Of a stretch of 64,000 nt of DNA, positions 1-64,000 are shown one piece after another. Made by a program: the position numbers and the translations under genes. The stretch's first letter is position 1; every line of letters begins with the position of its first letter. The notes beneath the pieces were generated by a model. The model was not told the DNA's origin, made no database searches, and was given only the letters and a program-made list of their open reading frames with translations. This DNA comes from a bacterium (GTDB lineage Bacteria; Lernaellota; Lernaellaia; JACKCT01), in NCBI GenBank assembly GCA_019912885.1, contig JAIOHV010000090.1, positions 1 to 64,000 of the forward strand, in the 5' to 3' direction.

Positions 1-754
1 CCACGTGGCGCACGCCCTTGGGCGGCGCGTTTTTCGGCGCGGGAATGACAAGCGACGCGCGCCCCCGATGCAATTCGCGCGCGCCGCCAAGGCCGGTGAG
101 GATCGCAATAACGGCCACCGGCACGAGCGCGACGCGCGGCCCGAACCGCCGGAGAAAAAACGCGGTCAGCGCGGCGAAGACGGTTGCGAAAGCCGCGATC
201 CCGGCGATTGCGCCCGGTTGCGAGCGCGTCACCTTCACATCGAACATCACGGCAGCGGCGCCGATCGCGGCGATGGGAAACGCCGCGACGAGCGCGCGGA
301 CCATTCCGCGCCAGCCGCTTCGCCAGGAATCGGAACCAAGACGCGACCCCGCTGCAAACGCGGCCACGCCGGCGAAAAACGCCGCGATAAGGATGGTCGG
401 CTGTTCGGTCAGGCGATGCGGCGGCACGCCGGGATAAATGATGACGACCGCCATCGTCGCCGCGGCGATGGCGCCGCCGACCGCCCGGGCCGACAGGGCG
501 GCGCGCGCGATCTTCGCCGGTAGGAGCGCGCTGACAAGGACGACAAGCAACGCAAACGCAAGCGCGAGTGTGCCGGTGACCGTCATGCCGCCGGCCGCCC
601 GCGCGCCCGCGAGCTTGCGTCCGTGTTCGGATACGGCGGCAAACAGGTCGGCCGCGGCCGCGACAAGCGCGACGGAAAGGATCAGGAAGAGCGTTCCGGC
701 CACGGCGCGCGATATTGTAAGCGGCGGCGTGGCGTGTGGCGTGGTATTCGGCAT
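1..754 (-). CDS. Multi-pass membrane protein, 3' end cut by window edge (possible membrane-anchored sulfatase N-terminus)
   Basis: An open frame of 251 codons runs leftwards off the window edge with no stop. It starts at the ATG whose first base is 754 (MPNTTPHATPP). The visible part has about five or six hydrophobic segments rich in Ala, Val and Ile, separated by short Arg-rich loops. It ends in a proline-rich linker (IPAPKNAPPKGVRHV) of the kind that often precedes the catalytic domain of membrane-anchored sulfatases, which starts with a beta-strand and a TxDTLRxD motif. That domain would lie outside the window, so the sulfatase idea is inference; the membrane protein is seen directly. Confidence 0.6.
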   Translation of the reverse strand, partial: MPNTTPHATPPLTISRAVAGTLFLILSVALVAAAADLFAAVSEHGRKLAGARAAGGMTVTGTLALAFALLVVLVSALLPAKIARAALSARAVGGAIAAATMAVVIIYPGVPPHRLTEQPTILIAAFFAGVAAFAAGSRLGSDSWRSGWRGMVRALVAAFPIAAIGAAAVMFDVKVTRSQPGAIAGIAAFATVFAALTAFFLRRFGPRVALVPVAVIAILTGLGGARELHRGRASLVIPAPKNAPPKGVRHV

Positions 755-848
755 GGATTCGCGATCGTGACGGAGTGCCGCAAAGGCCGTAGCCCCGCTC
801 GGAGTGCGCGTTGAATATCACGAAACGCGCGCGCGCGGAACGGCCCCG

Positions 849-1298
849 TCAGGTCTTGCCAAGCTGAAACGTCGCCTTCGACGACGTCTGCATCTCGCCG
901 CTGTCCTCGTCCGAGCCGACGGTGCTGACCTCGCCGGACATCGATGAGCCGGACACCGTGAAACGGCCGTTCGAAACCATCTTCATTCCGCCCATTTCGG
1001 AGGTTGCGTTCATCTTGAGCGTGGAGCCTTCGAGCAGGTATTCGCTCGTTTCGTTCGTGCCGGGCAGGTCGGACAGCTCGGTGACGATCTCGACCTTGTA
1101 CCGGTTGCCTTCAACGGGGGTGACCTTCACCGTTGCCGTGCCGTTTTTCGTGACGTCTTGCTCCATCATCGGGATCTTCACGTTCATCGAAACGGTGCCC
1201 TTGTATTCGCCCGCGACATTCGCGTCCTCGGCGAGCGCGGGCGCGGCAATAAGACAAATGGCGGTAAACAGAAAAAGCGCGCGGCGCGAAGTCAACAT
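849..1298 (-). CDS. Small secreted protein, unknown function
   Basis: 149 aa. A clear Sec signal peptide (MLTSRRALFLFTAICLIAAPALA) ends in ALA just before EDANVAGEYKG. The mature part is polar, rich in Thr, Ser, Lys and Met and predicted to be mostly beta-strand, like a small lipocalin- or YceI-like periplasmic barrel. I recognise no family motif. A strong ribosome site (AAGGAGG) lies 5 to 6 bases upstream of the ATG. It stands alone between two genes of different function. Confidence 0.7.
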   Translation of the reverse strand: MLTSRRALFLFTAICLIAAPALAEDANVAGEYKGTVSMNVKIPMMEQDVTKNGTATVKVTPVEGNRYKVEIVTELSDLPGTNETSEYLLEGSTLKMNATSEMGGMKMVSNGRFTVSGSSMSGEVSTVGSDEDSGEMQTSSKATFQLGKT

Positions 1299-1517
1299 GG
1301 CGGCCTCCTTGCGGCCCGGCGCGCGCGTGAAAAAACACGCGGGCCGGGTGCGTTTTGAACCGACGTTCGGAAAGTTGGGCGTGCGTCAACGCTAGCAAAC
1401 CGCGCGGCGGCGGGTCAACGCGCGCCGCGGTTGCGCCCAACGCGCCGGCGGCGATAAACTTTCGTCTCCTCGACAAGGAATCGCGCGCGCGGAAGTCACC
1501 CCGCGCCGGGAGAGGCC

Positions 1518-3434
1518 ATGGCGACGCTCGTCGTGCAAAACGGCGCGAAGACCGGGCAGGCCTTCGAGCTGACAAAGCCGTCCGTTTCGATCGGATCGGC
1601 CGCGTCCTGCGACATCGTCATCCCGGACGGCGGCGTTATGGCCGAACACGCGACGATCTTCGTGCGCGGCGAAGGGCGCGCGTATCTTCGCAATCACGAC
1701 GCCAACGCGCCGACCTACGTCAACGGCCGGCACGTGCCGTCGACCGCGCCGGTGAATGACGGCGCGACGATCCGCGCGGGCGATATCAACCTGCTTTTCA
1801 CGAGCGCGGCCGTTGCGGATATCGACTCCCCGCCCGCGCCGGCGCCGCCCGTTTTCGACGCGGCGCCCGCCGAAAGACCCGGATCGGCGGCCGAGGCGCA
1901 GCACAACGCGATCCTCGACGTGCTCACCGAGCACGAGCAATCCGCGCGGGCGGAGAAGATAAAGCACACGTTTTTCTACAACCTCACGCCGGTGAAGCTG
2001 GCCATCGGCGGCGCGTCGCTGCTCGCGCTTGCCGTTGTCGGCGCGATGATCTTGCGCGCGATCGACCCGGAGGCGATCGCCGCGAAAAAGGGCATCGACA
2101 AGGAAAACTGGAAGGAACTGGTCGGCAAGGTCATGGACGATATGGAAAAGAACCCGGAGAAATACAAGGACTTTAAGGCCAAGGGCGACCCCGAAAAGGT
2201 GCTGATGAAACTCGGCATGGACCCGGAGAAGGTAAAGAATTTCGTCGTCGGCCGCGCGTTCGGGTCGGGCGCGGGCGGCGCGAGCGGCGGATCGAAAACC
2301 GGCTCGTCGTCGTCATCTTCAGCCGGCGGCGCGGGGCGCACGCTCGATATCGAGGGCGGCGGCAACGCATCGATCACCGTCAAGGACGGTGGCGGATCGG
2401 GTGGTGGCGAGTCGGAATCGTCCTCGCCGTCCGGAGGCGGAGGCGGCGGCATGGGCATCCGCGCCTCCGGCGACGGACAGGCGGACATGCACTTCGAGAA
2501 CACCGCCGAGACGGATCAAAGTGAAAAGGTCGCGCAGGGCACGAAGATCGGCGACGAGTCCGCCAAGGGCGACGGCACGGGCGCGATCCCGAATATCCAG
2601 GGCAAGGGGCAGCTCAACGTCCACGACAAAAACCGCGCGAAGGGCAAGGACATTGCCATGCCCGAGGACGAGGGCGAAGGCGGCGATCTCGAGGAGGCGC
2701 TCGCGGGCAAGACGAAGGAGGCGACGAATCGCCGCCGCCGTCCCGCGCAGGCCGGCGAATCGTTCGCCGAGCCGGGCTGCCCGGCGGACGTGCTGCTCGC
2801 GCACCTTTCGCCGGACGCGCGCGCGGCGATCGCGCCCGCGCCGCTTGGCGGATTCGTGGTCGGATGGATCGAAGGCGCCGACGCCGCGTGGGCGCGCTGG
2901 TTTCCGAATGCAGGCGTCGCCGAAGATGCCCCAAACGGTCTCGATGCGCCGGCCGCGCGCGCGGCGATCGTCGAGCTTCCCGGCGGGCGCGGCGCGCGCG
3001 TCTTTGCGGACGAACGCGGTGTGATGGTTCGCCTCACGCAAGGCGACGAGTCGGAAACAATCGAAGTCAGCGACGAACCCGGAACGCACGCCGCGCCGGC
3101 GATCGCGTCCGCGGGTGACGGATTCGTCGTCGCCTGGGAGGCGACCGACCCGGCAACGGCGCGCACGTCGATGCGCTGGCGCGCATTCGCCACGGACGGC
3201 TCTCCGCGCGGCGACACGCGATCGTTCGCAATGGAGACCTTCCGCCAGGCCGGCCCGGCGCTCGCGTCAAACGACGACGGCCAGGTCGCTCTCGCATGGA
3301 TCGAGCGCCCGCAATACGGGATCGAGGCGCGCGTGCGCGTACAGGTTCTTGCACCGGGCGGCGGGGCGATTTGCGACTATAAGTTACCAAGCATTAACAA
3401 TAAATTTGTCGCGACAAAGGGGCATAAAAAATGA
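1518..3434 (+). CDS. FHA-domain membrane protein with truncated beta-propeller-like C-terminus
   Basis: 638 aa. Residues about 1-95 form a forkhead-associated domain (SIGSAASCDIVIPD, the GR.YLRN strand, YVNG), which binds phosphothreonine peptides in Ser/Thr kinase signalling. One membrane helix follows near residues 157-180, then a Gly/Ser/Asp low-complexity region (about 250-400), then three beta-repeat units of the type GGFVVGW, DGFVVAW, GQVALAW. Families built from such repeats usually have six or seven, so the C-terminus looks incomplete. The last 20 or so residues are encoded in AT-rich DNA unlike the rest of the gene. The start has a GGGAGAGG ribosome site. The stop overlaps the next start by 4 bases. 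Confidence 0.75.
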   Translation: MATLVVQNGAKTGQAFELTKPSVSIGSAASCDIVIPDGGVMAEHATIFVRGEGRAYLRNHDANAPTYVNGRHVPSTAPVNDGATIRAGDINLLFTSAAVADIDSPPAPAPPVFDAAPAERPGSAAEAQHNAILDVLTEHEQSARAEKIKHTFFYNLTPVKLAIGGASLLALAVVGAMILRAIDPEAIAAKKGIDKENWKELVGKVMDDMEKNPEKYKDFKAKGDPEKVLMKLGMDPEKVKNFVVGRAFGSGAGGASGGSKTGSSSSSSAGGAGRTLDIEGGGNASITVKDGGGSGGGESESSSPSGGGGGGMGIRASGDGQADMHFENTAETDQSEKVAQGTKIGDESAKGDGTGAIPNIQGKGQLNVHDKNRAKGKDIAMPEDEGEGGDLEEALAGKTKEATNRRRRPAQAGESFAEPGCPADVLLAHLSPDARAAIAPAPLGGFVVGWIEGADAAWARWFPNAGVAEDAPNGLDAPAARAAIVELPGGRGARVFADERGVMVRLTQGDESETIEVSDEPGTHAAPAIASAGDGFVVAWEATDPATARTSMRWRAFATDGSPRGDTRSFAMETFRQAGPALASNDDGQVALAWIERPQYGIEARVRVQVLAPGGGAICDYKLPSINNKFVATKGHKK

Positions 3435-4390
3435 AGAAATCCGTGCTCATTATCGTTTTGATATTAAGCGGCGTCTCCGCTTTAATTGATTACGTCTGCG
3501 AACCGTACTCGAAAAAAAAAGCAAAAAGAAACTTCGAGGCTCAGGTGGCAATATTACCAGTGCCAGAAATTGAAGTTATTTCGCCAGCCAAAAACACTGT
3601 CTCATTTTCCGAACGGACCATTTTATCGGGACGGTTGACGCCAAAGATTGAGATGTCTGACTGGAGGTCAGAAATTTATCCAAGGATATATATTGACGAT
3701 AAACCGATTTCGGTAAACAGCGACGGGCAGTTTAGCACGCTTATTGATACACCGAAAGAAAAAATATATCGTTTTGAGTTAATCGGCGTCTATTGCTTGC
3801 CAAACAATGTATTCAAACGCGGCGATTCTGGATGTAAATCAACGCGGGTTCAGCATGAAATTTATCGAAAATACACCGAGGAAGAGGGCAAACAAAAAGA
3901 GAGACAGAAAGAAGATGATTACCAAAAAGCGATTCTTCTTTTCAATCAAAAATCCTTCGACAAATCACTCCTGCTATTTTATCCAGGTTACAAAGACTCG
4001 GATAAATATATTGAAATCATCTTGAGGAGACAGGAGGAAGCAACAAAACGAAAAATGGAAGCATTTAAAAGAAAAGAAGAAGCTGAAAGAAGGCGGCAAG
4101 TAGCGGCAGAAAAAAGAGCGCAAGCTGCATTTGCTAGAACACGAGCGGGGCGTATATGTGCCAAAAATAAAGATTGGGACAAGATGACCTGCCTGCGCTT
4201 AGCTGATGACGAAATTTGGCTTGGCATGACAATTGGTATGCTTATCGCGCAACGAGGCCAGCCCGATTCGTATAACCCATCGAATTACGGCGACGGTGAA
4301 CAACGCCAATATTGCTGGAACAATTGGACGCCGTCGTGCGTTTACGATGACAATCAAGACTACCGAATTGACGCCTACAATTAATTTTTA
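3375..4390. other. AT-rich island replacing the end of the FHA gene
   Basis: From about 3375, base composition changes abruptly from very GC-rich to AT-rich, with A/T runs and codons such as ATA, TTA and AAA that neighbouring genes avoid. It returns to normal within the stop codon of the acyltransferase at 4388. The patch holds the last residues of the FHA gene and one complete gene. No terminal inverted repeats, transposase or tRNA are visible. It looks like horizontally acquired DNA joined by recombination, but this is inferred from composition only. Confidence 0.6.
3431..4384 (+). CDS. Exported coiled-coil protein with SmpA/OmlA-like C-terminal motif, unknown function
   Basis: 317 aa, encoded entirely in AT-rich DNA. 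The N-terminus (MKKSVLIIVLILSGVSALI) is a signal or anchor segment. Residues about 30-130 are probably beta-sandwich (ILSGRLTP, IYIDDKPISV). Residues about 145-240 are highly charged, with a coiled coil rich in Lys, Glu and Arg. The C-terminus carries IWLGMTIGMLIAQRGQPD followed by a QRQYCW strand, matching the pattern GMT..ev....G.Pd....g....w.Y seen in the SmpA/BamE-like fold. Codon use differs strongly from all neighbours, which suggests transfer. It overlaps the FHA gene by ATGA and may be translationally coupled. Confidence 0.65.
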   Translation: MKKSVLIIVLILSGVSALIDYVCEPYSKKKAKRNFEAQVAILPVPEIEVISPAKNTVSFSERTILSGRLTPKIEMSDWRSEIYPRIYIDDKPISVNSDGQFSTLIDTPKEKIYRFELIGVYCLPNNVFKRGDSGCKSTRVQHEIYRKYTEEEGKQKERQKEDDYQKAILLFNQKSFDKSLLLFYPGYKDSDKYIEIILRRQEEATKRKMEAFKRKEEAERRRQVAAEKRAQAAFARTRAGRICAKNKDWDKMTCLRLADDEIWLGMTIGMLIAQRGQPDSYNPSNYGDGEQRQYCWNNWTPSCVYDDNQDYRIDAYN

Positions 4391-5209
4391 CCTTTTCCGA
4401 TCCGCGACGATCTCGTCGATCATCCCTTGCAGCGTTTCGGTGACGGCGTTGTAAACGCGGTCGACCTTCGCGTCGAACGAGCGGGCGCCGCGAATGATTT
4501 TCGCGGTGTCGATCGGGTCGCCAAAACGCGCGACGACCCTGGCCGGCAGCGGCAGATGGAACATCGGGCCGATCATGAGGCCCCACGGCGCGGCGATGGA
4601 GATCGGAAACACCTTCGAGCGCAGCGTCTTGTCGAGGCGCAGGATTTTCGCGAGCGTCTCGCCGCGCGTCAGCACGAAAAACGTTTCGTGGCCGCCCACG
4701 TGCGCGAGCGGCACGATCGGCGTTTTCGTTTCCACAGCGATGCGCGCGAATCCCTTGCGTCCCGCGAAGTCGATCCGGTGGCGGTCGCGATACGGCTTGA
4801 ACGCGTCGTAGTCGCCTCCCGGATAAACGCCGAACTTGCCGCCGCGCGCGAGAATCTTGTGCGCGTTTTCGGGGCTTGCGCGAATCGCCCCCAGGCGCGG
4901 CAGCAACGCGCCGAGCACCGGCAGCTTCAGCACCGCCTCGTGCGCCATGAACCAGATCGGCTCCACGTTTCCAGGCCGGCCGTACCAGTGCTCGACGATG
5001 AGGAACGGGTCGAAAAACGTGATGCCGGAGTTGTGGTTGCCGACGATGATCGCGCGGCCTTCCGGGATCTTCTCGACACCGTAAACCCGCGAGCGAAAAT
5101 ACCACTTGCCCGGCCGGACGATCGGCATAAGGCGGCGCACAAAATCGAGATCGAAGTTTTCCAGGCTGTCGTGATCGACGCGGCCGGGGAAAATAATGGG
5201 AGCGGGCAT
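4388..5209 (-). CDS. Lysophospholipid acyltransferase family protein
   Basis: 273 aa from the ATG at 5209 (MPAPIIFPGRVD). It carries the hallmark acyltransferase sequence GNHNSGITFFDP (catalytic His and Asp), a KFGVYPGGDYDAFKP block corresponding to the phosphate-binding EG motif region, and the later strand PIVPLAHVGGHETFF. These place it in the PlsC/MGAT-like lysophospholipid acyltransferase superfamily, which moves an acyl chain from acyl-CoA or acyl-ACP to a lysolipid at the inner membrane. The frame stays open for more than 200 codons upstream, but those codons cover intergenic repeats, so the short start is preferred. The exact substrate is not readable. Confidence 0.8.
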   Translation of the reverse strand: MPAPIIFPGRVDHDSLENFDLDFVRRLMPIVRPGKWYFRSRVYGVEKIPEGRAIIVGNHNSGITFFDPFLIVEHWYGRPGNVEPIWFMAHEAVLKLPVLGALLPRLGAIRASPENAHKILARGGKFGVYPGGDYDAFKPYRDRHRIDFAGRKGFARIAVETKTPIVPLAHVGGHETFFVLTRGETLAKILRLDKTLRSKVFPISIAAPWGLMIGPMFHLPLPARVVARFGDPIDTAKIIRGARSFDAKVDRVYNAVTETLQGMIDEIVADRKR

Positions 5210-5509
5210 GGGCAAAGCGTCGCGCCAAGGCGGGGCCGTGTCAATGAGGAATACCGAGTGCGGAGTGCGGAGTGCGGAGTGCGGAGTGCGGAATGAATCG
5301 CGGAACCGCAATTCGGCGGTACACCGAGGGCGCAGAGAAGGTACGGAGGACACGGAGGATCTCTTAAGGATTTGGAACCGCGACCGTGAGGGAGCGGGTA
5401 CGAAAGAAATCGACGCTGATTGCTGATCGCTGAATGCTGACAGCTTTTTTTTGGGCACGGGCACGGGCACGCGGACAAGTGGTTGACGGCGATCGGGGAG
5501 TTGCCGACG
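5210..5509. repeat. Intergenic repeat cluster: GAGTGCG, GCTGATT and GGGCAC tandem arrays
   Basis: This 300-base spacer contains no gene. It holds five perfect copies of the heptamer GAGTGCG (5256-5290), a longer dispersed element beginning CGGTACACCGAGG (5318-5360) that recurs near 21697 and inverted near 21763-21808, four degenerate heptads GCTGATT/GCTGATC/GCTGAAT/GCTGACA (5415-5442), a run of eight T, and three copies of GGGCAC (5453-5470), which also recur at 21825-21866. The function is unknown. Confidence 0.75.
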
Positions 5510-5854
5510 ATGCCGCTCATGATCGACATCAAATCCCTCGCGGCTTCGATCCGTGAACTCTCCGACAACGGGCTTTCGGAACTGCGTCACGAGCTTTTGA
5601 CCAACCCGCGCGTCGCCCAAACGCTCGGCGGCGCGGTCAACCGCGTCGCGACCGCGAAGAGGCACTGGGACCGCAACGTGTCGCTCGCCATGTCCGCCGC
5701 GGGCATACCGAGCAAGAACGATTACGACCACCTGGCGACAAGCGCCCTCTCGCTCGCGCGCTCCATCGAACGCATCGAGGAGCGGCTTGACGAGATGCTG
5801 GTGCGCGTCGAGCGCCTCGCCCACGCGATCGACGCGAAAGACGCCCGCCGCTGA
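5510..5854 (+). CDS. Small helical protein encoded with a ParA-like ATPase
   Basis: 114 aa from ATG 5510 (MPLMIDIKSLAAS); GGGGAG lies about 9 bases upstream. An in-frame ATG at 5519 is an alternative. The protein is soluble and almost all helix, with a C-terminal coiled-coil stretch (SLARSIERIEERLDEMLVRVERL). I do not recognise the family; the amphipathic helical character is somewhat phasin-like. The stop overlaps the ParA start by one base (TGATG), so the two are co-translated and the protein is a likely partner or cargo factor of that ATPase. The role is inference. Confidence 0.6.
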   Translation: MPLMIDIKSLAASIRELSDNGLSELRHELLTNPRVAQTLGGAVNRVATAKRHWDRNVSLAMSAAGIPSKNDYDHLATSALSLARSIERIEERLDEMLVRVERLAHAIDAKDARR

Positions 5855-6615
5855 TGCGCAAGATCGCGTTCGTCAACGAGAAGGGCGGCACCTGCAAGAC
5901 GACGCTGGCCGTGAACATGGCGGCGTGGTTCGCGGGCAAGGGGCGGCGCGTGCTGCTTATCGACCTCGACCCGCAGGGGCAGTCGGGCAAGAGCCTCGGG
6001 ATCGACGTGCGTAACGTCGAACGCACGAGCGCGGAGCTTCTGCTCGACGACGCGATGAGCGTTCCGGACGCCGCCGCGCCGACGCGCATCGAAGGGCTCG
6101 ACATCATCGTGGCCAACAAGAACCTGACCGATTTCCCGACGAGCGCCGCGCCGCGCCAGGATCGCGCCGAGCTGCTTCGCAATAAACTGAAAGGCGTGCG
6201 CGGCTACGACATCGTCGTGTTCGATTCGCCGCCGTCGCTCGGGCTCGTGACGCTGAACGTGATGCTCGCGGCGAACGAGATCGTCATCCCCGTCAACCTC
6301 ACGTATCTCGCGCTCGACGGCTGCGCCGAGATCGTGGAGACGGTGGAGACCGTCAAGGCGAACCACAACAAGCACAACCTGCGCATCTCGATGGTGGTGC
6401 CGGTGTTCTATCGCAATACGCGGCTCGCGAATGCGATCCTCGCCAAACTGCGCGAGCATTTCGCCGAACGCGTCTCGCAAACGGTGATCGGCTTCAACGT
6501 CACGATCGACGAGGCGCAAAGCCAGGGCCGCACGATCTGGGAATACGCGCCGAACTCCCGCGGCGCCGAATTGCTCGGCGCGCTCGCGCGGGAGATCGAC
6601 GCGGCCTTAAATTGA
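5854..6615 (+). CDS. ParA/MinD-family ATPase with atypical Walker A
   Basis: 253 aa. The N-terminal deviant Walker A is NEKGGTCKTT, with the signature Lys residues of the ParA/MinD class. The glycine before GKT in the usual KGGxGKT is replaced by Cys. Walker A' (LLIDLDPQGQ) and Walker B-like VFDSPPSLG are intact. Such ATPases form ATP-dependent dimers that position plasmids, chromosomes, chemoreceptors or protein granules. No ParB gene or parS-like site is nearby, so this is probably an orphan positioning ATPase acting with the small helical protein encoded just upstream, not a replicon partition system. Confidence 0.85.
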   Translation: MRKIAFVNEKGGTCKTTLAVNMAAWFAGKGRRVLLIDLDPQGQSGKSLGIDVRNVERTSAELLLDDAMSVPDAAAPTRIEGLDIIVANKNLTDFPTSAAPRQDRAELLRNKLKGVRGYDIVVFDSPPSLGLVTLNVMLAANEIVIPVNLTYLALDGCAEIVETVETVKANHNKHNLRISMVVPVFYRNTRLANAILAKLREHFAERVSQTVIGFNVTIDEAQSQGRTIWEYAPNSRGAELLGALAREIDAALN

Positions 6616-6757
6616 AGATTGACGATTGCGGATCGAAGATTGCGGCAGTTGCGTCCCGTCGACGACGCGAGGGTTTCGGCGCACGCCTGATTTCGATTCA
6701 CGAAACCGGACGCGATGCCTGAAGCAATCGGCAATCTTCAATCTTCGATCTTCAATC
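6610..6757. repeat. Inverted pair of GATTGAA heptad arrays between convergent genes
   Basis: Five degenerate heptads (AATTGAA, GATTGAC, GATTGCG, GATCGAA, GATTGCG; 6610-6644) face an inverted array of the same unit (CAATCTT, CAATCTT, CGATCTT, CAATC; 6732-6757). They lie at the 3' ends of two convergent genes, and the second overlaps the stop codon of the prenyltransferase gene. The pair could form a long imperfect hairpin and act as a bidirectional terminator. That role is inference; the repeat is seen directly. Confidence 0.6.
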
Positions 6758-7634
6758 AAAGATAAATGATCGCCACGGTCGCGAGCGCGTACAAAAACGC
6801 GTTGATACGCATCGGCAGGTCCGAAAACAGAGCGCGCTCGATCGACATTTGCGCCTCTCCCTGATGGATGAGGTAGAGGTAGCGGAAGATGCCGTAGAGC
6901 ACGAACGGCGCAGTGAGCGCGAGCTTGTTCGTGCCGAACTTGGCCACCGTCTCCGGAGAGATCGTGTAGAGCGTGTAGGCGATGAGAATCGCGCTCGTGA
7001 TGACCGCGATCATCTGGTCGAGCAGATACGGATTGTAGTGCGCAAGGCTCGACCGGTGCCGCGCCGCCTCCTCGCCGAGCAGTTTGAAATCCAGCGAGCG
7101 CGCCGAAAGCCCGAGGAACAGGGAGAGCAGCATCGTGCAGATGAGAAGCCACGGGCTCATCGGCACGTCGATCACGACCGCTCCGGCGACAACGCGCAGC
7201 ACGTAGTTCGCCGCGAGCGTGAAGACATCGACGATGACGATTCGCGTCAGGATCGTGCTGTAGAGGACGTGCGTCGCGACGAACGCCGCCGCGACGAAAC
7301 CGAACGTGCGATCGAGCGCGAACGCGACCCAAAGGCCCACGGCCGTCAAGATCAGCGCGACGCCGACCGCGCTCGTGCCGCCAAGCTCCCGCATCGCGAT
7401 CGGCCGCGTGCCCTTGAGCGGATGCACGCGGTCGCCCACCGCGTCGATGACGTCGTTGAATAGGTAGGACGCCGACGCCAAAAGGCAAAAGACGATAAAC
7501 GCCGCCGCCGATTTCAAAAGCGGAAGCGGCGAACCCAGCTCCTGCGCGAACACCAGCGGCGCGAGCACGAGCAGGTTTTTCACCCAGTGTTTCGGGCGGA
7601 CGCTGACATAGACGTGGCGGGCGAAGGTGGTCAC
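6756..7634 (-). CDS. UbiA-family prenyltransferase, decaprenyl-phosphate phosphoribosyltransferase type
   Basis: 292 aa from GTG 7634 (VTTFARHVYVSVRPKHW). The frame extends 49 codons further upstream through repeat DNA, so the shorter start is preferred. About nine membrane helices. The first Asp-rich motif NDVIDAVGDRVHPLKGTRP matches the NDxxDxxxDxxHPxKxxRP form typical of 5-phosphoribosyl-1-pyrophosphate:decaprenyl-phosphate phosphoribosyltransferases rather than quinone-type UbiA. The second motif region is RSLDFKLLGEEAARHR. Relatives make the arabinosyl donor in mycobacteria and occur in many envelope-polysaccharide loci. No partner epimerase of that pathway is adjacent, so the product is uncertain. 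Confidence 0.8.
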   Translation of the reverse strand: MTTFARHVYVSVRPKHWVKNLLVLAPLVFAQELGSPLPLLKSAAAFIVFCLLASASYLFNDVIDAVGDRVHPLKGTRPIAMRELGGTSAVGVALILTAVGLWVAFALDRTFGFVAAAFVATHVLYSTILTRIVIVDVFTLAANYVLRVVAGAVVIDVPMSPWLLICTMLLSLFLGLSARSLDFKLLGEEAARHRSSLAHYNPYLLDQMIAVITSAILIAYTLYTISPETVAKFGTNKLALTAPFVLYGIFRYLYLIHQGEAQMSIERALFSDLPMRINAFLYALATVAIIYL

Positions 7635-7687
7635 GCGCGGGAGTGTAGTGCCCGACGCGCGGCGTCTCAAGCGGAGCCAGGAAAGAG

Positions 7688-7722
7688 GATTGAGGATTGA
7701 GGATTGAGGATCGAGGATCGAG
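7688..7722 (+). repeat. Five tandem GATTGAG heptads
   Basis: GATTGAG three times, then GATCGAG twice, exactly in register with period 7, between the divergent prenyltransferase and lipoprotein genes. It is the same unit family as the arrays at 6610-6757. Confidence 0.75.
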
Positions 7723-7795
7723 GGCAACGGCGTGCATGACGTTGCATGCGCCAACGGGCACGCGGATAATCGAATCGACATCCGCGAGGTTCCCC

Positions 7796-8989
7796 ATGCG
7801 AAGCATTCGCCGCGCGTTCGCGTGTTTCCCGATCACGGTTTTATCGTTTGTCGTCGCGCTTGCCGGATGCGGCGACGTGTCCGTCCGAGCGGGCGATCAA
7901 GTCGACGACTCCTCGCTCCCGGACGCTGAACCGGACGACACCTCAGACCCGGGCGACGACGACGACGCGGCGGCGGACGACGACGCATCGTTCGATGACG
8001 ACGACCGCCCGGACGACGACGATGACAATGATGACGACGACGCTCCGGGGCGCGCGGATATCGTCCTTCCGCCCTACCCGTTTTGGCCGAACGATGCGTT
8101 CGTCATCGACGAGACGTTCATGGAGGATCTCGCCACGGCGTATTGCGCGGCGCACGGCGACGACACGAATGCGCAGGAATTTTTCCTCGGCGCGCTTCCG
8201 ATGGATTCGTTTGACCTCGTGTTCGATTCCGGCGCACCCGCGACGCCCGAGACGTTGATGGGCGATCTATACATCTCCGGCTATTTCGGCGGCCTGTGGC
8301 TGCGCGACGTGCTCGCCGGCCCGGGCCAAAAGGCGCGCGGCGGCGATCCTTTCGCCGGATTGCGCCTTCCTTTCGATTGGATGGCGGGGTGGATCGCGGC
8401 CCGCCTGGACGACGCCGCGGGCGCGGGCGACGCCGGCGCGATCGAATCGGCACGCCGCCGGATCGGCGTCATGCTCGCGTTGTATGCATACAACCTCGGC
8501 TACCTGGAACAGATCATCGAGCATCCGCCGGCGGGCAGCGAGCCGCCGTCCGGCGCGCTCACGTGCGTGCCGGGACAACTTCTCGATTGCGTCGGTCCGG
8601 ATTTGCCGTGGGCGTTTCTTGCGCGATACGACGACGCGATCATCAAGCTGCGCCTGCCGCTGAACGACGCATGGTCGGCGATGAACGCGCTGACGGAGAA
8701 CGCGGCTTTTTTTGTCGAGCAGGGGCGCGCGGTGTGGGAGACGATCCCGCTCGACAACCTGACCGCCGGCGATTACGCGCGGCTTGTCGATCTGTCGATC
8801 GATTTTCTCCTCGCGTCCAAGGCCGCGGCGCTCGGCGCGATGACGGCTTATGCCGACGCGCGGCCGGCCGAGGCGCGGCATTCGTTGCGCGTCTCCGCGG
8901 GCATGGCGGCCTGGGGCGGAAGTTATTTTCTGGGTCTGGCGTCACCGGCGGATCGGAACGTTTTTCCCGTTTTGACCTGCCCCGATTGA
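7796..8989 (+). CDS. Asp-rich lipoprotein, unknown function
   Basis: 397 aa from ATG 7796 (MRSIRRAFACFP). The signal peptide ends in a lipobox (VVALAGC), so the mature N-terminus is an acylated Cys. Residues about 35-90 form an acidic linker with runs of three to five Asp. The rest is a globular, mostly helical domain (WMAGWIAARLDD, RRRIGVMLALYAYNLGYLEQI) without a motif I recognise. Upstream codons in the same frame cover heptad repeats and lack a signal peptide, which supports the chosen start. It is probably tethered to the outer membrane with the helical domain exposed; its location is inferred. Confidence 0.75.
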   Translation: MRSIRRAFACFPITVLSFVVALAGCGDVSVRAGDQVDDSSLPDAEPDDTSDPGDDDDAAADDDASFDDDDRPDDDDDNDDDDAPGRADIVLPPYPFWPNDAFVIDETFMEDLATAYCAAHGDDTNAQEFFLGALPMDSFDLVFDSGAPATPETLMGDLYISGYFGGLWLRDVLAGPGQKARGGDPFAGLRLPFDWMAGWIAARLDDAAGAGDAGAIESARRRIGVMLALYAYNLGYLEQIIEHPPAGSEPPSGALTCVPGQLLDCVGPDLPWAFLARYDDAIIKLRLPLNDAWSAMNALTENAAFFVEQGRAVWETIPLDNLTAGDYARLVDLSIDFLLASKAAALGAMTAYADARPAEARHSLRVSAGMAAWGGSYFLGLASPADRNVFPVLTCPD

Positions 8990-9167
8990 ACGCGCGTTCA
9001 AAATCACGTCAACAGATACGGCGCCTGGCCGAATCGCTCGTGGTGGAGTGTGGCGATTATTTCAACCTTTACGACTTCGGTTGCGAAAAATTCGCGAATT
9101 GGGGATATTTGGAAGCGGCAGCTTTCCTCATGAGTTTTCAGCGCGGAACCGATACGTAAAAATCATT

Positions 9168-10004
9168 ATGATGAATGGGCTAACCCGAAATATCCGCAAC
9201 CTGCTCGCCCGCCAGACCAAGCGGTCGATGATGCTCGTGCGCCATCGGATCGAGGGCGACGACCTCGCGGGCGGAGTGTTCACGCACGACAATTTCGGGC
9301 GAAACGTGTGCTTCACGTTCGACGACGGTCCGCGCCGCCATTTCACGGAAGAGACGGCGAATTGTCTCGGCGAGCTCGGTATTCGCGGCGCGTTTTTCGT
9401 GCAGGGGCGACGCTGCGAGAAATACCCGGAGATCGTGCGCAGGCTCGACGAGCTCGGGCACGTCATCGGCAACCACACGTATGACCATCCGAAGCTGCTG
9501 GAGCCGACGCCCGAGGTGCTGCGGGACCAGATCCTTCGCACGCAAAACATCGTCGATGAGATTCTCAAGGACCGCTATCCCGACGGGTATCCGCACCGCT
9601 ATTTCCGCCCGCCGTACGGGCTTCCGTGGATGCGCGGCGGGGATCGCCACTCGCGCCGGATTGTGCGTTCGTTTCTTCGCGAGCACGGATTTCGGCTGGT
9701 GATGTGGCAAGTCGATTCCTCGGACTGGCGCTGGCCGGCGCCGGAGGAAATCGCGGCCACGGTGCGTCACCTGATTGTCGCGACGCAAGGCGGGGCGATT
9801 CTCTTTCACGATTCGCACGCCGCGCTGGTGCGCGCGCTCGAACAGATCGCCGGGGAACTCGTCAGCGACGGGTACCGGATCGTCCCGTTGACGGAACTGG
9901 AGCGGCGGCGCGATCAAAGCGGTTGGCTGATGCGCGGCAACGTGCTCGCGCGCCTCGGCTCGATCGCGGCCCTTCCGACGTCGATGTTTCTCGACGTCGT
10001 CTGA
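9168..10004 (+). CDS. Polysaccharide deacetylase (carbohydrate esterase family 4)
   Basis: 278 aa from ATG 9168 (MMNGLTRNIRNLLARQTKR). All NodB-homology motifs are present: TFDDGP (catalytic base and metal Asp), NHTYDHPKL (metal His pair), YFRPPYG, the QVDSSDW strand and LFHDSH. This family removes N- or O-acetyl groups from chitin, peptidoglycan or exopolysaccharide. There is no signal peptide, only a basic N-terminal stretch, so it may act in the cytoplasm or be membrane-associated. The 178 bases upstream are less GC-rich and show no Shine-Dalgarno site, so the start is uncertain. Confidence 0.85.
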   Translation: MMNGLTRNIRNLLARQTKRSMMLVRHRIEGDDLAGGVFTHDNFGRNVCFTFDDGPRRHFTEETANCLGELGIRGAFFVQGRRCEKYPEIVRRLDELGHVIGNHTYDHPKLLEPTPEVLRDQILRTQNIVDEILKDRYPDGYPHRYFRPPYGLPWMRGGDRHSRRIVRSFLREHGFRLVMWQVDSSDWRWPAPEEIAATVRHLIVATQGGAILFHDSHAALVRALEQIAGELVSDGYRIVPLTELERRRDQSGWLMRGNVLARLGSIAALPTSMFLDVV

Positions 10005-10016
10005 TAATCTTCCGCG

Positions 10017-11198
10017 CTACAAATTCTCCCGCCAGATTCCCGCGGGCCGATAATCGCGTTCAAGCCATCCCGCATCGCGAAACCAGCGGATCGTGTCGCG
10101 CAGGCCCGCCTTCACGTCGGGATATTTGTAGGTATAACCCGCCGCCTTGCTCTTGTCGTTCGCGATCCAGTAGCTCGAAGCGACGTAGGTCGCGGAACCG
10201 ACCTCGAAAACGCGCGGACGCGGCAGGCGAAACCGTTCCTCGAGCGCCCGCAGCATGCGCGCCGCCGCGACCATGAGCGGGCGAAGGACCGGCATCGGCA
10301 CGAACGGAAGCGCAAGCGGCTTGCGCCCGACCAATAGCGCGATGTAGCGCAGGAATTCGTCGTACGAAATGACGCTGTCGTCCACCACGTTGTAGTCCTC
10401 GCCGATCGCCTCGCCGCGATCGGCGATCCACGCCGCGAATCCCGCGACATCCTCGACGTGCACGGAGGTCGTAATGTAATGGCGTGCGTCGACCGGAATC
10501 ACCGGCAAGAACCCGCGCGCGATGGCGATAACGATGCCGCCGTGGCCGTAGTCGCTGCCCGGGCCGTACACCGGCGCGGGACGCACGACCGTGAGCGGCA
10601 ATCCGCGCTCGCGATGTTCGGCCCACACCATCTGTTCCTGTTCAAACTTCGTTTGCGAATAGTCGTTGACGATGGGCGTTCCGGCGGGCCGCGTCGCTCC
10701 GATTGGCGTGGTTTTGGGCGACGGGCTTTCCTCGGTGAACGGCACGTTCGCCCAGCCTTGTGCGGCCGTATACGGCTTTCCGAACACGCCGCACGTGCTC
10801 CAGTGGACAAAGTGCCGCACCGGCTTTCCGCGCATGGCGTCAAGCAGGTTGCGCGTGCCGTCGATGTTGATTCTCCTCAGAATCTCCAGGCCCGCGGAGT
10901 AGTCGTACAGCGACGCGGTATGGAACACGCGCGCCACGTTTTTCTCGAAGATCGGCGCGAGCGTTTCCGGTTTTGTCAGGTCGCTTGGCGCGGCGACAAG
11001 ATTCGGGTGCTCGCGGTCAAGACCGATTCGGTGGGCGACAAAGCGCGTCTTGGGATGCTCGATGGCGCGGGGAAGATCGGCCGCGATGACGCGCCGGCCT
11101 TGCGCCAGAAGGATGCGCGTCAGGTGCGCGCCGGTGAATCCGCACGCGCCGGTGACAAGATCGCATTCCCCGTCCTTCGGCGATTCGCTCGCGGCCAT
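10017..11198 (-). CDS. NAD-dependent epimerase/dehydratase (extended SDR, 3-beta-HSD-like)
   Basis: 393 aa from ATG 11198 (MAASESPKDGECDLVTG). The Rossmann motif TGACGFTGAHL fits the extended SDR pattern TGxxGxxG. The catalytic pair is DYSQTKFEQ (YxxxK), with STCGVFGKPY supplying the catalytic Ser/Thr. PAPVYGPGSDYGHGG matches the conserved RPxxVYGPG region. Members oxidise or epimerise nucleotide sugars, sterols or similar alcohols; the substrate cannot be read. Its start overlaps the stop of the upstream dehydrogenase gene by one base, so the two form an operon with hisS. Confidence 0.8.
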   Translation of the reverse strand: MAASESPKDGECDLVTGACGFTGAHLTRILLAQGRRVIAADLPRAIEHPKTRFVAHRIGLDREHPNLVAAPSDLTKPETLAPIFEKNVARVFHTASLYDYSAGLEILRRINIDGTRNLLDAMRGKPVRHFVHWSTCGVFGKPYTAAQGWANVPFTEESPSPKTTPIGATRPAGTPIVNDYSQTKFEQEQMVWAEHRERGLPLTVVRPAPVYGPGSDYGHGGIVIAIARGFLPVIPVDARHYITTSVHVEDVAGFAAWIADRGEAIGEDYNVVDDSVISYDEFLRYIALLVGRKPLALPFVPMPVLRPLMVAAARMLRALEERFRLPRPRVFEVGSATYVASSYWIANDKSKAAGYTYKYPDVKAGLRDTIRWFRDAGWLERDYRPAGIWRENL

Positions 11199-12226
11199 CA
11201 AAGAGTCAAGACCACCTTGCCGAACTGTTCGGCGGATTCGAGGTACGCGTGCGCCTCGCGGATCCGGGCCGCGTCGAACACGCGGTCGATGGATGCGCGC
11301 AGCTTGCCGCGATTCATCAGGCCGACGACCTCGTCCGTCTCCCGCGCGTTGCCCATGGTGCTGCCGAGCACGTCGATCTGCTTGGCGAAGATGCGCGTGA
11401 TGTCCGCGGGCGGATTCGCGCCCGCCGTCGCCCCGCACGTGACCAGGCGTCCGCCGGGGCGCAGGGCCTTTAACGACGCGCTGTATGCGTCGCCGCCGGC
11501 GGAATCAACCACGACATCCACGCCGCGCCCGGCCGTCAGTTTGTACGCCCGGCGCGCGACATCTTCGGTCTTGTAATTGATCGCATCGGCCGCGCCGAAT
11601 CCGCGCGCCTTTTCGAGCTTGCCGTCATCGGACGAGGTGACGATGACCCGCGCCGCGAACAGCGTCGCGATGTTCAGCGCCGCAAGCGCGAGTCCTCCGC
11701 CAATGCCGTGGATCAGCACGGTCTCGCCGGGGCGAAGACGCCCGCGCGTGATGAGCATGCGCCACGCGGTGAGAAACGTGAGGAACCCCGCGGCGGCGTC
11801 CTCGTACGACAGATCGTCCGCGATGCGCCGCGCCGCCAGGGCCGGGACGTTGACGCGGCCGGCGAAAAATCCGTTCACGTGTTCGCCGCGCATGCGGAAC
11901 TGGCGGCACTGGCTCTGCTCGCCGGAAAGACACATGTCGCAGCGCCCGCAATTGTCGATGGCCGAAAGCACGACGCGCTCGCCGGACGCGAAATCGACGC
12001 CCTCGCCCACGGCGACCACCTCGCCCGCGGCGTCCGAGCCCATCACCATCGGCAGTTCGGGCGACAGGCCCGGCAGGCCGTTGCGAACCCAGATGTCCAG
12101 GTGATTGAGCGCGCCCGCCTTGATCGCCACCTGAATCTCGCCCGCTGCCGGCGCAGGCGGATCGTCGATATCGTCGACGCGGATGTTCTCCACGCCGCCG
12201 TGCGCGTGCAGCCGAATCGCCTTCAT
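11198..12226 (-). CDS. Zinc-type medium-chain dehydrogenase/quinone oxidoreductase
   Basis: 342 aa. The N-terminal GroES-like domain has MGSDAAGEVVAVGEGV and the four-Cys structural zinc loop CGRCDMCLSGEQSQC. The Rossmann domain has a variant nucleotide loop, HGIGGGLALAAL. The C-terminus (EQFGKVVLTL) is typical of quinone oxidoreductases of the MDR superfamily. It likely reduces or oxidises an alcohol, enone or quinone with NAD(P)H; the substrate is unknown. The ATG overlaps the hisS stop by 4 bases (ATGA), so translation is coupled to hisS. Confidence 0.85.
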   Translation of the reverse strand: MKAIRLHAHGGVENIRVDDIDDPPAPAAGEIQVAIKAGALNHLDIWVRNGLPGLSPELPMVMGSDAAGEVVAVGEGVDFASGERVVLSAIDNCGRCDMCLSGEQSQCRQFRMRGEHVNGFFAGRVNVPALAARRIADDLSYEDAAAGFLTFLTAWRMLITRGRLRPGETVLIHGIGGGLALAALNIATLFAARVIVTSSDDGKLEKARGFGAADAINYKTEDVARRAYKLTAGRGVDVVVDSAGGDAYSASLKALRPGGRLVTCGATAGANPPADITRIFAKQIDVLGSTMGNARETDEVVGLMNRGKLRASIDRVFDAARIREAHAYLESAEQFGKVVLTL

Positions 12227-13500
12227 GCCTTCTTCCCTTCCGCGACCGTTTCCGCAAAGGCTTTCGCCAGACGTACCGCGTTGACGTCCGGCGCGGCCGT
12301 GCGCTCATCGCCCAGGTCCTTCACCTCGATCGCGCCGCCGGCCAGTTCGTTGTCGCCGATGACAAGCGCGAAGCGGCATCCCGCGCGGTCCGCGCGTTTG
12401 AGTTGTGCCTTCGGCCCGCGCCCGTCCAGCCCGACAAGGCACGAGACGCCTTCCTCGCGCAGGCGACGGGCTAGCCGAAATGCCGCGACGCGCGCCGCCT
12501 CGCCCATCGGCACGAGCATCACGTCCGCGTCGTTTGTGGCGCCCCGCGCTTCCATCGACATCAACTCGACCACGCGCTCGATGCCGATCGCGAATCCGAT
12601 GCCCGCGATCGCCGGTCCGCCCAGCGCCTCGACAAGGCCGTCGTAGCGCCCGCCGCCGGCGATGGCGTTCTGGGCGCCGAGGCGGTCGGTCGTCACCTCG
12701 AACGCGGTGCGTGTGTAATAGTCGAGCCCGCGAACGATGCGCGGATTGACCGCGTACGCCACGCCCGCCGCGTCGAGATACGCCTTGACGCGCGCGAAGT
12801 GCTCCGCGCTCGCATCGTTCAGGTGATCAAGGATCGACGGCGCGTCGTAAGCGATCTGTCGATCCGTCGGATTTTTGCAATCCAGAATCCGCATCGGGTT
12901 CGTGCGCAGGCGCCGCTTGCAATCGTCGCAAAGCTCGGCCTCGCGCACGCCAAAATATTTGACGAGCGATTGTTTGTACGCCGCGCGGCTTTCGAGGTCG
13001 CCGATGCTGTTGATCTCGAGCGTCCCGGCGACGTTCACCGAGGCGAAGATGTCCATGAGCAGCGCGATAATCTCCGCGTCGAGCATCGGGTCTTCCGAGC
13101 CGAACGCCTCCACGCCGATCTGGTGGAACTGGCGGAACCGTCCCTTCTGCGGGCGTTCGTGCCGGAACATCGCGCCGCCGTAGAACCAGCGCGCCTGCGG
13201 CGCCGTGGCGTGCTGGCCGTTTTCGATGTACGCGCGCACGACGCCCGCGGTCCCCTCCGGACGCAAGCTCATCGCGCGCCCCTTCGAGTCGGCGAGCGTG
13301 AACATCTCCTTTTCGACGATATCCGTCGTCTGCCCGATGCCGCGCGCGAACAGTTCCGTGTATTCCATCTCGGGCAGACGGACTTCGCGAAAGCCATAGC
13401 GGCGGAACACCTCGCGCGCGGCGGTTTCAAGCCGCCAGAACAGCTCGGCGCGCTCGGGGAGAATATCCTGAAAGCCGGTGATGGCGCGGGTTGTCGTCAT
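12223..13500 (-). CDS. hisS: Histidine-tRNA ligase
   Basis: 425 aa, the usual length for bacterial HisRS. It attaches histidine to tRNA-His. Visible class II signatures are FRHERPQKGRFRQFHQ (motif 2), the histidine-specific RGLDYYTRTAFEV and AGGGRYDGLVEALGG, and GIGFAIGIERV (motif 3). The C-terminal anticodon domain (VMLVPMGEAARVAAFRLARRLR) is present. It heads a three-gene run with two oxidoreductases coupled by overlaps. This essential gene indicates chromosomal rather than plasmid DNA. Confidence 0.97.
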   Translation of the reverse strand: MTTTRAITGFQDILPERAELFWRLETAAREVFRRYGFREVRLPEMEYTELFARGIGQTTDIVEKEMFTLADSKGRAMSLRPEGTAGVVRAYIENGQHATAPQARWFYGGAMFRHERPQKGRFRQFHQIGVEAFGSEDPMLDAEIIALLMDIFASVNVAGTLEINSIGDLESRAAYKQSLVKYFGVREAELCDDCKRRLRTNPMRILDCKNPTDRQIAYDAPSILDHLNDASAEHFARVKAYLDAAGVAYAVNPRIVRGLDYYTRTAFEVTTDRLGAQNAIAGGGRYDGLVEALGGPAIAGIGFAIGIERVVELMSMEARGATNDADVMLVPMGEAARVAAFRLARRLREEGVSCLVGLDGRGPKAQLKRADRAGCRFALVIGDNELAGGAIEVKDLGDERTAAPDVNAVRLAKAFAETVAEGKKA

Positions 13501-13580
13501 GCGGATTCGCTAGCATGTTTGACGCATCGCGTCCAACGGGGCGAAGCCGCGATCAAAACGGCGAGCGGCGGGAGCGGTCG

Positions 13581-14738
13581 CTACGCGGTCTTTTTCTGCA
13601 TCGCCTCCACGGGGAAAAGCGGCACGACGCGATGGAAGAGGTAAAGGATCAGAAACGGCGCGGTGAAGATGATCGCCGCCGTGATGAGGCCTTCCTTTTC
13701 AAAGATGCCCGGAACATAGCTTGTGAAGCCGCGGCCGCTCTTGGAAAGCATCTGTCCGCCGATGATGACGTTCCAGCGCATCAGGATGACCTGAACGAGC
13801 AGCATCGACGCCGCGATGAAGACGACGGTGTTCGAGACCTTCAGCCTGAGCTTGAACAGGGCGTTCGCCGCCAGAAGGAAAAACGGAATCAGCGAGAAGA
13901 CGAGGTACTGCAGGACGATGTAAGACCAGAACAGCTTGTCGCCGATGAGCTTGCCGATGATCTCCCATTCCTCCGTCTGCTTGTAGGCGACCGACATGAC
14001 CTCGAGCAATTCGAGCGAGACGGCGATGATCATGAAGCCCCACAGGAACTTCCCCATCGTGCGCACGCACGGGCGGTCGAGCTTCCAGCCGTTGATGCGC
14101 GAGATCGTCATGTAGTGGAAAACGAGGATCGAGATGCCCGACACGATCGCCGAGAAGATGAAAATGATCAGCATGAGGGGCGTGGACCACCAGGGGTTCG
14201 CCTTCAGCGATCCGAACAGGAACCCGACGTAGCCGTGCAGCAGGCACGCCATGGGGATGCCGAGGCCCGCCAGAAACTTCGCCGCACGGTGATCGGCCGC
14301 CCGCGTCGCTTCGGTGGAACGCACATTGAAAAGCAGCGCCGCACGGCACAAGAGCGCGATTGGCCCGGTCCCCCTGGCGCGAGCGATCAGGTCCTCGCGT
14401 ACGACAAGCCAGACCTCGATCGCAACGACGATCAGGTAAGCGGTGTAGATGTATCCGAAACCGGCCATCGCGGACTGGAAGTTCGGCGTGATCATGATGT
14501 TGAACGCGCGCTCGGGATGCCCCAGGTGGATGAGCAGCGGCAGCGGCGCGAAGATCAGAAAGACGAACGCCGACGCGAGCGAGAAACGCGCGACCGGCTT
14601 CAACGCCTCCTGTCCGAACAGGTGGTAGAGCGACGAGACGATGAACGCACCCGCCACGAGGCCCGTGATGTAGGGATACAGAACGATCATCACCGACCAG
14701 GTGACGTTCAGATCGTTCGGGAAGACGAACTCGAACAT
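13581..14738 (-). CDS. NrfD/PsrC-family quinone-interacting membrane subunit
   Basis: 385 aa, about ten membrane helices. The N-terminus (FEFVFPNDLNVTWSVMIVLY) and the helix with HLGHPERAFNI match the NrfD/HmcC/PsrC family, the membrane anchor that exchanges electrons between quinol and a partner iron-sulfur protein. It is last in a four-gene operon: 18-site cytochrome, 9-haem cytochrome, FeS protein, NrfD. This order resembles the Hmc, Nrf and Geobacter Cbc NrfD-type complexes. Its start overlaps the FeS gene stop by one base. It lacks haem ligands of its own, as usual for the family. Confidence 0.9.
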   Translation of the reverse strand: MFEFVFPNDLNVTWSVMIVLYPYITGLVAGAFIVSSLYHLFGQEALKPVARFSLASAFVFLIFAPLPLLIHLGHPERAFNIMITPNFQSAMAGFGYIYTAYLIVVAIEVWLVVREDLIARARGTGPIALLCRAALLFNVRSTEATRAADHRAAKFLAGLGIPMACLLHGYVGFLFGSLKANPWWSTPLMLIIFIFSAIVSGISILVFHYMTISRINGWKLDRPCVRTMGKFLWGFMIIAVSLELLEVMSVAYKQTEEWEIIGKLIGDKLFWSYIVLQYLVFSLIPFFLLAANALFKLRLKVSNTVVFIAASMLLVQVILMRWNVIIGGQMLSKSGRGFTSYVPGIFEKEGLITAAIIFTAPFLILYLFHRVVPLFPVEAMQKKTA

Positions 14739-15526
14739 CAGACGACCTCCATGTCCAGGCCGATGTAGTAGCAGCGCGGATTCGTTCCGAGCTCCGGCTT
14801 GAGCAAGGTGTAGCGGCGTTCGCGAAGCACACGCGAGATTTCGCTATCCGGATCCTTGACGTTACCGAAGATCCGGGCGCCGACCGGGCACGATTGCACG
14901 CACGCCGGCAGCAAGCCCTTGGTGATGCGGTGGTAGCAGAGCGTGCATTTGTCGGCGGTGTGCGTTTCCTTGTTGATGAAACGCGTTGAATACGGGCAGG
15001 CTTGCACGCAATATCCGCAGCCAACGCAGTGTTCCGGATCCACGAGAACGACGCCGTCTTTCGTGCGGAACGTCGCGCCGACCGGGCAGACCTGAACGCA
15101 CACGGACGTTTCGCAGTGATTGCAGAGCTTCGGAACGAAAAACGCCTTGACCCGGCCGTCTTTCGCTTCCGCGGCGGGCGTGGCGTTCGAAAGGAACGTC
15201 GCGTTGTTTTCGTCCGAGGCGATGTCGATGCGCACGGCATGGTCTCCGCGGATTTCGTACCGCTCGACCCACGTGCGGAACTGGCTTTCGGGGACGTTGT
15301 TTTCCGCGCGACACGCGCGCATGCAGGCGCCGCAGCCGATGCACTTGGTGGTATCGACGGCGTACGCCCACTCGGGAATATCGTCCGCGCCGTCGGACGC
15401 GACCAGATCGGCGAGCGCGGGCGTGCACTTGATGACGAACAGACCGCCGAGGGCGACCTGCCCGCACCGGGCGAGAAACTCGCGCCGATCGGGCGCCGTC
15501 GGTTTTTTCTCATCCGGAGCCGTCAT
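14738..15526 (-). CDS. Tat-exported four-cluster ferredoxin subunit (HmcB/NrfC/DsrO-like)
   Basis: 262 aa from ATG 15526 (MTAPDEKKPTAPDRREF). A twin-arginine signal (RREFLARCGQVALGGL) directs the folded protein to the periplasmic side. Sixteen cysteines form four [4Fe-4S] sites: CIGCGACMRAC, CNHC...CVQVC, CVGCGYCVQACP, and CTLC...CVQSCP. This is the standard electron-relay subunit paired with NrfD proteins. The start overlaps the 9-haem cytochrome stop by 4 bases (ATGA). An upstream in-frame extension lacks the signal and is rejected. Confidence 0.9.
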   Translation of the reverse strand: MTAPDEKKPTAPDRREFLARCGQVALGGLFVIKCTPALADLVASDGADDIPEWAYAVDTTKCIGCGACMRACRAENNVPESQFRTWVERYEIRGDHAVRIDIASDENNATFLSNATPAAEAKDGRVKAFFVPKLCNHCETSVCVQVCPVGATFRTKDGVVLVDPEHCVGCGYCVQACPYSTRFINKETHTADKCTLCYHRITKGLLPACVQSCPVGARIFGNVKDPDSEISRVLRERRYTLLKPELGTNPRCYYIGLDMEVV

Positions 15527-16506
15527 GGCATCTCCTCCGGCGCCAGGGCATCCGTCCTCGTGCGCGTGAACTCGTGATGGAAGGCGTCGCGGTGGCAATC
15601 GGCGCAGGTCTTGTCTCCGACATCCTCGCCGCCGGACATTTCCTCACGGTGTTCCGGCCACGTGATGACCGGCTTGTTGTCGGATGTGACGAACGCGCGA
15701 TCCTCGTGGCACAGCAGGCAGAATCGCGGATCGGTGTGCTTGACGATGCGGCCGGCTTGCTCCGACTCGACGTAGAACTGGTGGCACGTACCGCACCCGA
15801 GTTCCGCGTGGGGGCGTTGCTCAAAGTCCGCCTGCACCTGTTCGTGGCAGTAGCCGCAGTCAAACACCGTGGGATGCGGCGTCGGCAGCGGCGCCGTTTC
15901 CTTCACCTCGTCGCGGTGGCAGTTCGCGCACTGATAGATCATCGGGTGCTTGCGCGATTCGGAAAGGCTCGTCTCAAGGAACAGCGGCTCATGCGGGCTA
16001 TGGCACGAGAAGCACGGCGTTTCGGGATCGTTGACCTCGCGCACGCGGTAATGCTCTTCCGGATCGACCTGGGGGAACGCCGCCGGGCGCGCGTAGAGGC
16101 GCTGATGGCAACCCAGGCAGGTCTCCTTCGATTTGGGGACATCGATGAACGGGCCGTCGCCCTCGAGCTCGCCGTCGCCCCAGAGCACGTGCTTGTTGGC
16201 CGGGCCGTGGCAATTTTCGCACTCGACATTTTGATGGACGTCTTTGGCGTGCTGCGCGACGATCTCGTCGTGGCACGTGTCGCAGCTTTGCTTGCCCTGA
16301 AACATCGGCTCGCGGAGGTTTTCATTGAGCGGAACCGCCGCGGCGCGATAGTGCCCGATGTCGCCGAACGTTTCGGGCACCATCAACCCCTTGAGCAAAA
16401 GCGCGACGGCGAGCGCACCGCCGATGACCGCCAAAAAACGGTAGATGTGCCGGTAATCGGCACGCGCGCCGTGGCCGGGCGGGTTCTTTTCCGCATCACT
16501 CGTCAT
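15523..16506 (-). CDS. Membrane-anchored nonahaem cytochrome c
   Basis: 327 aa from ATG 16506 (MTSDAEKNPPGHG), with GAGGGA about 9 bases upstream. A TTG 18 bases earlier is possible but less likely. One membrane helix (IYRFLAVIGGALAVALLLKGL) anchors a periplasmic domain with nine CXXCH haem sites: CDTCH, CENCH, CLGCH, CFSCH, CANCH, CGYCH, CGTCH, CLLCH, CADCH. It probably passes electrons between the FeS/NrfD subunits encoded next and the larger cytochrome encoded just upstream. The reading frame overlaps the end of that upstream gene by 11 bases. Confidence 0.88.
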   Translation of the reverse strand: MTSDAEKNPPGHGARADYRHIYRFLAVIGGALAVALLLKGLMVPETFGDIGHYRAAAVPLNENLREPMFQGKQSCDTCHDEIVAQHAKDVHQNVECENCHGPANKHVLWGDGELEGDGPFIDVPKSKETCLGCHQRLYARPAAFPQVDPEEHYRVREVNDPETPCFSCHSPHEPLFLETSLSESRKHPMIYQCANCHRDEVKETAPLPTPHPTVFDCGYCHEQVQADFEQRPHAELGCGTCHQFYVESEQAGRIVKHTDPRFCLLCHEDRAFVTSDNKPVITWPEHREEMSGGEDVGDKTCADCHRDAFHHEFTRTRTDALAPEEMP

Positions 16507-18649
16507 GAGGATTTCCCTCGGCAATGGTATCGATCGGCTTGGCCGGGCCGTGCTCGTCCTTGATCAGTTCGCGCGCGCGGTCAAACATCGTGTCGTTGGC
16601 TTTCAAAAGATTCATGGCGTGCGGCAGGTTGTGCTGGCCGCGCTCGCCCTCGATGAGCTCGTTGTTGGACTCGATGCGAAGGAGGAGGTTCGCGAGTTTG
16701 GTGATGTTCGCGCCGTTCGCCTTTCGGATATCCACGTCCTTGCGCAACTGTTCGAGCTTCGGTTTCTGCCCGGCGAGGCCCTTCCGGATCGACTGCGTCC
16801 ACTCGGCCGCCTTCTTGTCGTAGCCTTCCTCGTGACATTCGACGCACGTCGCGAGAATGACCTCGGATGTCGTCTCCGAGCCCTCGGCGATCTGCGTGTG
16901 GCAGTTGACGCACTCGAGCTGCGCGTTCATCTCGTCGGGCTCGCTTTTCGCGCCGACGCCCGCCGTCCCCGCGACCAGGCCCGCGATGTCCTGGTGGCAG
17001 TCGGCGCAGGTCACCTTGCCCTGCCCTTCACCGTGGTGGCAGTCGGCGCAGTTGGTGAAGTGGTTCTCGCCGTGCTTGTCCATGCCGCCGTGGCATTCCG
17101 TGCAGGCAAAGCCCATCTCGTCGATATGCGTCTTGTGCGGATAGTTCACGCTGCCGAGCGTCACCTTTCGCGTGCTCATCTCGCTGTGGCACAGGTTCGT
17201 GCACGTCATCTCGAACGGTTGCACCTTCTCGGGCTCGTAATCCTCGATCAGCAGCTCCCTGGCCTGCTCGCCCATGACGTTCGCGGCCTCGAGGAGCTTC
17301 AGCGCATACTCCATGTTGTGGTGACCGCGGCCGACGCGGACCAGGCGAATGTTGTGCGCCGCGTCGCCGATGAGCGCCGCCGCCTTCTCGTATGTCCGAA
17401 TTGAAACCTTTTTCTTGGCATCCAGCAGGGCTTTTTCGGTCGCGGAGAGACGCTCGGCCGCCGCGTTCTCCTGCGTGCGCATGATGTCCTGCCAGTGATG
17501 GAGCATGTCGGCGTAACCTTCGCCGTGGCACTTGTCGCAGGCCGCGCCCATCGAGAGATAGGCGACATCCGTGGCGAGCGTCCCGTATTTGCCGGTCGAC
17601 GATTTCACGTGGCAGGACGCGCAATCGACGTTCGCCCGATACATCTTGGAGGGCATCTCCGGCACGCCCACGCCGCCGACGCCGCGATACAACTCGCGCG
17701 GGCCGAAATGCTGCTGGTCCGCATGGCAGACGGTGCAATTTTCGCCGAAATGTTCGCTTGTCGGGTTGCGAACGATCTCGTGCTCGATGCGGCTATGGCA
17801 TCGCCAGCACTCGACCTTGTGATCGGTCACGTGGTTCTTGTGGTAGGTCTCGGAGGTGTACTGCGTCGTAACGATTTCGCGCAGCGTTTTTTCGCGTTCG
17901 GAATGGCATTCGACGCAGCGGTCGTAGTCCACCTCGCCCTGGCCCGCGACGATATCGACGTGACAGGTGCGGCAGTCCGACCCTTCGTCGAAATAGCGGC
18001 CGTGTTCGAACATGCGGCCGTTGGTCTGAATCTGCATCGGCACTTCGGTGTGGCAGGTGCGGCAATCGGACAGGACGGGATCGCGCTTGCCGTTCTCGTC
18101 GGCCTTGAAGTGGCAGATGAAACAATCGCGCGGATCGACGGTGAGATGCTCGCCCTGGACGATCTGCCCGTGGCAGGTGACGCACCGCAGCTTCTTGCCG
18201 CGGCGCATCTCGTTCAAGTGGTTCGGATGCGAAAAGGTGACGCCCTGGAACTCCTTTTCGCCGGTGAGCTGATCGGTGGGATGGCATTCCTTGCAGCTCG
18301 CGTCAGGGATTTCCGCGTGATATTTCCCGCGCGCCTTGCCGGTGATGAAGATGACCAGGTGCGCCTGGCCGTCGGTGATCTTGCCCTTGAGGTAGTTGTA
18401 AAAGCCCGGCTCGTAGTGGCACTGGGCGCAATTGACGGTGTTGTGCGAGCTGGCACGCCAGGACTCGATGTACGGCGTCATGTTGTGGCAGGACCCGCAA
18501 AACTCGGGCTTGCTTGTGACCTCGAGCATGATGCCGCTGAACGCGAAAAACGCGGCCGCCGCGATCACGAAGACGACCGCGATGCGCCGCGGCGTCCATT
18601 TCCTCGTTTTTGGGGTAGGCGAGACCAGTTCGTCCTGATTGTTTTCCAC
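16496..18649 (-). CDS. Giant multihaem cytochrome c with NapC-type anchor (17 CXXCH plus one CXXXCH)
   Basis: 717 aa from GTG 18649 (VENNQDELVSPTPK); AAGGAG lies 8 bases upstream, and an upstream GTG in the same frame would begin before the promoter. A membrane helix (RIAVVFVIAAAAFFAFSGI) is followed by a NapC/NirT-like start (CGSCHNMTPYIESW). I count 17 CXXCH sites and one CTNLCH with three intervening residues. Two haem-free helical segments (about 395-480 and 630-705) share an HN..YALKLLEAAN..... pattern, which suggests internal duplication. First gene of the NrfD operon; it likely takes electrons from the quinone module to periplasmic carriers. Confidence 0.85.
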   Translation of the reverse strand: MENNQDELVSPTPKTRKWTPRRIAVVFVIAAAAFFAFSGIMLEVTSKPEFCGSCHNMTPYIESWRASSHNTVNCAQCHYEPGFYNYLKGKITDGQAHLVIFITGKARGKYHAEIPDASCKECHPTDQLTGEKEFQGVTFSHPNHLNEMRRGKKLRCVTCHGQIVQGEHLTVDPRDCFICHFKADENGKRDPVLSDCRTCHTEVPMQIQTNGRMFEHGRYFDEGSDCRTCHVDIVAGQGEVDYDRCVECHSEREKTLREIVTTQYTSETYHKNHVTDHKVECWRCHSRIEHEIVRNPTSEHFGENCTVCHADQQHFGPRELYRGVGGVGVPEMPSKMYRANVDCASCHVKSSTGKYGTLATDVAYLSMGAACDKCHGEGYADMLHHWQDIMRTQENAAAERLSATEKALLDAKKKVSIRTYEKAAALIGDAAHNIRLVRVGRGHHNMEYALKLLEAANVMGEQARELLIEDYEPEKVQPFEMTCTNLCHSEMSTRKVTLGSVNYPHKTHIDEMGFACTECHGGMDKHGENHFTNCADCHHGEGQGKVTCADCHQDIAGLVAGTAGVGAKSEPDEMNAQLECVNCHTQIAEGSETTSEVILATCVECHEEGYDKKAAEWTQSIRKGLAGQKPKLEQLRKDVDIRKANGANITKLANLLLRIESNNELIEGERGQHNLPHAMNLLKANDTMFDRARELIKDEHGPAKPIDTIAEGNPHDE

Positions 18650-18669
18650 GGCGTGCGCTCCTTCGTTTT

Positions 18670-18691
18670 GGGAAAGAGCAATTCGGATGCC
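18670..18691 (-). promoter_or_regulatory. Sigma-54 type promoter of the NrfD/cytochrome operon
   Basis: Read on the minus strand: GGCAT-CCGAAT-TGCTC-TTTCCC. GG and GC are exactly ten bases apart, as in the -24/-12 consensus TGGCAC-N5-TTGCW. Transcription would start near 18666, just before the AAGGAG of the 18-site cytochrome gene. The core and the following TTTCCC are shared with the promoters at 19031 and 29758. Confidence 0.6.
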
Positions 18692-19030
18692 GACGCGGTG
18701 CGTCACGTGACCCGGATCAAATCGAGGGATTTGTTCAACAAACGCGCCCCCTTTGCGCGCGCGTGCTATCGAAAACCTTACGAAATTCGCGAAGTTTGAG
18801 GCTACGTCGTTCTCGGATTGAGAACATCGAGTCTCTGTTTTCTCGATTCAAGAACGGCGCGAAAGCGCCTCGTCCGGGGAGATTGGAAATGGCTACGCCC
18901 GAAACTCCCCGGCGGCGTCTTAACGCAGTGCGTCAAAATGGCCGCGATTCCGGTAAGTTGCGTGCGTCGCGCGCCGCGTGAATCCGCGGTTCCAATAAAA
19001 TGAACGGTCGTTCAGAAACGGCGGCGTATC

Positions 19031-19052
19031 GGCACGAGAAATGCTCTTTCCC
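19031..19052 (+). promoter_or_regulatory. Sigma-54 type promoter of the 11-haem cytochrome b/c gene
   Basis: GGCAC-GAGAAA-TGCTC-TTTCCC with GG-N10-GC spacing. The predicted start is near 19056, about 30 bases before the ATG. From -24 to about -4 it matches the divergent promoter at 18670-18691 except in the non-conserved spacer. Confidence 0.58.
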
Positions 19053-19087
19053 GATGCGGGAGAAACGCTCGGATCGAAAGGGCTTTC

Positions 19088-21145
19088 ATGTACTCCTTGA
19101 AAAAAATTTGCCCGGTCCGGTTTGCATCGCTTGCGCTCGGCATCTTTCTCATAACCGCGGCGCCGGCCGCCCTTGCGGCGACAAACGCCGATTGCCTCGC
19201 CTGCCACGACGGCACGCTTGACGGCATGTCGCCGGATGACCTCGCGGAAATGGTTGTTCCGGCGCCGGAGGGCTTTCATCCCGCGCCCAAGCGGCACGCG
19301 CGGACCGAAAAGCCGTCGCTGACGATCGACGCGAAAAAATTCGCGGCGAGCATCCACGGCGAGTTCGCGTGCACCGATTGCCACGCGGACGTGGGCGAGC
19401 TTCCCCATGCGGCGAAGCTCGACGCGGTCGGTTGCGCCGCGTGCCATGAAGACGCGAGCGCGAAGTATGAAAACAGCGTCCACGCGGTTTCGGTCGCCAA
19501 CGGCAACGGCGACAGCAAGGCCGCGTTGTGCGCGGACTGCCACGGCACGCATGACATCCGGCCGATGGCGGACCCGGAAAACCGCGTTGCCAAGTCGAAC
19601 GTGGCGGCGACGTGCGCCAAGTGCCACCACGAGGACGTGGAGCTGGCGGGCCGCCGAGGCGGCAACGGGCACGACGTGGTGACGATGTATCGCGAGAGCA
19701 TCCACGCCAAGGCCATCATACGCGGCAATCTCAACGCGGCGACGTGCAACGACTGCCACCGCAGCCACGACCTGCGCCCGATGGTCGATCCGGATTCGTC
19801 CATCTACAAGATCAACGTTTCCACGACGTGCGGGCAGTGCCACAAGTCGGAAGCGGCGCAATACGACACGTCGGTTCACGGCGTCGCGCTTGCACGCGGC
19901 ATCTTCGAATCGCCGACGTGCAACGACTGCCACGGCGAGCACACCGTGGTGCCGACGGACGATCCGCTCAGCCGCGTCGCGCCGTCCAGCGTCGCGCAAA
20001 AATCGTGCAACGCCTGCCATGATCGCGAGCGGCTGACGCAGGATTTCGGCATCGCCGGCGGACGGATTCAGTCGTATTCCGACAGCTTCCACGGCCTGGC
20101 CGCCGGGCTTGGCGACGCGACGGTCGCGAACTGCGCGTCGTGCCACGGCATCCACGACATTTATCCGAGCTCCGACGCGCGAAGCACGATCCATCCGGAA
20201 AACATCCAGCAGACCTGCGGATCGTGCCATCCGAAGTTCGATGCCTCGGGCGTGGTCGGCATGGTGCACGGCGATCCGGAAGGCAGCATCGGCGCGCGCA
20301 TCAACGACATCGTCTGGTGGGTCTATCTCTGGCTCATCATCGGCGTCATCGGCTTCATGATCGTGCACAACTTCCTCGACTGGCGCCGGCGCGTGATGCA
20401 CCTTTTGCGGCGCCGCCCGAAACCGGCGTTCTACACCCGCCTCAACCGCATGGAGCGCGGGATGCACTACCTGCTGATCGCCAGTTTCTTCGGCCTGGCT
20501 TTCACCGGATTCATGCTCGTCTTCAAGGTGCCGGTTCCGTTCGTCTCCGGCGAGATGGCCGAGGGCGTGCGCTCGGACGCGCATCGCGTCGCGGCGGTCG
20601 GATTCATGGCCTGGGCCCTCTGGCATGCCTGGTACCTCATCGGCACCAAACGCGGCCGCGGCTGGATGATCGACATGATCCCGAAGATGAAAGACGCGCT
20701 GGACCTGAAAAAAGCGCTGTCGTACAGCGTCGGACGGGCGAAGGACAAGCCGAGGTTCGCTCGGTTCGGGTACCCGGAAAAGATGGAGTACCTCGCGCTG
20801 CTCTGGGGGTCGCTCATCATGATCGCGACGGGCCTGTTCCTGTGGTTCAAGGATTGGGTCTCGATCTGGTTCCCGTTCTGGTCGTTTGACGTGGCCACGA
20901 CGATCCACCTGATGGAAGCGATTCTCGCGACGCTCGCGATCATCATCTGGCATTTCTACTTCGTCATCTTCCGCGCGGACGTCGCCCCCATGGCGACGTG
21001 GTGGCTCGGAAACGGCGGCATGACCGAAGACGAGTTGAAGCATCATTTCCCGCTCGAATACGAGCGTGTGATTCGCGAACGCGCCGCCGCCGAGGCCGCG
21101 AAATCCAAGGCTCCGCCCAAACCGGACGTGACGCCTTCGGAGTAG
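19088..21145 (+). CDS. Undecahaem cytochrome c fused to a dihaem b-type membrane domain (CbcL-like)
   Basis: 685 aa. A signal peptide ending ALA is followed by a periplasmic region with eleven CXXCH sites (CLACH, CTDCH, CAACH, CADCH, CAKCH, CNDCH, CGQCH, CNDCH, CNACH, CASCH, CGSCH). From about residue 400 there are membrane helices with conserved His (RGMHYLL, SDAHRVAA, LWHAWYL, TTIHLME, IIWHFYF), as in FdnI/HydC-type cytochromes b. The architecture is that of Geobacter CbcL, an inner-membrane menaquinol oxidase used in respiration to low-potential extracellular acceptors. It is a single-gene unit with its own sigma-54 type promoter and terminator. Confidence 0.85.
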   Translation: MYSLKKICPVRFASLALGIFLITAAPAALAATNADCLACHDGTLDGMSPDDLAEMVVPAPEGFHPAPKRHARTEKPSLTIDAKKFAASIHGEFACTDCHADVGELPHAAKLDAVGCAACHEDASAKYENSVHAVSVANGNGDSKAALCADCHGTHDIRPMADPENRVAKSNVAATCAKCHHEDVELAGRRGGNGHDVVTMYRESIHAKAIIRGNLNAATCNDCHRSHDLRPMVDPDSSIYKINVSTTCGQCHKSEAAQYDTSVHGVALARGIFESPTCNDCHGEHTVVPTDDPLSRVAPSSVAQKSCNACHDRERLTQDFGIAGGRIQSYSDSFHGLAAGLGDATVANCASCHGIHDIYPSSDARSTIHPENIQQTCGSCHPKFDASGVVGMVHGDPEGSIGARINDIVWWVYLWLIIGVIGFMIVHNFLDWRRRVMHLLRRRPKPAFYTRLNRMERGMHYLLIASFFGLAFTGFMLVFKVPVPFVSGEMAEGVRSDAHRVAAVGFMAWALWHAWYLIGTKRGRGWMIDMIPKMKDALDLKKALSYSVGRAKDKPRFARFGYPEKMEYLALLWGSLIMIATGLFLWFKDWVSIWFPFWSFDVATTIHLMEAILATLAIIIWHFYFVIFRADVAPMATWWLGNGGMTEDELKHHFPLEYERVIRERAAAEAAKSKAPPKPDVTPSE

Positions 21146-21161
21146 CGGACGCGCGTCGATG

Positions 21162-21190
21162 TCGGGGGCTCGGGGCGGCCGAGTCCCCGA
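21162..21190 (+). terminator. Rho-independent terminator after the cytochrome b/c gene
   Basis: Hairpin TCGGGG-G-CTCGG / CCGAG-T-CCCCGA with a GGCGG loop region, followed by TTTCATTTT. It starts 17 bases after the stop codon. Confidence 0.7.
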
Positions 21191-21304
21191 TTTCATTTTG
21201 GGGAAGATCGAGCAATGAAGATTGACGATGGCAAGATTGGCCCGCCCGTGTCGGACCGCTTCCGGTCGCTTGCGGGCGCGGCCTGGCCGATTTAACGTCG
21301 AGGC

Positions 21305-21694
21305 ATGCCGAAATTGATGACGCTCGCCATCATCGGCGCGGGCGGATTCGCCGGCGCCATCGCGCGCTACGGGCTCTCCGGCGCCGTGCACCGATTCACC
21401 GGATCGTGGTTTCCGTACGGGACGATGGTCGTGAACGTGCTGGGGTGCCTCGCGATCGGCGTGCTGATGACGCTGGTCGAGGATCGCCAGGCTCTTTCGC
21501 AGGCGCAACGCGAGTTTCTCGTGATCGGCCTTCTGGGCTCGTTCACCACCTTTTCGACGTTCGGCTGGGAATCGATCGCGCTCGTGCGCGCGGGAAGCCT
21601 GGCCTCGGCCGCGGCGAATGTTGCATTGAGCGTCGCGCTCGGGCTTGTCGCCGTGGCTTCCGGGCGGTGGCTGGCGTTGGCGGCGATACGGTGA
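21305..21694 (+). CDS. crcB: Fluoride ion channel FluC/CrcB
   Basis: 129 aa, normal length, four membrane helices. The conserved signatures are GGFAGAIARYGLS, GTMVVNVLGCLAIG and GLLGSFTTFSTF (the Phe/Thr track of the dual-topology channel). It exports fluoride passively. No fluoride riboswitch consensus is visible in the 110 bases between the preceding terminator and the start. The DUF190 gene that follows at 21877 is a common companion of crcB. Confidence 0.93.
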   Translation: MPKLMTLAIIGAGGFAGAIARYGLSGAVHRFTGSWFPYGTMVVNVLGCLAIGVLMTLVEDRQALSQAQREFLVIGLLGSFTTFSTFGWESIALVRAGSLASAAANVALSVALGLVAVASGRWLALAAIR

Positions 21695-21696
21695 GG

Positions 21697-21866
21697 TCGT
21701 ACACCGAAGGTACAGCGAAGCCACGGATGTCGCAGGGAATCGTTTGACCGGAAATGAAACACCGTGCGCTCCGTGTCTCCGCCGTGTTCTCCGTGTACCG
21801 CCGGATGGCGATGCGTTCGCTTACGGGCACGGGCACGGGCATGGGCGAGGGCACGGGCAAGGGAAA
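21697..21866. repeat. Intergenic repeat cluster matching the one at 5.2-5.5 kb
   Basis: Contains GTACACCGAAGG (21697-21730), an inverted longer copy of the same family (21763-21808, whose complement reads CGGCGGTACACGGAG), and tandem GGGCAC/GGGCAT/GGGCGA hexamers (21825-21866). The same three components occur together at 5318-5470, so this is a composite dispersed intergenic element. Confidence 0.6.
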
Positions 21867-21876
21867 GGATGACGCC

Positions 21877-22218
21877 ATGAAAGTCGAAGGCGACGGCAAG
21901 CTTCTGCGAATCTTCGTCGGCGAGGGCGATCGCCGGGACGGCAAGCCCGTTTACGAGCTCCTTGTCGCGGCGGCGCTGGAACACGGACTCGCGGGCGCCA
22001 CCGTCTTGCGGGGCCTTGCGGGCTACGGCGCGCACAGCCGCATCCACACCACGCGCGTGCTGCGGCTTTCGGAGGATCTCCCGGTCATCGTCGAGATTGT
22101 CGATCGGCCCGACCGCATTCAGGCGTTCCTGTCCGTCGTGGACGACCTGGTGACCGAAGGCATGATCATGGTGGAAAACGTGCACATCATCGCGTACAGG
22201 CGCCAAACGGGCGAATGA
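21877..22218 (+). CDS. DUF190 protein linked to the fluoride channel
   Basis: 113 aa from ATG 21877 (MKVEGDGKLLRIFVGE); AAAGGA lies about 7 bases upstream. Upstream in-frame codons are hexamer repeats, so they are excluded. The conserved DUF190 pattern is present: LLRIFVGEGDRRDGKPVYELLV, GLAGATVLRGLAGYG and LPVIVEIVD..... The fold is PII-like (ferredoxin-like alpha/beta). DUF190 genes are regularly found next to crcB and are thought to have an accessory or sensing role in fluoride resistance; the biochemical role is not established. Confidence 0.88.
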   Translation: MKVEGDGKLLRIFVGEGDRRDGKPVYELLVAAALEHGLAGATVLRGLAGYGAHSRIHTTRVLRLSEDLPVIVEIVDRPDRIQAFLSVVDDLVTEGMIMVENVHIIAYRRQTGE

Positions 22219-22285
22219 CGCCCTTGCAATTCGCGTCAAGCGAGCGCCCGCGCGGGCGGCGCGATTTGTCCAGCGCCGCGCGCAA

Positions 22286-23434
22286 TCAAACTTCGTTTTC
22301 GGACAGACGCCGCCAGGCGGTCCCGAGGACCGACGCGGCGCGTTCGATGTCGCCGGCCGTGGTGCCGCGCCCAAGCGAAAGACGCACCGTGCCGAGCGCC
22401 TCATCGGCGGCGACGCCCATCGCGGTGATGACGGCGGATGCGGTTTCGCCGCCCTCGTGGCAGGCGGATCCGGTTGACGCCGCGATCTCGGGTGCTCTCG
22501 CCAGAACCTGGCTTGCCCGCACGCCGGGAAACCGAACGCTGAGCGTGTTCGGAAGCCGCGCGTCGGAAGGACCATTCAGGACAATACCAGGCACGCCTTC
22601 ACACAATTGCGTCCACAACCGATCGCGCAAAACGCGCACGCGCGCCGCCTCGTCGAGCATCGTCTCGCGCGCGATTTCGCACGCGGCGCCGAGGCCCGCG
22701 ATTGACGCGACGTTTTCGGTTCCCGGACGCAGGCCGCGCTCGTGCGACGCGCCAAGCAGCAGCGCCTCGATCGGCGTGCCGCGCCGGATGTAGAGCGCTC
22801 CGATCCCTTTGGGCGCGTAGAGCTTGTGGCCCGCGATCGACAGGAGATCGATGCCAAGCTCATCGACCTGAACGGGAATCTTGCCCGCGGACTGCGCCGC
22901 ATCGGAATGGACGAGCGCGCCGTGTGCCTTCGCGATCGCGCTGATCTCGCGAAGCGGCTGGATCGCACCCGTTTCGTTGTTCGCGTGCATGATCGAGACA
23001 AGCGCGGCGCCGCTCCGCAGCGCGGCCTCGATCGCATCGAGCCGGACGCAACCGTCGCCGTCCACGCCCGCGCGGATAAGCGTCCACCCCTGGCGTTCGA
23101 GAAAACGGCAAGGCCGTTCCGTCGCCGGATGTTCGATCGTTGACGTGACGACAACGCGCCTTGCCGGCGTCGCCGCCGCGGCGCCGCGTATGGCAAGGTT
23201 GTTCGCCTCCGTCCCGCCGGAGGTGAACACGATTTCGTCCGGCGCCGCGCCGACAAGCGCCGCGACCTGCTCGCGCGCCCGCTCGACAGCCGCTTTCGCC
23301 CGTTGGCCGTAAACGTGGCCGCTCGACGGATTGCCGAAGTGCTCGCGAAGATGCGGGAGCATCGCCTCGACGACCGCCGGCAATACCGGCGTCGTGGCGT
23401 TGTGATCCAGGTAGATGGGGGATTCCGAACTCAT
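22286..23434 (-). CDS. Cysteine desulfurase (NifS/IscS-like, class V aminotransferase)
   Basis: 382 aa. PLP enzyme signatures: YLDHNATTPV at the start, HSDAAQSAGKIPV, and the Schiff-base lysine in SIAGHKLYAPKGIG. The active-site loop Cys that takes sulfur from cysteine as persulfide is in STGSACHEGG. It is the last gene of an operon with a sulfide:quinone oxidoreductase-like flavoprotein, a DsrE-like protein and an ArsR-rhodanese regulator, so it is likely part of persulfide handling rather than the housekeeping ISC system. No IscU or IscR gene is adjacent. Confidence 0.9.
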   Translation of the reverse strand: MSSESPIYLDHNATTPVLPAVVEAMLPHLREHFGNPSSGHVYGQRAKAAVERAREQVAALVGAAPDEIVFTSGGTEANNLAIRGAAAATPARRVVVTSTIEHPATERPCRFLERQGWTLIRAGVDGDGCVRLDAIEAALRSGAALVSIMHANNETGAIQPLREISAIAKAHGALVHSDAAQSAGKIPVQVDELGIDLLSIAGHKLYAPKGIGALYIRRGTPIEALLLGASHERGLRPGTENVASIAGLGAACEIARETMLDEAARVRVLRDRLWTQLCEGVPGIVLNGPSDARLPNTLSVRFPGVRASQVLARAPEIAASTGSACHEGGETASAVITAMGVAADEALGTVRLSLGRGTTAGDIERAASVLGTAWRRLSENEV

Positions 23435-23446
23435 ATTGGATCTCCG

Positions 23447-24598
23447 TCAAAACCAGCGCCGCAGCCATTCCTTTTCGAACGCCACCTTGCCCCAGTGCCA
23501 CCGCCGTCCGGGCGCGCGCATCTTTATGACCGGCACGGGTTCGGCGTAGAAGTTGCCCTTGCCAAAACCCGCACGGCCGTTTCCGACCTCGATAAAACAT
23601 TCGCCGTGCCCTTCAAACGCGGCGGGCTTTCCGGCACCCGTGATGATCCGCGCAATGTTGCGGGCCACGACCGACGCCTGCGCGTGCGCGAAAACGCCGG
23701 CCTTGGGCAGCGGTTTGCCGAGCATCAGCGGGATGCCGGTCACGTCGCCGATCGCGTAAACGCGGGGGAATCGCGTTTCCATCGTGTGGCGGTCCACCGG
23801 AATCCATCCGTTTTCCGCCACGAGCCCCGCGTCGCGGACGACCTTCGGCGCGCGGATCGGCGGAACATGGACAAGCAGATCGAATTCCGCCGTCGCGCCG
23901 TTTGAGAACGATATTCGCCGCGCGGCGGCGTCCACGCTCGTGACCTGATGCTCGGGGTGATAGAAGACGCCTTTCGACTCGACCATCCCGCGGACCAGGG
24001 CGGACACCTCCGGACCCGCGACGCCCATCGGGCCGGGCTCCGCGGTGTAAAGGTCAATCGATACGTTGTCGCGCACGCCGCGCCGCCGGCAGTCGTGTTC
24101 GAGGAGCATGGCGGCCTCATAGGGCGCGGCCGGGCATTTGTACGCGGGCGCCGCGGTCATCACGACAAGCCGCCCTGCGCGAAAATCCCGGAGCGCGTTG
24201 CGAAGGCTCTCGGCGCCGGCCAGCGTGCAGAAATTGTGACCGGCGTCGGCAAGGCCAGGAATCAATTCGGGCGCGAAGTCGGCGCCGAGAGCGATAACGA
24301 TGTGGTCCGCGTCTAACGTGCTTTCGCCGACCCAGACGCGACGGTTCGCGGGTTCAATGGACGCGATATCGCCGCGCACGACCTCGACGCCCCGCGTTTT
24401 CAGGCGATCGATCGGGCGCGAAATCTGCTCGGCGCGCCGATCGCCCGTCATCAGCCAGAGAAGCGACGGAGCGAAGACGTGGCGCTCCTCGCGCTCGACC
24501 AAAACGACGCGGTGGCCGGCGGGCAGCTTTTTGCGAAGTTCCACCGCGGTGACGACGCCGCCCACGCCGCCTCCGAGCACAAGGATGGTCTGGTTCAT
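23447..24598 (-). CDS. Sulfide:quinone oxidoreductase-like flavoprotein
   Basis: 383 aa from ATG 24598 (MNQTILVLGGGVGGVVTA), with GGAGAAG just upstream. The FAD-binding GxGxxG is LGGGVGG; the second nucleotide-binding region is GRLVVMTAAPAYKCPAAPYE, whose CPAAPYE element is typical of SQR/flavocytochrome c sulfide dehydrogenase flavoproteins. The FAD ribityl motif is VYAIGDVTGI. It lies between the DsrE gene and the cysteine desulfurase. SQRs oxidise sulfide to persulfide or polysulfide and reduce quinone at the membrane. Which cysteines are redox-active cannot be decided here, so the exact substrate is inferred. Confidence 0.85.
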   Translation of the reverse strand: MNQTILVLGGGVGGVVTAVELRKKLPAGHRVVLVEREERHVFAPSLLWLMTGDRRAEQISRPIDRLKTRGVEVVRGDIASIEPANRRVWVGESTLDADHIVIALGADFAPELIPGLADAGHNFCTLAGAESLRNALRDFRAGRLVVMTAAPAYKCPAAPYEAAMLLEHDCRRRGVRDNVSIDLYTAEPGPMGVAGPEVSALVRGMVESKGVFYHPEHQVTSVDAAARRISFSNGATAEFDLLVHVPPIRAPKVVRDAGLVAENGWIPVDRHTMETRFPRVYAIGDVTGIPLMLGKPLPKAGVFAHAQASVVARNIARIITGAGKPAAFEGHGECFIEVGNGRAGFGKGNFYAEPVPVIKMRAPGRRWHWGKVAFEKEWLRRWF

Positions 24599-24633
24599 GG
24601 CTTCTCCTCCCATGTCTCCACCAAAGCGATCGT

Positions 24634-24987
24634 TCAAAACACCAGCACGCGATTGGCCGACTGCGTCCAATCGGTCAGCTCATCGAGCGTGCTTCGCCTT
24701 GCGCCGTCCGCGAGCTCGCCTTCGGTCAGGCCACGCGCGTCCATGCACGTCCCGCAGACGCCGATCTGGCCGCCGTGCCGCGTGACCGCCTTCAGCATCA
24801 GTTCGACGTTATAGAAGCCCGCCGGCACCTTCTGCCCGGATTTGGCGCAACTGGCCGCGTCGCCCATGAGAAAGACGCGGACCAACTCGCCGTCGCGCCG
24901 CGCAAGCGAACCCGCGAGTCTCAGGCCGTTGTAGCTGCGTTCGGTTCCGTACGGGGGATCGTTCAGGATGATCAGTGTCGCCGTCAT
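24634..24987 (-). CDS. DsrE-family sulfur-transfer protein
   Basis: 117 aa. The start TATLIILNDPPYGTERSYNGLRLA is typical of DsrE/YchN proteins. Conserved cysteines occur in GDAASCAKSGQ and in VCGTCMDARG, the probable persulfide carrier site. A GGGAGGTG ribosome site precedes the ATG, which overlaps the regulator stop (ATGA). Members relay sulfane sulfur between enzymes in the cytoplasm. With the rhodanese, SQR-like protein and desulfurase in the same operon, a role in sulfane sulfur trafficking is likely. Confidence 0.9.
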   Translation of the reverse strand: MTATLIILNDPPYGTERSYNGLRLAGSLARRDGELVRVFLMGDAASCAKSGQKVPAGFYNVELMLKAVTRHGGQIGVCGTCMDARGLTEGELADGARRSTLDELTDWTQSANRVLVF

Positions 24988-25658
24988 TCGTTCACCTCCC
25001 GGCTTACGGGGAATCCAAGGGATTGCCAGTCAAGAACGCCGTCTTCCATGCGCAACGCGCGATATCCGCTCGCCCGCAACAGCGCGACGGCCTCGACGGA
25101 AAGGACGCAATAGGGGCCGCGGCAATACGCGACGATCTCGCGGTCGCGCGGCAATTCGGCAAGGCGCCGCGTAAGTTCCCCGACGGGAATCGATAGCGCG
25201 CCCGGGATGTGGCCGGCCCGGTATTCTTCCGCGGGGCGAACGTCGAGTACGGAAACCTCGCCGCGCCGCACGCGCTCGATCAGCGCGCGGCGATCGACGG
25301 GTTCCATCACCCCGCGATCTTCCAGGAATTGCCGGGTGACATCGCGGATTTCGAGGAGCCTCGCGTCCGCGAGTTCGCGAAAAGCGCGGAAAAATTCGCC
25401 CACCTCGTCGCCGGCGAGCCGGTAGGTGACGTGTACGCCCTGCTTTTCGGTCTCGACGAGCCGCGCCCGCCGCAACACCTGAAGGTGGTGGGAGGTATTG
25501 GCTACCGATTGACCGGCGTGCCGGGAGAGGTCTTCCACCGAACGCGGCCCCTGGCAAAGCAGATCGAGCAATTCCAGGCGTGGACCGCTCGCGATCGCCT
25601 TTCCGAGGCGCGCGAGCTGGTCGAAAACCGTATTCTTGAATTCGCGGGCCGTCGGCAT
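24984..25658 (-). CDS. ArsR-type regulator fused to a rhodanese domain
   Basis: 224 aa. Residues about 1-100 are an ArsR winged helix (GPRLELLDLLCQGPRSVEDLS, SVANTSHHLQVLRRARLVE). Residues about 115-220 are a rhodanese (VSVLDVRPAEEYRAGHIPGA) with the active-site loop CRGPYC, the persulfide-forming Cys. Such fusions sense reactive sulfur or use it in signalling. It is the first gene of the sulfur operon, and a perfect palindrome lies 13 bases upstream of its ATG, so it probably represses its own operon until persulfide reacts with it. Confidence 0.92.
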   Translation of the reverse strand: MPTAREFKNTVFDQLARLGKAIASGPRLELLDLLCQGPRSVEDLSRHAGQSVANTSHHLQVLRRARLVETEKQGVHVTYRLAGDEVGEFFRAFRELADARLLEIRDVTRQFLEDRGVMEPVDRRALIERVRRGEVSVLDVRPAEEYRAGHIPGALSIPVGELTRRLAELPRDREIVAYCRGPYCVLSVEAVALLRASGYRALRMEDGVLDWQSLGFPVSREVNE

Positions 25659-25670
25659 GTCATTCCTCGT

Positions 25671-25694
25671 ATAATCAAACGAACATTTGATTAT
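25671..25694 (-). promoter_or_regulatory. Palindromic operator of the ArsR-rhodanese operon
   Basis: ATAATCAAA-N6-TTTGATTAT, a perfect 9-bp inverted repeat in AT-rich DNA inside an otherwise GC-rich region. Its near edge lies 13 bases before the regulator ATG, overlapping the expected promoter. Size and AT-rich arms fit ArsR-family sites. Confidence 0.7.
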
Positions 25695-25801
25695 TTAGCG
25701 GAGCGACGTTGCCTTGTCAAGCGGCCTGGACCGCTAACGTGGTGAGAAGGAGGCCGCAAGAGCGGTTGCGATCGCCATGTGGGAGACGGTCAAAAAAAAC
25801 A

Positions 25802-25823
25802 GCCCGCGCGATCAGGCGCGGGC
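25802..25823 (-). terminator. Bidirectional terminator at the end of the outer-membrane conduit operon
   Basis: GCCCGCGC-GATCAG-GCGCGGGC, a perfect 8-bp stem. On the minus strand it is followed closely by T8 (25792-25799 complement), and on the plus strand by T7. It lies 27 bases past the stop of the tetrahaem cytochrome gene. Confidence 0.85.
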
Positions 25824-25849
25824 CGTCTATTTTTTTCCGGGCGTTTCGG

Positions 25850-26242
25850 TCAGCTATTGTGGCACTTCGTGCAGTCGGCCGGTTTCGGGAAGACGGGGCC
25901 CTTTCCCTGTTCCTTGTGGCATTTCACGCAACCATCATGGAAGGCCTTTTTCGCCGGCATGGCTTTTTTGCCCTGCCAGGCGTTTTCCTTGCCGTCTTTC
26001 GTGTGGCACTCGGAGCACTTCGTGCCCGTGCCCTTGGCGTCGGCATGGTGGCAGGCCTGGCAATCCTTCTTCGCGTACTCCAGGTGCTTCGGGTGATCGA
26101 ACGTCACCGGCGGCTTGGTCGCCTGGCCGTCGATCGTAATCTTCACCGGCTTGTCCGGCGGTGTGTCGGAAGCCGCGATCACGATGCTGACGAGCGCCAG
26201 CGCCGCGACGGACACAATGAAGAGCGTCACAAACTTTTTCAC
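25850..26242 (-). CDS. Periplasmic tetrahaem cytochrome c3 family protein
   Basis: 130 aa. A signal peptide (MKKFVTLFIVSVAALALVSI) precedes a small Lys-rich domain with four CXXCH sites (CQACH, CSECH, CVKCH, CTKCH) and the His-rich start VTFDHPKHLEYAKKDC typical of cytochromes c3/c7. It is a likely soluble shuttle between inner-membrane quinol oxidases and the outer-membrane conduit encoded in the same operon. It is the last gene before the terminator. A gap of 75 bases to the preceding gene, with its own GGAAGGTG site, allows independent translation. Confidence 0.9.
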   Translation of the reverse strand: MKKFVTLFIVSVAALALVSIVIAASDTPPDKPVKITIDGQATKPPVTFDHPKHLEYAKKDCQACHHADAKGTGTKCSECHTKDGKENAWQGKKAMPAKKAFHDGCVKCHKEQGKGPVFPKPADCTKCHNS

Positions 26243-26317
26243 TGAACACCTTCCTTCCGGGCGGGTTGAGGTTCCATGTTTCGCGGCTCGCGGCGGCCGC
26301 CCTGGCGCCGCGTTCCG

Positions 26318-27373
26318 TCAAAGTCCCGGGTAGGCGTGACAATCATTGCAGGCGACGCCGGTATCACCGCCTCGCAGTTGTTCGCCGTGACAACGCGTGG
26401 CGCAGGAGTCGTCGCCGTTTGCGAGAACCCGGTCGCCATGCCCGTCGTTCGTCCAGTTTGTATCGTGAGGATACAAATCGTGGCATGTGAAGCAAGAGAC
26501 GTTTGTGTTTTCGCCCGCGAAGTCCTGCCCGTGGCAAGCCGCGCAGGAGGCCGGCCCGCCCGCCTCGATGACATCCGCGCCGTGCTCGGTCGGATTCGCA
26601 TAGCCGCCCGGATGCGGGTAGGTCGTGTGGCACTGTTGGCACGACACGTCGCTGCCGCCGCCGTTCAGATCCTCGCCGTGACAGTTCGTCGCGCAGCCGC
26701 CCTTTCCTTCGTCGAGGACGTGACGGCCGTGTTCGTCCTTTTCCGACCAGTCATCCGCGTGCGGGTAGAGCGCGTGGCACTGCGTGCACGAAACGTCCGC
26801 CATCCCGCCGCCAAGCTGTTCGCCGTGGCAGGCCGTGGCGCAGTTTTCGTCGCGGCCGTTGTTCGCGTCGTACACGCCGTGCGCGTCGGGCGCGGCCCAG
26901 CCGGTTTCGTGCGGATAGAGATCGTGGCACGTATAACACGAGACGCCCGAGTCGCCACCTTCGTAGTCCTCGCCGTGGCAGGCCGTGGCGCACGTTTCGC
27001 CCCCGGTCGGAAGCGCGGTGAGGCCGTGGTTTTCGATCTCCTCCCACGCGTCGGCGTGCGGGTAGGTCTTGTGGCAGACAAAACACGACACCTGCGACCA
27101 ACCGCCTTCCCAGTCGTGCCCATGACACTCGGCGCAGTCCTCGGTCCCGGTCTCGATCGCGGCCAGGCCGTGGACCTTCGGGTTGCTCCAGCCGGCGGGG
27201 TGCGGATAGGCGTCGCCCGAGATCGCGTGATCGTCGGCCATGTCCGTGGGCGCGTCGGCGTTCGGCGACGCGCAACCCCATTCGGCCGCGAACGCGACCG
27301 CCGCGAACAGGAGGAACAGGAGGCTTGCCCGGCGGGGCCGGCGTTTCGTGCGTTTTTGCGTGTTGCGTTTCAT
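26318..27373 (-). CDS. Exported 12-site multihaem cytochrome of six dihaem modules, probable lipoprotein
   Basis: 351 aa. A basic N-terminus and hydrophobic segment end at AAEWGC, a plausible though non-ideal lipobox. The mature part is six near-identical modules of about 50 residues. Each has a first site (CAECH, CATACH, CATACH, CATNCH, CAACH, CATRCH) and then VSC..CH..YPH with a regular CXXCH. Thus eight sites are CXXCH and four are CXXXCH. Sequence between sites is Gly/Asp-rich (GEDYEGGDSGVSC). It follows the barrel and 12-haem genes and is the best candidate for the outer, surface-facing cytochrome of the conduit. Confidence 0.82.
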   Translation of the reverse strand: MKRNTQKRTKRRPRRASLLFLLFAAVAFAAEWGCASPNADAPTDMADDHAISGDAYPHPAGWSNPKVHGLAAIETGTEDCAECHGHDWEGGWSQVSCFVCHKTYPHADAWEEIENHGLTALPTGGETCATACHGEDYEGGDSGVSCYTCHDLYPHETGWAAPDAHGVYDANNGRDENCATACHGEQLGGGMADVSCTQCHALYPHADDWSEKDEHGRHVLDEGKGGCATNCHGEDLNGGGSDVSCQQCHTTYPHPGGYANPTEHGADVIEAGGPASCAACHGQDFAGENTNVSCFTCHDLYPHDTNWTNDGHGDRVLANGDDSCATRCHGEQLRGGDTGVACNDCHAYPGL

Positions 27374-27383
27374 CGCAAGCCCC

Positions 27384-28433
27384 CTATCGCCCGTGACATT
27401 CGGCGCACATGCGATCCGAGCGATCCATGCGCCCCGGATCCCAGTTTTTGGGGTGCGGATTGAGGCCGAGCGACTCGCGATGGCAGGTGCGGCAGTCGCC
27501 CGGGCCGCCGCGATCGTGGCAGCTTGCGCAGTTCACGATTTCGGTACGCGCCTTTTTCCCGTGGAAGTTCGGCGAGCCCTCGCTCATCCACCCGGCGGGG
27601 TGCTTGTAGTGTGTTTTGTCGCCGCGAGCGCCGACGCCGCTTTGCGCGTGGCAGCTATTGCACTCGCTGATGCCGTGGCACTTCATGCAGTCGCTTGCGT
27701 CGACCTTGGCCTCGAAGCGATGCGTCGTCTGCCAGTCGCCCCGGTGGATGAGGCCCGCGCGGACCTTCTCCGGGTATTTCAGCGACGGTTTCAAATCTTC
27801 CTTCTTGCTGTGACAGTCCAGGCAATACGACTCGGTGTGGCATTGCGCGCACGATACGGCGGACTTGCGCGCGTATTCGGGATGCCGCGAGAGGAAGTCG
27901 TTCGCGTGCTCGAAGGACGCGAGTTTTTTCAGGCCCATCGGCTCCATGCCGATGTGGCACTTACGGCACAGCATTTTGTCGAGGTCTTCGGCGTGGCAGT
28001 CCTTGCAGGAGGCGTGATTCGGCATCTTGATCGCCGTCGGCGTTTCGCCCGCGTGGCAGGCCGAGCATTCGAGATCGACCTCCATATGTGCCGCGTGCGA
28101 AAAGAGGATGTCGCGCCGTTCGCTTTTTCGTTCGACGAATCCCACGCTTTTGGCGTCGTCGTGGCATTCGGCGCAGACGGCCGTGCTGACGGGCTTTGTC
28201 ATTACGCCGCTGTCCGCGGCGATGCCGGTGTGGCAGTTCGCGCATTCCATGCCGAAGTCGGGGACGAGATGGATCCCGTGCACCTTTTCGGGCGCGACGC
28301 CCTTGTCAGCGGATTCACCAGTTTTCGCGGTCAGCGCGAGTTGCAGGATCAGGATCACCACGAACGCGATGAACAGGAAGCGGCGGTCTCTTCGGGCGCG
28401 CGACCGGGCGCGCTCTTTGGTGAGAGCGTTCAT
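27384..28433 (-). CDS. Periplasmic dodecahaem cytochrome c of the conduit
   Basis: 349 aa from ATG 28433 (MNALTKERARSRARRDRR). A single N-terminal hydrophobic helix (FLFIAFVVILILQLALTA) acts as a signal or anchor. Twelve CXXCH sites follow: CANCH, CAECH, CSACH, CKDCH, CRKCH, CAQCH, CLDCH, CMKCH, CNSCH, CASCH, CRTCH, CAECH. Its start overlaps the barrel gene stop by 4 bases (ATGA), so the two products are made in step, as expected for a cytochrome that plugs into a porin (compare OmaB with OmbB in Geobacter). Which side it faces is inferred. Confidence 0.87.
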   Translation of the reverse strand: MNALTKERARSRARRDRRFLFIAFVVILILQLALTAKTGESADKGVAPEKVHGIHLVPDFGMECANCHTGIAADSGVMTKPVSTAVCAECHDDAKSVGFVERKSERRDILFSHAAHMEVDLECSACHAGETPTAIKMPNHASCKDCHAEDLDKMLCRKCHIGMEPMGLKKLASFEHANDFLSRHPEYARKSAVSCAQCHTESYCLDCHSKKEDLKPSLKYPEKVRAGLIHRGDWQTTHRFEAKVDASDCMKCHGISECNSCHAQSGVGARGDKTHYKHPAGWMSEGSPNFHGKKARTEIVNCASCHDRGGPGDCRTCHRESLGLNPHPKNWDPGRMDRSDRMCAECHGR

Positions 28434-29707
28434 ATCGGCCGCTCCATGTTGAAGCCAAGGCGAAGCAGGCCCTGGTACTCGGCGTCGTAATACGGGCCGG
28501 ACCGGAAGATGCTCGTGGCCTGGACGTCCCAATGGGACCAGAAGCGCCAGCCAAGCGACAGATCGCCGTCAAACGCCGTGTCGACTTCGTAGATCGACCG
28601 GTCCAGGAACGCGGCCGTGGCGTTGGCCGCGACGTGCCAGTCGGTCAGGAACTTTTGGTATACGTAGGCGCGGGCCTCGTCGTATCCGTTGTCGTCGCGA
28701 TCCAGCCGGGCGCCGCGCAGGCCGAAAACGTTGTCACGGGTCTCGCCCCAGAGAATCTCGACCCCCCCGCCGGCGCGAGTCGCATCATCGGCTTCGTCGT
28801 ACACATATTGGCCGACGGACCCGATGACGCGCACGCGCCGTGCGAGCAGGTAGGATAGTTCTCCGTCGATTTCGTTGATGGTTTCGGCGGAGAAGACGGT
28901 GAAGTAGCTCGTCCGGCCCAGAAACGCGGTCGGGACGATGTATCGATAAAACCCCGAGAGCCGAAGATCGGTCAGGGGGTAGACGTTCAGGTTGCCCGTG
29001 GCGTCGTAAAGCTCTTCGAAGATGAGGTCATACGACGCGTGTCCGATCAGGTCGACGTGCGGATCCGGCGCGATGTAGAGGTCCGCGCCGAGGGCGTCCC
29101 GGTCCGCCTCGCCTTCCTCGTAGAACGCATGGTAGGACGCACCGATCTCAAGGTAGTTCCGCCACGCATACGAGGCGCGTCCGCCGTAGCCGTAATCTTC
29201 GTCGCGCAGGCCGATCTTCGAGAAAACGGGGATACCGCCGAAGGCGCGGAGCGCGAATCCGCCGAATGGGCGGCAAACGAGGTCGATGCCGTCGATGTTC
29301 TCCGCCGTGACGCCGGCGACCACGAAGTGCCGGCCCGCGTACACGGTCAGCAGATCTTCGAAGGCGTCCCAGCGAACGTAAAAATAGGTCAGATCGGCGT
29401 CGCCGGGACCTTCTTGATCCGGATTTTCGGGCTCGGCCAAGTCTCCGCGCGCCCAGCCGCCGAAATGCATCGTCAGGCCGGTTGACCCGATACTCTGGGC
29501 GTGAATGTCCGCGAATTCGTATAGGGCGATGTGGCGGTCGCCGTCGCCGTCGTAATACGACTGGAAGGCGTAGGGGATTGTCCGGGAGGAGCCGTAATAC
29601 TCGACCGCATCCGCCGGCGCGGGACACAGGGCACCCAGGGCGACAAGGACGGCGAACGAGACCAGAGCCTGCCGTATCCGCCGTTTTTTCGCCTGGAATC
29701 GCTGCAT
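28430..29707 (-). CDS. Outer-membrane beta-barrel protein of a porin-cytochrome conduit
   Basis: 425 aa from ATG 29707 (MQRFQAKKRRIRQAL), with GAGGAG upstream. A signal peptide ends at ADA before VEYYGSS. The mature protein is rich in alternating aromatic and polar residues in strand-turn-strand patterns (LTYFYVRWDAFEDLLTVYAG, LRLSGFYRYI) with acidic loops, consistent with a barrel of around 18-22 strands. It ends RLGFNMERPI without the usual terminal Phe. It contains no haem motif. Being first in an operon with three multihaem cytochromes, it is the probable sheath of a transmembrane electron conduit. Confidence 0.78.
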   Translation of the reverse strand: MQRFQAKKRRIRQALVSFAVLVALGALCPAPADAVEYYGSSRTIPYAFQSYYDGDGDRHIALYEFADIHAQSIGSTGLTMHFGGWARGDLAEPENPDQEGPGDADLTYFYVRWDAFEDLLTVYAGRHFVVAGVTAENIDGIDLVCRPFGGFALRAFGGIPVFSKIGLRDEDYGYGGRASYAWRNYLEIGASYHAFYEEGEADRDALGADLYIAPDPHVDLIGHASYDLIFEELYDATGNLNVYPLTDLRLSGFYRYIVPTAFLGRTSYFTVFSAETINEIDGELSYLLARRVRVIGSVGQYVYDEADDATRAGGGVEILWGETRDNVFGLRGARLDRDDNGYDEARAYVYQKFLTDWHVAANATAAFLDRSIYEVDTAFDGDLSLGWRFWSHWDVQATSIFRSGPYYDAEYQGLLRLGFNMERPI

Positions 29708-29736
29708 CGCACACTCCTCGTACTCGTCCCGTTCAA

Positions 29737-29758
29737 GGGAATGAGCAAGCGCGATGCC
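29737..29758 (-). promoter_or_regulatory. Sigma-54 type promoter of the conduit operon
   Basis: Minus strand GGCAT-CGCGCT-TGCTC-ATTCCC, preceded by T (TGGCAT), with GG-N10-GC spacing; a close match to TGGCAC-N5-TTGCW. The predicted start is near 29733, about 26 bases before the barrel ATG. It shares GGCAY-N6-TGCTC-WTTCCC with the promoters at 18670-18691 and 19031-19052. Confidence 0.65.
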
Positions 29759-30158
29759 ACCGCTAAGAATCGCAAAATTCAACGATTTCGGAGCTTTTTG
29801 GGCCACCGCCCGGGCCGGGACCGCCCCGTCCGGTGTCGGTTCGCTGCTTTTCCGTTCTCAAACTCGTACCGGCGCGCCTGGTCATACCCGCTTCCTGACG
29901 GTCGCGGTTCTAATCAAATTCCCGCGGCAAGGCCGCCGGTCGAGTCGACCATTTTCGCGATTCCCCGGGCTACGGAGCCCCCTGGGCGCGGCGCGGCCCT
30001 TCGTCCAGATTCGGAGCGGCAAAAAAACGGCCAACCTCTAACAATTCCTCCAGATGCCGGCGCCAGACCCGGCGGACTGGAGTATGGAAGTAAGCAAGGC
30101 GCGGGCGGGCGACGCACCGGCCTTCCGACAAATCGCGACATAAAGAAGGGGGAATATC
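29759..30158. other. Gene-free spacer with a nested hairpin before the beta-helix gene
   Basis: No coding region is supported here. At 30048-30082 there is a nested inverted repeat: CTCCAG / CTGGAG outside and GCCGG / CCGGC inside. It is followed about 65 bases later by AGAAGGGGG and the ATG of the next gene, and it may be a leader RNA structure. I see no match to a known riboswitch consensus. Confidence 0.35.
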
Positions 30159-32297
30159 ATGGCGATTCGAGGTAGCAGCCGCCCGGAACGCGTCCTTTTC
30201 ATCGGGCTTGCCGTCGCGGCCGCGGTGTTCGGAACGGCCGCCGGCGCCCTGGGCGCGACTTTCAATGTGGACTCGGTGCTCGACGCGGTGGACGCCAATC
30301 CCGGCGACGGCGTGTGCGCGACGGCGGTCAACGTATGCAGCCTGCGCGCGGCGATCATGGAGGCGAACGCGCTCGACCACAGTTCCAACACGATCAACGT
30401 GCCGGCGGGCACCTACAACCTTTCGATCGCGCCCAGCGGCGAGACGGATGCGAACGGCGACCTCGACATCCTCGTCCCGCTCGACCTCAAAGGCGCCGGC
30501 GCGAGCCTGACGGTGATCGATCCGCAGGGTGCAAGCCGCGCAATCCAGATCAAGGACCCGGCCGACGAGGACTTCATTGTCAACATCCTCGACGTGACGA
30601 TCCAGAACGGGGATCAGAGCCACGGCGGGGGTCTGGCGAACGACGGCGGCTTCGTACAGATGTACCGCGTGATCGTGCGCGACAGCTTCGCGTTCAGCCA
30701 GGGCGGCGGCATCATCAACACGAACGACGCGCGGCTCGAGATGCACGACTGCGAGGTACGCGACAACACCACGGCGGCGCGCGGCGGCGGCATCGACAAC
30801 GTGGGCAGCAGCGTGCTGAAGCTCTACCGCACGACGATCGCGGGCAATACCGCGAACCAGGGCGGCGGCATCCGCAGCATCGACGGCGTGTTACGGCTCG
30901 AGGACAGCACCGTCAGCGGCAACTTCGCCGAGTTCTCCGGCGGCGGCATCCTGCAAAGCGGTGTGACGCACCTCGCGAGTTCGACGATCGCCAACAATAC
31001 GGCCGACCAGGACCTGGGCGGCGGCGTCCGTAATCTGGACGGGACGGTGCAAGCCTGGAATACCATCGTCGCGACCAACGCGACCAACACTTTCGGCCCC
31101 GGCGGGCATGACTGCGTCGGCGATTTCACGGCCGATTTCGCGACGATTCTCGGAAGCGGCGACGGCTGCAACGTCCTTGGCGGCATCTTCGCGATGATCG
31201 GCGACGACAACGACCCGATCGACCCGATGATCGGTTCGCTCGGCTCAAACGGCGGCCCGACGCGCACGCACAATCTGCTGGCGGGCAGCCCGGCCATCGA
31301 CGCGGGTACGACCGCCGTGCCGCCGGACATTTTTGCTTGCAACGCAACCGACCAGCGCGGCGTTCCCCGTCCGCTGGACGGCGATGTGAACGGCATCCCG
31401 CGCTGCGACATCGGCTCATTCGAATACCCGCCGCCGGACGACGGCGACGGTGTGAACGGGTTTCTGGAGGATCAGGCGCCCAACGACGGCGACGGCAACG
31501 GCGACGGCATTCCCGACAAGTGGCAGCCGCACGTGGCTTCGATTCCCAACGACGTGACCGGCGAAACCGTAACCATCGAGGCGCCCGAAGGCGCCCTTCT
31601 CGAAGATGTCGATACGATGCCGAATCCCTCCCCCGGCGACATGCCGCCGGGCGCCGAATTTCCGGTGGGATTTTTCACCTTCACCATCGTCGGCGTCTCG
31701 CCCGCCCTGGTGAACGTATGGATGCCGGCGGGCGTCATGGTGGACGCTTGGTTCAAATACGGTCCGACGCCGTTTGATCCGTTCGATCACTGGTACGATT
31801 TCAACTTCGACGGCGCGACCGGCGTCTTCCTGACGTTTCCCGATCACCTGACGCTGCGTTTCGTGGACGGCTTCCGGGGCGATCACGACCTGGCGGTCAA
31901 TGGCGAGATCTTCGAGCCGGGCGGGCCGTCGTTCGTGCTGCCGTTGCCGGTGGATATCAAGCCCGGCAACGCGCAAAACAAAATCAATCCCACAAGCAAC
32001 GGCACGATCGACGTCGCGCTGCTTTCGACCGAATCTTACGACGCGCCTGCGCGCACCGACGCCGAATCGCTGACGTTCGGACATATGGGCGACGAGGATT
32101 CGCTTGTCCACGAAGGCAACGGCGACGCGAAATGCAAAGTGAAGGACGCGAACGGCGATGGCCTCGCCGACCTGGTCTGCAAATTTTCCGTCGAGGATGC
32201 CGCGTTCGTCGCGGGAGATACCGAGGGCGTCCTGAAGGGAGAGACGACAAACGGATTCGCGTTCCAGGGATCGGACACCGTGCAGACGGTCCCGTGA
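30159..32297 (+). CDS. Secreted beta-helix surface protein with CSLREA and choice-of-anchor domains
   Basis: 712 aa. The signal peptide ends at AGALGA. It is followed by a CSLREA-type region (DGVCATAVNVCSLRAAIMEA), then a right-handed parallel beta-helix (about 120-330) with repeated turns such as GGGIDN, GGGIRS and GGGILQS. Next come a choice-of-anchor Q-like segment (LAGSPAIDAG), a choice-of-anchor U-like domain (PVGFFTFTIVGVSPALVNV, WFKYGPTPFDPFDHWYDF) and a C-terminal VDIKPGNAQNKINPTSNGTI domain. Such proteins are exported adhesins or polysaccharide-binding proteins. No catalytic residues of pectate lyases are evident. Confidence 0.8.
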   Translation: MAIRGSSRPERVLFIGLAVAAAVFGTAAGALGATFNVDSVLDAVDANPGDGVCATAVNVCSLRAAIMEANALDHSSNTINVPAGTYNLSIAPSGETDANGDLDILVPLDLKGAGASLTVIDPQGASRAIQIKDPADEDFIVNILDVTIQNGDQSHGGGLANDGGFVQMYRVIVRDSFAFSQGGGIINTNDARLEMHDCEVRDNTTAARGGGIDNVGSSVLKLYRTTIAGNTANQGGGIRSIDGVLRLEDSTVSGNFAEFSGGGILQSGVTHLASSTIANNTADQDLGGGVRNLDGTVQAWNTIVATNATNTFGPGGHDCVGDFTADFATILGSGDGCNVLGGIFAMIGDDNDPIDPMIGSLGSNGGPTRTHNLLAGSPAIDAGTTAVPPDIFACNATDQRGVPRPLDGDVNGIPRCDIGSFEYPPPDDGDGVNGFLEDQAPNDGDGNGDGIPDKWQPHVASIPNDVTGETVTIEAPEGALLEDVDTMPNPSPGDMPPGAEFPVGFFTFTIVGVSPALVNVWMPAGVMVDAWFKYGPTPFDPFDHWYDFNFDGATGVFLTFPDHLTLRFVDGFRGDHDLAVNGEIFEPGGPSFVLPLPVDIKPGNAQNKINPTSNGTIDVALLSTESYDAPARTDAESLTFGHMGDEDSLVHEGNGDAKCKVKDANGDGLADLVCKFSVEDAAFVAGDTEGVLKGETTNGFAFQGSDTVQTVP

Positions 32298-32327
32298 CCC
32301 CCACCGTCAAGCGACGCCGGATCGAGC

Positions 32328-32360
32328 AACGGGGACGGGGCCGGCGCCCCTCCCCGTTTT
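32328..32360 (+). terminator. Rho-independent terminator after the beta-helix gene
   Basis: AACGGGG and GGGGC pair with GCCCC and CCCCGTT around a short CGG-type loop, with one bulged base, ending in TTTT and then AAGTTATTTTT. It lies 30 bases past the stop. Confidence 0.7.
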
Positions 32361-32559
32361 CAAGTTATTTTTCGTTAATGGCGTGACGAGACGATCGCCA
32401 AAAACCATGCGATACCGCGTATTTGGGCATTGTAATTTATCTCACGACGGAAATTTTCGAATTCATTTTCCACGCTCATGCGTGTATAGGATTGGGAAGG
32501 CGACGATTTCTAAAGCTTCGGCGCGGTGATGCACCCGCGACGCGGTGGCGAGAAAAAAT

Positions 32560-34449
32560 ATGACGTCCGGCGAATCCAACGATCGCGTCAGGGCAGCGCT
32601 CGCGGAGGTTCTCATTGACGAATCCGCGGATGCGCTTTTGACCGTTTCCCTCGACGGACGGATCTCCTGGTGGACCCCCGCGGCCGAGCGCGTGTACGGC
32701 TATCCGGCGGATGAGGTCGTCGGCGGCCGATTCGAGGACATCCTCGTCCCCGAAGCGCAACGCGAGGCGATGGCGCAATCGCTGGCGGAAGCCATCGAAA
32801 ATGGGGCGGCGCACGTAGATACGTTTCGGCGGCGCCGCGACGGCAAGCTCGAGGAGGTCAAGTCCACCCTTCGCCGCATCGACTCGGATAGCACCGCGTC
32901 GTTCATTGTCGTCGTCGATCGCGATATTTCCGAGCAGCGCCGCCTCGTGGATGAAATGCTCTACGAGGCGAAATTTCGCGGGCTGCTCGACGCGGCGCCC
33001 GACGCGATGGTCATGGTCGGCGCCAACGGGCTGATCCGCTTCATCAATTCGCAGACGGAGCACCTGTTCGGATACGAACGCGCGGAGCTGATCGGGCAGC
33101 CGGTGGAGGTTCTGGTGCCTCCGCGATATCGCGCCCTGCACCCGGAACACCGCGGCCGGTATTTCTCGGACCCGCGCACCCGCCCGATGGGTGCGGGGCT
33201 GGACTTGTTCGCGATACGCAAGGATGGCTCGGAATTTCCCGCGGAGATCAGTCTCGCGCCGACGCAAACGTCATCGGGAATTCTGGTCATGGCGGCCATT
33301 CGCGATGTCACGCAGCGGAAACGCGCGGAAACGAAGTTCCGCGACCTTCTCGAATCCGCGCCCGACGCGATGGTGATCGTGAACAATCGCGGCGAGATCC
33401 TTCTGATCAACGCGCAGACGGAAAAACTCTTCGGGTACGAACGCGAGGATCTCATTGGCCGGCGGGTCGAAAATCTCATGCCCGAACGCTTTCGGCGCTC
33501 GCACCCGGAACACCGCGCGGGATACTTCATGGAGCCGCGCGTGCGCCCGATGGGATCGGGTTTCGAGCTATTCGGCCTGCGCAAGGACGGGTCGGAATTT
33601 CCGGTCGAGATCAGCCTTTCGCCGTTGCACACCGAGGAAGGCACGCTCGTTTCCGCGGCGATCCGCGACATCACCGAACGCAAGCGGCTCGAGGAACGAA
33701 CGCAGGAGGCGAACCGGCTCAAGGGCGAATTTCTCGCGAATATGTCACATGAGCTGCGTACGCCGCTGAACGCGATCATCGGTTTCGCGCAGCTTTTGCA
33801 CAAAGGCAAGGTCGGCCCGATGTCGGACACGCACAAGGAGTACGTCGGCGACATCCTGACGAGTTCAACGCACCTGCTGAATCTCATCAACGACGTACTG
33901 GACCTGGCGAAGGTCGAATCCGGCAAGATGGAGTTTCAACCGGTACCTGTGAATCTGGAGCGCCTGGTCGCCGAGGTGCGCGACGTGGTGCGCGGGCTCG
34001 CCGCCGCCAAGCGGCTCAAGCTCGAGACGCAGGTCGACGTGCCAAGCGCGATCATCGATCCGGGCCGCGTCAAGCAGGTGCTCTACAACTACGTGTCGAA
34101 CGCCATCAAATTCACGCCGGATAACGGACGCGTGTCGATCCGCGTCGCGGCCCAAGGGCCGGATCTGTTTCGCATCGACGTCGAAGACACCGGCATCGGC
34201 ATCGCCGAAACGGATTTCCGGCGGCTGTTCGTGGCGTTTCACCAACTCGACGCCAGCTCCGGCAAGCGATATTCGGGGTCGGGACTGGGGCTGGCGCTGA
34301 CCAAGCAGATCGTCGAGGCGCACGGCGGCCGCGTGGAATTGCGAAGCAAGCTCGGCGAAGGGAGCACCTTTTCGGCCATTCTGCCCCGGGACGCGACCGG
34401 CATCGCCACCTACATCCCGCCACCGGAGGATTCGGATGATGCCCGGTGA
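32560..34449 (+). CDS. Sensor histidine kinase with three PAS domains
   Basis: 629 aa from ATG 32560 (a GTG 15 bases upstream is the alternative). No membrane helix, so it is a cytoplasmic sensor. Three PAS domains (about 15-130, 140-255, 260-375); the second and third are near copies ([20 protein letters not shown] and [20 protein letters not shown]). They are followed by HisKA with the phospho-acceptor His397 in [13 protein letters not shown], the N box [10 protein letters not shown], and G boxes DTGIGIA and [10 protein letters not shown]. The receiver encoded next overlaps by 14 bases and is its likely target. The PAS ligands are unknown. Confidence 0.92.
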
Positions 34450-34834
34450 AGCGATTCTCATCGTCGAAGACAATCCGCAGAACCTCAAGCTGGCGAGCGT
34501 GCTGCTGAAACTCGAGGGGTACGACGTGCGGACCGCCGGCGACGCGGAGGAGGCCTTGCGCGTCCTACAGACGTTTTCCCCGCGCCTCATCCTGATGGAC
34601 ATCCAGCTTCCCGGCATGGACGGCCTCGCCCTGACGCGGCGGTTGAAGGCGGATCCTTCCTGGCACGATGTTGTTGTCATCGCGGTGACGGCCTACGCGA
34701 TGAAAGGCGATCAACGCAAGGCGCTCGCGGCCGGGTGCGACGATTACGTGCCCAAGCCGATCGATACGGACGAGTTGCCGCGCATGGTGGAGCGCCATCT
34801 GCGCGCTCACGGCGGCGCGGGAGCGCCCGCATGA
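34436..34834 (+). CDS. Single-domain response regulator (DivK/CheY-like)
   Basis: 132 aa, one receiver domain and no output domain. The acidic pocket is [10 protein letters not shown]; the phospho-acceptor Asp is in [13 protein letters not shown]; the conserved Thr and Lys are in AVTAYAM and YVPKPID. GGAGG lies 7 bases before the ATG. It sits between a PAS kinase and a hybrid kinase, overlapping both (14 and 4 bases), so it may relay phosphate between them or act as a protein-binding switch. Confidence 0.92.
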
Positions 34835-37713
34835 AAAAGCCGGTCATCGTCGTCGTCGAGGACAATCCGCAAACGCGCAAGATGCTCCGCGTCACGCTCG
34901 AGTCCGGCGGGTATTCCGTTTTCGAAACGGCTACGGCCAAGGCGGCGCTCGACGCGATCGGCCATTCGCGGCCGGACGCCGTGCTGCAGGACCTGATCTT
35001 GCCGGACATGGACGGCTTTGAACTGGCGCAGCGGATTCGGGCCTTGCCCTGGGGTCCGGATCTTCCGATTTTTGCGTTGTCCGGTTTCGTCGGCCGCATG
35101 GGGGAAACGCGGGCCAACGCGTTCGGATTCGCGGCGCTGCTGCTGAAACCGATCGAACCCGACCGCCTGCTTGCGGTCTTGCAGGAGCGGGTGCCGACGC
35201 GCGAACGAACGGCGCCGGCCTTCGGAAAAAATCGCCGGATGCTCCTTGTCGACGACGACCCGATTCAGCTCAAGGTGACGCGCCTTCAGTTCGCGGACCT
35301 GGGATTCGAGGTGGTTGTCGCCAACAGCGCGGCCACCGCCTTGCGCGCCGCGCGCGAGAAGCCGCCGGACATCATCGTGAGCGACGTGTTCATGCCGAAC
35401 ATGGACGGATTCCAGTTTTGCCTGGCGATCCGGCGCGACGAGGTTCTCAAGGGCATTCCCGTCGTGCTGTTGTCGGCGTGGTACGAGTCGGAGTCCGACC
35501 GCGAGCTGGCGCGCCGCGTCGGCGCGACGATGCTGGCGGCGCGGACGCCGGATCTCGACATCGCCACCCGCGCGATCCGCGAGGCGCTCGCGGCGGGCGC
35601 AAGCGCGGCCGTCCCCGCGGACGAGGGCGACGACAGGCTTAAGCTCGATCACGCCCAGACGGTGATCGCCCATCTCGAGCGCCGCCTGGAAACCCTGTCG
35701 GGACTGGCGCGCCGCTGCACGTTGCAGGCGGCACAGATCGCGCTTCTTTCCGGCATCACGGACGCGCTGACGAGCAACCTCAACACGGACCTCGCGTTGC
35801 GGGATGTGCTCGCGGCCACGCTCGACGCCGCGGGGATCTCCAAGGGGGCGCTGTTTTTTCGTGAGGACGACGGCCCTGTGAAGCTTCGCCTGGGAATAGG
35901 ATTTTCGGAAAGGGAACTCGACGGGCTCGATCGTATCGTCGCGCGGCCGGATCTCCTGGCCGTCGTTTTCGACCGGCGTGCGACGTTGTCCCTGTCGCTC
36001 AAGGACGAGGACGAGCGGAACGCCGCGATTCTGAAGGCGGCGGGGGTCGATTCAATCCAACTCGTGCCACTGGTTTCCGAGAGCCGTTGCGTCGGCATCA
36101 TCCTTCTCGGCGCGATCACGACCGACGTCTCCAATGAAGATACCGTCGCATTCGCGCGCGCGATGGGAAACCAGCTCGCGCTTTCACTGGAGCTGGCCCA
36201 TTCGTTTCAGCGGCTGGCCGAATCGGAGCGGAAATACCGCACCGTCATGACGAACGCGCACGATTTCGTGGCGATCCTCTCGCCCGACGGAACGATTCGC
36301 GAGGCGAACCGGCGAGCGGCCGAGCTGTTGGGTTGCGAGCCGGACGACCTTGTCGGGCGTCCCCTTGCCAAGTTCATCGACCCGAACGCGGGGGATCCGG
36401 CGACGATCGCGGAAAGCATCCTGCGCGGGCCGGCACCGTCGATCCCGATTCCCATTCGCCGCCACGACGGTTCGGTCGTGCTCAAGGAATTTTCGCGGTC
36501 CGAGCTCGAGTTCGAAGGCGCGCCGATGATGCTCGTCGTCGGCCGCGACGTGACCGAACGCGTGCACGCACAGGCCCAGCTCATGGTGGCCGATCGCATG
36601 GCGTCGCTCGGCACGCTGGCCGCGGGCGTCGCGCACGAGATCAACAATCCCCTGTCCGCGGTGACGGGAAACCTGGATCTGGCGGCAAGCCGGCTTGCGC
36701 GCGTGAGCGCGCTTGTTCCGAACAATGCGGATCTGACGGAGATCGCGTCCGAAATTCGGGACGCGCTCGGCGCCTCGGAACGCGTCGCGCGTATCGTTGA
36801 CGACATCCGGATGTTCTCGCGCGTGCAGGACGTCACGCGCGACATCTTCGACATCCATCGCGTCGTCGATTCCTCGCTCAGGATCGCGCAAAACGAAATC
36901 CGTCACCGGGCGCGTGTCGTGACGGAATATGGCGACGTGCCGCGCGTGCAGGCGAACGAATCGCAGGTCGGGCAGGTGATTTTGAATCTCATCCTCAACG
37001 CGGCGCAGGCCATCCCGGAGGGCGCCGCCGCGGAAAATGAAATCCGCGTTCGAACCCGGGCAAGCGACGGCCGGAAACGCATCGTGCTTGAGGTTTCCGA
37101 CACGGGCGCCGGCATCGCGCCACATCACGCGGCGCAATTGTTCACGCCGTTCTTCACAACAAAGCCGGCGGGCGTGGGCACGGGATTGGGCCTGGCGATT
37201 TGCCATCGCATCGTGACCGCGCTTGGCGGCGAGATCACGTTCGAGTCCGCGCCGGGACGCGGAACGACCTTTCGCGTCACGCTGCCCGCGGCCGACGAAA
37301 CCGCCGCCCGGGACGCGCCCGCATCGCCCGCGCCGAACGGGCCGCCGCGCCGGGGGCGGATTCTGGTGGTCGACGACGACCCGATGGTGACGACGATCAT
37401 GGCTCGCGTGTTGACGGCGGAGCACGAGGTTGTTTCGCTGACGGACGCCGCTGAAGCCATGAAACGAATCGCCGCGGGCGAGCGATTCGATGTCATCGTT
37501 TGCGACATGATGATGCCGCGAATGAGCGGCATGGATTTTCACGCCGAGTTGCGCCGGCAGGCGCCCGAGCAGGCCGACCGCATGGTTTTCATCACCGGCG
37601 GCGCCTACACGGCAAAGGCGCGAAAGTTTCTCGAAACCGTGCCGAACGCGCGCCTCGACAAGCCTTTCCGCCCGCAGGTGCTTCGCGAAATCGTCAACGA
37701 ACGCCTGCGCTGA
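34831..37713 (+). CDS. Hybrid histidine kinase: REC-REC-GAF-PAS-HisKA-HATPase-REC
   Basis: 960 aa from ATG 34831 ([17 protein letters not shown]). It begins with two receiver domains (Asp in VLQDLILPDMDG and in IIVSDVFMPNMDG). A linker helix leads to a GAF domain (about 320-470), a PAS domain (about 475-590), a kinase core with His602 in GVAHEINNPLSAV, HATPase boxes (DTGAGIAPHH, GTGLGLAICHRI) and a C-terminal receiver (VIVCDMMMPRMSGMDF). The double N-terminal receiver suggests that it integrates other phosphorelays, including the adjacent single receiver. Its kinase-REC end is closely similar to the kinase at 52633-54540, so they are paralogues. Confidence 0.92.
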   Translation: MKKPVIVVVEDNPQTRKMLRVTLESGGYSVFETATAKAALDAIGHSRPDAVLQDLILPDMDGFELAQRIRALPWGPDLPIFALSGFVGRMGETRANAFGFAALLLKPIEPDRLLAVLQERVPTRERTAPAFGKNRRMLLVDDDPIQLKVTRLQFADLGFEVVVANSAATALRAAREKPPDIIVSDVFMPNMDGFQFCLAIRRDEVLKGIPVVLLSAWYESESDRELARRVGATMLAARTPDLDIATRAIREALAAGASAAVPADEGDDRLKLDHAQTVIAHLERRLETLSGLARRCTLQAAQIALLSGITDALTSNLNTDLALRDVLAATLDAAGISKGALFFREDDGPVKLRLGIGFSERELDGLDRIVARPDLLAVVFDRRATLSLSLKDEDERNAAILKAAGVDSIQLVPLVSESRCVGIILLGAITTDVSNEDTVAFARAMGNQLALSLELAHSFQRLAESERKYRTVMTNAHDFVAILSPDGTIREANRRAAELLGCEPDDLVGRPLAKFIDPNAGDPATIAESILRGPAPSIPIPIRRHDGSVVLKEFSRSELEFEGAPMMLVVGRDVTERVHAQAQLMVADRMASLGTLAAGVAHEINNPLSAVTGNLDLAASRLARVSALVPNNADLTEIASEIRDALGASERVARIVDDIRMFSRVQDVTRDIFDIHRVVDSSLRIAQNEIRHRARVVTEYGDVPRVQANESQVGQVILNLILNAAQAIPEGAAAENEIRVRTRASDGRKRIVLEVSDTGAGIAPHHAAQLFTPFFTTKPAGVGTGLGLAICHRIVTALGGEITFESAPGRGTTFRVTLPAADETAARDAPASPAPNGPPRRGRILVVDDDPMVTTIMARVLTAEHEVVSLTDAAEAMKRIAAGERFDVIVCDMMMPRMSGMDFHAELRRQAPEQADRMVFITGGAYTAKARKFLETVPNARLDKPFRPQVLREIVNERLR

Positions 37714-37910
37714 CCCGCGGCGGCGTTTGAAGATCATTCGTGCGGAAAACGACGGTTTGCGGACTTTCGGGTTGTGCGGGCGTTCGGGCGGGCCGGATGA
37801 TATCGCCGTCATTCCGATGCGCCGTCGCCGGTGACGAAAAAATCCACGGTCTCGCGCGATTTGGCTCCGGGTGCGGGGCAATCGGCGTTTTCATTTCACG
37901 GAGGTGTTCG

Positions 37911-38888
37911 ATGACCAAACGTTGGATCGGAATTCTTATCGGGATTTTGCTGGCGATTTCTTTCGCCGCCGGTTGTTCGTGCGGCGACGACGACGACGAC
38001 GATGACGATGTCGGCGACGACGACGACGATGTCAGCGATGACGATGACGACGATGATGCGGACGATGATGCGGACGATGACGATGTCGATGACGACACGG
38101 ATGACGACGATACGGGGGACGATGACGACGAGCCGATGTGCATGATTTCCGAGATCATGTACGACGAGGGTTGCGACGAAACCGACACGCAGTGCTACAT
38201 CGTGACGTACAATGAGAACGGCGACATGGCGATGGAGCATTTCGACGCGGGGTGCGACGGCGTGACGCCGAACGACAGCTGCCGCACCTACCTGTACAAC
38301 GAGGCGGGGTGGCTCCTCGGATTCGAGGATAGCGACGGCTGCGACGAAAGCGTGGACGGCTGCGGGGAGTACACCTTTGACGGATATGGCAACCCCGTGT
38401 CCTACACCTACGACTCCGATTGCGACGGGACGCCCAGCTACTGCTCGACGAGCGAATACAACGAAGACAATCAGCGCATTTCCGGCGAAACCGACTACGG
38501 ATGCGACAGCGTCATCGACGAATGCACGACGTACACGTATACGGAGGACGGCAAGGAGTCGGCGGTGAACATCGATGAGGATTGCGACGATACCGACGAC
38601 CGCTGCGGTACGTACACCTACGACGAGGATGGCAACCTCATCCACTGGGAATACGATGTCGGGTGCGACCAGACAGCGAACGCCGGCGACTATTGCTTCG
38701 ACTACGATTCCGACCCGTCCGGCAACCTTTACGTCTCATTCTACGACGTGCTTTGCGACGGCGAGGGCGCGGGTGATGTCTGCTACGATTTTACCTTTGA
38801 CGACGAGGGGTACCCCGTGACCATGGAAGCCGACACGGATTGCGACGGGAGCGTCGACGAGTGCGTCGAATACGAATTCGTTTGCTGA
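37911..38888 (+). CDS. Poly-Asp lipoprotein with eight Cys-paired YD-like repeats
   Basis: 325 aa from ATG 37911 (MTKRWIGILIGILLAI), with GGAGG upstream. The lipobox is SFAAGC. The mature start CSCG is followed by about 50 residues that are almost all Asp with a few Ala, Val, Gly and Thr. Then come about eight repeats of some 30 residues with the pattern C..Y.Y...G.......D..CDG, for example CGEYTFDGYGNPVSYTYDSD. They recall YD/Rhs beta-repeats but add a regularly spaced Cys pair per unit, so disulfide-braced beta repeats are likely. The function is unknown; it is probably surface-exposed. Confidence 0.78.
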   Translation: MTKRWIGILIGILLAISFAAGCSCGDDDDDDDDVGDDDDDVSDDDDDDDADDDADDDDVDDDTDDDDTGDDDDEPMCMISEIMYDEGCDETDTQCYIVTYNENGDMAMEHFDAGCDGVTPNDSCRTYLYNEAGWLLGFEDSDGCDESVDGCGEYTFDGYGNPVSYTYDSDCDGTPSYCSTSEYNEDNQRISGETDYGCDSVIDECTTYTYTEDGKESAVNIDEDCDDTDDRCGTYTYDEDGNLIHWEYDVGCDQTANAGDYCFDYDSDPSGNLYVSFYDVLCDGEGAGDVCYDFTFDDEGYPVTMEADTDCDGSVDECVEYEFVC

Positions 38889-38897
38889 ACAAAGCAT

Positions 38898-38930
38898 GGG
38901 GGGTGGCGCGCGCGCCATCCCCCCTTTCTT
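38898..38930 (+). terminator. Rho-independent terminator after the poly-Asp repeat lipoprotein
   Basis: GGGGGGTGGCGC pairs with GCGCCATCCCCCC with one bulge, followed by TTTCTT. It begins 10 bases after the stop. Confidence 0.75.
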
Positions 38931-38990
38931 CGGCTCCCGCGCGCGGGTAGCGTGAGCCGGTTGAATCCGGAAACAACGAAAACGCGCGGC

Positions 38991-40382
<1,392 letters not shown>

Positions 40383-40450
40383 TCGCGGCGCTTCGAACCT
40401 GTTACTTCTGCGGCGAAACGCCGCCAACGACTGCCGCAAGGGGGAACACG

Positions 40451-40861
40451 ATGAAATCGATCATGGTGCTTGGCGTGGTGTTGTGCGTCTTTGCGAACGT
40501 GGCCGTCGCCGGCGACGATTTCGTTGCGGAGATCAAGGCGAAGGCGGAGCCTGTGGTGAAGCATTTCTTCGAGTCGTACGAGGCGAAGAACTACGAGGCG
40601 GCGCGCCGCGACTTTGACGACAAAATGCGCGCCGGTCTTCCGGCAAGTCAAATGCAGGCGCTGGAAGAACAGGACCTTGCCAAGTACGGCAAAATCGATT
40701 CTTGGAAATTTTCGGGATGGCTGCGCGAGGGTTCGCACGACACGGCGTTCGTGGACCTGAAGCGCGAAAAGGGTCCGGCGCTTCAATATCGTTTCGTTTT
40801 CAAGACGGGTCCGGGCGAGAAGAGGCTCGGCGGTCTCTGGTACAAACCGATCGAGGACTGA
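40451..40861 (+). CDS. Small periplasmic protein, unknown function
   Basis: 136 aa from ATG 40451 (MKSIMVLGVVLCVFANVAVA), with AAGGGG upstream; the signal peptide is cleaved after AVA. The mature domain (VKHFFESYEAKNYEAARRDFD, then LQYRFVFKTGPGEKRLGGLWYKP) has the helix plus curved sheet pattern of NTF2-like/DUF3887-type domains. It lies 68 bases after chrA and shares its direction, so it may be in the same transcript. I assign no function. Confidence 0.75.
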   Translation: MKSIMVLGVVLCVFANVAVAGDDFVAEIKAKAEPVVKHFFESYEAKNYEAARRDFDDKMRAGLPASQMQALEEQDLAKYGKIDSWKFSGWLREGSHDTAFVDLKREKGPALQYRFVFKTGPGEKRLGGLWYKPIED

Positions 40862-40871
40862 TCGCGCGCCG

Positions 40872-41753
40872 CTATTTCAATCCCCGGTGGCGGATGAGCC
40901 CCTCCTGCGCGACGGAGGCGACAAGCCGCCCCTTCGTGTCGTAGAAGCTGCCGAAATTCAGGCCGCGCGCGCCGGCGGCGCTGGGGCTGCGCATCACATG
41001 GAGCAACCATTCGTCGATGCGGAAATCGCGGTGAAACCAGATCGAGTGATCCAGGCTCGCCACCTGCATCTGCGGCTCGAAGAAGCTGTGTCCGTGGGGA
41101 TTCAGCGAAGCCTGCAAGAGGCCGAAGTCCGACGCGTAGGCGAGCATGTAGCGATGCACGATGGGATCGTCGGGCAGGCGGTCCGCCGTGCGCAGCCACG
41201 CGTAACGCACGGGCTCGCGCTTTTCCGGCGCGAAAGGGTTCATCGGATTGATGGGGCGAATCTCGACCGGGCGCTCCGCCGTCAGTTTCGTTCGCACGCC
41301 CTCCGGAATCTTGTGCGCGATCGTCTGCACGAGGTCGTGTTCGTTCGGGATGCCCTCGGGGCCGGGCACCTCGGGCGCCTCGTCCTGATGCTCAAAACCC
41401 GGCTCGTCGACCTGGAACGACGCGGACATCGAGAAGATCGCCTGGCCTTTCTGGATCGCGACGACGCGGCGCGTGGTGAAGCTTTTGCCGTTCCGGATGC
41501 AATCGACCTGATAGACGATGGGGCGCGACGGATCGCCGGGGCGCAGGAAATATCCGTGCAGGCTGTGGACGTGGCGATCGGCCGGTACGGTGCGTATCGC
41601 GGCCGAAAGCGACTGCCCCAGCACATGCCCGCCGAACAGGTTGCCGAAACCCAGGTCGATGCTCTCCCCCCGGAAGATGGTCTCCTCGATCGGTTCGAGC
41701 GTCAGCGTGCGCAGGAGTTCGGCGAGGGCTTCCTTGCCGGTTGGTGCCGTCAT
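40872..41753 (-). CDS. tesB: Acyl-CoA thioesterase II
   Basis: 293 aa, usual length. It has a double hotdog fold, with NLFGGHVLGQSLSAAIRTV in the first domain and DFGLLQASLNPH, VASLDHSIWFHRDFR and DEWLLHVMRSPSA in the second. The catalytic Asp of the TesB family corresponds to the SLDHSIWFH region. It hydrolyses medium- and long-chain acyl-CoAs in the cytoplasm. It converges with the small periplasmic protein gene, with a gap of only 10 bases. Confidence 0.95.
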   Translation of the reverse strand: MTAPTGKEALAELLRTLTLEPIEETIFRGESIDLGFGNLFGGHVLGQSLSAAIRTVPADRHVHSLHGYFLRPGDPSRPIVYQVDCIRNGKSFTTRRVVAIQKGQAIFSMSASFQVDEPGFEHQDEAPEVPGPEGIPNEHDLVQTIAHKIPEGVRTKLTAERPVEIRPINPMNPFAPEKREPVRYAWLRTADRLPDDPIVHRYMLAYASDFGLLQASLNPHGHSFFEPQMQVASLDHSIWFHRDFRIDEWLLHVMRSPSAAGARGLNFGSFYDTKGRLVASVAQEGLIRHRGLK

Positions 41754-41850
41754 CGGGTATCCGCGGTTGGCGACCGCGCGAAAATGTCGCGGCGCGGGGT
41801 CTGGTTAGCACAAATCGCGGCGCCGCGAAAAGGCCGTGCCGCCAAACGCG

Positions 41851-41878
41851 AAAAAGGCCGGCGCGGGCCGGCCTTTTC
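41851..41878 (-). terminator. Terminator of the first Asp-rich lipoprotein paralogue
   Basis: AAAAGGCCGGC-GCGG-GCCGGCCTTTT, a near-perfect hairpin with A and T flanks that works in both directions. It lies 22 bases beyond the minus-strand stop at 41900 and is almost identical to the hairpin at 42826-42851. Confidence 0.8.
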
Positions 41879-41899
41879 TTTGCGATCAGCCCGATTACG

Positions 41900-42721
41900 T
41901 CAAGGAACGGTATATTCGACGAGATACACCTCTTCGTCCGAGATCAACCCGATGCCGCGGGCGTAGATCTTGATCTCGCCGAGGCAATCGGCGCCACCAA
42001 ATTCAAAATCCGCGGCGTTGAGGGTGTCTTCAAATTCACCCGCCGGCAGACCCCACCAGCCGCCGAAGCTCTGGACTTCGGACAGATCGTGGACCACGCC
42101 GGGAGCGTACACCTGATAAAACACGTCACCGACTCCGGGATTCGCCGGCATGACGATGCCCGCCTGGTATCCATTTTCACCGGCGCGCCAGACGTCTTCG
42201 TCACCCACAACGTCACCGTCTTCGTAGAATTCGACATCCTCGCCGAAGTAGCAGACCGTGCCGTCCGGCGCTTGAGCGAAGAAATTGTACGAAATCTCGG
42301 CGAGTTCGCCGTTCTCGTACTCGGCTTCCGTAACGACGCGGGCCGTCACGCCGGAGACCTCCTCGGTCTGGTCGAGCACGTCGATCTCGATGCGGATCTC
42401 ATCGTCGCCGTCGAAGCCCTCGAGAATCAGTTGCAGGCCGACCGGAAGCGGAAAGAAATCGTGGTCGATGTCGAGCGTGAACGGACCGTTCGAGGGATCG
42501 CACACGGACAGATCGATCGTGGGGACACGGCAGTCGTCGTCATCGTCGTCATCGCCGGCGTCGTCGTCGGCGTCATCGTCGGCGTCATCGTCATCGTCGT
42601 CATCATCGTCGTCGTCAACGTCCACGTCGTCGTCGTCATCGTCTCCACAACCGCAGCCGTTAGCCGCAAACACGGCGAATACGAAAAGCAGCGCAAACAG
42701 GATCGCAATCGGCTTGTTCAT
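41900..42721 (-). CDS. Poly-Asp lipoprotein, tandem paralogue A
   Basis: 273 aa from ATG 42721 (MNKPIAILFALLFVFA), with AGGAGG upstream. The Cys after the signal sequence lies in AANGCGCG, followed by about 40 residues of almost pure Asp. The globular domain contains CRVPTIDLSVCDPSNGPFTL, an EEVSGVTARVVTE strand, and FAQAPDGTVCYFGEDVEFYE, then a predicted beta-rich C-terminus. The block NFFAQAPDGTVCYFGEDV is identical in the neighbouring gene at 42872-43651. The family resembles secreted beta-proteins that are expanded in some deltaproteobacterial genomes. The function is unknown. Confidence 0.78.
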   Translation of the reverse strand: MNKPIAILFALLFVFAVFAANGCGCGDDDDDDVDVDDDDDDDDDDDADDDADDDAGDDDDDDDCRVPTIDLSVCDPSNGPFTLDIDHDFFPLPVGLQLILEGFDGDDEIRIEIDVLDQTEEVSGVTARVVTEAEYENGELAEISYNFFAQAPDGTVCYFGEDVEFYEDGDVVGDEDVWRAGENGYQAGIVMPANPGVGDVFYQVYAPGVVHDLSEVQSFGGWWGLPAGEFEDTLNAADFEFGGADCLGEIKIYARGIGLISDEEVYLVEYTVP

Positions 42722-42825
42722 GAACCATTCCTCCTTGGAACGAACAAAGGGTTCCTCGATTCCCTCACAGCAGCTTTTTGAGTTGTAAGACGCATTACAA
42801 CAATTCCGCACCCGTGTACAGACGG

Positions 42826-42851
42826 AAAAAGCCGGCGCGGGCCGGCCTTTT
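42826..42851 (-). terminator. Terminator of the second Asp-rich lipoprotein paralogue
   Basis: AAAAA-GCCGGC-GCGG-GCCGGC-CTTTTCC, placed about 20 bases after the stop of the gene at 42872. It is nearly the same sequence as the terminator of the downstream paralogue. Confidence 0.78.
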
Positions 42852-42871
42852 CCTTGAACTCGATTGTATTA

Positions 42872-43651
42872 TTACTTGACGGTGAATTCGACCAGCACCG
42901 CCGCCTCATCGACGATATTGCCGATGCCGCGCGCGTACACCTTGCGCTCGCCTTCGCATTCGCCGTCGAGCGGGTCGTAGTCCATCGCCGTCAGCGTATC
43001 GTCGAAATCTCCGGCGGGCGTGGAGACCGATTCGCCGAACGCGGTGATTTCGGAGCTATCCTCCGCGGTGCCGGGCGCGTATTCCTGGTAGAACGCCTGG
43101 CCGATTTCGGGCGTGCCGGGCATGAGGATGCCGGCCTCGTAATCGGCCTCGCCGGCGCGCCATGCGCCTTCGTGGCCTACGATCTCGCCGTCCTCGTAGT
43201 CGTCCACGTCCTCGCCGAAATAGCAGACCGTGCCGTCGGGAGCCTGCGCGAAAAAGTTGAACGAGATCTCGACGAGCTCGCCGTCCTCGTATTCCGTCTC
43301 GGTCACGACGCGGGTGGTCACGCCCGCGACCTCCTCGGTTTCATCGAGAACCTCGACCTCGACGCGAATCGACTCGCCGTCGTCCTCTCCCTCAAGAACC
43401 AGCAACATGCCGACCTGGAAAGGCAGGAAGTCGTTATCGATATCGGTCGTGAACGGCCCATTTTCCGGGGCGCACACGGCCAGATCGAGATTCGGCGTCG
43501 GGCATTCGCCGTCGTCGTCGTCGTCGTCATCGTCGTCATCGTCGCCCGCATCGTCGTCGTCATCGTCGTCGTCGCCGCATCCCAGGCCATACGCCGCCGA
43601 AACGACAAGGATCAGAAACAGAGCCATCAAAAATGGGAGCTGTCGGTTCAT
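42872..43651 (-). CDS. Poly-Asp lipoprotein, tandem paralogue B
   Basis: 259 aa from ATG 43651 (MNRQLPFLMALFLILV), with AGGAGG upstream. The Cys lies in AAYGLGC, then G and two Asp runs separated by AG. The body aligns with paralogue A from CPTPNLDLAVCAPENGPF onward, including NFFAQAPDGTVCYFGEDV and a shared C-terminus (KVYARGIGNIVDEAAVLVEF against KIYARGIGLISDEEVYLVEY). Each paralogue has its own promoter space and terminator. It is probably an outer-membrane lipoprotein; no enzyme motif is seen. Confidence 0.78.
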   Translation of the reverse strand: MNRQLPFLMALFLILVVSAAYGLGCGDDDDDDDDAGDDDDDDDDDDDGECPTPNLDLAVCAPENGPFTTDIDNDFLPFQVGMLLVLEGEDDGESIRVEVEVLDETEEVAGVTTRVVTETEYEDGELVEISFNFFAQAPDGTVCYFGEDVDDYEDGEIVGHEGAWRAGEADYEAGILMPGTPEIGQAFYQEYAPGTAEDSSEITAFGESVSTPAGDFDDTLTAMDYDPLDGECEGERKVYARGIGNIVDEAAVLVEFTVK

Positions 43652-43828
43652 GGTCAAATCCTCCTCGGGGACGTTTGTCCCGTTTCATGCCGATAACGAC
43701 CGCAATCCGCGTGCCGTCATTCGGCGCGAATTTTCGACCGAAAGGGGCACCCAATGGCATGATTCGCGCGTTTTCTCGCGCGAGTTTTTCAGCACTGATG
43801 ATTTTTCAGCGCACCGCGCGCGCCCGTG

Positions 43829-44980
43829 TCAGAAGCGGAATTCCAACCCGGCCAGCGCAATATGATTCCGGAAATCCTGGAACGGAGCGGTCGATTCGTT
43901 GGCCCGATAAACGTATCGCGCCTTCGCCCAAAGCTCGCCGACAAGGCGCACGGACGCACCCGCCGAGACGAGGTAGAGCAGATCCGTGCGCTCCGCGTCC
44001 TCGTCGGTGATGGAGTCGTCGCGTTCGAAAAATCGCTTGTAGATCACTTCGCCGTAAAACGACGCGACGAAACGTTTGTCGAACTTGTGCGTGAACAGCA
44101 CCAGGCCCTTGTGTTTCAGGAAGTTGAACTCGGCGTCCGACTCCAGATTTTCGTCCTCGCCCCGGATCTCACCGATTTCGCTTGCGCCGCCGCCGGTGGC
44201 CTGGTCGAGTTGAAACACGTAGGCCGCGATGATCGAGCTTCGGCGCGCGACGATCGCCTCCACGCCGATCTCGCCGGTGTGGCGGGCGCCCTTTTCGGGC
44301 GAGCTTCGCGGATCGCTTTCATCCGAGGCCCATTGGCCAAGATAGAACTGATAGCCGTACAGGTAGTACGTCAAAAGCGCCGGCGTCCAGGTGTTGCGAA
44401 TCTGCGCGAAACCGCCGTGCATGACGTAGTCGTAAAATCCGGCGTCCGGATACGCGTGGACGATGTTCTCGTAACGCACGCGCGCCTGCCACAGCGCCGA
44501 GATCACGCGGGCGTAATCGAGCGCCGCGGTGTTGCGGACGTAATCGAATTCCGTGTCGTCGGGCTCGGTGTAGTGTTCGATTTCGTCCTGAAGGCCGATC
44601 GAATTGTCGCCGAAGGTGTAGCCGAGATCCGCGCGGCCGCGCCCGATGAGCCACGTGTCGTCCGCGTCGCGCACGAAAACGTCGACCAGCGCCGAAGCGT
44701 CAAGGTCCAGGTGCCAGGGGGAATCCCACGGCGATACGTACGCGAGGAGCGCGGTCAATTCGGCGATCCACGCATCCTCGATTTCGTCGTCTTCCTCGGC
44801 GCCGGGCGGCGCGCTCCCGCTTCCCAGATCGACATTGGAATCGTATTTCGCGGCGATGCCGACCGCTCCGGAGAACGGGCCTTCCGTGCCGTCCTGCGCC
44901 GGCGCGCGCGCCGGAAGCAGCACGCACGCAAAAAGCGGGATCGCAAGCCATTCAAGGATTCGTATGGCCGCGCGTTTCAT
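43829..44980 (-). CDS. Outer-membrane beta-barrel protein
   Basis: 383 aa from ATG 44980 (MKRAAIRILEWLAIPL), with GAGGGG upstream. The signal peptide ends at APAQ. The mature protein has alternating strand patterns from KYDSNVDLGSG to the C-terminal HIALAGLEFRF, which ends in the terminal Phe recognised by the BAM machinery. It resembles the barrel proteins found with exopolysaccharide or exosortase loci (BBP2_2-like). Its start overlaps the stop of the coiled-coil gene by 4 bases. With the HK, NtrC and coiled-coil genes it forms one operon. Confidence 0.75.
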   Translation of the reverse strand: MKRAAIRILEWLAIPLFACVLLPARAPAQDGTEGPFSGAVGIAAKYDSNVDLGSGSAPPGAEEDDEIEDAWIAELTALLAYVSPWDSPWHLDLDASALVDVFVRDADDTWLIGRGRADLGYTFGDNSIGLQDEIEHYTEPDDTEFDYVRNTAALDYARVISALWQARVRYENIVHAYPDAGFYDYVMHGGFAQIRNTWTPALLTYYLYGYQFYLGQWASDESDPRSSPEKGARHTGEIGVEAIVARRSSIIAAYVFQLDQATGGGASEIGEIRGEDENLESDAEFNFLKHKGLVLFTHKFDKRFVASFYGEVIYKRFFERDDSITDEDAERTDLLYLVSAGASVRLVGELWAKARYVYRANESTAPFQDFRNHIALAGLEFRF

Positions 44981-45486
44981 CGTTTCCCCTCGCGCTTCCT
45001 TAGGGTTTCGGCCTTCCGGCGGTATTCTTCCGCAAGCGCGGCCAGCCGGCTCCGTTCGGTTTCGATCTCGGCGGCCGACGCGCGGCGTGCCGCGACGGCG
45101 GCTTCCCCGCCGCGGATACGCTCGGCCAGGTCGCGCAAGCGCTGCCGCGCGCGCACGTCGCCGCCGAACTGCAAGTCCGCGATTTCGCGCAACGCCTGAC
45201 GCTGCTCGCGCAGCGAGGCCGTGCGCTCCGCGATTTCCGTTTCCTCGGCCTTTACGCGCTCCCGTTCCCGGGCGAGCGCGTCCACGCGATCCTCGATGAT
45301 CTCCGCTTTTTCGATGATATCCTCTGGCCCGTCCAGTTCCCGAATGGCGATCGCCGCGTCGATGCTCGTCCAGCTTTTCCACGCGGCGGGGGCCAAATCC
45401 GGATCGGCCGCGTGCGCTCCCAGCGCCGCGAGCACCGCGAGGATCATCGCGGCGGCGGCAAGTGGTTGGCGTCGCGGGGGCGGCAT
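44977..45486 (-). CDS. Periplasmic coiled-coil protein
   Basis: 169 aa. The signal peptide [21 protein letters not shown] ends at AHA. The remainder is an extended helix with heptad character (AEIIEDRVDALARERERVKA and onward to the C-terminus), very rich in Arg, Glu and Ala. Both ends are coupled: its start overlaps the NtrC gene stop by one base and its stop overlaps the barrel gene start by 4. It may bridge the signalling pair and the barrel, or act as a periplasmic spacer. The function is unknown. Confidence 0.7.
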   Translation of the reverse strand: MPPPRRQPLAAAAMILAVLAALGAHAADPDLAPAAWKSWTSIDAAIAIRELDGPEDIIEKAEIIEDRVDALARERERVKAEETEIAERTASLREQRQALREIADLQFGGDVRARQRLRDLAERIRGGEAAVAARRASAAEIETERSRLAALAEEYRRKAETLRKREGKR

Positions 45487-46865
45487 CAGTCCTCGATTCC
45501 GAATTTTTCGAGCTTGTAGCGAAAGCGGTTGCGGTCGATGCCGAGCGCCTTGGCGGCGCGCGCCTTGACGCGGCCCGATCGTTCATACGCGTGCAGGATC
45601 AGCCGGCGCTCGAAGTTTTCCATGGCGCCGTCAAAATCGACGTCCTCGTCGGGCAGCGCCACGTACGACGATCCGCGCGACGACAGCGACGACGGCAGGT
45701 GCGCGGCGGCGATCGGCTCCGATCCGGCAAGCACCGCCGCGTGTTCGATGACGTTCTTGAGCTCGCGCACGTTGCCCGGCCAGTCGTGTTCCATGAGCGT
45801 GGCGACGGCCGAGGCGTCCGGCGCCTTGACCGGATGTCCCAGGCGCGCCGATTCGCGGCGGATGAACACCTCGACAAGCCGCGGGATGTCGTCTTTGCGC
45901 GCGCGCAGGGGCGGCATTTCGATGCCGAAGACGTTGAGCCGGTAGAGCAGATCCTCGCGAAAACGCCCGGCGCGCACGGCCTCGTGGAGATTCTTGTTCG
46001 TCGCCGCCACAATGCGGATGTTCACCTTGATGGTGCGCGTGCCGCCCACGCGCTCGAATTCGCGCTCCTGAATGACGCGCAACAGCTTGGTCTGAACGCC
46101 GGCGGGGATGTCGGCGACCTCGTCGAGAAACAGCGTGCCCCCATCGGCCAGCTCGAAGCGGCCGATCTTGCGCGCGACGGCGCCGGTGAAAGCCCCGCGC
46201 TCGTGGCCGAACAGCTCGGATTCGAGCACGCCCTCGGCGTACGCCGCGCAATGAACGCTCACAAAGGGCCCTTTGGCGCGCGCGCTTTTCTGGTGCAGGG
46301 CGCGCGCGACCAACTCCTTGCCCGTACCGCTTTCGCCGAAGATCATAACCGTCGAATCCGAGGGCGCGACCTTGTCGATCATCTCGAATACGCGGCGTAT
46401 CGGCTCGCTGTCGCCGATGATTTCCCCGCTTCCGTGACGCGAAGCGTCGTCCGCCTCGAACGTTTCGACGCGCGCGGACAGGCGTTCCATGCGGGCGGAC
46501 ATCTCGCGCACGGCGACCGCCTTTTCGAACTTGACCTGCAACTCGGCCATGTCGAGCGGTTTCGTGACGAAATCGAACGCGCCGCGCTTCATTGCCTCGA
46601 CGGCGGCCTCGACGCTGCCATGCGCGGTCACGACGATGACGACGGTTTCGGGCCATCGCTCGCGGACGCTCGACAAAAGGGCCATGCCGTCCATGGCCGG
46701 CATGCGCAGATCCGTCACCAGGACGTCCGCGGCGCTGTCCTCCATGGCCCGAAGCGCCTTCCGGCCGTCGTAGGCCGCGCGGGCGTTGTGCCCGCGCCGG
46801 GCGACGAGCTGGCACAGGACATCGGCGGACGAGCGGTTGTCGTCGACGATCAGGAAGTTTGCCAT
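45486..46865 (-). CDS. NtrC-family sigma-54 dependent response regulator
   Basis: 459 aa from ATG 46865 ([15 protein letters not shown]). The receiver has the phospho-acceptor Asp52 in [11 protein letters not shown]. The AAA+ domain has Walker A GESGTGKE, the sigma-54 contact loop [13 protein letters not shown] with intact GAFTGA, Walker [12 protein letters not shown], and the arginine-finger region [12 protein letters not shown]. The C-terminal Fis-type HTH ([20 protein letters not shown]) binds DNA. It starts one base after the stop of a histidine kinase gene, its cognate partner. It activates sigma-54 promoters, but its targets cannot be read here. Confidence 0.95.
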
Positions 46866-46866
46866 T

Positions 46867-48339
46867 TCATGCCTCCGCCTCGCCGCCCGCGGCCGGGATC
46901 CGGACGACAAATCGCGCCCCGCCGCCCGCGCGGTTTTCGCCGGCGATCGACCCGCCGTGGCCGCGAACGATCTTGTCCGCGTTCGAAAGGCCAAGGCCGG
47001 TACCCGCCTCGCGGGTCGTGAAGAAGGGATCGAACAATTTGTCTTGCACGTCCTTCGGGATTCCCGGGCCCGTGTCGTCGATGACGAATTCCACGAAATC
47101 TTCCTCCCCGTGCGCGCGGCGCACCAAAACCGCGACGCGCCCGCCCTCCGGGCTCGCCTGAACGGCGTTCAAAAGGATATTGAGCAAGGATTGTTCCAAC
47201 CGGTCGCGATCGGCGCGAAGGCCCGGCAATCCTTCCTCGACGAGCAGGTCGATCGCGACACCCGCGCTCTCGGCCTCTCCGGCGGCCATCTCCGCGGCCG
47301 CGCGCGCGATATCCCCCGGGTCGGCCTGACGCGCTGAAAGCCGGATCGGGCGCGAATAGGTCAGGAACTCGGTGAGGAACCGATTCAGCTTGCCAACCTC
47401 GCGATGAAGCGTTTCGATCGTCCGGGACGGAGGCGCGCCGCTCTCTCGCAGTTCCTCACCGAGAAGCGTCACGAGAAGCTTGATGGAATTGAGGGGATTG
47501 CGGATCTCGTGCGCGACGGACGCGGAGATCTCCTTGAGGCTATCGTCACGCCGGCGCACCTGCTCGGCCATGCCGTTGATCGATTCGGCCAGGACGCGCA
47601 GTTCGGACGCCGCGGGCGGCGGCACGCGCGCGTCGTATTCGCCGCGGCCGATGCGGCGGGCCGTGTCGGCCATGCTGCGGATGGGCCGCGTCAGCGTGCG
47701 CGCCAAAACGATCGCGAGCAGCACGCCGAACATCGCGCCGAGCGCGGTGACGAGGTAGAGCCGCGCGCGCATCGACTCGATCACCTCCACCTCGCGCGTG
47801 CCGGCGTTGACGCCGACGATGGCCACCAGGGCGCCCGCCGGTGTCGTGATCGGCGCCCAGACCGACATATAGAGGTTTCCCCCCGTGCCGCGAAACGTGC
47901 CGGTGCTGACGGAGTGGCCGGCCGACAGGCTCGCCAAGGCGCCCTCGTCGAAGCGGCGCGGGGCGATGCGGTCGCCGATTTTCGCCCCTGGCGCCGGCAA
48001 AAGCGCGGTGAGGTCGGGACGGAACACGACGATCGACTCCACGCCCGTCGCCTCGCGGATTTCGTCGAGTTTTTCCAGCAGGCGGCGGACCATGCGCGAC
48101 TCATCGTCGCTCGCGCGAATCAACTCGATCCGCTCGACGGGCACGTTGCGCGCGGCGATACTCGCGATGTCGCGCAGTTTGCGGGCGACCTCGTCCTCCA
48201 GGTGATCGCGCGCCGTCGAGAAAAAGAAAAAGCTGAAGATCGACGCAAGCGCAAAAATGACAAGCAGGTAGGAAACGATCTGCGCGGTGAAGATCGAACG
48301 CGTTCCGTTCGGCGCCGGGATTGCCATATCCCCGTTCAT
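46867..48339 (-). CDS. Membrane sensor histidine kinase, partner of the NtrC-type regulator
   Basis: 490 aa from ATG 48339 (MNGDMAIPAPNGTRS); ATG 48327 is possible. The first membrane helix (IVSYLLVIFALASIFSFFFF) and the second (YLVTALGAMFGVLLAIVLA) enclose a periplasmic sensor domain of about 150 residues. HAMP follows (RTLTRPIRSMADTARRIGRG). The kinase core has SVAHEIRNPLNSIKLLV (phospho-His), NILLNAVQASPEGG, DDTGPGIP and GTGLGLSNADKI. The type resembles ZraS/HydH kinases that pair with NtrC regulators. The periplasmic ligand is unknown. Confidence 0.93.
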   Translation of the reverse strand: MNGDMAIPAPNGTRSIFTAQIVSYLLVIFALASIFSFFFFSTARDHLEDEVARKLRDIASIAARNVPVERIELIRASDDESRMVRRLLEKLDEIREATGVESIVVFRPDLTALLPAPGAKIGDRIAPRRFDEGALASLSAGHSVSTGTFRGTGGNLYMSVWAPITTPAGALVAIVGVNAGTREVEVIESMRARLYLVTALGAMFGVLLAIVLARTLTRPIRSMADTARRIGRGEYDARVPPPAASELRVLAESINGMAEQVRRRDDSLKEISASVAHEIRNPLNSIKLLVTLLGEELRESGAPPSRTIETLHREVGKLNRFLTEFLTYSRPIRLSARQADPGDIARAAAEMAAGEAESAGVAIDLLVEEGLPGLRADRDRLEQSLLNILLNAVQASPEGGRVAVLVRRAHGEEDFVEFVIDDTGPGIPKDVQDKLFDPFFTTREAGTGLGLSNADKIVRGHGGSIAGENRAGGGARFVVRIPAAGGEAEA

Positions 48340-48489
48340 CGCGCGTTTTTCGCGCGCGGTCAAAGACGTTCGGCGGCCGGATCGCGCGCAAGGTGTGCCC
48401 GCGCCCACGGATCGGCGGCATTCGGGCGTCGCCGGCGCGCGCCCGTGTCATGATTCGCGGGCGTCGGGAACACGATCAAGGAGGCCATC

Positions 48490-48753
48490 ATGGCTCGTTG
48501 CGATACCTGCGGAAACGAATACGGCGGCGGATTCCAGGTGAAGTGGAACGGGGAGTCCTTCCATTTCGACAGCTTCGAATGCGCCATCCACCGACTCGCG
48601 CCGATATGCGAAGCGTGCGGCGTGCGCATCGTCGGCCACGGCGTGCAGGCGGGCGATCGCCTTTTCTGCTGCTCGAATTGCGCGCGCGAGGTCGGCGTCA
48701 AGGGACTCGCCGACCACATCGAAACCGATCGGACCGCCCGCCCCAACGCGTAA
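48490..48753 (+). CDS. Small zinc-ribbon protein of conserved unknown family
   Basis: 87 aa, with GGAGG before the ATG. Nine cysteines, mostly in paired positions, suggest two zinc sites: CDTCGNEYGG, DSFECAIH, CEACGVRIVGHGV and CCSNCAREVG. The pattern C..CGN.Y...F......FDSFECAIH.LAP.C..CG..I.GHG.......CC..C is widely conserved among bacteria in a family without a known role. It stands alone between divergent signalling genes and the DUF1697 gene. Confidence 0.85.
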   Translation: MARCDTCGNEYGGGFQVKWNGESFHFDSFECAIHRLAPICEACGVRIVGHGVQAGDRLFCCSNCAREVGVKGLADHIETDRTARPNA

Positions 48754-48808
48754 ACACGCGCGCGAAACCCGCGTCCCGTCCGCGTGCGTGCGTTGCGGGA
48801 GGGGGGCG

Positions 48809-49384
48809 TTATTCCTTCGCGAGTTCGCGCAATTTGAGGACGGTGTTCCAGTTGCGCGTCGTGCTCGTGGTCTGAAGCTTTGCGTCGAAATAGTCGGTGG
48901 TGAGCTTCGTACGCGCGACGCCGTGCGGGCAGAGCAGGTAGATCACGCTTCCCGCGACGGTGTATTCGTCGCCCGGCGAGCGATCGGGGTCGAGTGCGCG
49001 GACGCGCGAGGCGTCCGGCTTGCCGGCGAGAAAAACGACGTGCAGGGATTTCGGATCGGCGCCCGCCGCCCGGTACGGATTGGATTTGGCGATGCGGTCG
49101 ATTTCCCCGGCGGTGCGCGTTACCACGGGAGCGCGAAAGCCAAGGCGCTCCTCGATCATCGCGGCGACGCGGGCGGGAAGAGACGCGGCCACGCCTTCGC
49201 TCGCGCGAAAGACGACGTTGCCGCTTTGGATGTACGTGCGAACGTCGATTGCGCCGGCGTCTTCGAACATCGCCGCAAGATCCTTCATGGCGAGGCGATG
49301 TTTGCCGCCGACGTTGATGCCCCGCAACACCGCGACATATATCTCCGGACGGTTTTTTGGCATCGGCGCGCGCGCCGCGCTCAT
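48809..49384 (-). CDS. DUF1697 family protein
   Basis: 191 aa from ATG 49384, which overlaps the preceding NHL gene stop by 4 bases; ATG 49363 (MPKNRPEIYVAVLRGINVG) is the more usual family start. Conserved features are VAVLRGINVGGKHRLAMKDL, TYIQSGNVVF and the C-terminal TTRNWNTVLKL. The fold is a ferredoxin-like alpha/beta domain of unknown role. It is the last gene of the P460/NHL operon and may have no functional link to it. Confidence 0.92.
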   Translation of the reverse strand: MSAARAPMPKNRPEIYVAVLRGINVGGKHRLAMKDLAAMFEDAGAIDVRTYIQSGNVVFRASEGVAASLPARVAAMIEERLGFRAPVVTRTAGEIDRIAKSNPYRAAGADPKSLHVVFLAGKPDASRVRALDPDRSPGDEYTVAGSVIYLLCPHGVARTKLTTDYFDAKLQTTSTTRNWNTVLKLRELAKE

Positions 49385-50712
49385 TCAGCCGCGTACACGA
49401 CGCGGATGCGGTGATTGTAGGTGTCGGCAATATAGAGGTTGCCGGCCGGATCGAGTTCGACGCCGTAGGGGCGGCTGAGCCGCGCGTCGATCGCCGGGCC
49501 GCCGTCGCCTTCGTCGCCCGCGTCTCCACACAATCCCGCGTACGTGTCGACGACGCCGTCGGGGCCGATCCGCCGGACGCAGCTATTCTCCTTGTCCGCC
49601 ACGAAGATCGTGCCGTCCGGCGCGATCGCGACATCGCGCGGCTGATAGAACCGCGCCTCGGTCGCCGGGCCGCCGTCGCCGGAAAAGGCGCCCTTGGGGG
49701 CGCCTTCGTCGAGTTCCGTCGCGTCGTAGGGCGCGGGATTGACGCCCGCGACGGTGCGTACGGTGCCGTCGGGATCGAGCGCGCGAACGAGATGATTGCC
49801 GGTGTCGGTGAAATACAGCACGTCGTCCGGCCCCATCTCCATGCCGGCGGACGGCGCGGCCGACTGGCTGACCGGCTGATTCATGTAAACTTCCGCGCCG
49901 GGAACGGCGTCCCCGCGAAAGCCCTGGGGCCTCGACGGCGCGCGCGTGCAGTTCGGATCGTCGGCCGACTCCTCGCGGCAGACGCGGCATTCCTCGCCGC
50001 CGCCCTCGACGGGTTCACACACCTCGACGTAGCCGTCCGGGACGAACGTGCCGACCGGGCCGACCACGGTGTCGATAACTCCGTTCTGATCGACGCGGCG
50101 GATGCGCTGGTTCGCCTGATCCATGATGTACATGCGCCCCTGGCCGTCGAATGCCGTCGACACCGGCAGATCGACGAGCGCCTCGATCGCGGGCACACCC
50201 TCGCCCGCGAAGGCGCGCTGCCCGTCGCCGCAGATTGCTTCCATCGCGCCGGTGGCGGTGTCCATTTCCATCACCTTGGAATTGTGCCACGCCGACAGGA
50301 TCACCGTGCCCTGCGGCGAGAACCGGATGTGCGTCGGATGGTTGAGGCTCGTTTCGAGCGCGGGGCCGTCGGGCGCGTCGCCGAGCTCGCCCGTGCCGAT
50401 GTAGGTTTCCACCTCGCCGCCCACGATGCGGCGGATGCGGTGGTTGTTCCAGTCGATGATATACGCGAGGCCGTCGGGCCCCCACGTCATGTCCATCGGC
50501 AAATACAGGCTCACCTTTTCCGGCGGAACGCCGTCCGCGCCGAGCGCGGCGACGCCGTTGCCCGCGAACGTGCAAATGACGCCGGGCGCGGCCTCGCAAA
50601 CACTGGCGTCGTCATCGCCGCCGCCGCCCGATTCGCACGCGATCGGCAAGCAAAACGCGAGCGCCGCGAGCGCGGCGAAAACCATGACGCGGAAATTCGG
50701 GAATTTCAGCAT
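49381..50712 (-). CDS. NHL-repeat lipoprotein B
   Basis: 443 aa from ATG 50712 (MLKFPNFRVMVFAALA). The Cys after the signal sequence is in CLPIACESGGGGDDD, giving an acidic linker after the lipidated Cys. The mature domain is built of NHL beta-propeller repeats with the diagnostic NHRIRRI, NQRIRRV, NHLVRAL and NHRIRVV motifs and GDGGPA loops; about six blades. It has a Cys-rich insert (CEPVEGGGEECRVCREES). NHL propellers are extracellular binding platforms. It is the second of two tandem NHL genes following a P460-like cytochrome. Confidence 0.85.
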   Translation of the reverse strand: MLKFPNFRVMVFAALAALAFCLPIACESGGGGDDDASVCEAAPGVICTFAGNGVAALGADGVPPEKVSLYLPMDMTWGPDGLAYIIDWNNHRIRRIVGGEVETYIGTGELGDAPDGPALETSLNHPTHIRFSPQGTVILSAWHNSKVMEMDTATGAMEAICGDGQRAFAGEGVPAIEALVDLPVSTAFDGQGRMYIMDQANQRIRRVDQNGVIDTVVGPVGTFVPDGYVEVCEPVEGGGEECRVCREESADDPNCTRAPSRPQGFRGDAVPGAEVYMNQPVSQSAAPSAGMEMGPDDVLYFTDTGNHLVRALDPDGTVRTVAGVNPAPYDATELDEGAPKGAFSGDGGPATEARFYQPRDVAIAPDGTIFVADKENSCVRRIGPDGVVDTYAGLCGDAGDEGDGGPAIDARLSRPYGVELDPAGNLYIADTYNHRIRVVYAAE

Positions 50713-50714
50713 CT

Positions 50715-51950
50715 TCAATCTCCCGGCGTGAACGCGCGGATGCGATGGTTGTACGTATCCGCAATGTAGAGCCTGCCTGAAAGGTCGAACGCGACTCCGC
50801 CCGGGCGATTCAGCGCGGTTTCCGTCGGCGAGAAGCCCTCGCCGCCGTAGCCCGCGTCCCCGTTACCCGCGGCCGTGCGGATGACGCCCGTTTCGAGATC
50901 GATAGCCCGCACGCGGTGGTTTTTCTCATCGGCGATATAAAGATTGCGGCCATCGGATGACATCTCCAGGTCGCGCGGATTGTTCAACATCGCGGCCGTC
51001 GCGGGCCCGTCGTCGCCGCCGAATCCGGCTTCGCCCGTGCCGGCGATTGTCTGGATGAGGTCGTTTTCGAAATCGATGCGGCGAATGACGTTGTTGAGCG
51101 TGTCCGAAACGTAAAGGCGGCCGTCCTGGTCGAACGCCAGCGCGCCGCCCGGAGGGGGATTCGACCCCGCGGGGAAATTGAACGTCGCTTCAAGCGGCGT
51201 GCCACCGTCACCATCGTAACCCTGTGTCGCGGGCGTGCCGGCCACGGTCTCGATGACGCCGTCGGGCGAAATGGAGCGGATCACCTGATTGCGCATATCG
51301 AGAATGAACTCACTGCCGCCGGGCGAGAAGGCGACCTGCGTCGGCTGGTTCAAAAGCGCCTTGCCCGCGGGTCCGCCGTCGCCGGCGTAGCCCGGATTGC
51401 TCCCGCAGGTTATCGAAACCATCTCCGTTGCCGGATCGAACGCGCGCAGTTTGTGATTGTGCCACGAGACAAGCACGATTGTGTCGTCGTTCGGATTCTC
51501 GACGAACTGCGTCGGGTGATTGAGCGCGACGCTCGTCCCGGGCGCGCCGGGGGCCTGCGTGTCGGAAAGATCCTCGGGGCCGTCGCCGACAAAGCCGGAG
51601 CCGATGACGGTGCGCAATGTGCCGTCTTCCTCGACCTTGCGGATCGCGTGGTTGTTCCAATCGACGATATACGCGTCGCCGTTTGACATAAACGTCACGT
51701 CGATGGGCCAGTAGAGCATCGACTCGGCGAGCGGATGCCCGTCGCCGTCGAAACCGGCCAGGCCGTTGCCGGCCCAGGTGCACAAGGCGACCGCGGGATC
51801 GCAGCTACCGGCGTCGCCGTCGCCCCCGTCGTCATCGTCGTCGTCATCGCCGCCGCAGCCGGCGACCGCGATCAGAAACGCGGCGGCCAGGAAGGCGACC
51901 AGCCAAAACAGATGTCTGCCACCGGCGATCGAAACTCGTGGATCGTTCAT
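50715..51950 (-). CDS. NHL-repeat lipoprotein A
   Basis: 411 aa. The lipobox IAVAGC is followed by GGDDDDDDDGGDGD. It has six NHL repeats (NHAIRKV, NHKLRAF, NQVIRSI, NNVIRRI, NHRVRAI, NHRIRAF) alternating with YGGEGFSPTETALNRPGGVA-type loops. It is closely related to the gene downstream at 49381-50712 and overlaps the P460-like cytochrome stop by 4 bases. The propeller probably closes through its N- and C-terminal strands, and it is predicted to sit on the cell surface or periplasmic face. Confidence 0.86.
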   Translation of the reverse strand: MNDPRVSIAGGRHLFWLVAFLAAAFLIAVAGCGGDDDDDDDGGDGDAGSCDPAVALCTWAGNGLAGFDGDGHPLAESMLYWPIDVTFMSNGDAYIVDWNNHAIRKVEEDGTLRTVIGSGFVGDGPEDLSDTQAPGAPGTSVALNHPTQFVENPNDDTIVLVSWHNHKLRAFDPATEMVSITCGSNPGYAGDGGPAGKALLNQPTQVAFSPGGSEFILDMRNQVIRSISPDGVIETVAGTPATQGYDGDGGTPLEATFNFPAGSNPPPGGALAFDQDGRLYVSDTLNNVIRRIDFENDLIQTIAGTGEAGFGGDDGPATAAMLNNPRDLEMSSDGRNLYIADEKNHRVRAIDLETGVIRTAAGNGDAGYGGEGFSPTETALNRPGGVAFDLSGRLYIADTYNHRIRAFTPGD

Positions 51951-52489
51951 TTCGTTTCCTCAATTCCGCAGGTGAGATCGAAACCGCAGTCCTCGTAACC
52001 GCACTCCGGCCATGTGCAATGATGCGCATGGCAGTCGATGCACGACTTGATTTCACCGTCCTTGAGCACCGTGCCGTCGATCGCCACGCGCTGCCAACGC
52101 CAGTCGTTGCCGAATTCCGAGTAGCCGGATTCCATCTTCCGCATGGCCGTGTACTCAAGCAGTTCGGTGCAGTTTTCGTCCTCGTATTCGAGCTTCACGA
52201 GCGTCGCTCCGATGGCGTAGCGGTGATCCGCGTTCAACTCGCGATACGGCGTGGTCGCCGCTTCATTGGTGACCACGCGGATGTACCGAAGCTCGTGCTC
52301 GTGCGTGAAACCGCAGGGGCGGCCTTCATGCCAGCCCGCAACGGAATCGAGCGGGAAAATCGGTTCGGCGGCCGGCTCGCCCGTATCGTCGCCGTCATTT
52401 CCCGCGCCCGGTTCGCACGCGATCGCCCACCAGACAAGGCCAATGATCGCGAGCAAAAATGAATTCGCCGCTCCAATACCGTCCCTCAA
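51947..52489 (-). CDS. Cytochrome P460-like monohaem lipoprotein
   Basis: 180 aa from TTG 52489, with GGGAG 7 bases upstream. The signal ends at VWWAIAC with an acidic linker (GDDTGEPAAEP). The core LEYEDENCTELLEYTAMRKM..., FGNDWRWQRVAIDGTVLKDG and CIDCHAHH match the C-terminal half of cytochrome P460 family proteins, including the single CXXCH haem site. The residue that cross-links the haem in true P460 cannot be assigned with confidence. Two extra Cys pairs follow the haem site. First gene of the NHL operon; the substrate is unknown. Confidence 0.75.
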   Translation of the reverse strand: MRDGIGAANSFLLAIIGLVWWAIACEPGAGNDGDDTGEPAAEPIFPLDSVAGWHEGRPCGFTHEHELRYIRVVTNEAATTPYRELNADHRYAIGATLVKLEYEDENCTELLEYTAMRKMESGYSEFGNDWRWQRVAIDGTVLKDGEIKSCIDCHAHHCTWPECGYEDCGFDLTCGIEETK

Positions 52490-52632
52490 TCCGTCACTCC
52501 CATAACCCGCGCCAAGTGGGTCAACCCAAGGCAGCCCCGTTCCGAACCAAAAATAGAAGGTGCCTTTTTACCACGATTGGTGCATCAGGACGCCATCGAC
52601 TTGATGCCGCGACGATCATCAATGTTGGCTTG

Positions 52633-54540
52633 CTAACGAATGCGGCCGTTGACGAGTGCGAGTATTTGACGCGGGTCGAAGGGTTTTTCGATATGCGGAT
52701 GCGGCATGGCCTCGAGAAACGAGCGTGCCGCCGGTGTGAACGCGCCGCCGGTGAGAAAGACGATGCGCGCGGCCTGGAGCGGGTCCAGGCGGCGCAGCTC
52801 GTCGTGGAATTCCATGCCTGTCATCTGCGGCATCAATAAGTCGCAGAGGATGACGTCGAAAACCTCGCCGCCGCGTATGCGTGCGAGAGCCTCGCCGGCT
52901 TCGTTCGCCGTGACGACCTCGTGCTCCTCGGCCAGGGCGCGGCGAAGCAATACGCAAATCGACGGCTCGTCATCGATGACGCAAACGCGCGCGCGCCGAC
53001 AGCACCGCGCGACCGGCGCCGGCGCGTTCGGTTCGACGACTTGGGAAAGGTCCGCCGGCGGCAGCAACACGCGGAAGGTGCTCCCGGCGCCCACCACGCT
53101 TTCGACCTGAATCTCGCCGCCGAGCCCGGCGACGATGCCGTGACAGATGGCAAGACCAAGGCCCATTCCGACGCCGACGGGCTTGGTGGTGTAAAACGGC
53201 TCGAAGATGCGCGCGAGGGCGCGAGCGGGAATTCCGGCGCCGGTGTCGGAGACCTCGATGGCCACGCGGCCGTCGCCGTCGACGCGCGTCGCGACGCGGA
53301 TCGTGTTGTGGGCGGCGTCGCCTTCGCGGATCGCCTGCGCGGCATTGACGATCAGGTTCAGGCACACCTGCCCGAACTTTGATTCGCTGCCGTCAACCGG
53401 CGGGACGTCGCCGTATTCCTTCACAAGCCGCGCGCGATGCCGGATTTCGTTGGCGGCCATGCGCAAGGTGGATTCCATGACGCGATTGATATCGACCGGC
53501 CCGCGCCGCCTCTCGTCGGGCCGCGAAAACACCTTCAGATCCCTAACGATATGGCATATGCGCCAAGCCGCCGCACGGGTGTCGTCCAGGGATTCGCGAA
53601 ATTCGGCGATCAGCGAATCGGCGGCGCCGCGAGTGCGTTTTTTATAAGCCGGGAGCGCAAGCCGCGCGAGGTCCTGCGCCATCAAATCGAGATTCGCGAT
53701 GACGGTCGTGAGCGGATTGTTGATTTCGTGCGCGACACCCGCGGCAAGCGTGCCCACGGAGACCAGGCGGTCGGTCATGGCAAGGCGCGTTTCGGTTCGT
53801 TTTTTTTCGGCGACGTCACGCGCGATGATCACCGCGCCGACGATCTCGTCGCCCCGCCGTTCCGCGCCGATGCCGCATTCAAACCAGATCGACGATCCAT
53901 CGGGGGCGGTCAGGCACGTTTCGAATTTCGTCGGGCTTCCGCCGGCCAGCACGGCTTCGAGCGCGGCCGTCATCACCGGGTGCTGTTCCGTGGGGAACAA
54001 ATCGAGCCAGTTCGATCCGATCGCCTGCTTTCCGGCGTTAAACGGCACGGCGCGATTGACGAACTGGATCGTTCCGCTCGCATCGACGGCGACGACGTAA
54101 TCGGGGATGTTCTCAAGCACGGCGGCCAGTTGCGAACGGGCTTTTTCGGCGTCGCGCTGCGCCGCCTGATGCGCCTTTTCCGCCCGCACGCGCTTGGTGA
54201 TGTCCCGCAGGACCGAAAGGTGGCGGCCGGGCATGATGCGCGCGGTCGCGCGAAAATCGATCGCGCGCGTTTCGCCGCCGGCGCGCTGTAGCGCGAACTG
54301 CCCCTCCATGCGCCCGTCAAGCAGGAATTTGTTCCACCATGCGTCCAGGTCGGACTGAAATTCCGGCGGCGCCAGATCGCCGACCGTCATCGACAACAGG
54401 CCCTCGCGCCCGACGTCGAGAAGCGACAGGGCCGATGCGTTTCCGTCCACGATGCGGGCGTCGTCGTCGACGATGAGCATCGCGTCAAGCGCACCCTCGA
54501 ATACCGAGCGGAACCTGGCCTCGGCGTCGCCCGAAGTCAT
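52633..54540 (-). CDS. Hybrid histidine kinase: PAS-PAS-HisKA-HATPase-REC
   Basis: 635 aa, no membrane helix. PAS 1 (about 5-125: ALDAMLIVDDDARIVDGNAS), a coiled linker, PAS 2 (about 145-265: DYVVAVDASGTIQFVNRAV), HisKA with GVAHEINNPLTTV, N box NLIVNAAQAI, G boxes DTGAGIPARA and GMGLGLAICHGI, then a C-terminal receiver (VILCDLLMPQMTGMEF). The start overlaps the HTH-receiver gene by 4 bases. It is closely related to the kinase at 34831-37713 in the kinase and receiver regions, but has two PAS domains instead of REC-REC-GAF-PAS. Confidence 0.93.
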   Translation of the reverse strand: MTSGDAEARFRSVFEGALDAMLIVDDDARIVDGNASALSLLDVGREGLLSMTVGDLAPPEFQSDLDAWWNKFLLDGRMEGQFALQRAGGETRAIDFRATARIMPGRHLSVLRDITKRVRAEKAHQAAQRDAEKARSQLAAVLENIPDYVVAVDASGTIQFVNRAVPFNAGKQAIGSNWLDLFPTEQHPVMTAALEAVLAGGSPTKFETCLTAPDGSSIWFECGIGAERRGDEIVGAVIIARDVAEKKRTETRLAMTDRLVSVGTLAAGVAHEINNPLTTVIANLDLMAQDLARLALPAYKKRTRGAADSLIAEFRESLDDTRAAAWRICHIVRDLKVFSRPDERRRGPVDINRVMESTLRMAANEIRHRARLVKEYGDVPPVDGSESKFGQVCLNLIVNAAQAIREGDAAHNTIRVATRVDGDGRVAIEVSDTGAGIPARALARIFEPFYTTKPVGVGMGLGLAICHGIVAGLGGEIQVESVVGAGSTFRVLLPPADLSQVVEPNAPAPVARCCRRARVCVIDDEPSICVLLRRALAEEHEVVTANEAGEALARIRGGEVFDVILCDLLMPQMTGMEFHDELRRLDPLQAARIVFLTGGAFTPAARSFLEAMPHPHIEKPFDPRQILALVNGRIR

Positions 54541-55208
54541 GAACGCCGCCCAGTGAAGGGGGGCGCTGCCGCTTCGGACACGGGGGCCGGTCCCGCGCGG
54601 GCGACGGCGAGCGTGGCGACGGCCTCGTAGAGAACCGCCGACTCGACCGGCTTTTCGACGACACGATCGACACCGGCGCGGATCAGCCGCTCGCGGCGAT
54701 CTTCGTCGAGGTGTCCGGACAAGACGAAGATCGCGATGTCACGCATGGCTTCGTTGGAGCGAATCAGCCGGCAGGCATCTTCGCCGTCGAGGCCGGGCAT
54801 GACGATATCGAGAATCAGCAGGTGCGGCTGAAAGGTGGTGGCCATGATCCCGGCGCCAAAGCCGTCACCGGCGGTGCGGATTTCGACGCCGGGAAACCGG
54901 CGTGCGATGAGTTTCGCCAGCGCCCGAACGACACGCGGATCGTCATCGACGATGCCGACGCGCGGGGTGTTTCGCGCGAGAAGCGCCGTGACGCGCGGCA
55001 TTGGAATGCCGCACTCGCTCATGAAGTCGATCAGGTCCTGCTCGCGGATGCGCGTGCGTCCCCCGCCGGTCTTGTGGCCCGGCAGGCGCCCGGCGGTGAC
55101 CCAGCGAAGTATCGTCCGGCGATCGACGCGGCAGTATTTCGCCGCGTCACCGGTCGTAAGCAGGCGCTCGCCAGGCATTTTTCGCGGGCTGGATAAGGAC
55201 GAAACCAT
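54537..55208 (-). CDS. Excisionase-type HTH fused to a receiver domain
   Basis: 223 aa from ATG 55208 (MVSSLSSPRKMPGERLL); ATG 55178 is an alternative. Residues about 10-65 form a MerR/excisionase-like winged helix (LLTTGDAAKYCRVDRRTILRWV, GRLPGHKTGGGRTRI). Residues about 80-200 are a receiver with the phospho-acceptor Asp in LLILDIVMPGLDG and Lys in VVEKPVES. The DNA-binding domain precedes the receiver, the reverse of most response regulators. It is co-transcribed with the hybrid kinase, its likely partner. Confidence 0.9.
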   Translation of the reverse strand: MVSSLSSPRKMPGERLLTTGDAAKYCRVDRRTILRWVTAGRLPGHKTGGGRTRIREQDLIDFMSECGIPMPRVTALLARNTPRVGIVDDDPRVVRALAKLIARRFPGVEIRTAGDGFGAGIMATTFQPHLLILDIVMPGLDGEDACRLIRSNEAMRDIAIFVLSGHLDEDRRERLIRAGVDRVVEKPVESAVLYEAVATLAVARAGPAPVSEAAAPPFTGRRS

Positions 55209-55340
55209 CGCCACCACCGGTCAAAGAGGTCGTAAGGGACATTACGGACACTATTGGATATTGCCGGCGTGCGTCAAGTTAACCTTATGAAATCGTGGAA
55301 TAAACGGATTGCCGAGGTTGGCGCCACGAAGCCGCCGGTG

Positions 55341-56345
55341 CTACCGGTGATCGCTGTCGAGCGGCGGACAGCCGAGAATCCAGCCCTCTTCGGAGCGGAT
55401 GGCTTCGTCCTCACGCGAGCCGGGTGCGATGCCGTGCGGAATCGCGAACTCGCGCCAGAGCTTGTTGTCGCTATCGAGTCTCTTCGCCCAGTGCCACATC
55501 GTTCGAACCTGCCGGCGGTCCTTGATCGGTTTCTCACCGGGTTCGCCGCATGACAGCTTGTTCAGATCGTCGTCTTGCTCCCGGATCGTCGGATAGATCT
55601 CCGCGTGCACGATACGGATATCCCGGCCGGGCCAATCTTCTCCAGCCGCCCAACCGGTTTCGAACGGCCAGACGGACGAGCATTTGGCAAGTCCCTCGTC
55701 AAATCGAAGCGCCGCGAGGCGCGGGATGCCGGTGAGAATCTGACTTCCCACGCTACCCGTGCCGAACAGTCGAAATGGCGAGGTGCTCTCGGCGCGCCGG
55801 TCCGTCAACCGCAGGCCGTCCTTCGTTTCGCGGCTTTGCGCCGCGAACGGCGGATCGGGACGGCACTGGGGAATGTTCGTGAATTCGCCCTTGTTGGCCT
55901 GACACCAGAACGGCCCCGTCGAATTTCCTCGCGCGACGCGCGCATTGAAGTTCGATGCGACCGCAAATCGATTGCTTCGATTCGTCGCAATACGGCCCGG
56001 AAGCGTGCCAATGTCGTCGTCCAGCTCGTCTTCAATTGCATCCCAGACGATGCGCCACGCGGGTTTGCCGGCGTCCACGTCCGTGCGCAAGAAGGACGCG
56101 AATCCCGCCGGATATCCGTACGGAAAATCAAAGCAGAGAAGAATTCGGCCAATGCATGACGCTAGGTATTTCTCCAACTCTTCGCCGATTTTCGTCGTCG
56201 CCAAGTCTCTCGTGTTCGGACTGTAGCAGGCCGGCGATTCATCTCCGCTTTTCCCATGCGCGATCCATATGCAATCCGCCTTGCCCCCACGCGGTTTATT
56301 CGTGGCGGACCAGTCGACCATGATGTACGCATCGAATAAAGACAT
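55341..56345 (-). CDS. Conserved hypothetical protein with RNase H-like features
   Basis: 334 aa. The N-terminus FDAYIMVDWSATNKPRGGKADCIWIA and the later LLCFDFPYGYPAGFASFL are the conserved blocks of an uncharacterised family. The first has the beta-strand plus Asp arrangement of RNase H-like (DUF429-type) folds, but I cannot confirm catalytic acids. The C-terminal part is rich in Trp, Arg and Asp (WHWAKRLDSDNKLWREFAIP). It is soluble, with no signal peptide. It stands alone on the minus strand, and its function is unknown. Confidence 0.65.
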   Translation of the reverse strand: MSLFDAYIMVDWSATNKPRGGKADCIWIAHGKSGDESPACYSPNTRDLATTKIGEELEKYLASCIGRILLCFDFPYGYPAGFASFLRTDVDAGKPAWRIVWDAIEDELDDDIGTLPGRIATNRSNRFAVASNFNARVARGNSTGPFWCQANKGEFTNIPQCRPDPPFAAQSRETKDGLRLTDRRAESTSPFRLFGTGSVGSQILTGIPRLAALRFDEGLAKCSSVWPFETGWAAGEDWPGRDIRIVHAEIYPTIREQDDDLNKLSCGEPGEKPIKDRRQVRTMWHWAKRLDSDNKLWREFAIPHGIAPGSREDEAIRSEEGWILGCPPLDSDHR

Positions 56346-56425
56346 GGGTGCCCCTCACAGATCGTGTTGCGCGGATCTCGCTATAAAATGCATGGAGCCG
56401 CAACCGTTTGTCTACGGAGCGTGTC

Positions 56426-56908
56426 ATGCCCACGCCCGAACAGGTCCGGAATCGTCTGGAAATCCAAGGGTACGGCGATCTGGACGACTCCACGCTTGCC
56501 GAACTCGGCCCGTGGATCCGCTGGTCGCCCGCGTTCTGCACGGTGTTCATGATCGCCGGTACCGCCCTGGCGTCGCCCGCGATTCTCTGGACCCTGGCGG
56601 CGACCGCGTTCGTGGGCGCGATCTTGCCAAGCCACCCTTTCGACTGGCTGTACAACTTCGGTTTCCGGCATTTGACCGGTACGCGCCCGCTTCCGCCGCA
56701 CGGCGCGCCGCGACGGTTCGCCTGCGCGATCGCGACGGTCTGGCTGATCGCGACCGGCGCCGCGTTTTCGGCCGGCGCGATGACGGCTGGATACGCGCTC
56801 GGCACCGTACTCGCCTCGGTCGCGGCTCTCGTCAGCGTGACGCACATCTGCATCCCGTCGCACGTTTACCGGGCGCTTTTCACGCCAAGGCTGAAGGCCG
56901 CGGACTGA
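56426..56908 (+). CDS. DUF4395 membrane protein
   Basis: 160 aa from ATG 56426 (MPTPEQVRNRLEIQGY), with GGAG 7 bases upstream; a TTG further up is rejected. It has four membrane helices (AFCTVFMIAGTALASPAIL, and AAFSAGAMTAGYALGTVLA near the end). A conserved Cys follows in SVTHICIPSHVYRALF. The family often occurs with rhodanese or thioredoxin-like proteins, but none is adjacent here. Function unknown. Confidence 0.75.
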   Translation: MPTPEQVRNRLEIQGYGDLDDSTLAELGPWIRWSPAFCTVFMIAGTALASPAILWTLAATAFVGAILPSHPFDWLYNFGFRHLTGTRPLPPHGAPRRFACAIATVWLIATGAAFSAGAMTAGYALGTVLASVAALVSVTHICIPSHVYRALFTPRLKAAD

Positions 56909-56950
56909 TCGGCGAGGCGTTTTCCCCGCGCGACCGCCGCGGCCCGCCGT

Positions 56951-57448
56951 TTAATCATCTTCGTCGTGGTAACCGCCGCCGGGCGCGATCGCGCCGGCAT
57001 AGGCGCTCGCCGCGCCGTGTTTGTAGACGAGTTCGCCGCCCGCCTGACCGACGCGGTAACCGAGCCCGAGAACCACGATTGTTCCCGCAAGCGCCAAAGC
57101 CGCAACCGGAAGCCCGCCGCGCGTCGCCGACAATGCAAAGCCTAGCAGCATCACGCCAAACACCGCCGCGCCGCTCCAGACGAATATCTCCGCCGCCTCT
57201 TCGTGCGCCTCGATCACGCGCTCGGCGACCACGCGCTCGACGCGGTCCTCCTCGCGCTCGCCGGTTTTCATCGCCGCGACGCTGGACGCCACAAGCGTGG
57301 CCTGCAACGCGACCGCCACGATCCAGGCGCGCGCGGGGAGAAATCCGCGCCACCAGGCGACAAGCAGACCCCCGGCCACAAGGGGCATCAGAACCCCGAG
57401 CGCCATCGGAACGTGAACGAATTTGGGATGGAATAGCCATGCGTCCAT
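56951..57448 (-). CDS. Small membrane protein, DUF2231-like
   Basis: 165 aa from ATG 57448 (MDAWLFHPKFVHVPMALG), with GGAGG upstream. Four membrane helices. The N-terminal HPKFVHVPMALGVLMPL, with its two His, is typical of DUF2231-like proteins, which may bind haem. The middle carries an acidic segment EREEDRVERVVAERVIEAHEE. It is divergent from a membrane-bound LuxR-type regulator gene (93 bases apart) and may be controlled by it. Confidence 0.75.
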   Translation of the reverse strand: MDAWLFHPKFVHVPMALGVLMPLVAGGLLVAWWRGFLPARAWIVAVALQATLVASSVAAMKTGEREEDRVERVVAERVIEAHEEAAEIFVWSGAAVFGVMLLGFALSATRGGLPVAALALAGTIVVLGLGYRVGQAGGELVYKHGAASAYAGAIAPGGGYHDEDD

Positions 57449-57541
57449 GATAGAAACCTCCATAGTTAACGCGGGGACCACCATGGCGCGTGGCGGAGGA
57501 ATCGACCATCCGCCAAACGTGATATCGGGAGACTTCGGCCG

Positions 57542-58102
57542 ATGAATCGGGGCGGATTCACATCCGAGGGACGCCTTCTGGCCGGCGCTCTCACGGCGTT
57601 TGTCGCGGTCGTGCTGCTGGCCTCGATCGACCTCGCCACCGACGCTCGCGAGGGCACGACGCTCGGTCACGTCATGGTCGAGGGATGCGTCGTGCTCGTG
57701 GGACTTGCCGGCGCGGGAGCCATTACGCGGCGCCTCGCGCGGACGATCCGGCGAACGCGCGAGGCCGAGGCCGAGGCGCAATCGCTTGCCAAACGGCTCG
57801 CGCAAACCGCCGAAGCCGCGGAACGCTGGCGCACCGAGGCGCGGGATCTCGTCGCGGGGCTCGGCGCGGCGATTGACCGCCAATTCGACCGATGGGAGCT
57901 CTCGCCCGCGGAAAAAGAGGTCGGTCTTCTGCTGCTCAAGGGATTGAGCCACCGGGAAATCGCCGGAGCGCGATCGATCACCGAGGCGACCGCGCGCCAG
58001 CAGTCGCGCGCGGTTTATCGAAAGGCGGGGCTTTCCGGACGGGCCGATCTGGCCGCGTTCTTCCTCGAAGACCTCATGCTGCCGAGCGACCAGCGGGGCT
58101 GA
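57542..58102 (+). CDS. Membrane-anchored LuxR-type transcriptional regulator
   Basis: 186 aa. Two membrane helices (LLAGALTAFVAVVLLASIDL and GHVMVEGCVVLVGLAGAGAI) are followed by a long helix (RRTREAEAEAQSLAKRLAQT) and a C-terminal LuxR-like HTH (LSPAEKEVGLLLLKGLSHRE, ATARQQSRAVYRKAGLSGRA). A regulator held in the membrane could sense a membrane or redox state directly. Its likely target is the divergent DUF2231-like gene. The signal is unknown. Confidence 0.82.
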   Translation: MNRGGFTSEGRLLAGALTAFVAVVLLASIDLATDAREGTTLGHVMVEGCVVLVGLAGAGAITRRLARTIRRTREAEAEAQSLAKRLAQTAEAAERWRTEARDLVAGLGAAIDRQFDRWELSPAEKEVGLLLLKGLSHREIAGARSITEATARQQSRAVYRKAGLSGRADLAAFFLEDLMLPSDQRG

Positions 58103-58104
58103 GC

Positions 58105-59013
58105 CTACAATTCCGCGAGCAGCTTCTTGCAGCCGGCCGCGTCGAGCTCGGGTCCGATGCCCGCCTTCACGTTTTCCGACAGATGATGCGGCTTGGACGT
58201 CGCGGGGATCGCGCACGTCACGTGTGGATTCGCGAGGATGAACGCGAGGAAAAGCTGCGACCAGTGCTCGAACCCCTGCTCCGCGGCCCACGCCGGAATC
58301 GGCTTGCCCTTCACTTTCCTGAACATCCCCCCCTTTTCGAACGGGCGCATGATGAGCACCGCCGTGTTCGTATCCGCGGCGGCGGGCAATAGGCGCTCCT
58401 CGGCCTTTCGCACCTCGACCGAATACGGCAGCTGCACGAAATCGAGCTTTTCCGCGCGCAGGATCTTTTCCATCTCGTCGAACTCGCCGAGGGCGTGGTG
58501 CGTGATGCCGAGATAGCGGATTTTCCCCTCGTCGCGCCACGCGCGCATGGTCGCGAGCTGCGTTTTCCAGTCGACCAGGTTGTGCACCTGCATGAGATCG
58601 AGCTTTTCCGTGTGCAGGCGGCGCATCGACTGGGCCATCTGCTCCTCGCCGTCTTTCTTGCCGCGCGTCCAGACCTTGGTCGCCAGAAAGGCATCCACGC
58701 CCATCGGCGCGACGAGATCGCCGATGACCTCTTCCGAGCGGCCATACATCGGGGACGAATCGATGACGCGTCCGCCCGCCGCGAAAAAGCGCCGCAGCAC
58801 TTCCCGGATCGGCTCGCGCTCGCCGGCGCCGCCGCCGACATCGAACGTGATCGATGAGCCAAGCCCGATGACGGGGATCTCCTCGCCGCTTGCCGGAATC
58901 TTTCGCTTGCGCATCGTGCCCCCTTCCGCCGCGAAGAGCGGCATCGGAAGCGCGCCGCCCGCGAATCCCGCCGCGATGCCGGCCGCGCCGATCATGAAGA
59001 TGCGTCGATTCAT
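58105..59013 (-). CDS. Exported aldo/keto reductase
   Basis: 302 aa from ATG 59013 (MNRRIFMIGAAGIAAG), with GGAGG upstream. The signal has a twin-arginine-like start (NRRIFMI) and cleavage near FAAEG, so the folded enzyme may go to the periplasm. The aldo/keto reductase tetrad is visible: Asp and Tyr in VIDSSPMYGRSEEVIG, Lys in LATKVW, His in MQVHNLVDW. It likely reduces a carbonyl, though NADPH supply in the periplasm is unclear, as for other Tat-exported AKR proteins. It is coupled (4-base overlap) to the upstream transporter gene. Confidence 0.85.
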   Translation of the reverse strand: MNRRIFMIGAAGIAAGFAGGALPMPLFAAEGGTMRKRKIPASGEEIPVIGLGSSITFDVGGGAGEREPIREVLRRFFAAGGRVIDSSPMYGRSEEVIGDLVAPMGVDAFLATKVWTRGKKDGEEQMAQSMRRLHTEKLDLMQVHNLVDWKTQLATMRAWRDEGKIRYLGITHHALGEFDEMEKILRAEKLDFVQLPYSVEVRKAEERLLPAAADTNTAVLIMRPFEKGGMFRKVKGKPIPAWAAEQGFEHWSQLFLAFILANPHVTCAIPATSKPHHLSENVKAGIGPELDAAGCKKLLAEL

Positions 59014-60317
59014 GATGATTCCTCCGTTGTCGTTCGTTGGTCTGCAAGTCGCTCGTGCCGCTTCGCCAGCCAACGCGCAAGCGCGAGGCCGGCGAGCGCC
59101 AGCGGCACGGCCGCCAGAAAGATCGGCCGAAGCGCGAGGCCGATCGCCTGCAACCCCGCGTAAGCCATGCCGCTTGCCGCATCCGCGCCGCGATAAACAA
59201 CCGTATCAATGAGGCTTTTTGCCTTGTATTTTTCGGCGTCCGCGACAGCGGTGAAGAGCGTCTCACGCGCAGGTTTTTCGATTCCGTAATGCACCCCGCG
59301 GCGCAGCGCGTTCACGACGACGACGGCGATCATCGCCGGCACGGCGGCGAGGGCCGACGCGCCGATGGCGCCGGCGATCGGCACGGCGGCCAGCCCGGCG
59401 AAGAGCCCAAGGCGCGAGAGCACCGCGCCCGTCACGAACGTTTGCAGTGCAAGCGCGACGGCGTTGACGAGAAGATCGGCCATCGCGAAAAGCCGCGTGC
59501 GTTCCGCGGAATCGGAAAGCGCGTCGGCGACGATCGTCTGCTGTTGCAGATACAGGAACGTGGAGACGCACGCGTAGAACAGCGTCTGCGCCGCGATACC
59601 GAGCAGGTACGGCGAGCGGATCACGTCGGTCAGCCCGTCGAAAACGCCTCCGCCGATCGGCGATTCGCGGCTTGCGCGCGCGTCCTCGGGCACGGCGTGA
59701 AACAGGCCGCGCATGCACCGCACGGACGCCTCGAGCAACAGCGCGGACACGAGAAGCAAGTGCAGCGGCCCGACAACGGTGACGAGCGACCCGGCGATGA
59801 TCGGTCCGCAGATCGCGCCCGCCGTGCCGCCCGCGGCGACGAATCCGAAAAGCCGGCGCGCCTGCTCGCTTTTGAACAGGTCGGCGAGCACGCTCCAGAA
59901 AATCGACACGACAAAAAGATTGTAAACGGCGGTCCACACGTAAAACGCTCGTGGAAGCGCTTCGCCACCGACGCCCGCGGCGAAAAGCGCCCAGAAGGCG
60001 ACGAGATTCAGCAGAAAGAAGCGATAGACGATCGGCACGATGCGGCGGCGCTCGAAGCGGCCGACTACCCAGCCGTAAATCGGCAGCGCGACGCACATCG
60101 CCGTGAACGTCGCGGAGAACAGCCACGGCAGCGCCTTCACGCCGCCGCGAATCCCCATCTCCTCGCGCACGGGGCGAAGCACGTAGTAGCCCGTGAGAAG
60201 CGTGAAGAAATAGAGAAACGCCCAGGCCAGTGCGCGGCCCTCGCCCGGACGCACCTCGACAAAGCGCGAGACGATCCGCCGGATCGCGTCCATTCCGTTG
60301 TCGATACGCCCTGCCAT
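59010..60317 (-). CDS. Multi-pass transporter, MFS or ATP:ADP-antiporter-like
   Basis: 435 aa, about twelve membrane helices. The N-terminus RPGEGRALAWAFLYFFTLLTGYYVLRPVREEMGI matches a bacterial family related to nucleotide (Npt1/Npt2-like) transporters within the major facilitator group; FGFVAAGGTAGAICGPIIAG and YGIEKPARETLFTAV are other conserved stretches. The substrate is unknown; free-living bacteria commonly carry members with no proven nucleotide transport. It starts the operon with the exported aldo/keto reductase. Confidence 0.8.
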   Translation of the reverse strand: MAGRIDNGMDAIRRIVSRFVEVRPGEGRALAWAFLYFFTLLTGYYVLRPVREEMGIRGGVKALPWLFSATFTAMCVALPIYGWVVGRFERRRIVPIVYRFFLLNLVAFWALFAAGVGGEALPRAFYVWTAVYNLFVVSIFWSVLADLFKSEQARRLFGFVAAGGTAGAICGPIIAGSLVTVVGPLHLLLVSALLLEASVRCMRGLFHAVPEDARASRESPIGGGVFDGLTDVIRSPYLLGIAAQTLFYACVSTFLYLQQQTIVADALSDSAERTRLFAMADLLVNAVALALQTFVTGAVLSRLGLFAGLAAVPIAGAIGASALAAVPAMIAVVVVNALRRGVHYGIEKPARETLFTAVADAEKYKAKSLIDTVVYRGADAASGMAYAGLQAIGLALRPIFLAAVPLALAGLALARWLAKRHERLADQRTTTEESS

Positions 60318-60480
60318 CGCCGCCCCGCGTTGCGCTCAATTCCGCGTTTGTCCGCCAGCCGGCGCGAAAAGAATAGGACGCGCCAAACAAGTTGCGTCGA
60401 ATCGCGCCCCACGCGCATCCGCGGAGGTGTAAGCATCGCGGCCTTTTCAAGCGCGCGTCCGTCGACAAGAATCGATCGCG

Positions 60481-61065
60481 ATGACGAGAAACCGGATGGA
60501 AGCGTTCAGCGATGGTGTGATCGCGATCATCATCACGATCATGGTGATCGAACTGCATCCGCCGCACGGGCACACGCTCGCGGATCTCGGACCGATCGTG
60601 CCGAAGCTTCTTTATTACGTGCTGAGCTTCGGGTTCCTCGCGATCTACTGGAACAATCACCACCACCTGCTGCACGCGGTGGAGCGCGTGAACGGCGCGG
60701 TGCTGTGGGCGAACGTGCACCTGCTGTTCTGGCTGTCGCTCGTGCCGTTCGTGACCGCATGGATCGGCGAGAACTCGAGAGCGGCGACGCCCGTCGCGGC
60801 CTACGGCGCGGTGCTGCTCGCCTCCGCGATCGCGTATTTCATCCTGACGCGCGCGCTTTTGGCCGTGCACGAGAAGGACTCGCGACTTTCCGTCGCACTC
60901 GGCAGGGACTGGAAGGGGAAACTCTCGGTCGTCGCGTACATCGCCGGGATGACGCTGGCGTTCGTGTGGTCGCCGCTTGCGATCGCGCTCTATATCGGCG
61001 TCGCGATCGTGTGGCTGATCCCCGACAAACGCATCGAGCGCGCACTGGGCGCGGACGATCGCTGA
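60481..61065 (+). CDS. TMEM175 family potassium channel-like protein
   Basis: 194 aa. The N-terminal signature RMEAFSDGVIAIIITIMVIEL contains the FSDG filter-helix motif of TMEM175. The second conserved region FLAIYWNNHHHLLHAVERVN is also present. About six membrane helices in one repeat, so the channel would be a multimer. Bacterial members conduct K+ with modest selectivity. Alone between divergent and convergent neighbours. Confidence 0.92.
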   Translation: MTRNRMEAFSDGVIAIIITIMVIELHPPHGHTLADLGPIVPKLLYYVLSFGFLAIYWNNHHHLLHAVERVNGAVLWANVHLLFWLSLVPFVTAWIGENSRAATPVAAYGAVLLASAIAYFILTRALLAVHEKDSRLSVALGRDWKGKLSVVAYIAGMTLAFVWSPLAIALYIGVAIVWLIPDKRIERALGADDR

Positions 61066-61070
61066 CGCGC

Positions 61071-61511
61071 TCAGTCCTTGTCGATCACGTATCGTGGCCC
61101 CGGGCCGCGACGGCCCGCGCGGTCGCCCGGGTTCAGCAGCGCGCATTTCGCGAGCGACAGGCATCCGCATCCGATGCAGCCGTCGAGCCGGTCGCGAAGG
61201 CGCGTCAGCATGGCGATCCGCGCGTCGAGGCGCGGGCGCCACATCGCGGCAAGGCGCTTCCAGTCTTTTTCGTTCGGCGTGCGTTTGTCCGGCAACAGCG
61301 CGAGCGCGTCACGGATCTCCGGCAGCGGCACGCCGATCTGCTGCGACGCGCGGATGAAGCTCACCCGGCGGATCGCGTCGCGCGCGTAACGCCGCTGCCC
61401 GCCGCCGGTGCGCGCGGAACGGATCAGCCCTTCGCTTTCGTAATAACGCAGCGCGCTCGCCGCGACGCCCGTGCGTTCGGCGAGGGCGCCGATGGTCAAA
61501 TTCGTATCCAT
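61071..61511 (-). CDS. soxR: Redox-sensitive MerR-family activator SoxR
   Basis: 146 aa. The MerR winged helix LTIGALAERTGVAASALRYYE leads to a dimerisation helix and the [2Fe-2S] cysteine set CIGCGCLSLAKC (C-x2-C-x-C-x5-C), diagnostic of SoxR. Oxidation or nitrosylation of the cluster switches the protein to its activating form, usually in response to redox-cycling compounds. It is divergent from an FMN reductase gene with a typical SoxR palindrome between them. No soxS is present, as is usual outside enterics. Confidence 0.96.
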   Translation of the reverse strand: MDTNLTIGALAERTGVAASALRYYESEGLIRSARTGGGQRRYARDAIRRVSFIRASQQIGVPLPEIRDALALLPDKRTPNEKDWKRLAAMWRPRLDARIAMLTRLRDRLDGCIGCGCLSLAKCALLNPGDRAGRRGPGPRYVIDKD

Positions 61512-61537
61512 GCGCTAGACGATAACGAAGCGAACGC

Positions 61538-61568
61538 TTGACTTCAAGTTGACTTGAAGTTGCAGGAT
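61538..61568 (+). promoter_or_regulatory. SoxR-type operator-promoter
   Basis: The palindrome ACTTCAAGT-TG-ACTTGAAGT (61541-61560) is perfect. It lies between TTGACT (61538-61543) and CAGGAT (61563-61568), spaced 19 bases, the extended spacing that MerR-family activators require. It fits the SoxR box consensus centred on TTGACTT-type arms. It drives the FMN reductase gene at 61608 and may control soxR. Confidence 0.8.
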
Positions 61569-61607
61569 GGGCGGCGTCCGCTTCCGGACGATGAACAAGG
61601 AGAGCGC

Positions 61608-62207
61608 ATGCCCGACCAATCGAACACGAACAACGCCCCCCTTCGCCTGGCGGTCCTCATCGGCAGCACGCGGCTTGAGCGGTTCGGTCCCACCGTCGCG
61701 AAATGTTTTGTCGCGTACGCGCAAAACCGCGAGGAATTCGGTATCGACCTGATTGATCTAGCCGATCTCGCCCTGCCCTCCGCGCTCGTGTCCGACACCA
61801 CGCCGGCCATGGACGACTACCTCGCCCGCCTCGCGCGCGCGGATGCGTTCGTGGTCGTGACGCCCGAGTACAACCACGGCTACCCCGCGTCGCTGAAGGC
61901 CGCGATTGACCTCGCCGACGAGGAGTGGCACGCGAAGCCCGTCGGGTTCGTCGGCTACGGCGGCATTTCCGGCGGCATCCGCGCGATCGAACAGCTCAAG
62001 CCCGTGTTCGCGGAAATGAACGCCGTCGCGGTGCGCGAGGCCGTGCTTCTGCCCTACTACCGCAAGATTTACGACGCGAACGAGATGCTGATCGCCGGCA
62101 CGCCGAGCGCCGCGATGGCCGATCGCATGTTGAATCGGCTGGCCTGGTGGGGATACGCGCTGCGCGACGCGCGTGCCGCGCGGCCGTTCGCCGCGAATGT
62201 GTATTGA
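61608..62207 (+). CDS. NADPH-dependent FMN reductase family protein
   Basis: 199 aa from ATG 61608 (MPDQSNTNNAPLRLAVLIG), with AAGGAG 7 bases upstream. A flavodoxin-like fold with LAVLIGSTRLERFGPTV (FMN phosphate loop) and TPEYNHGYPASLKAAID, the signature of the NADPH-dependent FMN reductase/ChrR/azoreductase group. It probably reduces quinones or other electron acceptors by two electrons, limiting redox cycling. It is the apparent target of the divergent SoxR. Confidence 0.93.
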   Translation: MPDQSNTNNAPLRLAVLIGSTRLERFGPTVAKCFVAYAQNREEFGIDLIDLADLALPSALVSDTTPAMDDYLARLARADAFVVVTPEYNHGYPASLKAAIDLADEEWHAKPVGFVGYGGISGGIRAIEQLKPVFAEMNAVAVREAVLLPYYRKIYDANEMLIAGTPSAAMADRMLNRLAWWGYALRDARAARPFAANVY

Positions 62208-62303
62208 GGGCGAGGAAATAGAAAAGTAGAAAAGAGAAAAGAGAGCCGTCGCAGGATTTCGGCGGCGCTCAGGCGTGTTGGTAAATCCGAAGCGGGACGA
62301 TCC

Positions 62304-62903
62304 ATGAATATCGAAGGGTACGAAATCCATCCGCTTACGCCGGATCGCTTCGGCGACTTCGAGAAGGTGCTCGGGCGCGGCGGCGTCGCGGGATGCTGGT
62401 GCATGTACTGGATCACGCCGACGATCGACGAATGGCGCGGGGATTCGCGCGGCGGCGGCAAGGCGAAAAACCGGGATCTCTTTCGGGTGATCGTCGAAGC
62501 CGGCCCGCCGCCAGGTCTTCTCGCGTATATCGACGACGAGCCTGCCGCGTGGTGCCGCATCATGCCGCGCGACAGGCTTGCCGGCCTTGCGAACTCGGCG
62601 AATTTCAAAACGGACCTTGATATCGCGGGAGTGTGGTCACTGCCTTGTTTTGTCGTTCGCCGCAAGTTCCGCGGGCGCGGACTCACGAGCGTGCTCACGC
62701 GCGCCGCGATGCAATACGCGCGCGAGCACGGCGCGCGCATCCTCGAGGCGTACCCGACGGAGACGACGGGGCAGAAGAACCCCGCCTCGGTTTATACGGG
62801 GGTTGCTTCGACATTCGCCCGGCTTGGCTTCGAAGTCGTGCAACGCACGAAGCCCCACAAGCCGATGATGCGCCTTCGTCTTTCAGGCGCACGCCGGCGC
62901 TGA
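62304..62903 (+). CDS. GNAT-family N-acetyltransferase
   Basis: 199 aa. The acetyl-CoA loop is VRRKFRGRGLTSVLTRAAMQ (V..R.RG.G), preceded by the SLPCFVV strand. The N-terminal half (CWCMYWITPTIDEWRGDSRG) resembles a subgroup with a Cys-rich strand. The substrate is unknown. A purine-rich spacer with degenerate AGAAAAG repeats (about 62217-62247) lies upstream. Confidence 0.88.
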   Translation: MNIEGYEIHPLTPDRFGDFEKVLGRGGVAGCWCMYWITPTIDEWRGDSRGGGKAKNRDLFRVIVEAGPPPGLLAYIDDEPAAWCRIMPRDRLAGLANSANFKTDLDIAGVWSLPCFVVRRKFRGRGLTSVLTRAAMQYAREHGARILEAYPTETTGQKNPASVYTGVASTFARLGFEVVQRTKPHKPMMRLRLSGARRR

Positions 62904-63015
62904 CCGCTGACGATCGCGCTTCGATGCCGAGCTGGAGCTCGGCGTTCCCAGGGCCGCGGGTTGACCGCTGACGATCGCGCTTCGATGCCGAGCTGGAGCT
63001 CGGCGTTCCCAGGGC
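62901..63015. repeat. Tandem 54-bp repeat (period 61) with an internal palindrome
   Basis: Two identical 54-bp copies (62901-62954 and 62962-63015) separated by 7 bases. Each contains GCCGAGCT-GG-AGCTCGGC, an 8-bp inverted repeat, then GTTCCCAGGGC. The first copy overlaps the stop codon of the acetyltransferase gene, so the hairpins may stop transcription before the catalase gene. Seen directly; the role is inference. Confidence 0.8.
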
Positions 63016-63053
63016 TGATAGCCCTACCCTATCGAATTCATCGAAACGATGTC

Positions 63054-63085
63054 TTGGACAGGCGTTAGGGGCGTGACACTATAAT
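63054..63085 (+). promoter_or_regulatory. Candidate sigma-70 promoter of the catalase gene
   Basis: A perfect -10 TATAAT (63080-63085) with TTGGAC (63054-63059) upstream; the 20-base spacing is longer than ideal. Transcription would start near 63092, about 42 bases before the ATG. Confidence 0.4.
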
Positions 63086-63133
63086 CGCGCCTCGGGAGTC
63101 GCAACGCTTAAAGACACCGGAGGAGATCCCACC

Positions 63134-64000
63134 ATGGAAAAGAAACCCCCGACGCAGACCACGTCGGCCGGAAACCCGATCGCCGACAACCAGAACACGC
63201 AGACCGCCGGCCCGCGCGGCCCCGTCCTGTTGCAGGACGTCCACCTCATCGAAAAGCTCGCTCACCAGAACCGCGAACGCATCCCGGAGCGCGTCGTCCA
63301 CGCCAAGGGCTGGGGCGCGCACGGCACTCTGACGGTCACGCACGACATCACGAAATACACCAAGGCCAGGATTTTTTCGGAGGTCGGCAAAAAGACGCCG
63401 ATGCTCGCGCGCTTTTCCACCGTGGCCGGAGAGCTCGGCGCGGCGGACGCGGAGCGCGACGTGCGCGGTTTCGCGCTGAAGTTCTATACCGAGGAGGGCA
63501 ATTGGGATCTTGTCGGCAACAACACGCCGGTCTTTTTCGTGCGCGATCCGCTGAAGTTCCCCGATTTCATTCGCACGCAAAAACGCCATCCGAGGACCAA
63601 CCTGCGCAGCACGACCGCGATGTGGGATTTCTGGTCGCTCTCGCCGGAGAGCTTGCACCAGGTGACGATCCTCATGAGCGATCGCGGCCTGCCGGTCAGC
63701 CCGCGTTTCATGAACGGCTACGGATCGCACACGTATTCGCTCATCAACGCCGACAACGAACGCGTGTGGGTGAAGTTCCACTTCAAGACGCGCCAGGGCA
63801 TCCGGTTTCTCACCAACCGCGAGGCCGAGGCCGTCGTCGGCGCGACGCGCGAGAGCTATCAGGAAGACCTTTACGGATCGATCGACCGCGGTGAGTTTCC
63901 GCGATGGGATCTGAAAATCCAGGTGATGACCGCGGCGCAGGCCGAAAAGACGCCGTTCAATCCGTTTGACCTCACGAAGGTGTGGCCGCACGCGGACTTT
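63134..64000 (+). CDS. Catalase, clade 3 type, 3' end cut by window edge
   Basis: 289 codons from ATG 63134 ([15 protein letters not shown]), with GGAGGAG 8 bases upstream; the frame is open to the window end. The distal-pocket catalytic His is in [13 protein letters not shown] and the catalytic Asn in [19 protein letters not shown]. The haem-contact region is [10 protein letters not shown]. The proximal Tyr would lie beyond the window. It breaks down hydrogen peroxide in the cytoplasm. It follows the SoxR/FMN reductase pair, which suggests an oxidative-stress segment, but it has its own promoter. Confidence 0.95.

Follow-up and report, generated by a model that had tools for sequence, protein, structure and literature searches.

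A probable porin-cytochrome conduit operon of the Pcc/Ext family in Candidatus Lernaellota

The window analyzed here, a stretch of 64,000 nucleotides, belongs to a draft genome assembly of 4.8 Mb in 230 contigs that is 99% complete. At 25850-29707 on its minus strand, four genes running in the same direction code successively for a barrel, a 12-haem cytochrome, a Cys-anchored cytochrome built from dihaem modules and a tetrahaem cytochrome c3. The features of this operon are the following:

28430..29707, minus strand: outer-membrane beta-barrel of the Pcc/Ext family, 425 aa (22 modelled strands, profile comparison, blastp)
27384..28433, minus strand: 12-haem c-type cytochrome, 349 aa, predicted periplasmic or barrel-inserted (12 CXXCH, alignment of relatives)
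27648..27995 (coordinates approximate), minus strand: pentahaem bis-His core of the 12-haem protein, approximately residues 147-262 (invariant columns, hhalign)
26318..27373, minus strand: predicted lipoprotein cytochrome, 351 aa, with six dihaem modules of 47-50 aa (module parse, orthologs, conserved Cys)
25850..26242, minus strand: tetrahaem cytochrome c3, 130 aa, GTG start, predicted periplasmic shuttle (PF02085, E=1.1e-15)
25797..25828, minus strand: intrinsic terminator 3' of the operon (13-pair stem, then T-run)

The first-pass annotation had described a complete operon of a barrel, a 12-haem cytochrome, a 12-site lipoprotein and a c3-type shuttle, in this order and with overlapping genes. 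Indeed, all four open reading frames are found at this place on the minus strand in the order given, and a strong intrinsic terminator follows the c3 gene. The overlaps, on the other hand, are reduced to a single one: the stop codon of the barrel gene and the ATG of the 12-haem gene share 4 bases, and the later gaps measure 10 and 75 bases. Both large cytochromes have about 26 aa per haem, and every cytochrome of the operon possesses at least one spare (non-motif) histidine per haem, in keeping with bis-His electron-transfer haems. The fourth gene encodes a class III cytochrome c (c3), scoring 58.3 bits against PF02085 (cut-off 22.9) and containing four CXXCH motifs and four further histidines; its orthologs in two relatives of the same class (L013 and L014) are 42% and 55% identical. 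Divergent from the operon, a gene at 30159-32297 on the plus strand codes for a 712-aa secreted protein without Pfam match that contains CSLREAI-like repeats.

The barrel carries a signal peptide, and its AlphaFold model (pLDDT 78.6) comprises 22 strands and lacks a plug domain. The fold search retrieved generic outer-membrane barrels alone (FimD, TonB receptors), with TM-scores of at most 0.51, and by sequence no family was found in Pfam, NCBIfam or the PDB; the curated libraries thus agree with the earlier remark that the barrel lacks a recognised family signature. Membership of the MtrB/PioB family was ruled out, PF11854 being absent from the barrel at E<=1 and from the whole genome at E<=0.001. 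A profile of the barrel family was built from nine relatives. It gave no match at E<=10 among 177,635 PDB sequences, and therefore does not behave as a generic barrel detector, and it matches 63 genomes in a set of 386 that belong mostly to different families. A multihaem gene adjoins the barrel in 28 of the 30 best loci, the remaining two being short contig ends, and a cytochrome matching the profile of the 12-haem protein is present at 17 of 20 weaker barrel loci. The lack of PDB matches together with these near-constant multihaem neighbours argues for a specific family of conduit barrels, which is found in 116 of the 141 genomes of the taxonomic order to which genome G314 belongs.

The barrel had also been regarded as being of an unknown kind, a view that the comparisons do not support: it is a full-length homologue of the Pcc/Ext-type barrels of Geobacterales. 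A profile restricted to Lernaellota sequences matches an ExtE-like group at E=1.7e-51, an ExtB-like group at 3.5e-25 and an OmbB-like group at 3.3e-14, where the labels denote gene layout (ExtE-like: barrel, then 5-haem lipoprotein, then repeat lipoprotein; ExtB-like: 11-haem, barrel, 5-haem, 5-haem; OmbB-like: barrel, 8-haem, large lipoprotein) and the comparison covers groups so labelled. Two Geobacterales genomes were compared, one with two conduit clusters that we take to be Geotalea (G.) uraniireducens Rf4 and a second that we take to be G. bemidjiensis Bem. In blastp with single-sequence queries against a database of three sequences only, the barrel matches two barrels of the presumed Rf4 genome (E=9.8e-30, full length, and 1.1e-12) and that of the presumed Bem genome (2.4e-31), and homologues of the window cytochrome (6.9e-24, 2.6e-18) and lipoprotein (1.4e-15, 2e-9) follow the Geobacterales barrels in the same order; the presumed Rf4 barrel matched at 1.1e-12 adjoins an OmaB-like cytochrome. 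For a further genome matched by the barrel family profile, presumably that of D. thermolithotrophum, the link is weak with the Lernaellota-only barrel profile (E=0.0013, probability 19%) and good for the cytochrome beside the barrel (4.6e-13). D. thermolithotrophum is among the species with pcc clusters (Shi et al. 2014, PMC4245776).

The 12-haem protein contains 12 CXXCH motifs and 13 further histidines and has no lipobox. Its structural model is poor (pLDDT 66.8) and too weak for a fold search, and scanning the genome collection with the cytochrome profile yielded one relative. An alignment of 30 barrel-associated cytochromes reveals a shared core whose five CXXCH motifs, together with five further histidines, do not vary, the invariant distal histidines of the window protein being H147, H176, H184, H230 and H238. 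With hhalign, this pentahaem core matches 5-haem conduit proteins at E=5.7e-29 and 8-haem conduit proteins at 4.1e-20. Ext-like pentahaem lipoproteins consist of the core alone, OmaB-like octahaem proteins possess in addition a C-terminal three-haem part, and the 12-haem protein combines both with an N-terminal c7-like part; its C-terminal 8-haem part aligns with the 8-9-haem proteins beside OmbB-like barrels (E=2.6e-18 in the three-sequence blastp, 4.1e-20 with hhalign). The idea that the whole 12-haem protein corresponds to ExtG was dropped, since only its core matches pentahaem ExtF/ExtC-like proteins and since it is the dihaem lipoprotein that matches the third gene of Ext-like clusters. 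Ext and OmcB components have been said to share no homology (PMC6148476). Contrary to this statement, our comparisons suggest, at the level of sequence profiles, that the Ext-like and OmaB-like conduit cytochromes share a pentahaem core. One barrel family and one pentahaem core would then represent a shared, testable plan underlying conduits reported as non-homologous (PMC6148476).

In the predicted lipoprotein, 12 haem sites (8 CX2CH and 4 CX3CH) are arranged in six modules, accompanied by 15 further histidines. The module consensus is approximately YPH..W...HG..C(A)xxCHG.D..GG.S.VSC..CH, so that every module contributes a pair of haem sites along with a pair of candidate distal histidines. 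CX3-4CH sites are able to bind haem and are common in Pcc outer-membrane cytochromes (Shi et al., PMC4245776). The lipobox of the window protein is weak (EWG-C), the Cys is invariant, and the lipoboxes of the orthologs are canonical (LAAC, VSGC). Module number varies among the orthologs: L016 has 1, L017 has 2, L015 has 4 and L013 has 11, the frameshifted L014 has about 7, and the window has 6. Relatives of the lipoprotein, which include the downstream lipoproteins of Ext-like clusters, occur in 31 of the 386 genomes, and 20 of the 39 places concerned lie at most 5 kb from a barrel match; the two families co-occur in 21 genomes (hypergeometric P=1.6e-11, a value that ignores shared ancestry). 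A surface cytochrome of unusual dihaem modules had been proposed: the modules are indeed there, and this kind of protein is a recurrent partner of the barrel family elsewhere. Given this recurrence and the homology of the barrel to those of Geobacterales Pcc/Ext, the proposal of a new conduit type is not supported.

Other multihaem proteins were encountered in the retrieved loci. L163 encodes at 6763-9915 a solitary predicted lipoprotein of 1050 aa, a distant relative with 40 CXXCH motifs in about 18-20 dihaem units, and no detectable conduit barrel adjoins it. A dihaem lipoprotein of about 14 modules is found in L164 (672-8021) near 7-, 8- and 9-haem cytochromes, where an unassigned 449-aa open reading frame may represent a barrel that escaped the profile. 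In L015, the gene at 2943-4259, immediately upstream of the barrel gene, encodes a 16-haem Cys-anchored cytochrome whose repeats are unlike the dihaem modules. We put forward, tentatively, that the surface cytochrome could be a length-tunable single-chain haem wire made longer or shorter by the gain or loss of modules of 47-50 residues (1, 2, 4, 6, about 7 and 11 in Lernaellota; at least 18, carrying about 40 haems, in a relative that is unlinked). A pentahaem plug core would be universal and retained within the barrel in Pcc, Ext and related conduits, which published work regards as mutually unrelated. The variable module number offers a natural series for testing wire length against reach and rate.

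The lineage of the window is FEN-1099, a candidate phylum that goes by the names Ca. Lernaellota/Podoxiota (PMC13248872). In the search results and passages that made up the literature searched, we found no report of extracellular electron transfer in FEN-1099/Ca. Lernaellota, in line with the earlier remark that the lineage is not known for such respiration. Each of the five other class members in which the barrel was detected (L013-L017) carries a 12/13-haem gene next to it, the barrels being about 28-60% identical, and a lipoprotein of the same dihaem-module kind follows in each. The retention of this pair in these five genomes argues that the operon did not arise by chance. The barrel tree places the five full-length sequences from Lernaellota (window, L013, L015-L017) in a single group with support 99/96, the inner order of which fits taxonomic kinship. 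The most economical interpretation is vertical inheritance within the phylum; judging from this tree, the conduit looks ancestral in Lernaellota. A plasmid search found nothing. In L014 (genome G002), the barrel and dihaem lipoprotein genes, at about 6000-9500, are split by frameshifts that reflect either assembly error or decay. With these results, the genomic evidence for extracellular electron transfer via cytochromes now also covers Ca. Lernaellota.

Based on homology and layout, the product of the operon is very likely a porin-cytochrome conduit of the Pcc/Ext family that carries electrons across the outer membrane. A porin-cytochrome conduit had been proposed from the start, and the proposal is now strongly supported by the homology of the barrel, its multihaem neighbours, the invariant core and the co-location of the lipoprotein. 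We infer that the proteins form a complex in which the barrel would span the outer membrane and sheathe the 12-haem cytochrome, the pentahaem core lying probably within the barrel and the N-terminal c7-like haems reaching into the periplasm. A short haem chain capping the conduit on its outer side would be provided by the Cys-anchored dihaem-module cytochrome; the tetrahaem c3 would ferry electrons between the conduit and quinone enzymes of the inner membrane, for example those encoded at 13.6-21.1 kb of the window:

13581..18706, minus strand: NrfD, 4Fe-4S subunit, multihaem cytochrome and NapC/NrfH-multihaem fusion, in a separate operon (Pfam/NCBIfam)
19088..21145, plus strand: CbcL-like fusion of multihaem cytochrome and cytochrome b561 (PF01292 and c7/c3 domains)

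These genes for quinone-linked enzymes are located 4-16 kb from the conduit operon, and those at 13581..18706 probably provide the inner-membrane quinol/quinone side associated with the conduit. A homologue of the NapC/NrfH-multihaem fusion (55% identity) lies directly behind the c3 gene in L013, and in L021 a single run of genes comprises those for the barrel, CbcL-like, NrfH-like, c3 and NrfD proteins. Geobacter uses Pcc/Ext-type conduits for metal respiration; by analogy, a net flow outward, that is anaerobic respiration of an extracellular acceptor, appears likelier than a flow inward. The same conduit might instead supply the quinone pool with electrons taken up from outside the cell (donated by Fe(II), a syntrophic partner or a cathode), which we consider unlikely but worth retaining: the nearby CbcL-like, NrfD and NrfH-type partners would suit it, and conduits and CbcL/MtoC-type partners work both ways (PMC6295460), whereas Geobacter Pcc/Ext, the closest characterised relatives, work outward.

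A conduit capped on the outside by the lipoprotein is also preferred over an arrangement in which the latter faces the periplasm or stands outside the complex and the membrane is crossed by the 12-haem protein alone, an arrangement that has been suggested for Anaeromyxobacter Pcc clusters devoid of a surface cytochrome. The 12-13-haem partners are large enough for this, the related loci L020 and L067 consist of the barrel and a 13-haem gene only, and both the single module of the L016 ortholog and the weak lipobox of the window protein point in the same direction. We nevertheless judge this arrangement improbable, as the Cys is invariant and the lipoboxes of the orthologs are canonical, the lipoprotein recurrently lies near the barrel, and downstream cytochromes with atypical motifs (Gura_1837, GSU_2724) are read as outer-membrane proteins (PMC4245776).

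Directly downstream of the conduit operon and on the same strand, the region 22286-25658 codes for an ArsR-rhodanese fusion, a DsrE-like protein, a type III SQR-like flavoprotein and a class V aminotransferase. A sulfide-to-conduit link via these genes is possible. That the complex would serve surface sulfur or metalloid redox (discharge of sulfide-derived electrons outside, or detoxification) and not general respiration is quite improbable, however, given that the terminator separates these genes from the conduit and that tblastn revealed no sulfur genes beside the conduit in the retrieved homologous loci; a conserved link to sulfur genes, unseen among these relatives, was dropped. Finally, an ordinary solute porin with cytochromes as chance neighbours would agree with the generic fold matches and the absence of a curated family but is highly improbable in view of the homology to conduit barrels and of a multihaem adjacency that is near-constant across many families. 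Neither of the refuting observations named in the first-pass annotation (a specific solute porin with too narrow a lumen, a periplasmic lipoprotein) was made, the barrel modelling with 22 strands and no plug domain. What stands out in this Pcc/Ext-family conduit is modest: the lineage in which it occurs, the pentahaem core that it shares with other conduits and the variation in module number.

Comparison with known systems places the operon within the following frame. MtrCAB and PioAB resemble it in their working principle, a barrel-sheathed multihaem wire, but the window has no PF11854 member. PCC3 (PMC5566968) also associates a repeat-built extracellular multihaem cytochrome with a porin; it is characterized, however, by a median of 34 and 21 haems and by a conserved gene for a five-helix inner-membrane protein, and was excluded because the window has 12 haems in each protein and no further gene in its terminator-bounded operon. 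Pcc of the Ignavibacterium/Anaeromyxobacter type (PMC4245776) has a second component of similar size, with 12-14 haems (large second components are likewise encoded in L114, with 14 haems, and L059, with 12), but branches apart from the window in the barrel tree, and several of its members have no adjoining surface cytochrome. With regard to OmbB-OmaB-OmcB (Pcc; PMC4245776), the barrel is homologous (pairwise E=1.1e-12 in the three-sequence blastp, to a barrel that is OmbB-like by layout) and the OmaB-like protein aligns with the C-terminal eight haems of the 12-haem protein, whereas the additional N-terminal haems are particular to the window and the layout of its surface cytochrome is unrelated to that of OmcB. 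The window thus has both an OmbB-homologous barrel and an adjacent OmaB-homologous cytochrome, as compared with the Geobacterales relatives, and the outer-membrane cytochrome of Pcc may have its counterpart in the predicted 12-site lipoprotein, with an invariant Cys, a weak lipobox in the window and good ones in the orthologs. ExtABCD (GSU2645-2642) shares the barrel and the pentahaem core, as seen in the ExtABCD-like layout of L055, but has upstream of the barrel a separate ExtA-like gene that the window lacks. The Geobacterales ExtEFG layout (GSU2726-2724; Gura_1837-type) has homologues of all three components, arranged in the same order, and its surface component likewise contains CHG..GG.S..C..CH dihaem units with atypical CX3-4CH motifs. 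ExtEFG proper was nevertheless excluded: its second component is a 5-haem lipoprotein, whereas that of the window is a 12-haem protein without lipobox of which only the core matches, and the window operon is further distinguished by its six near-regular modules and by the c3 shuttle that it contains.
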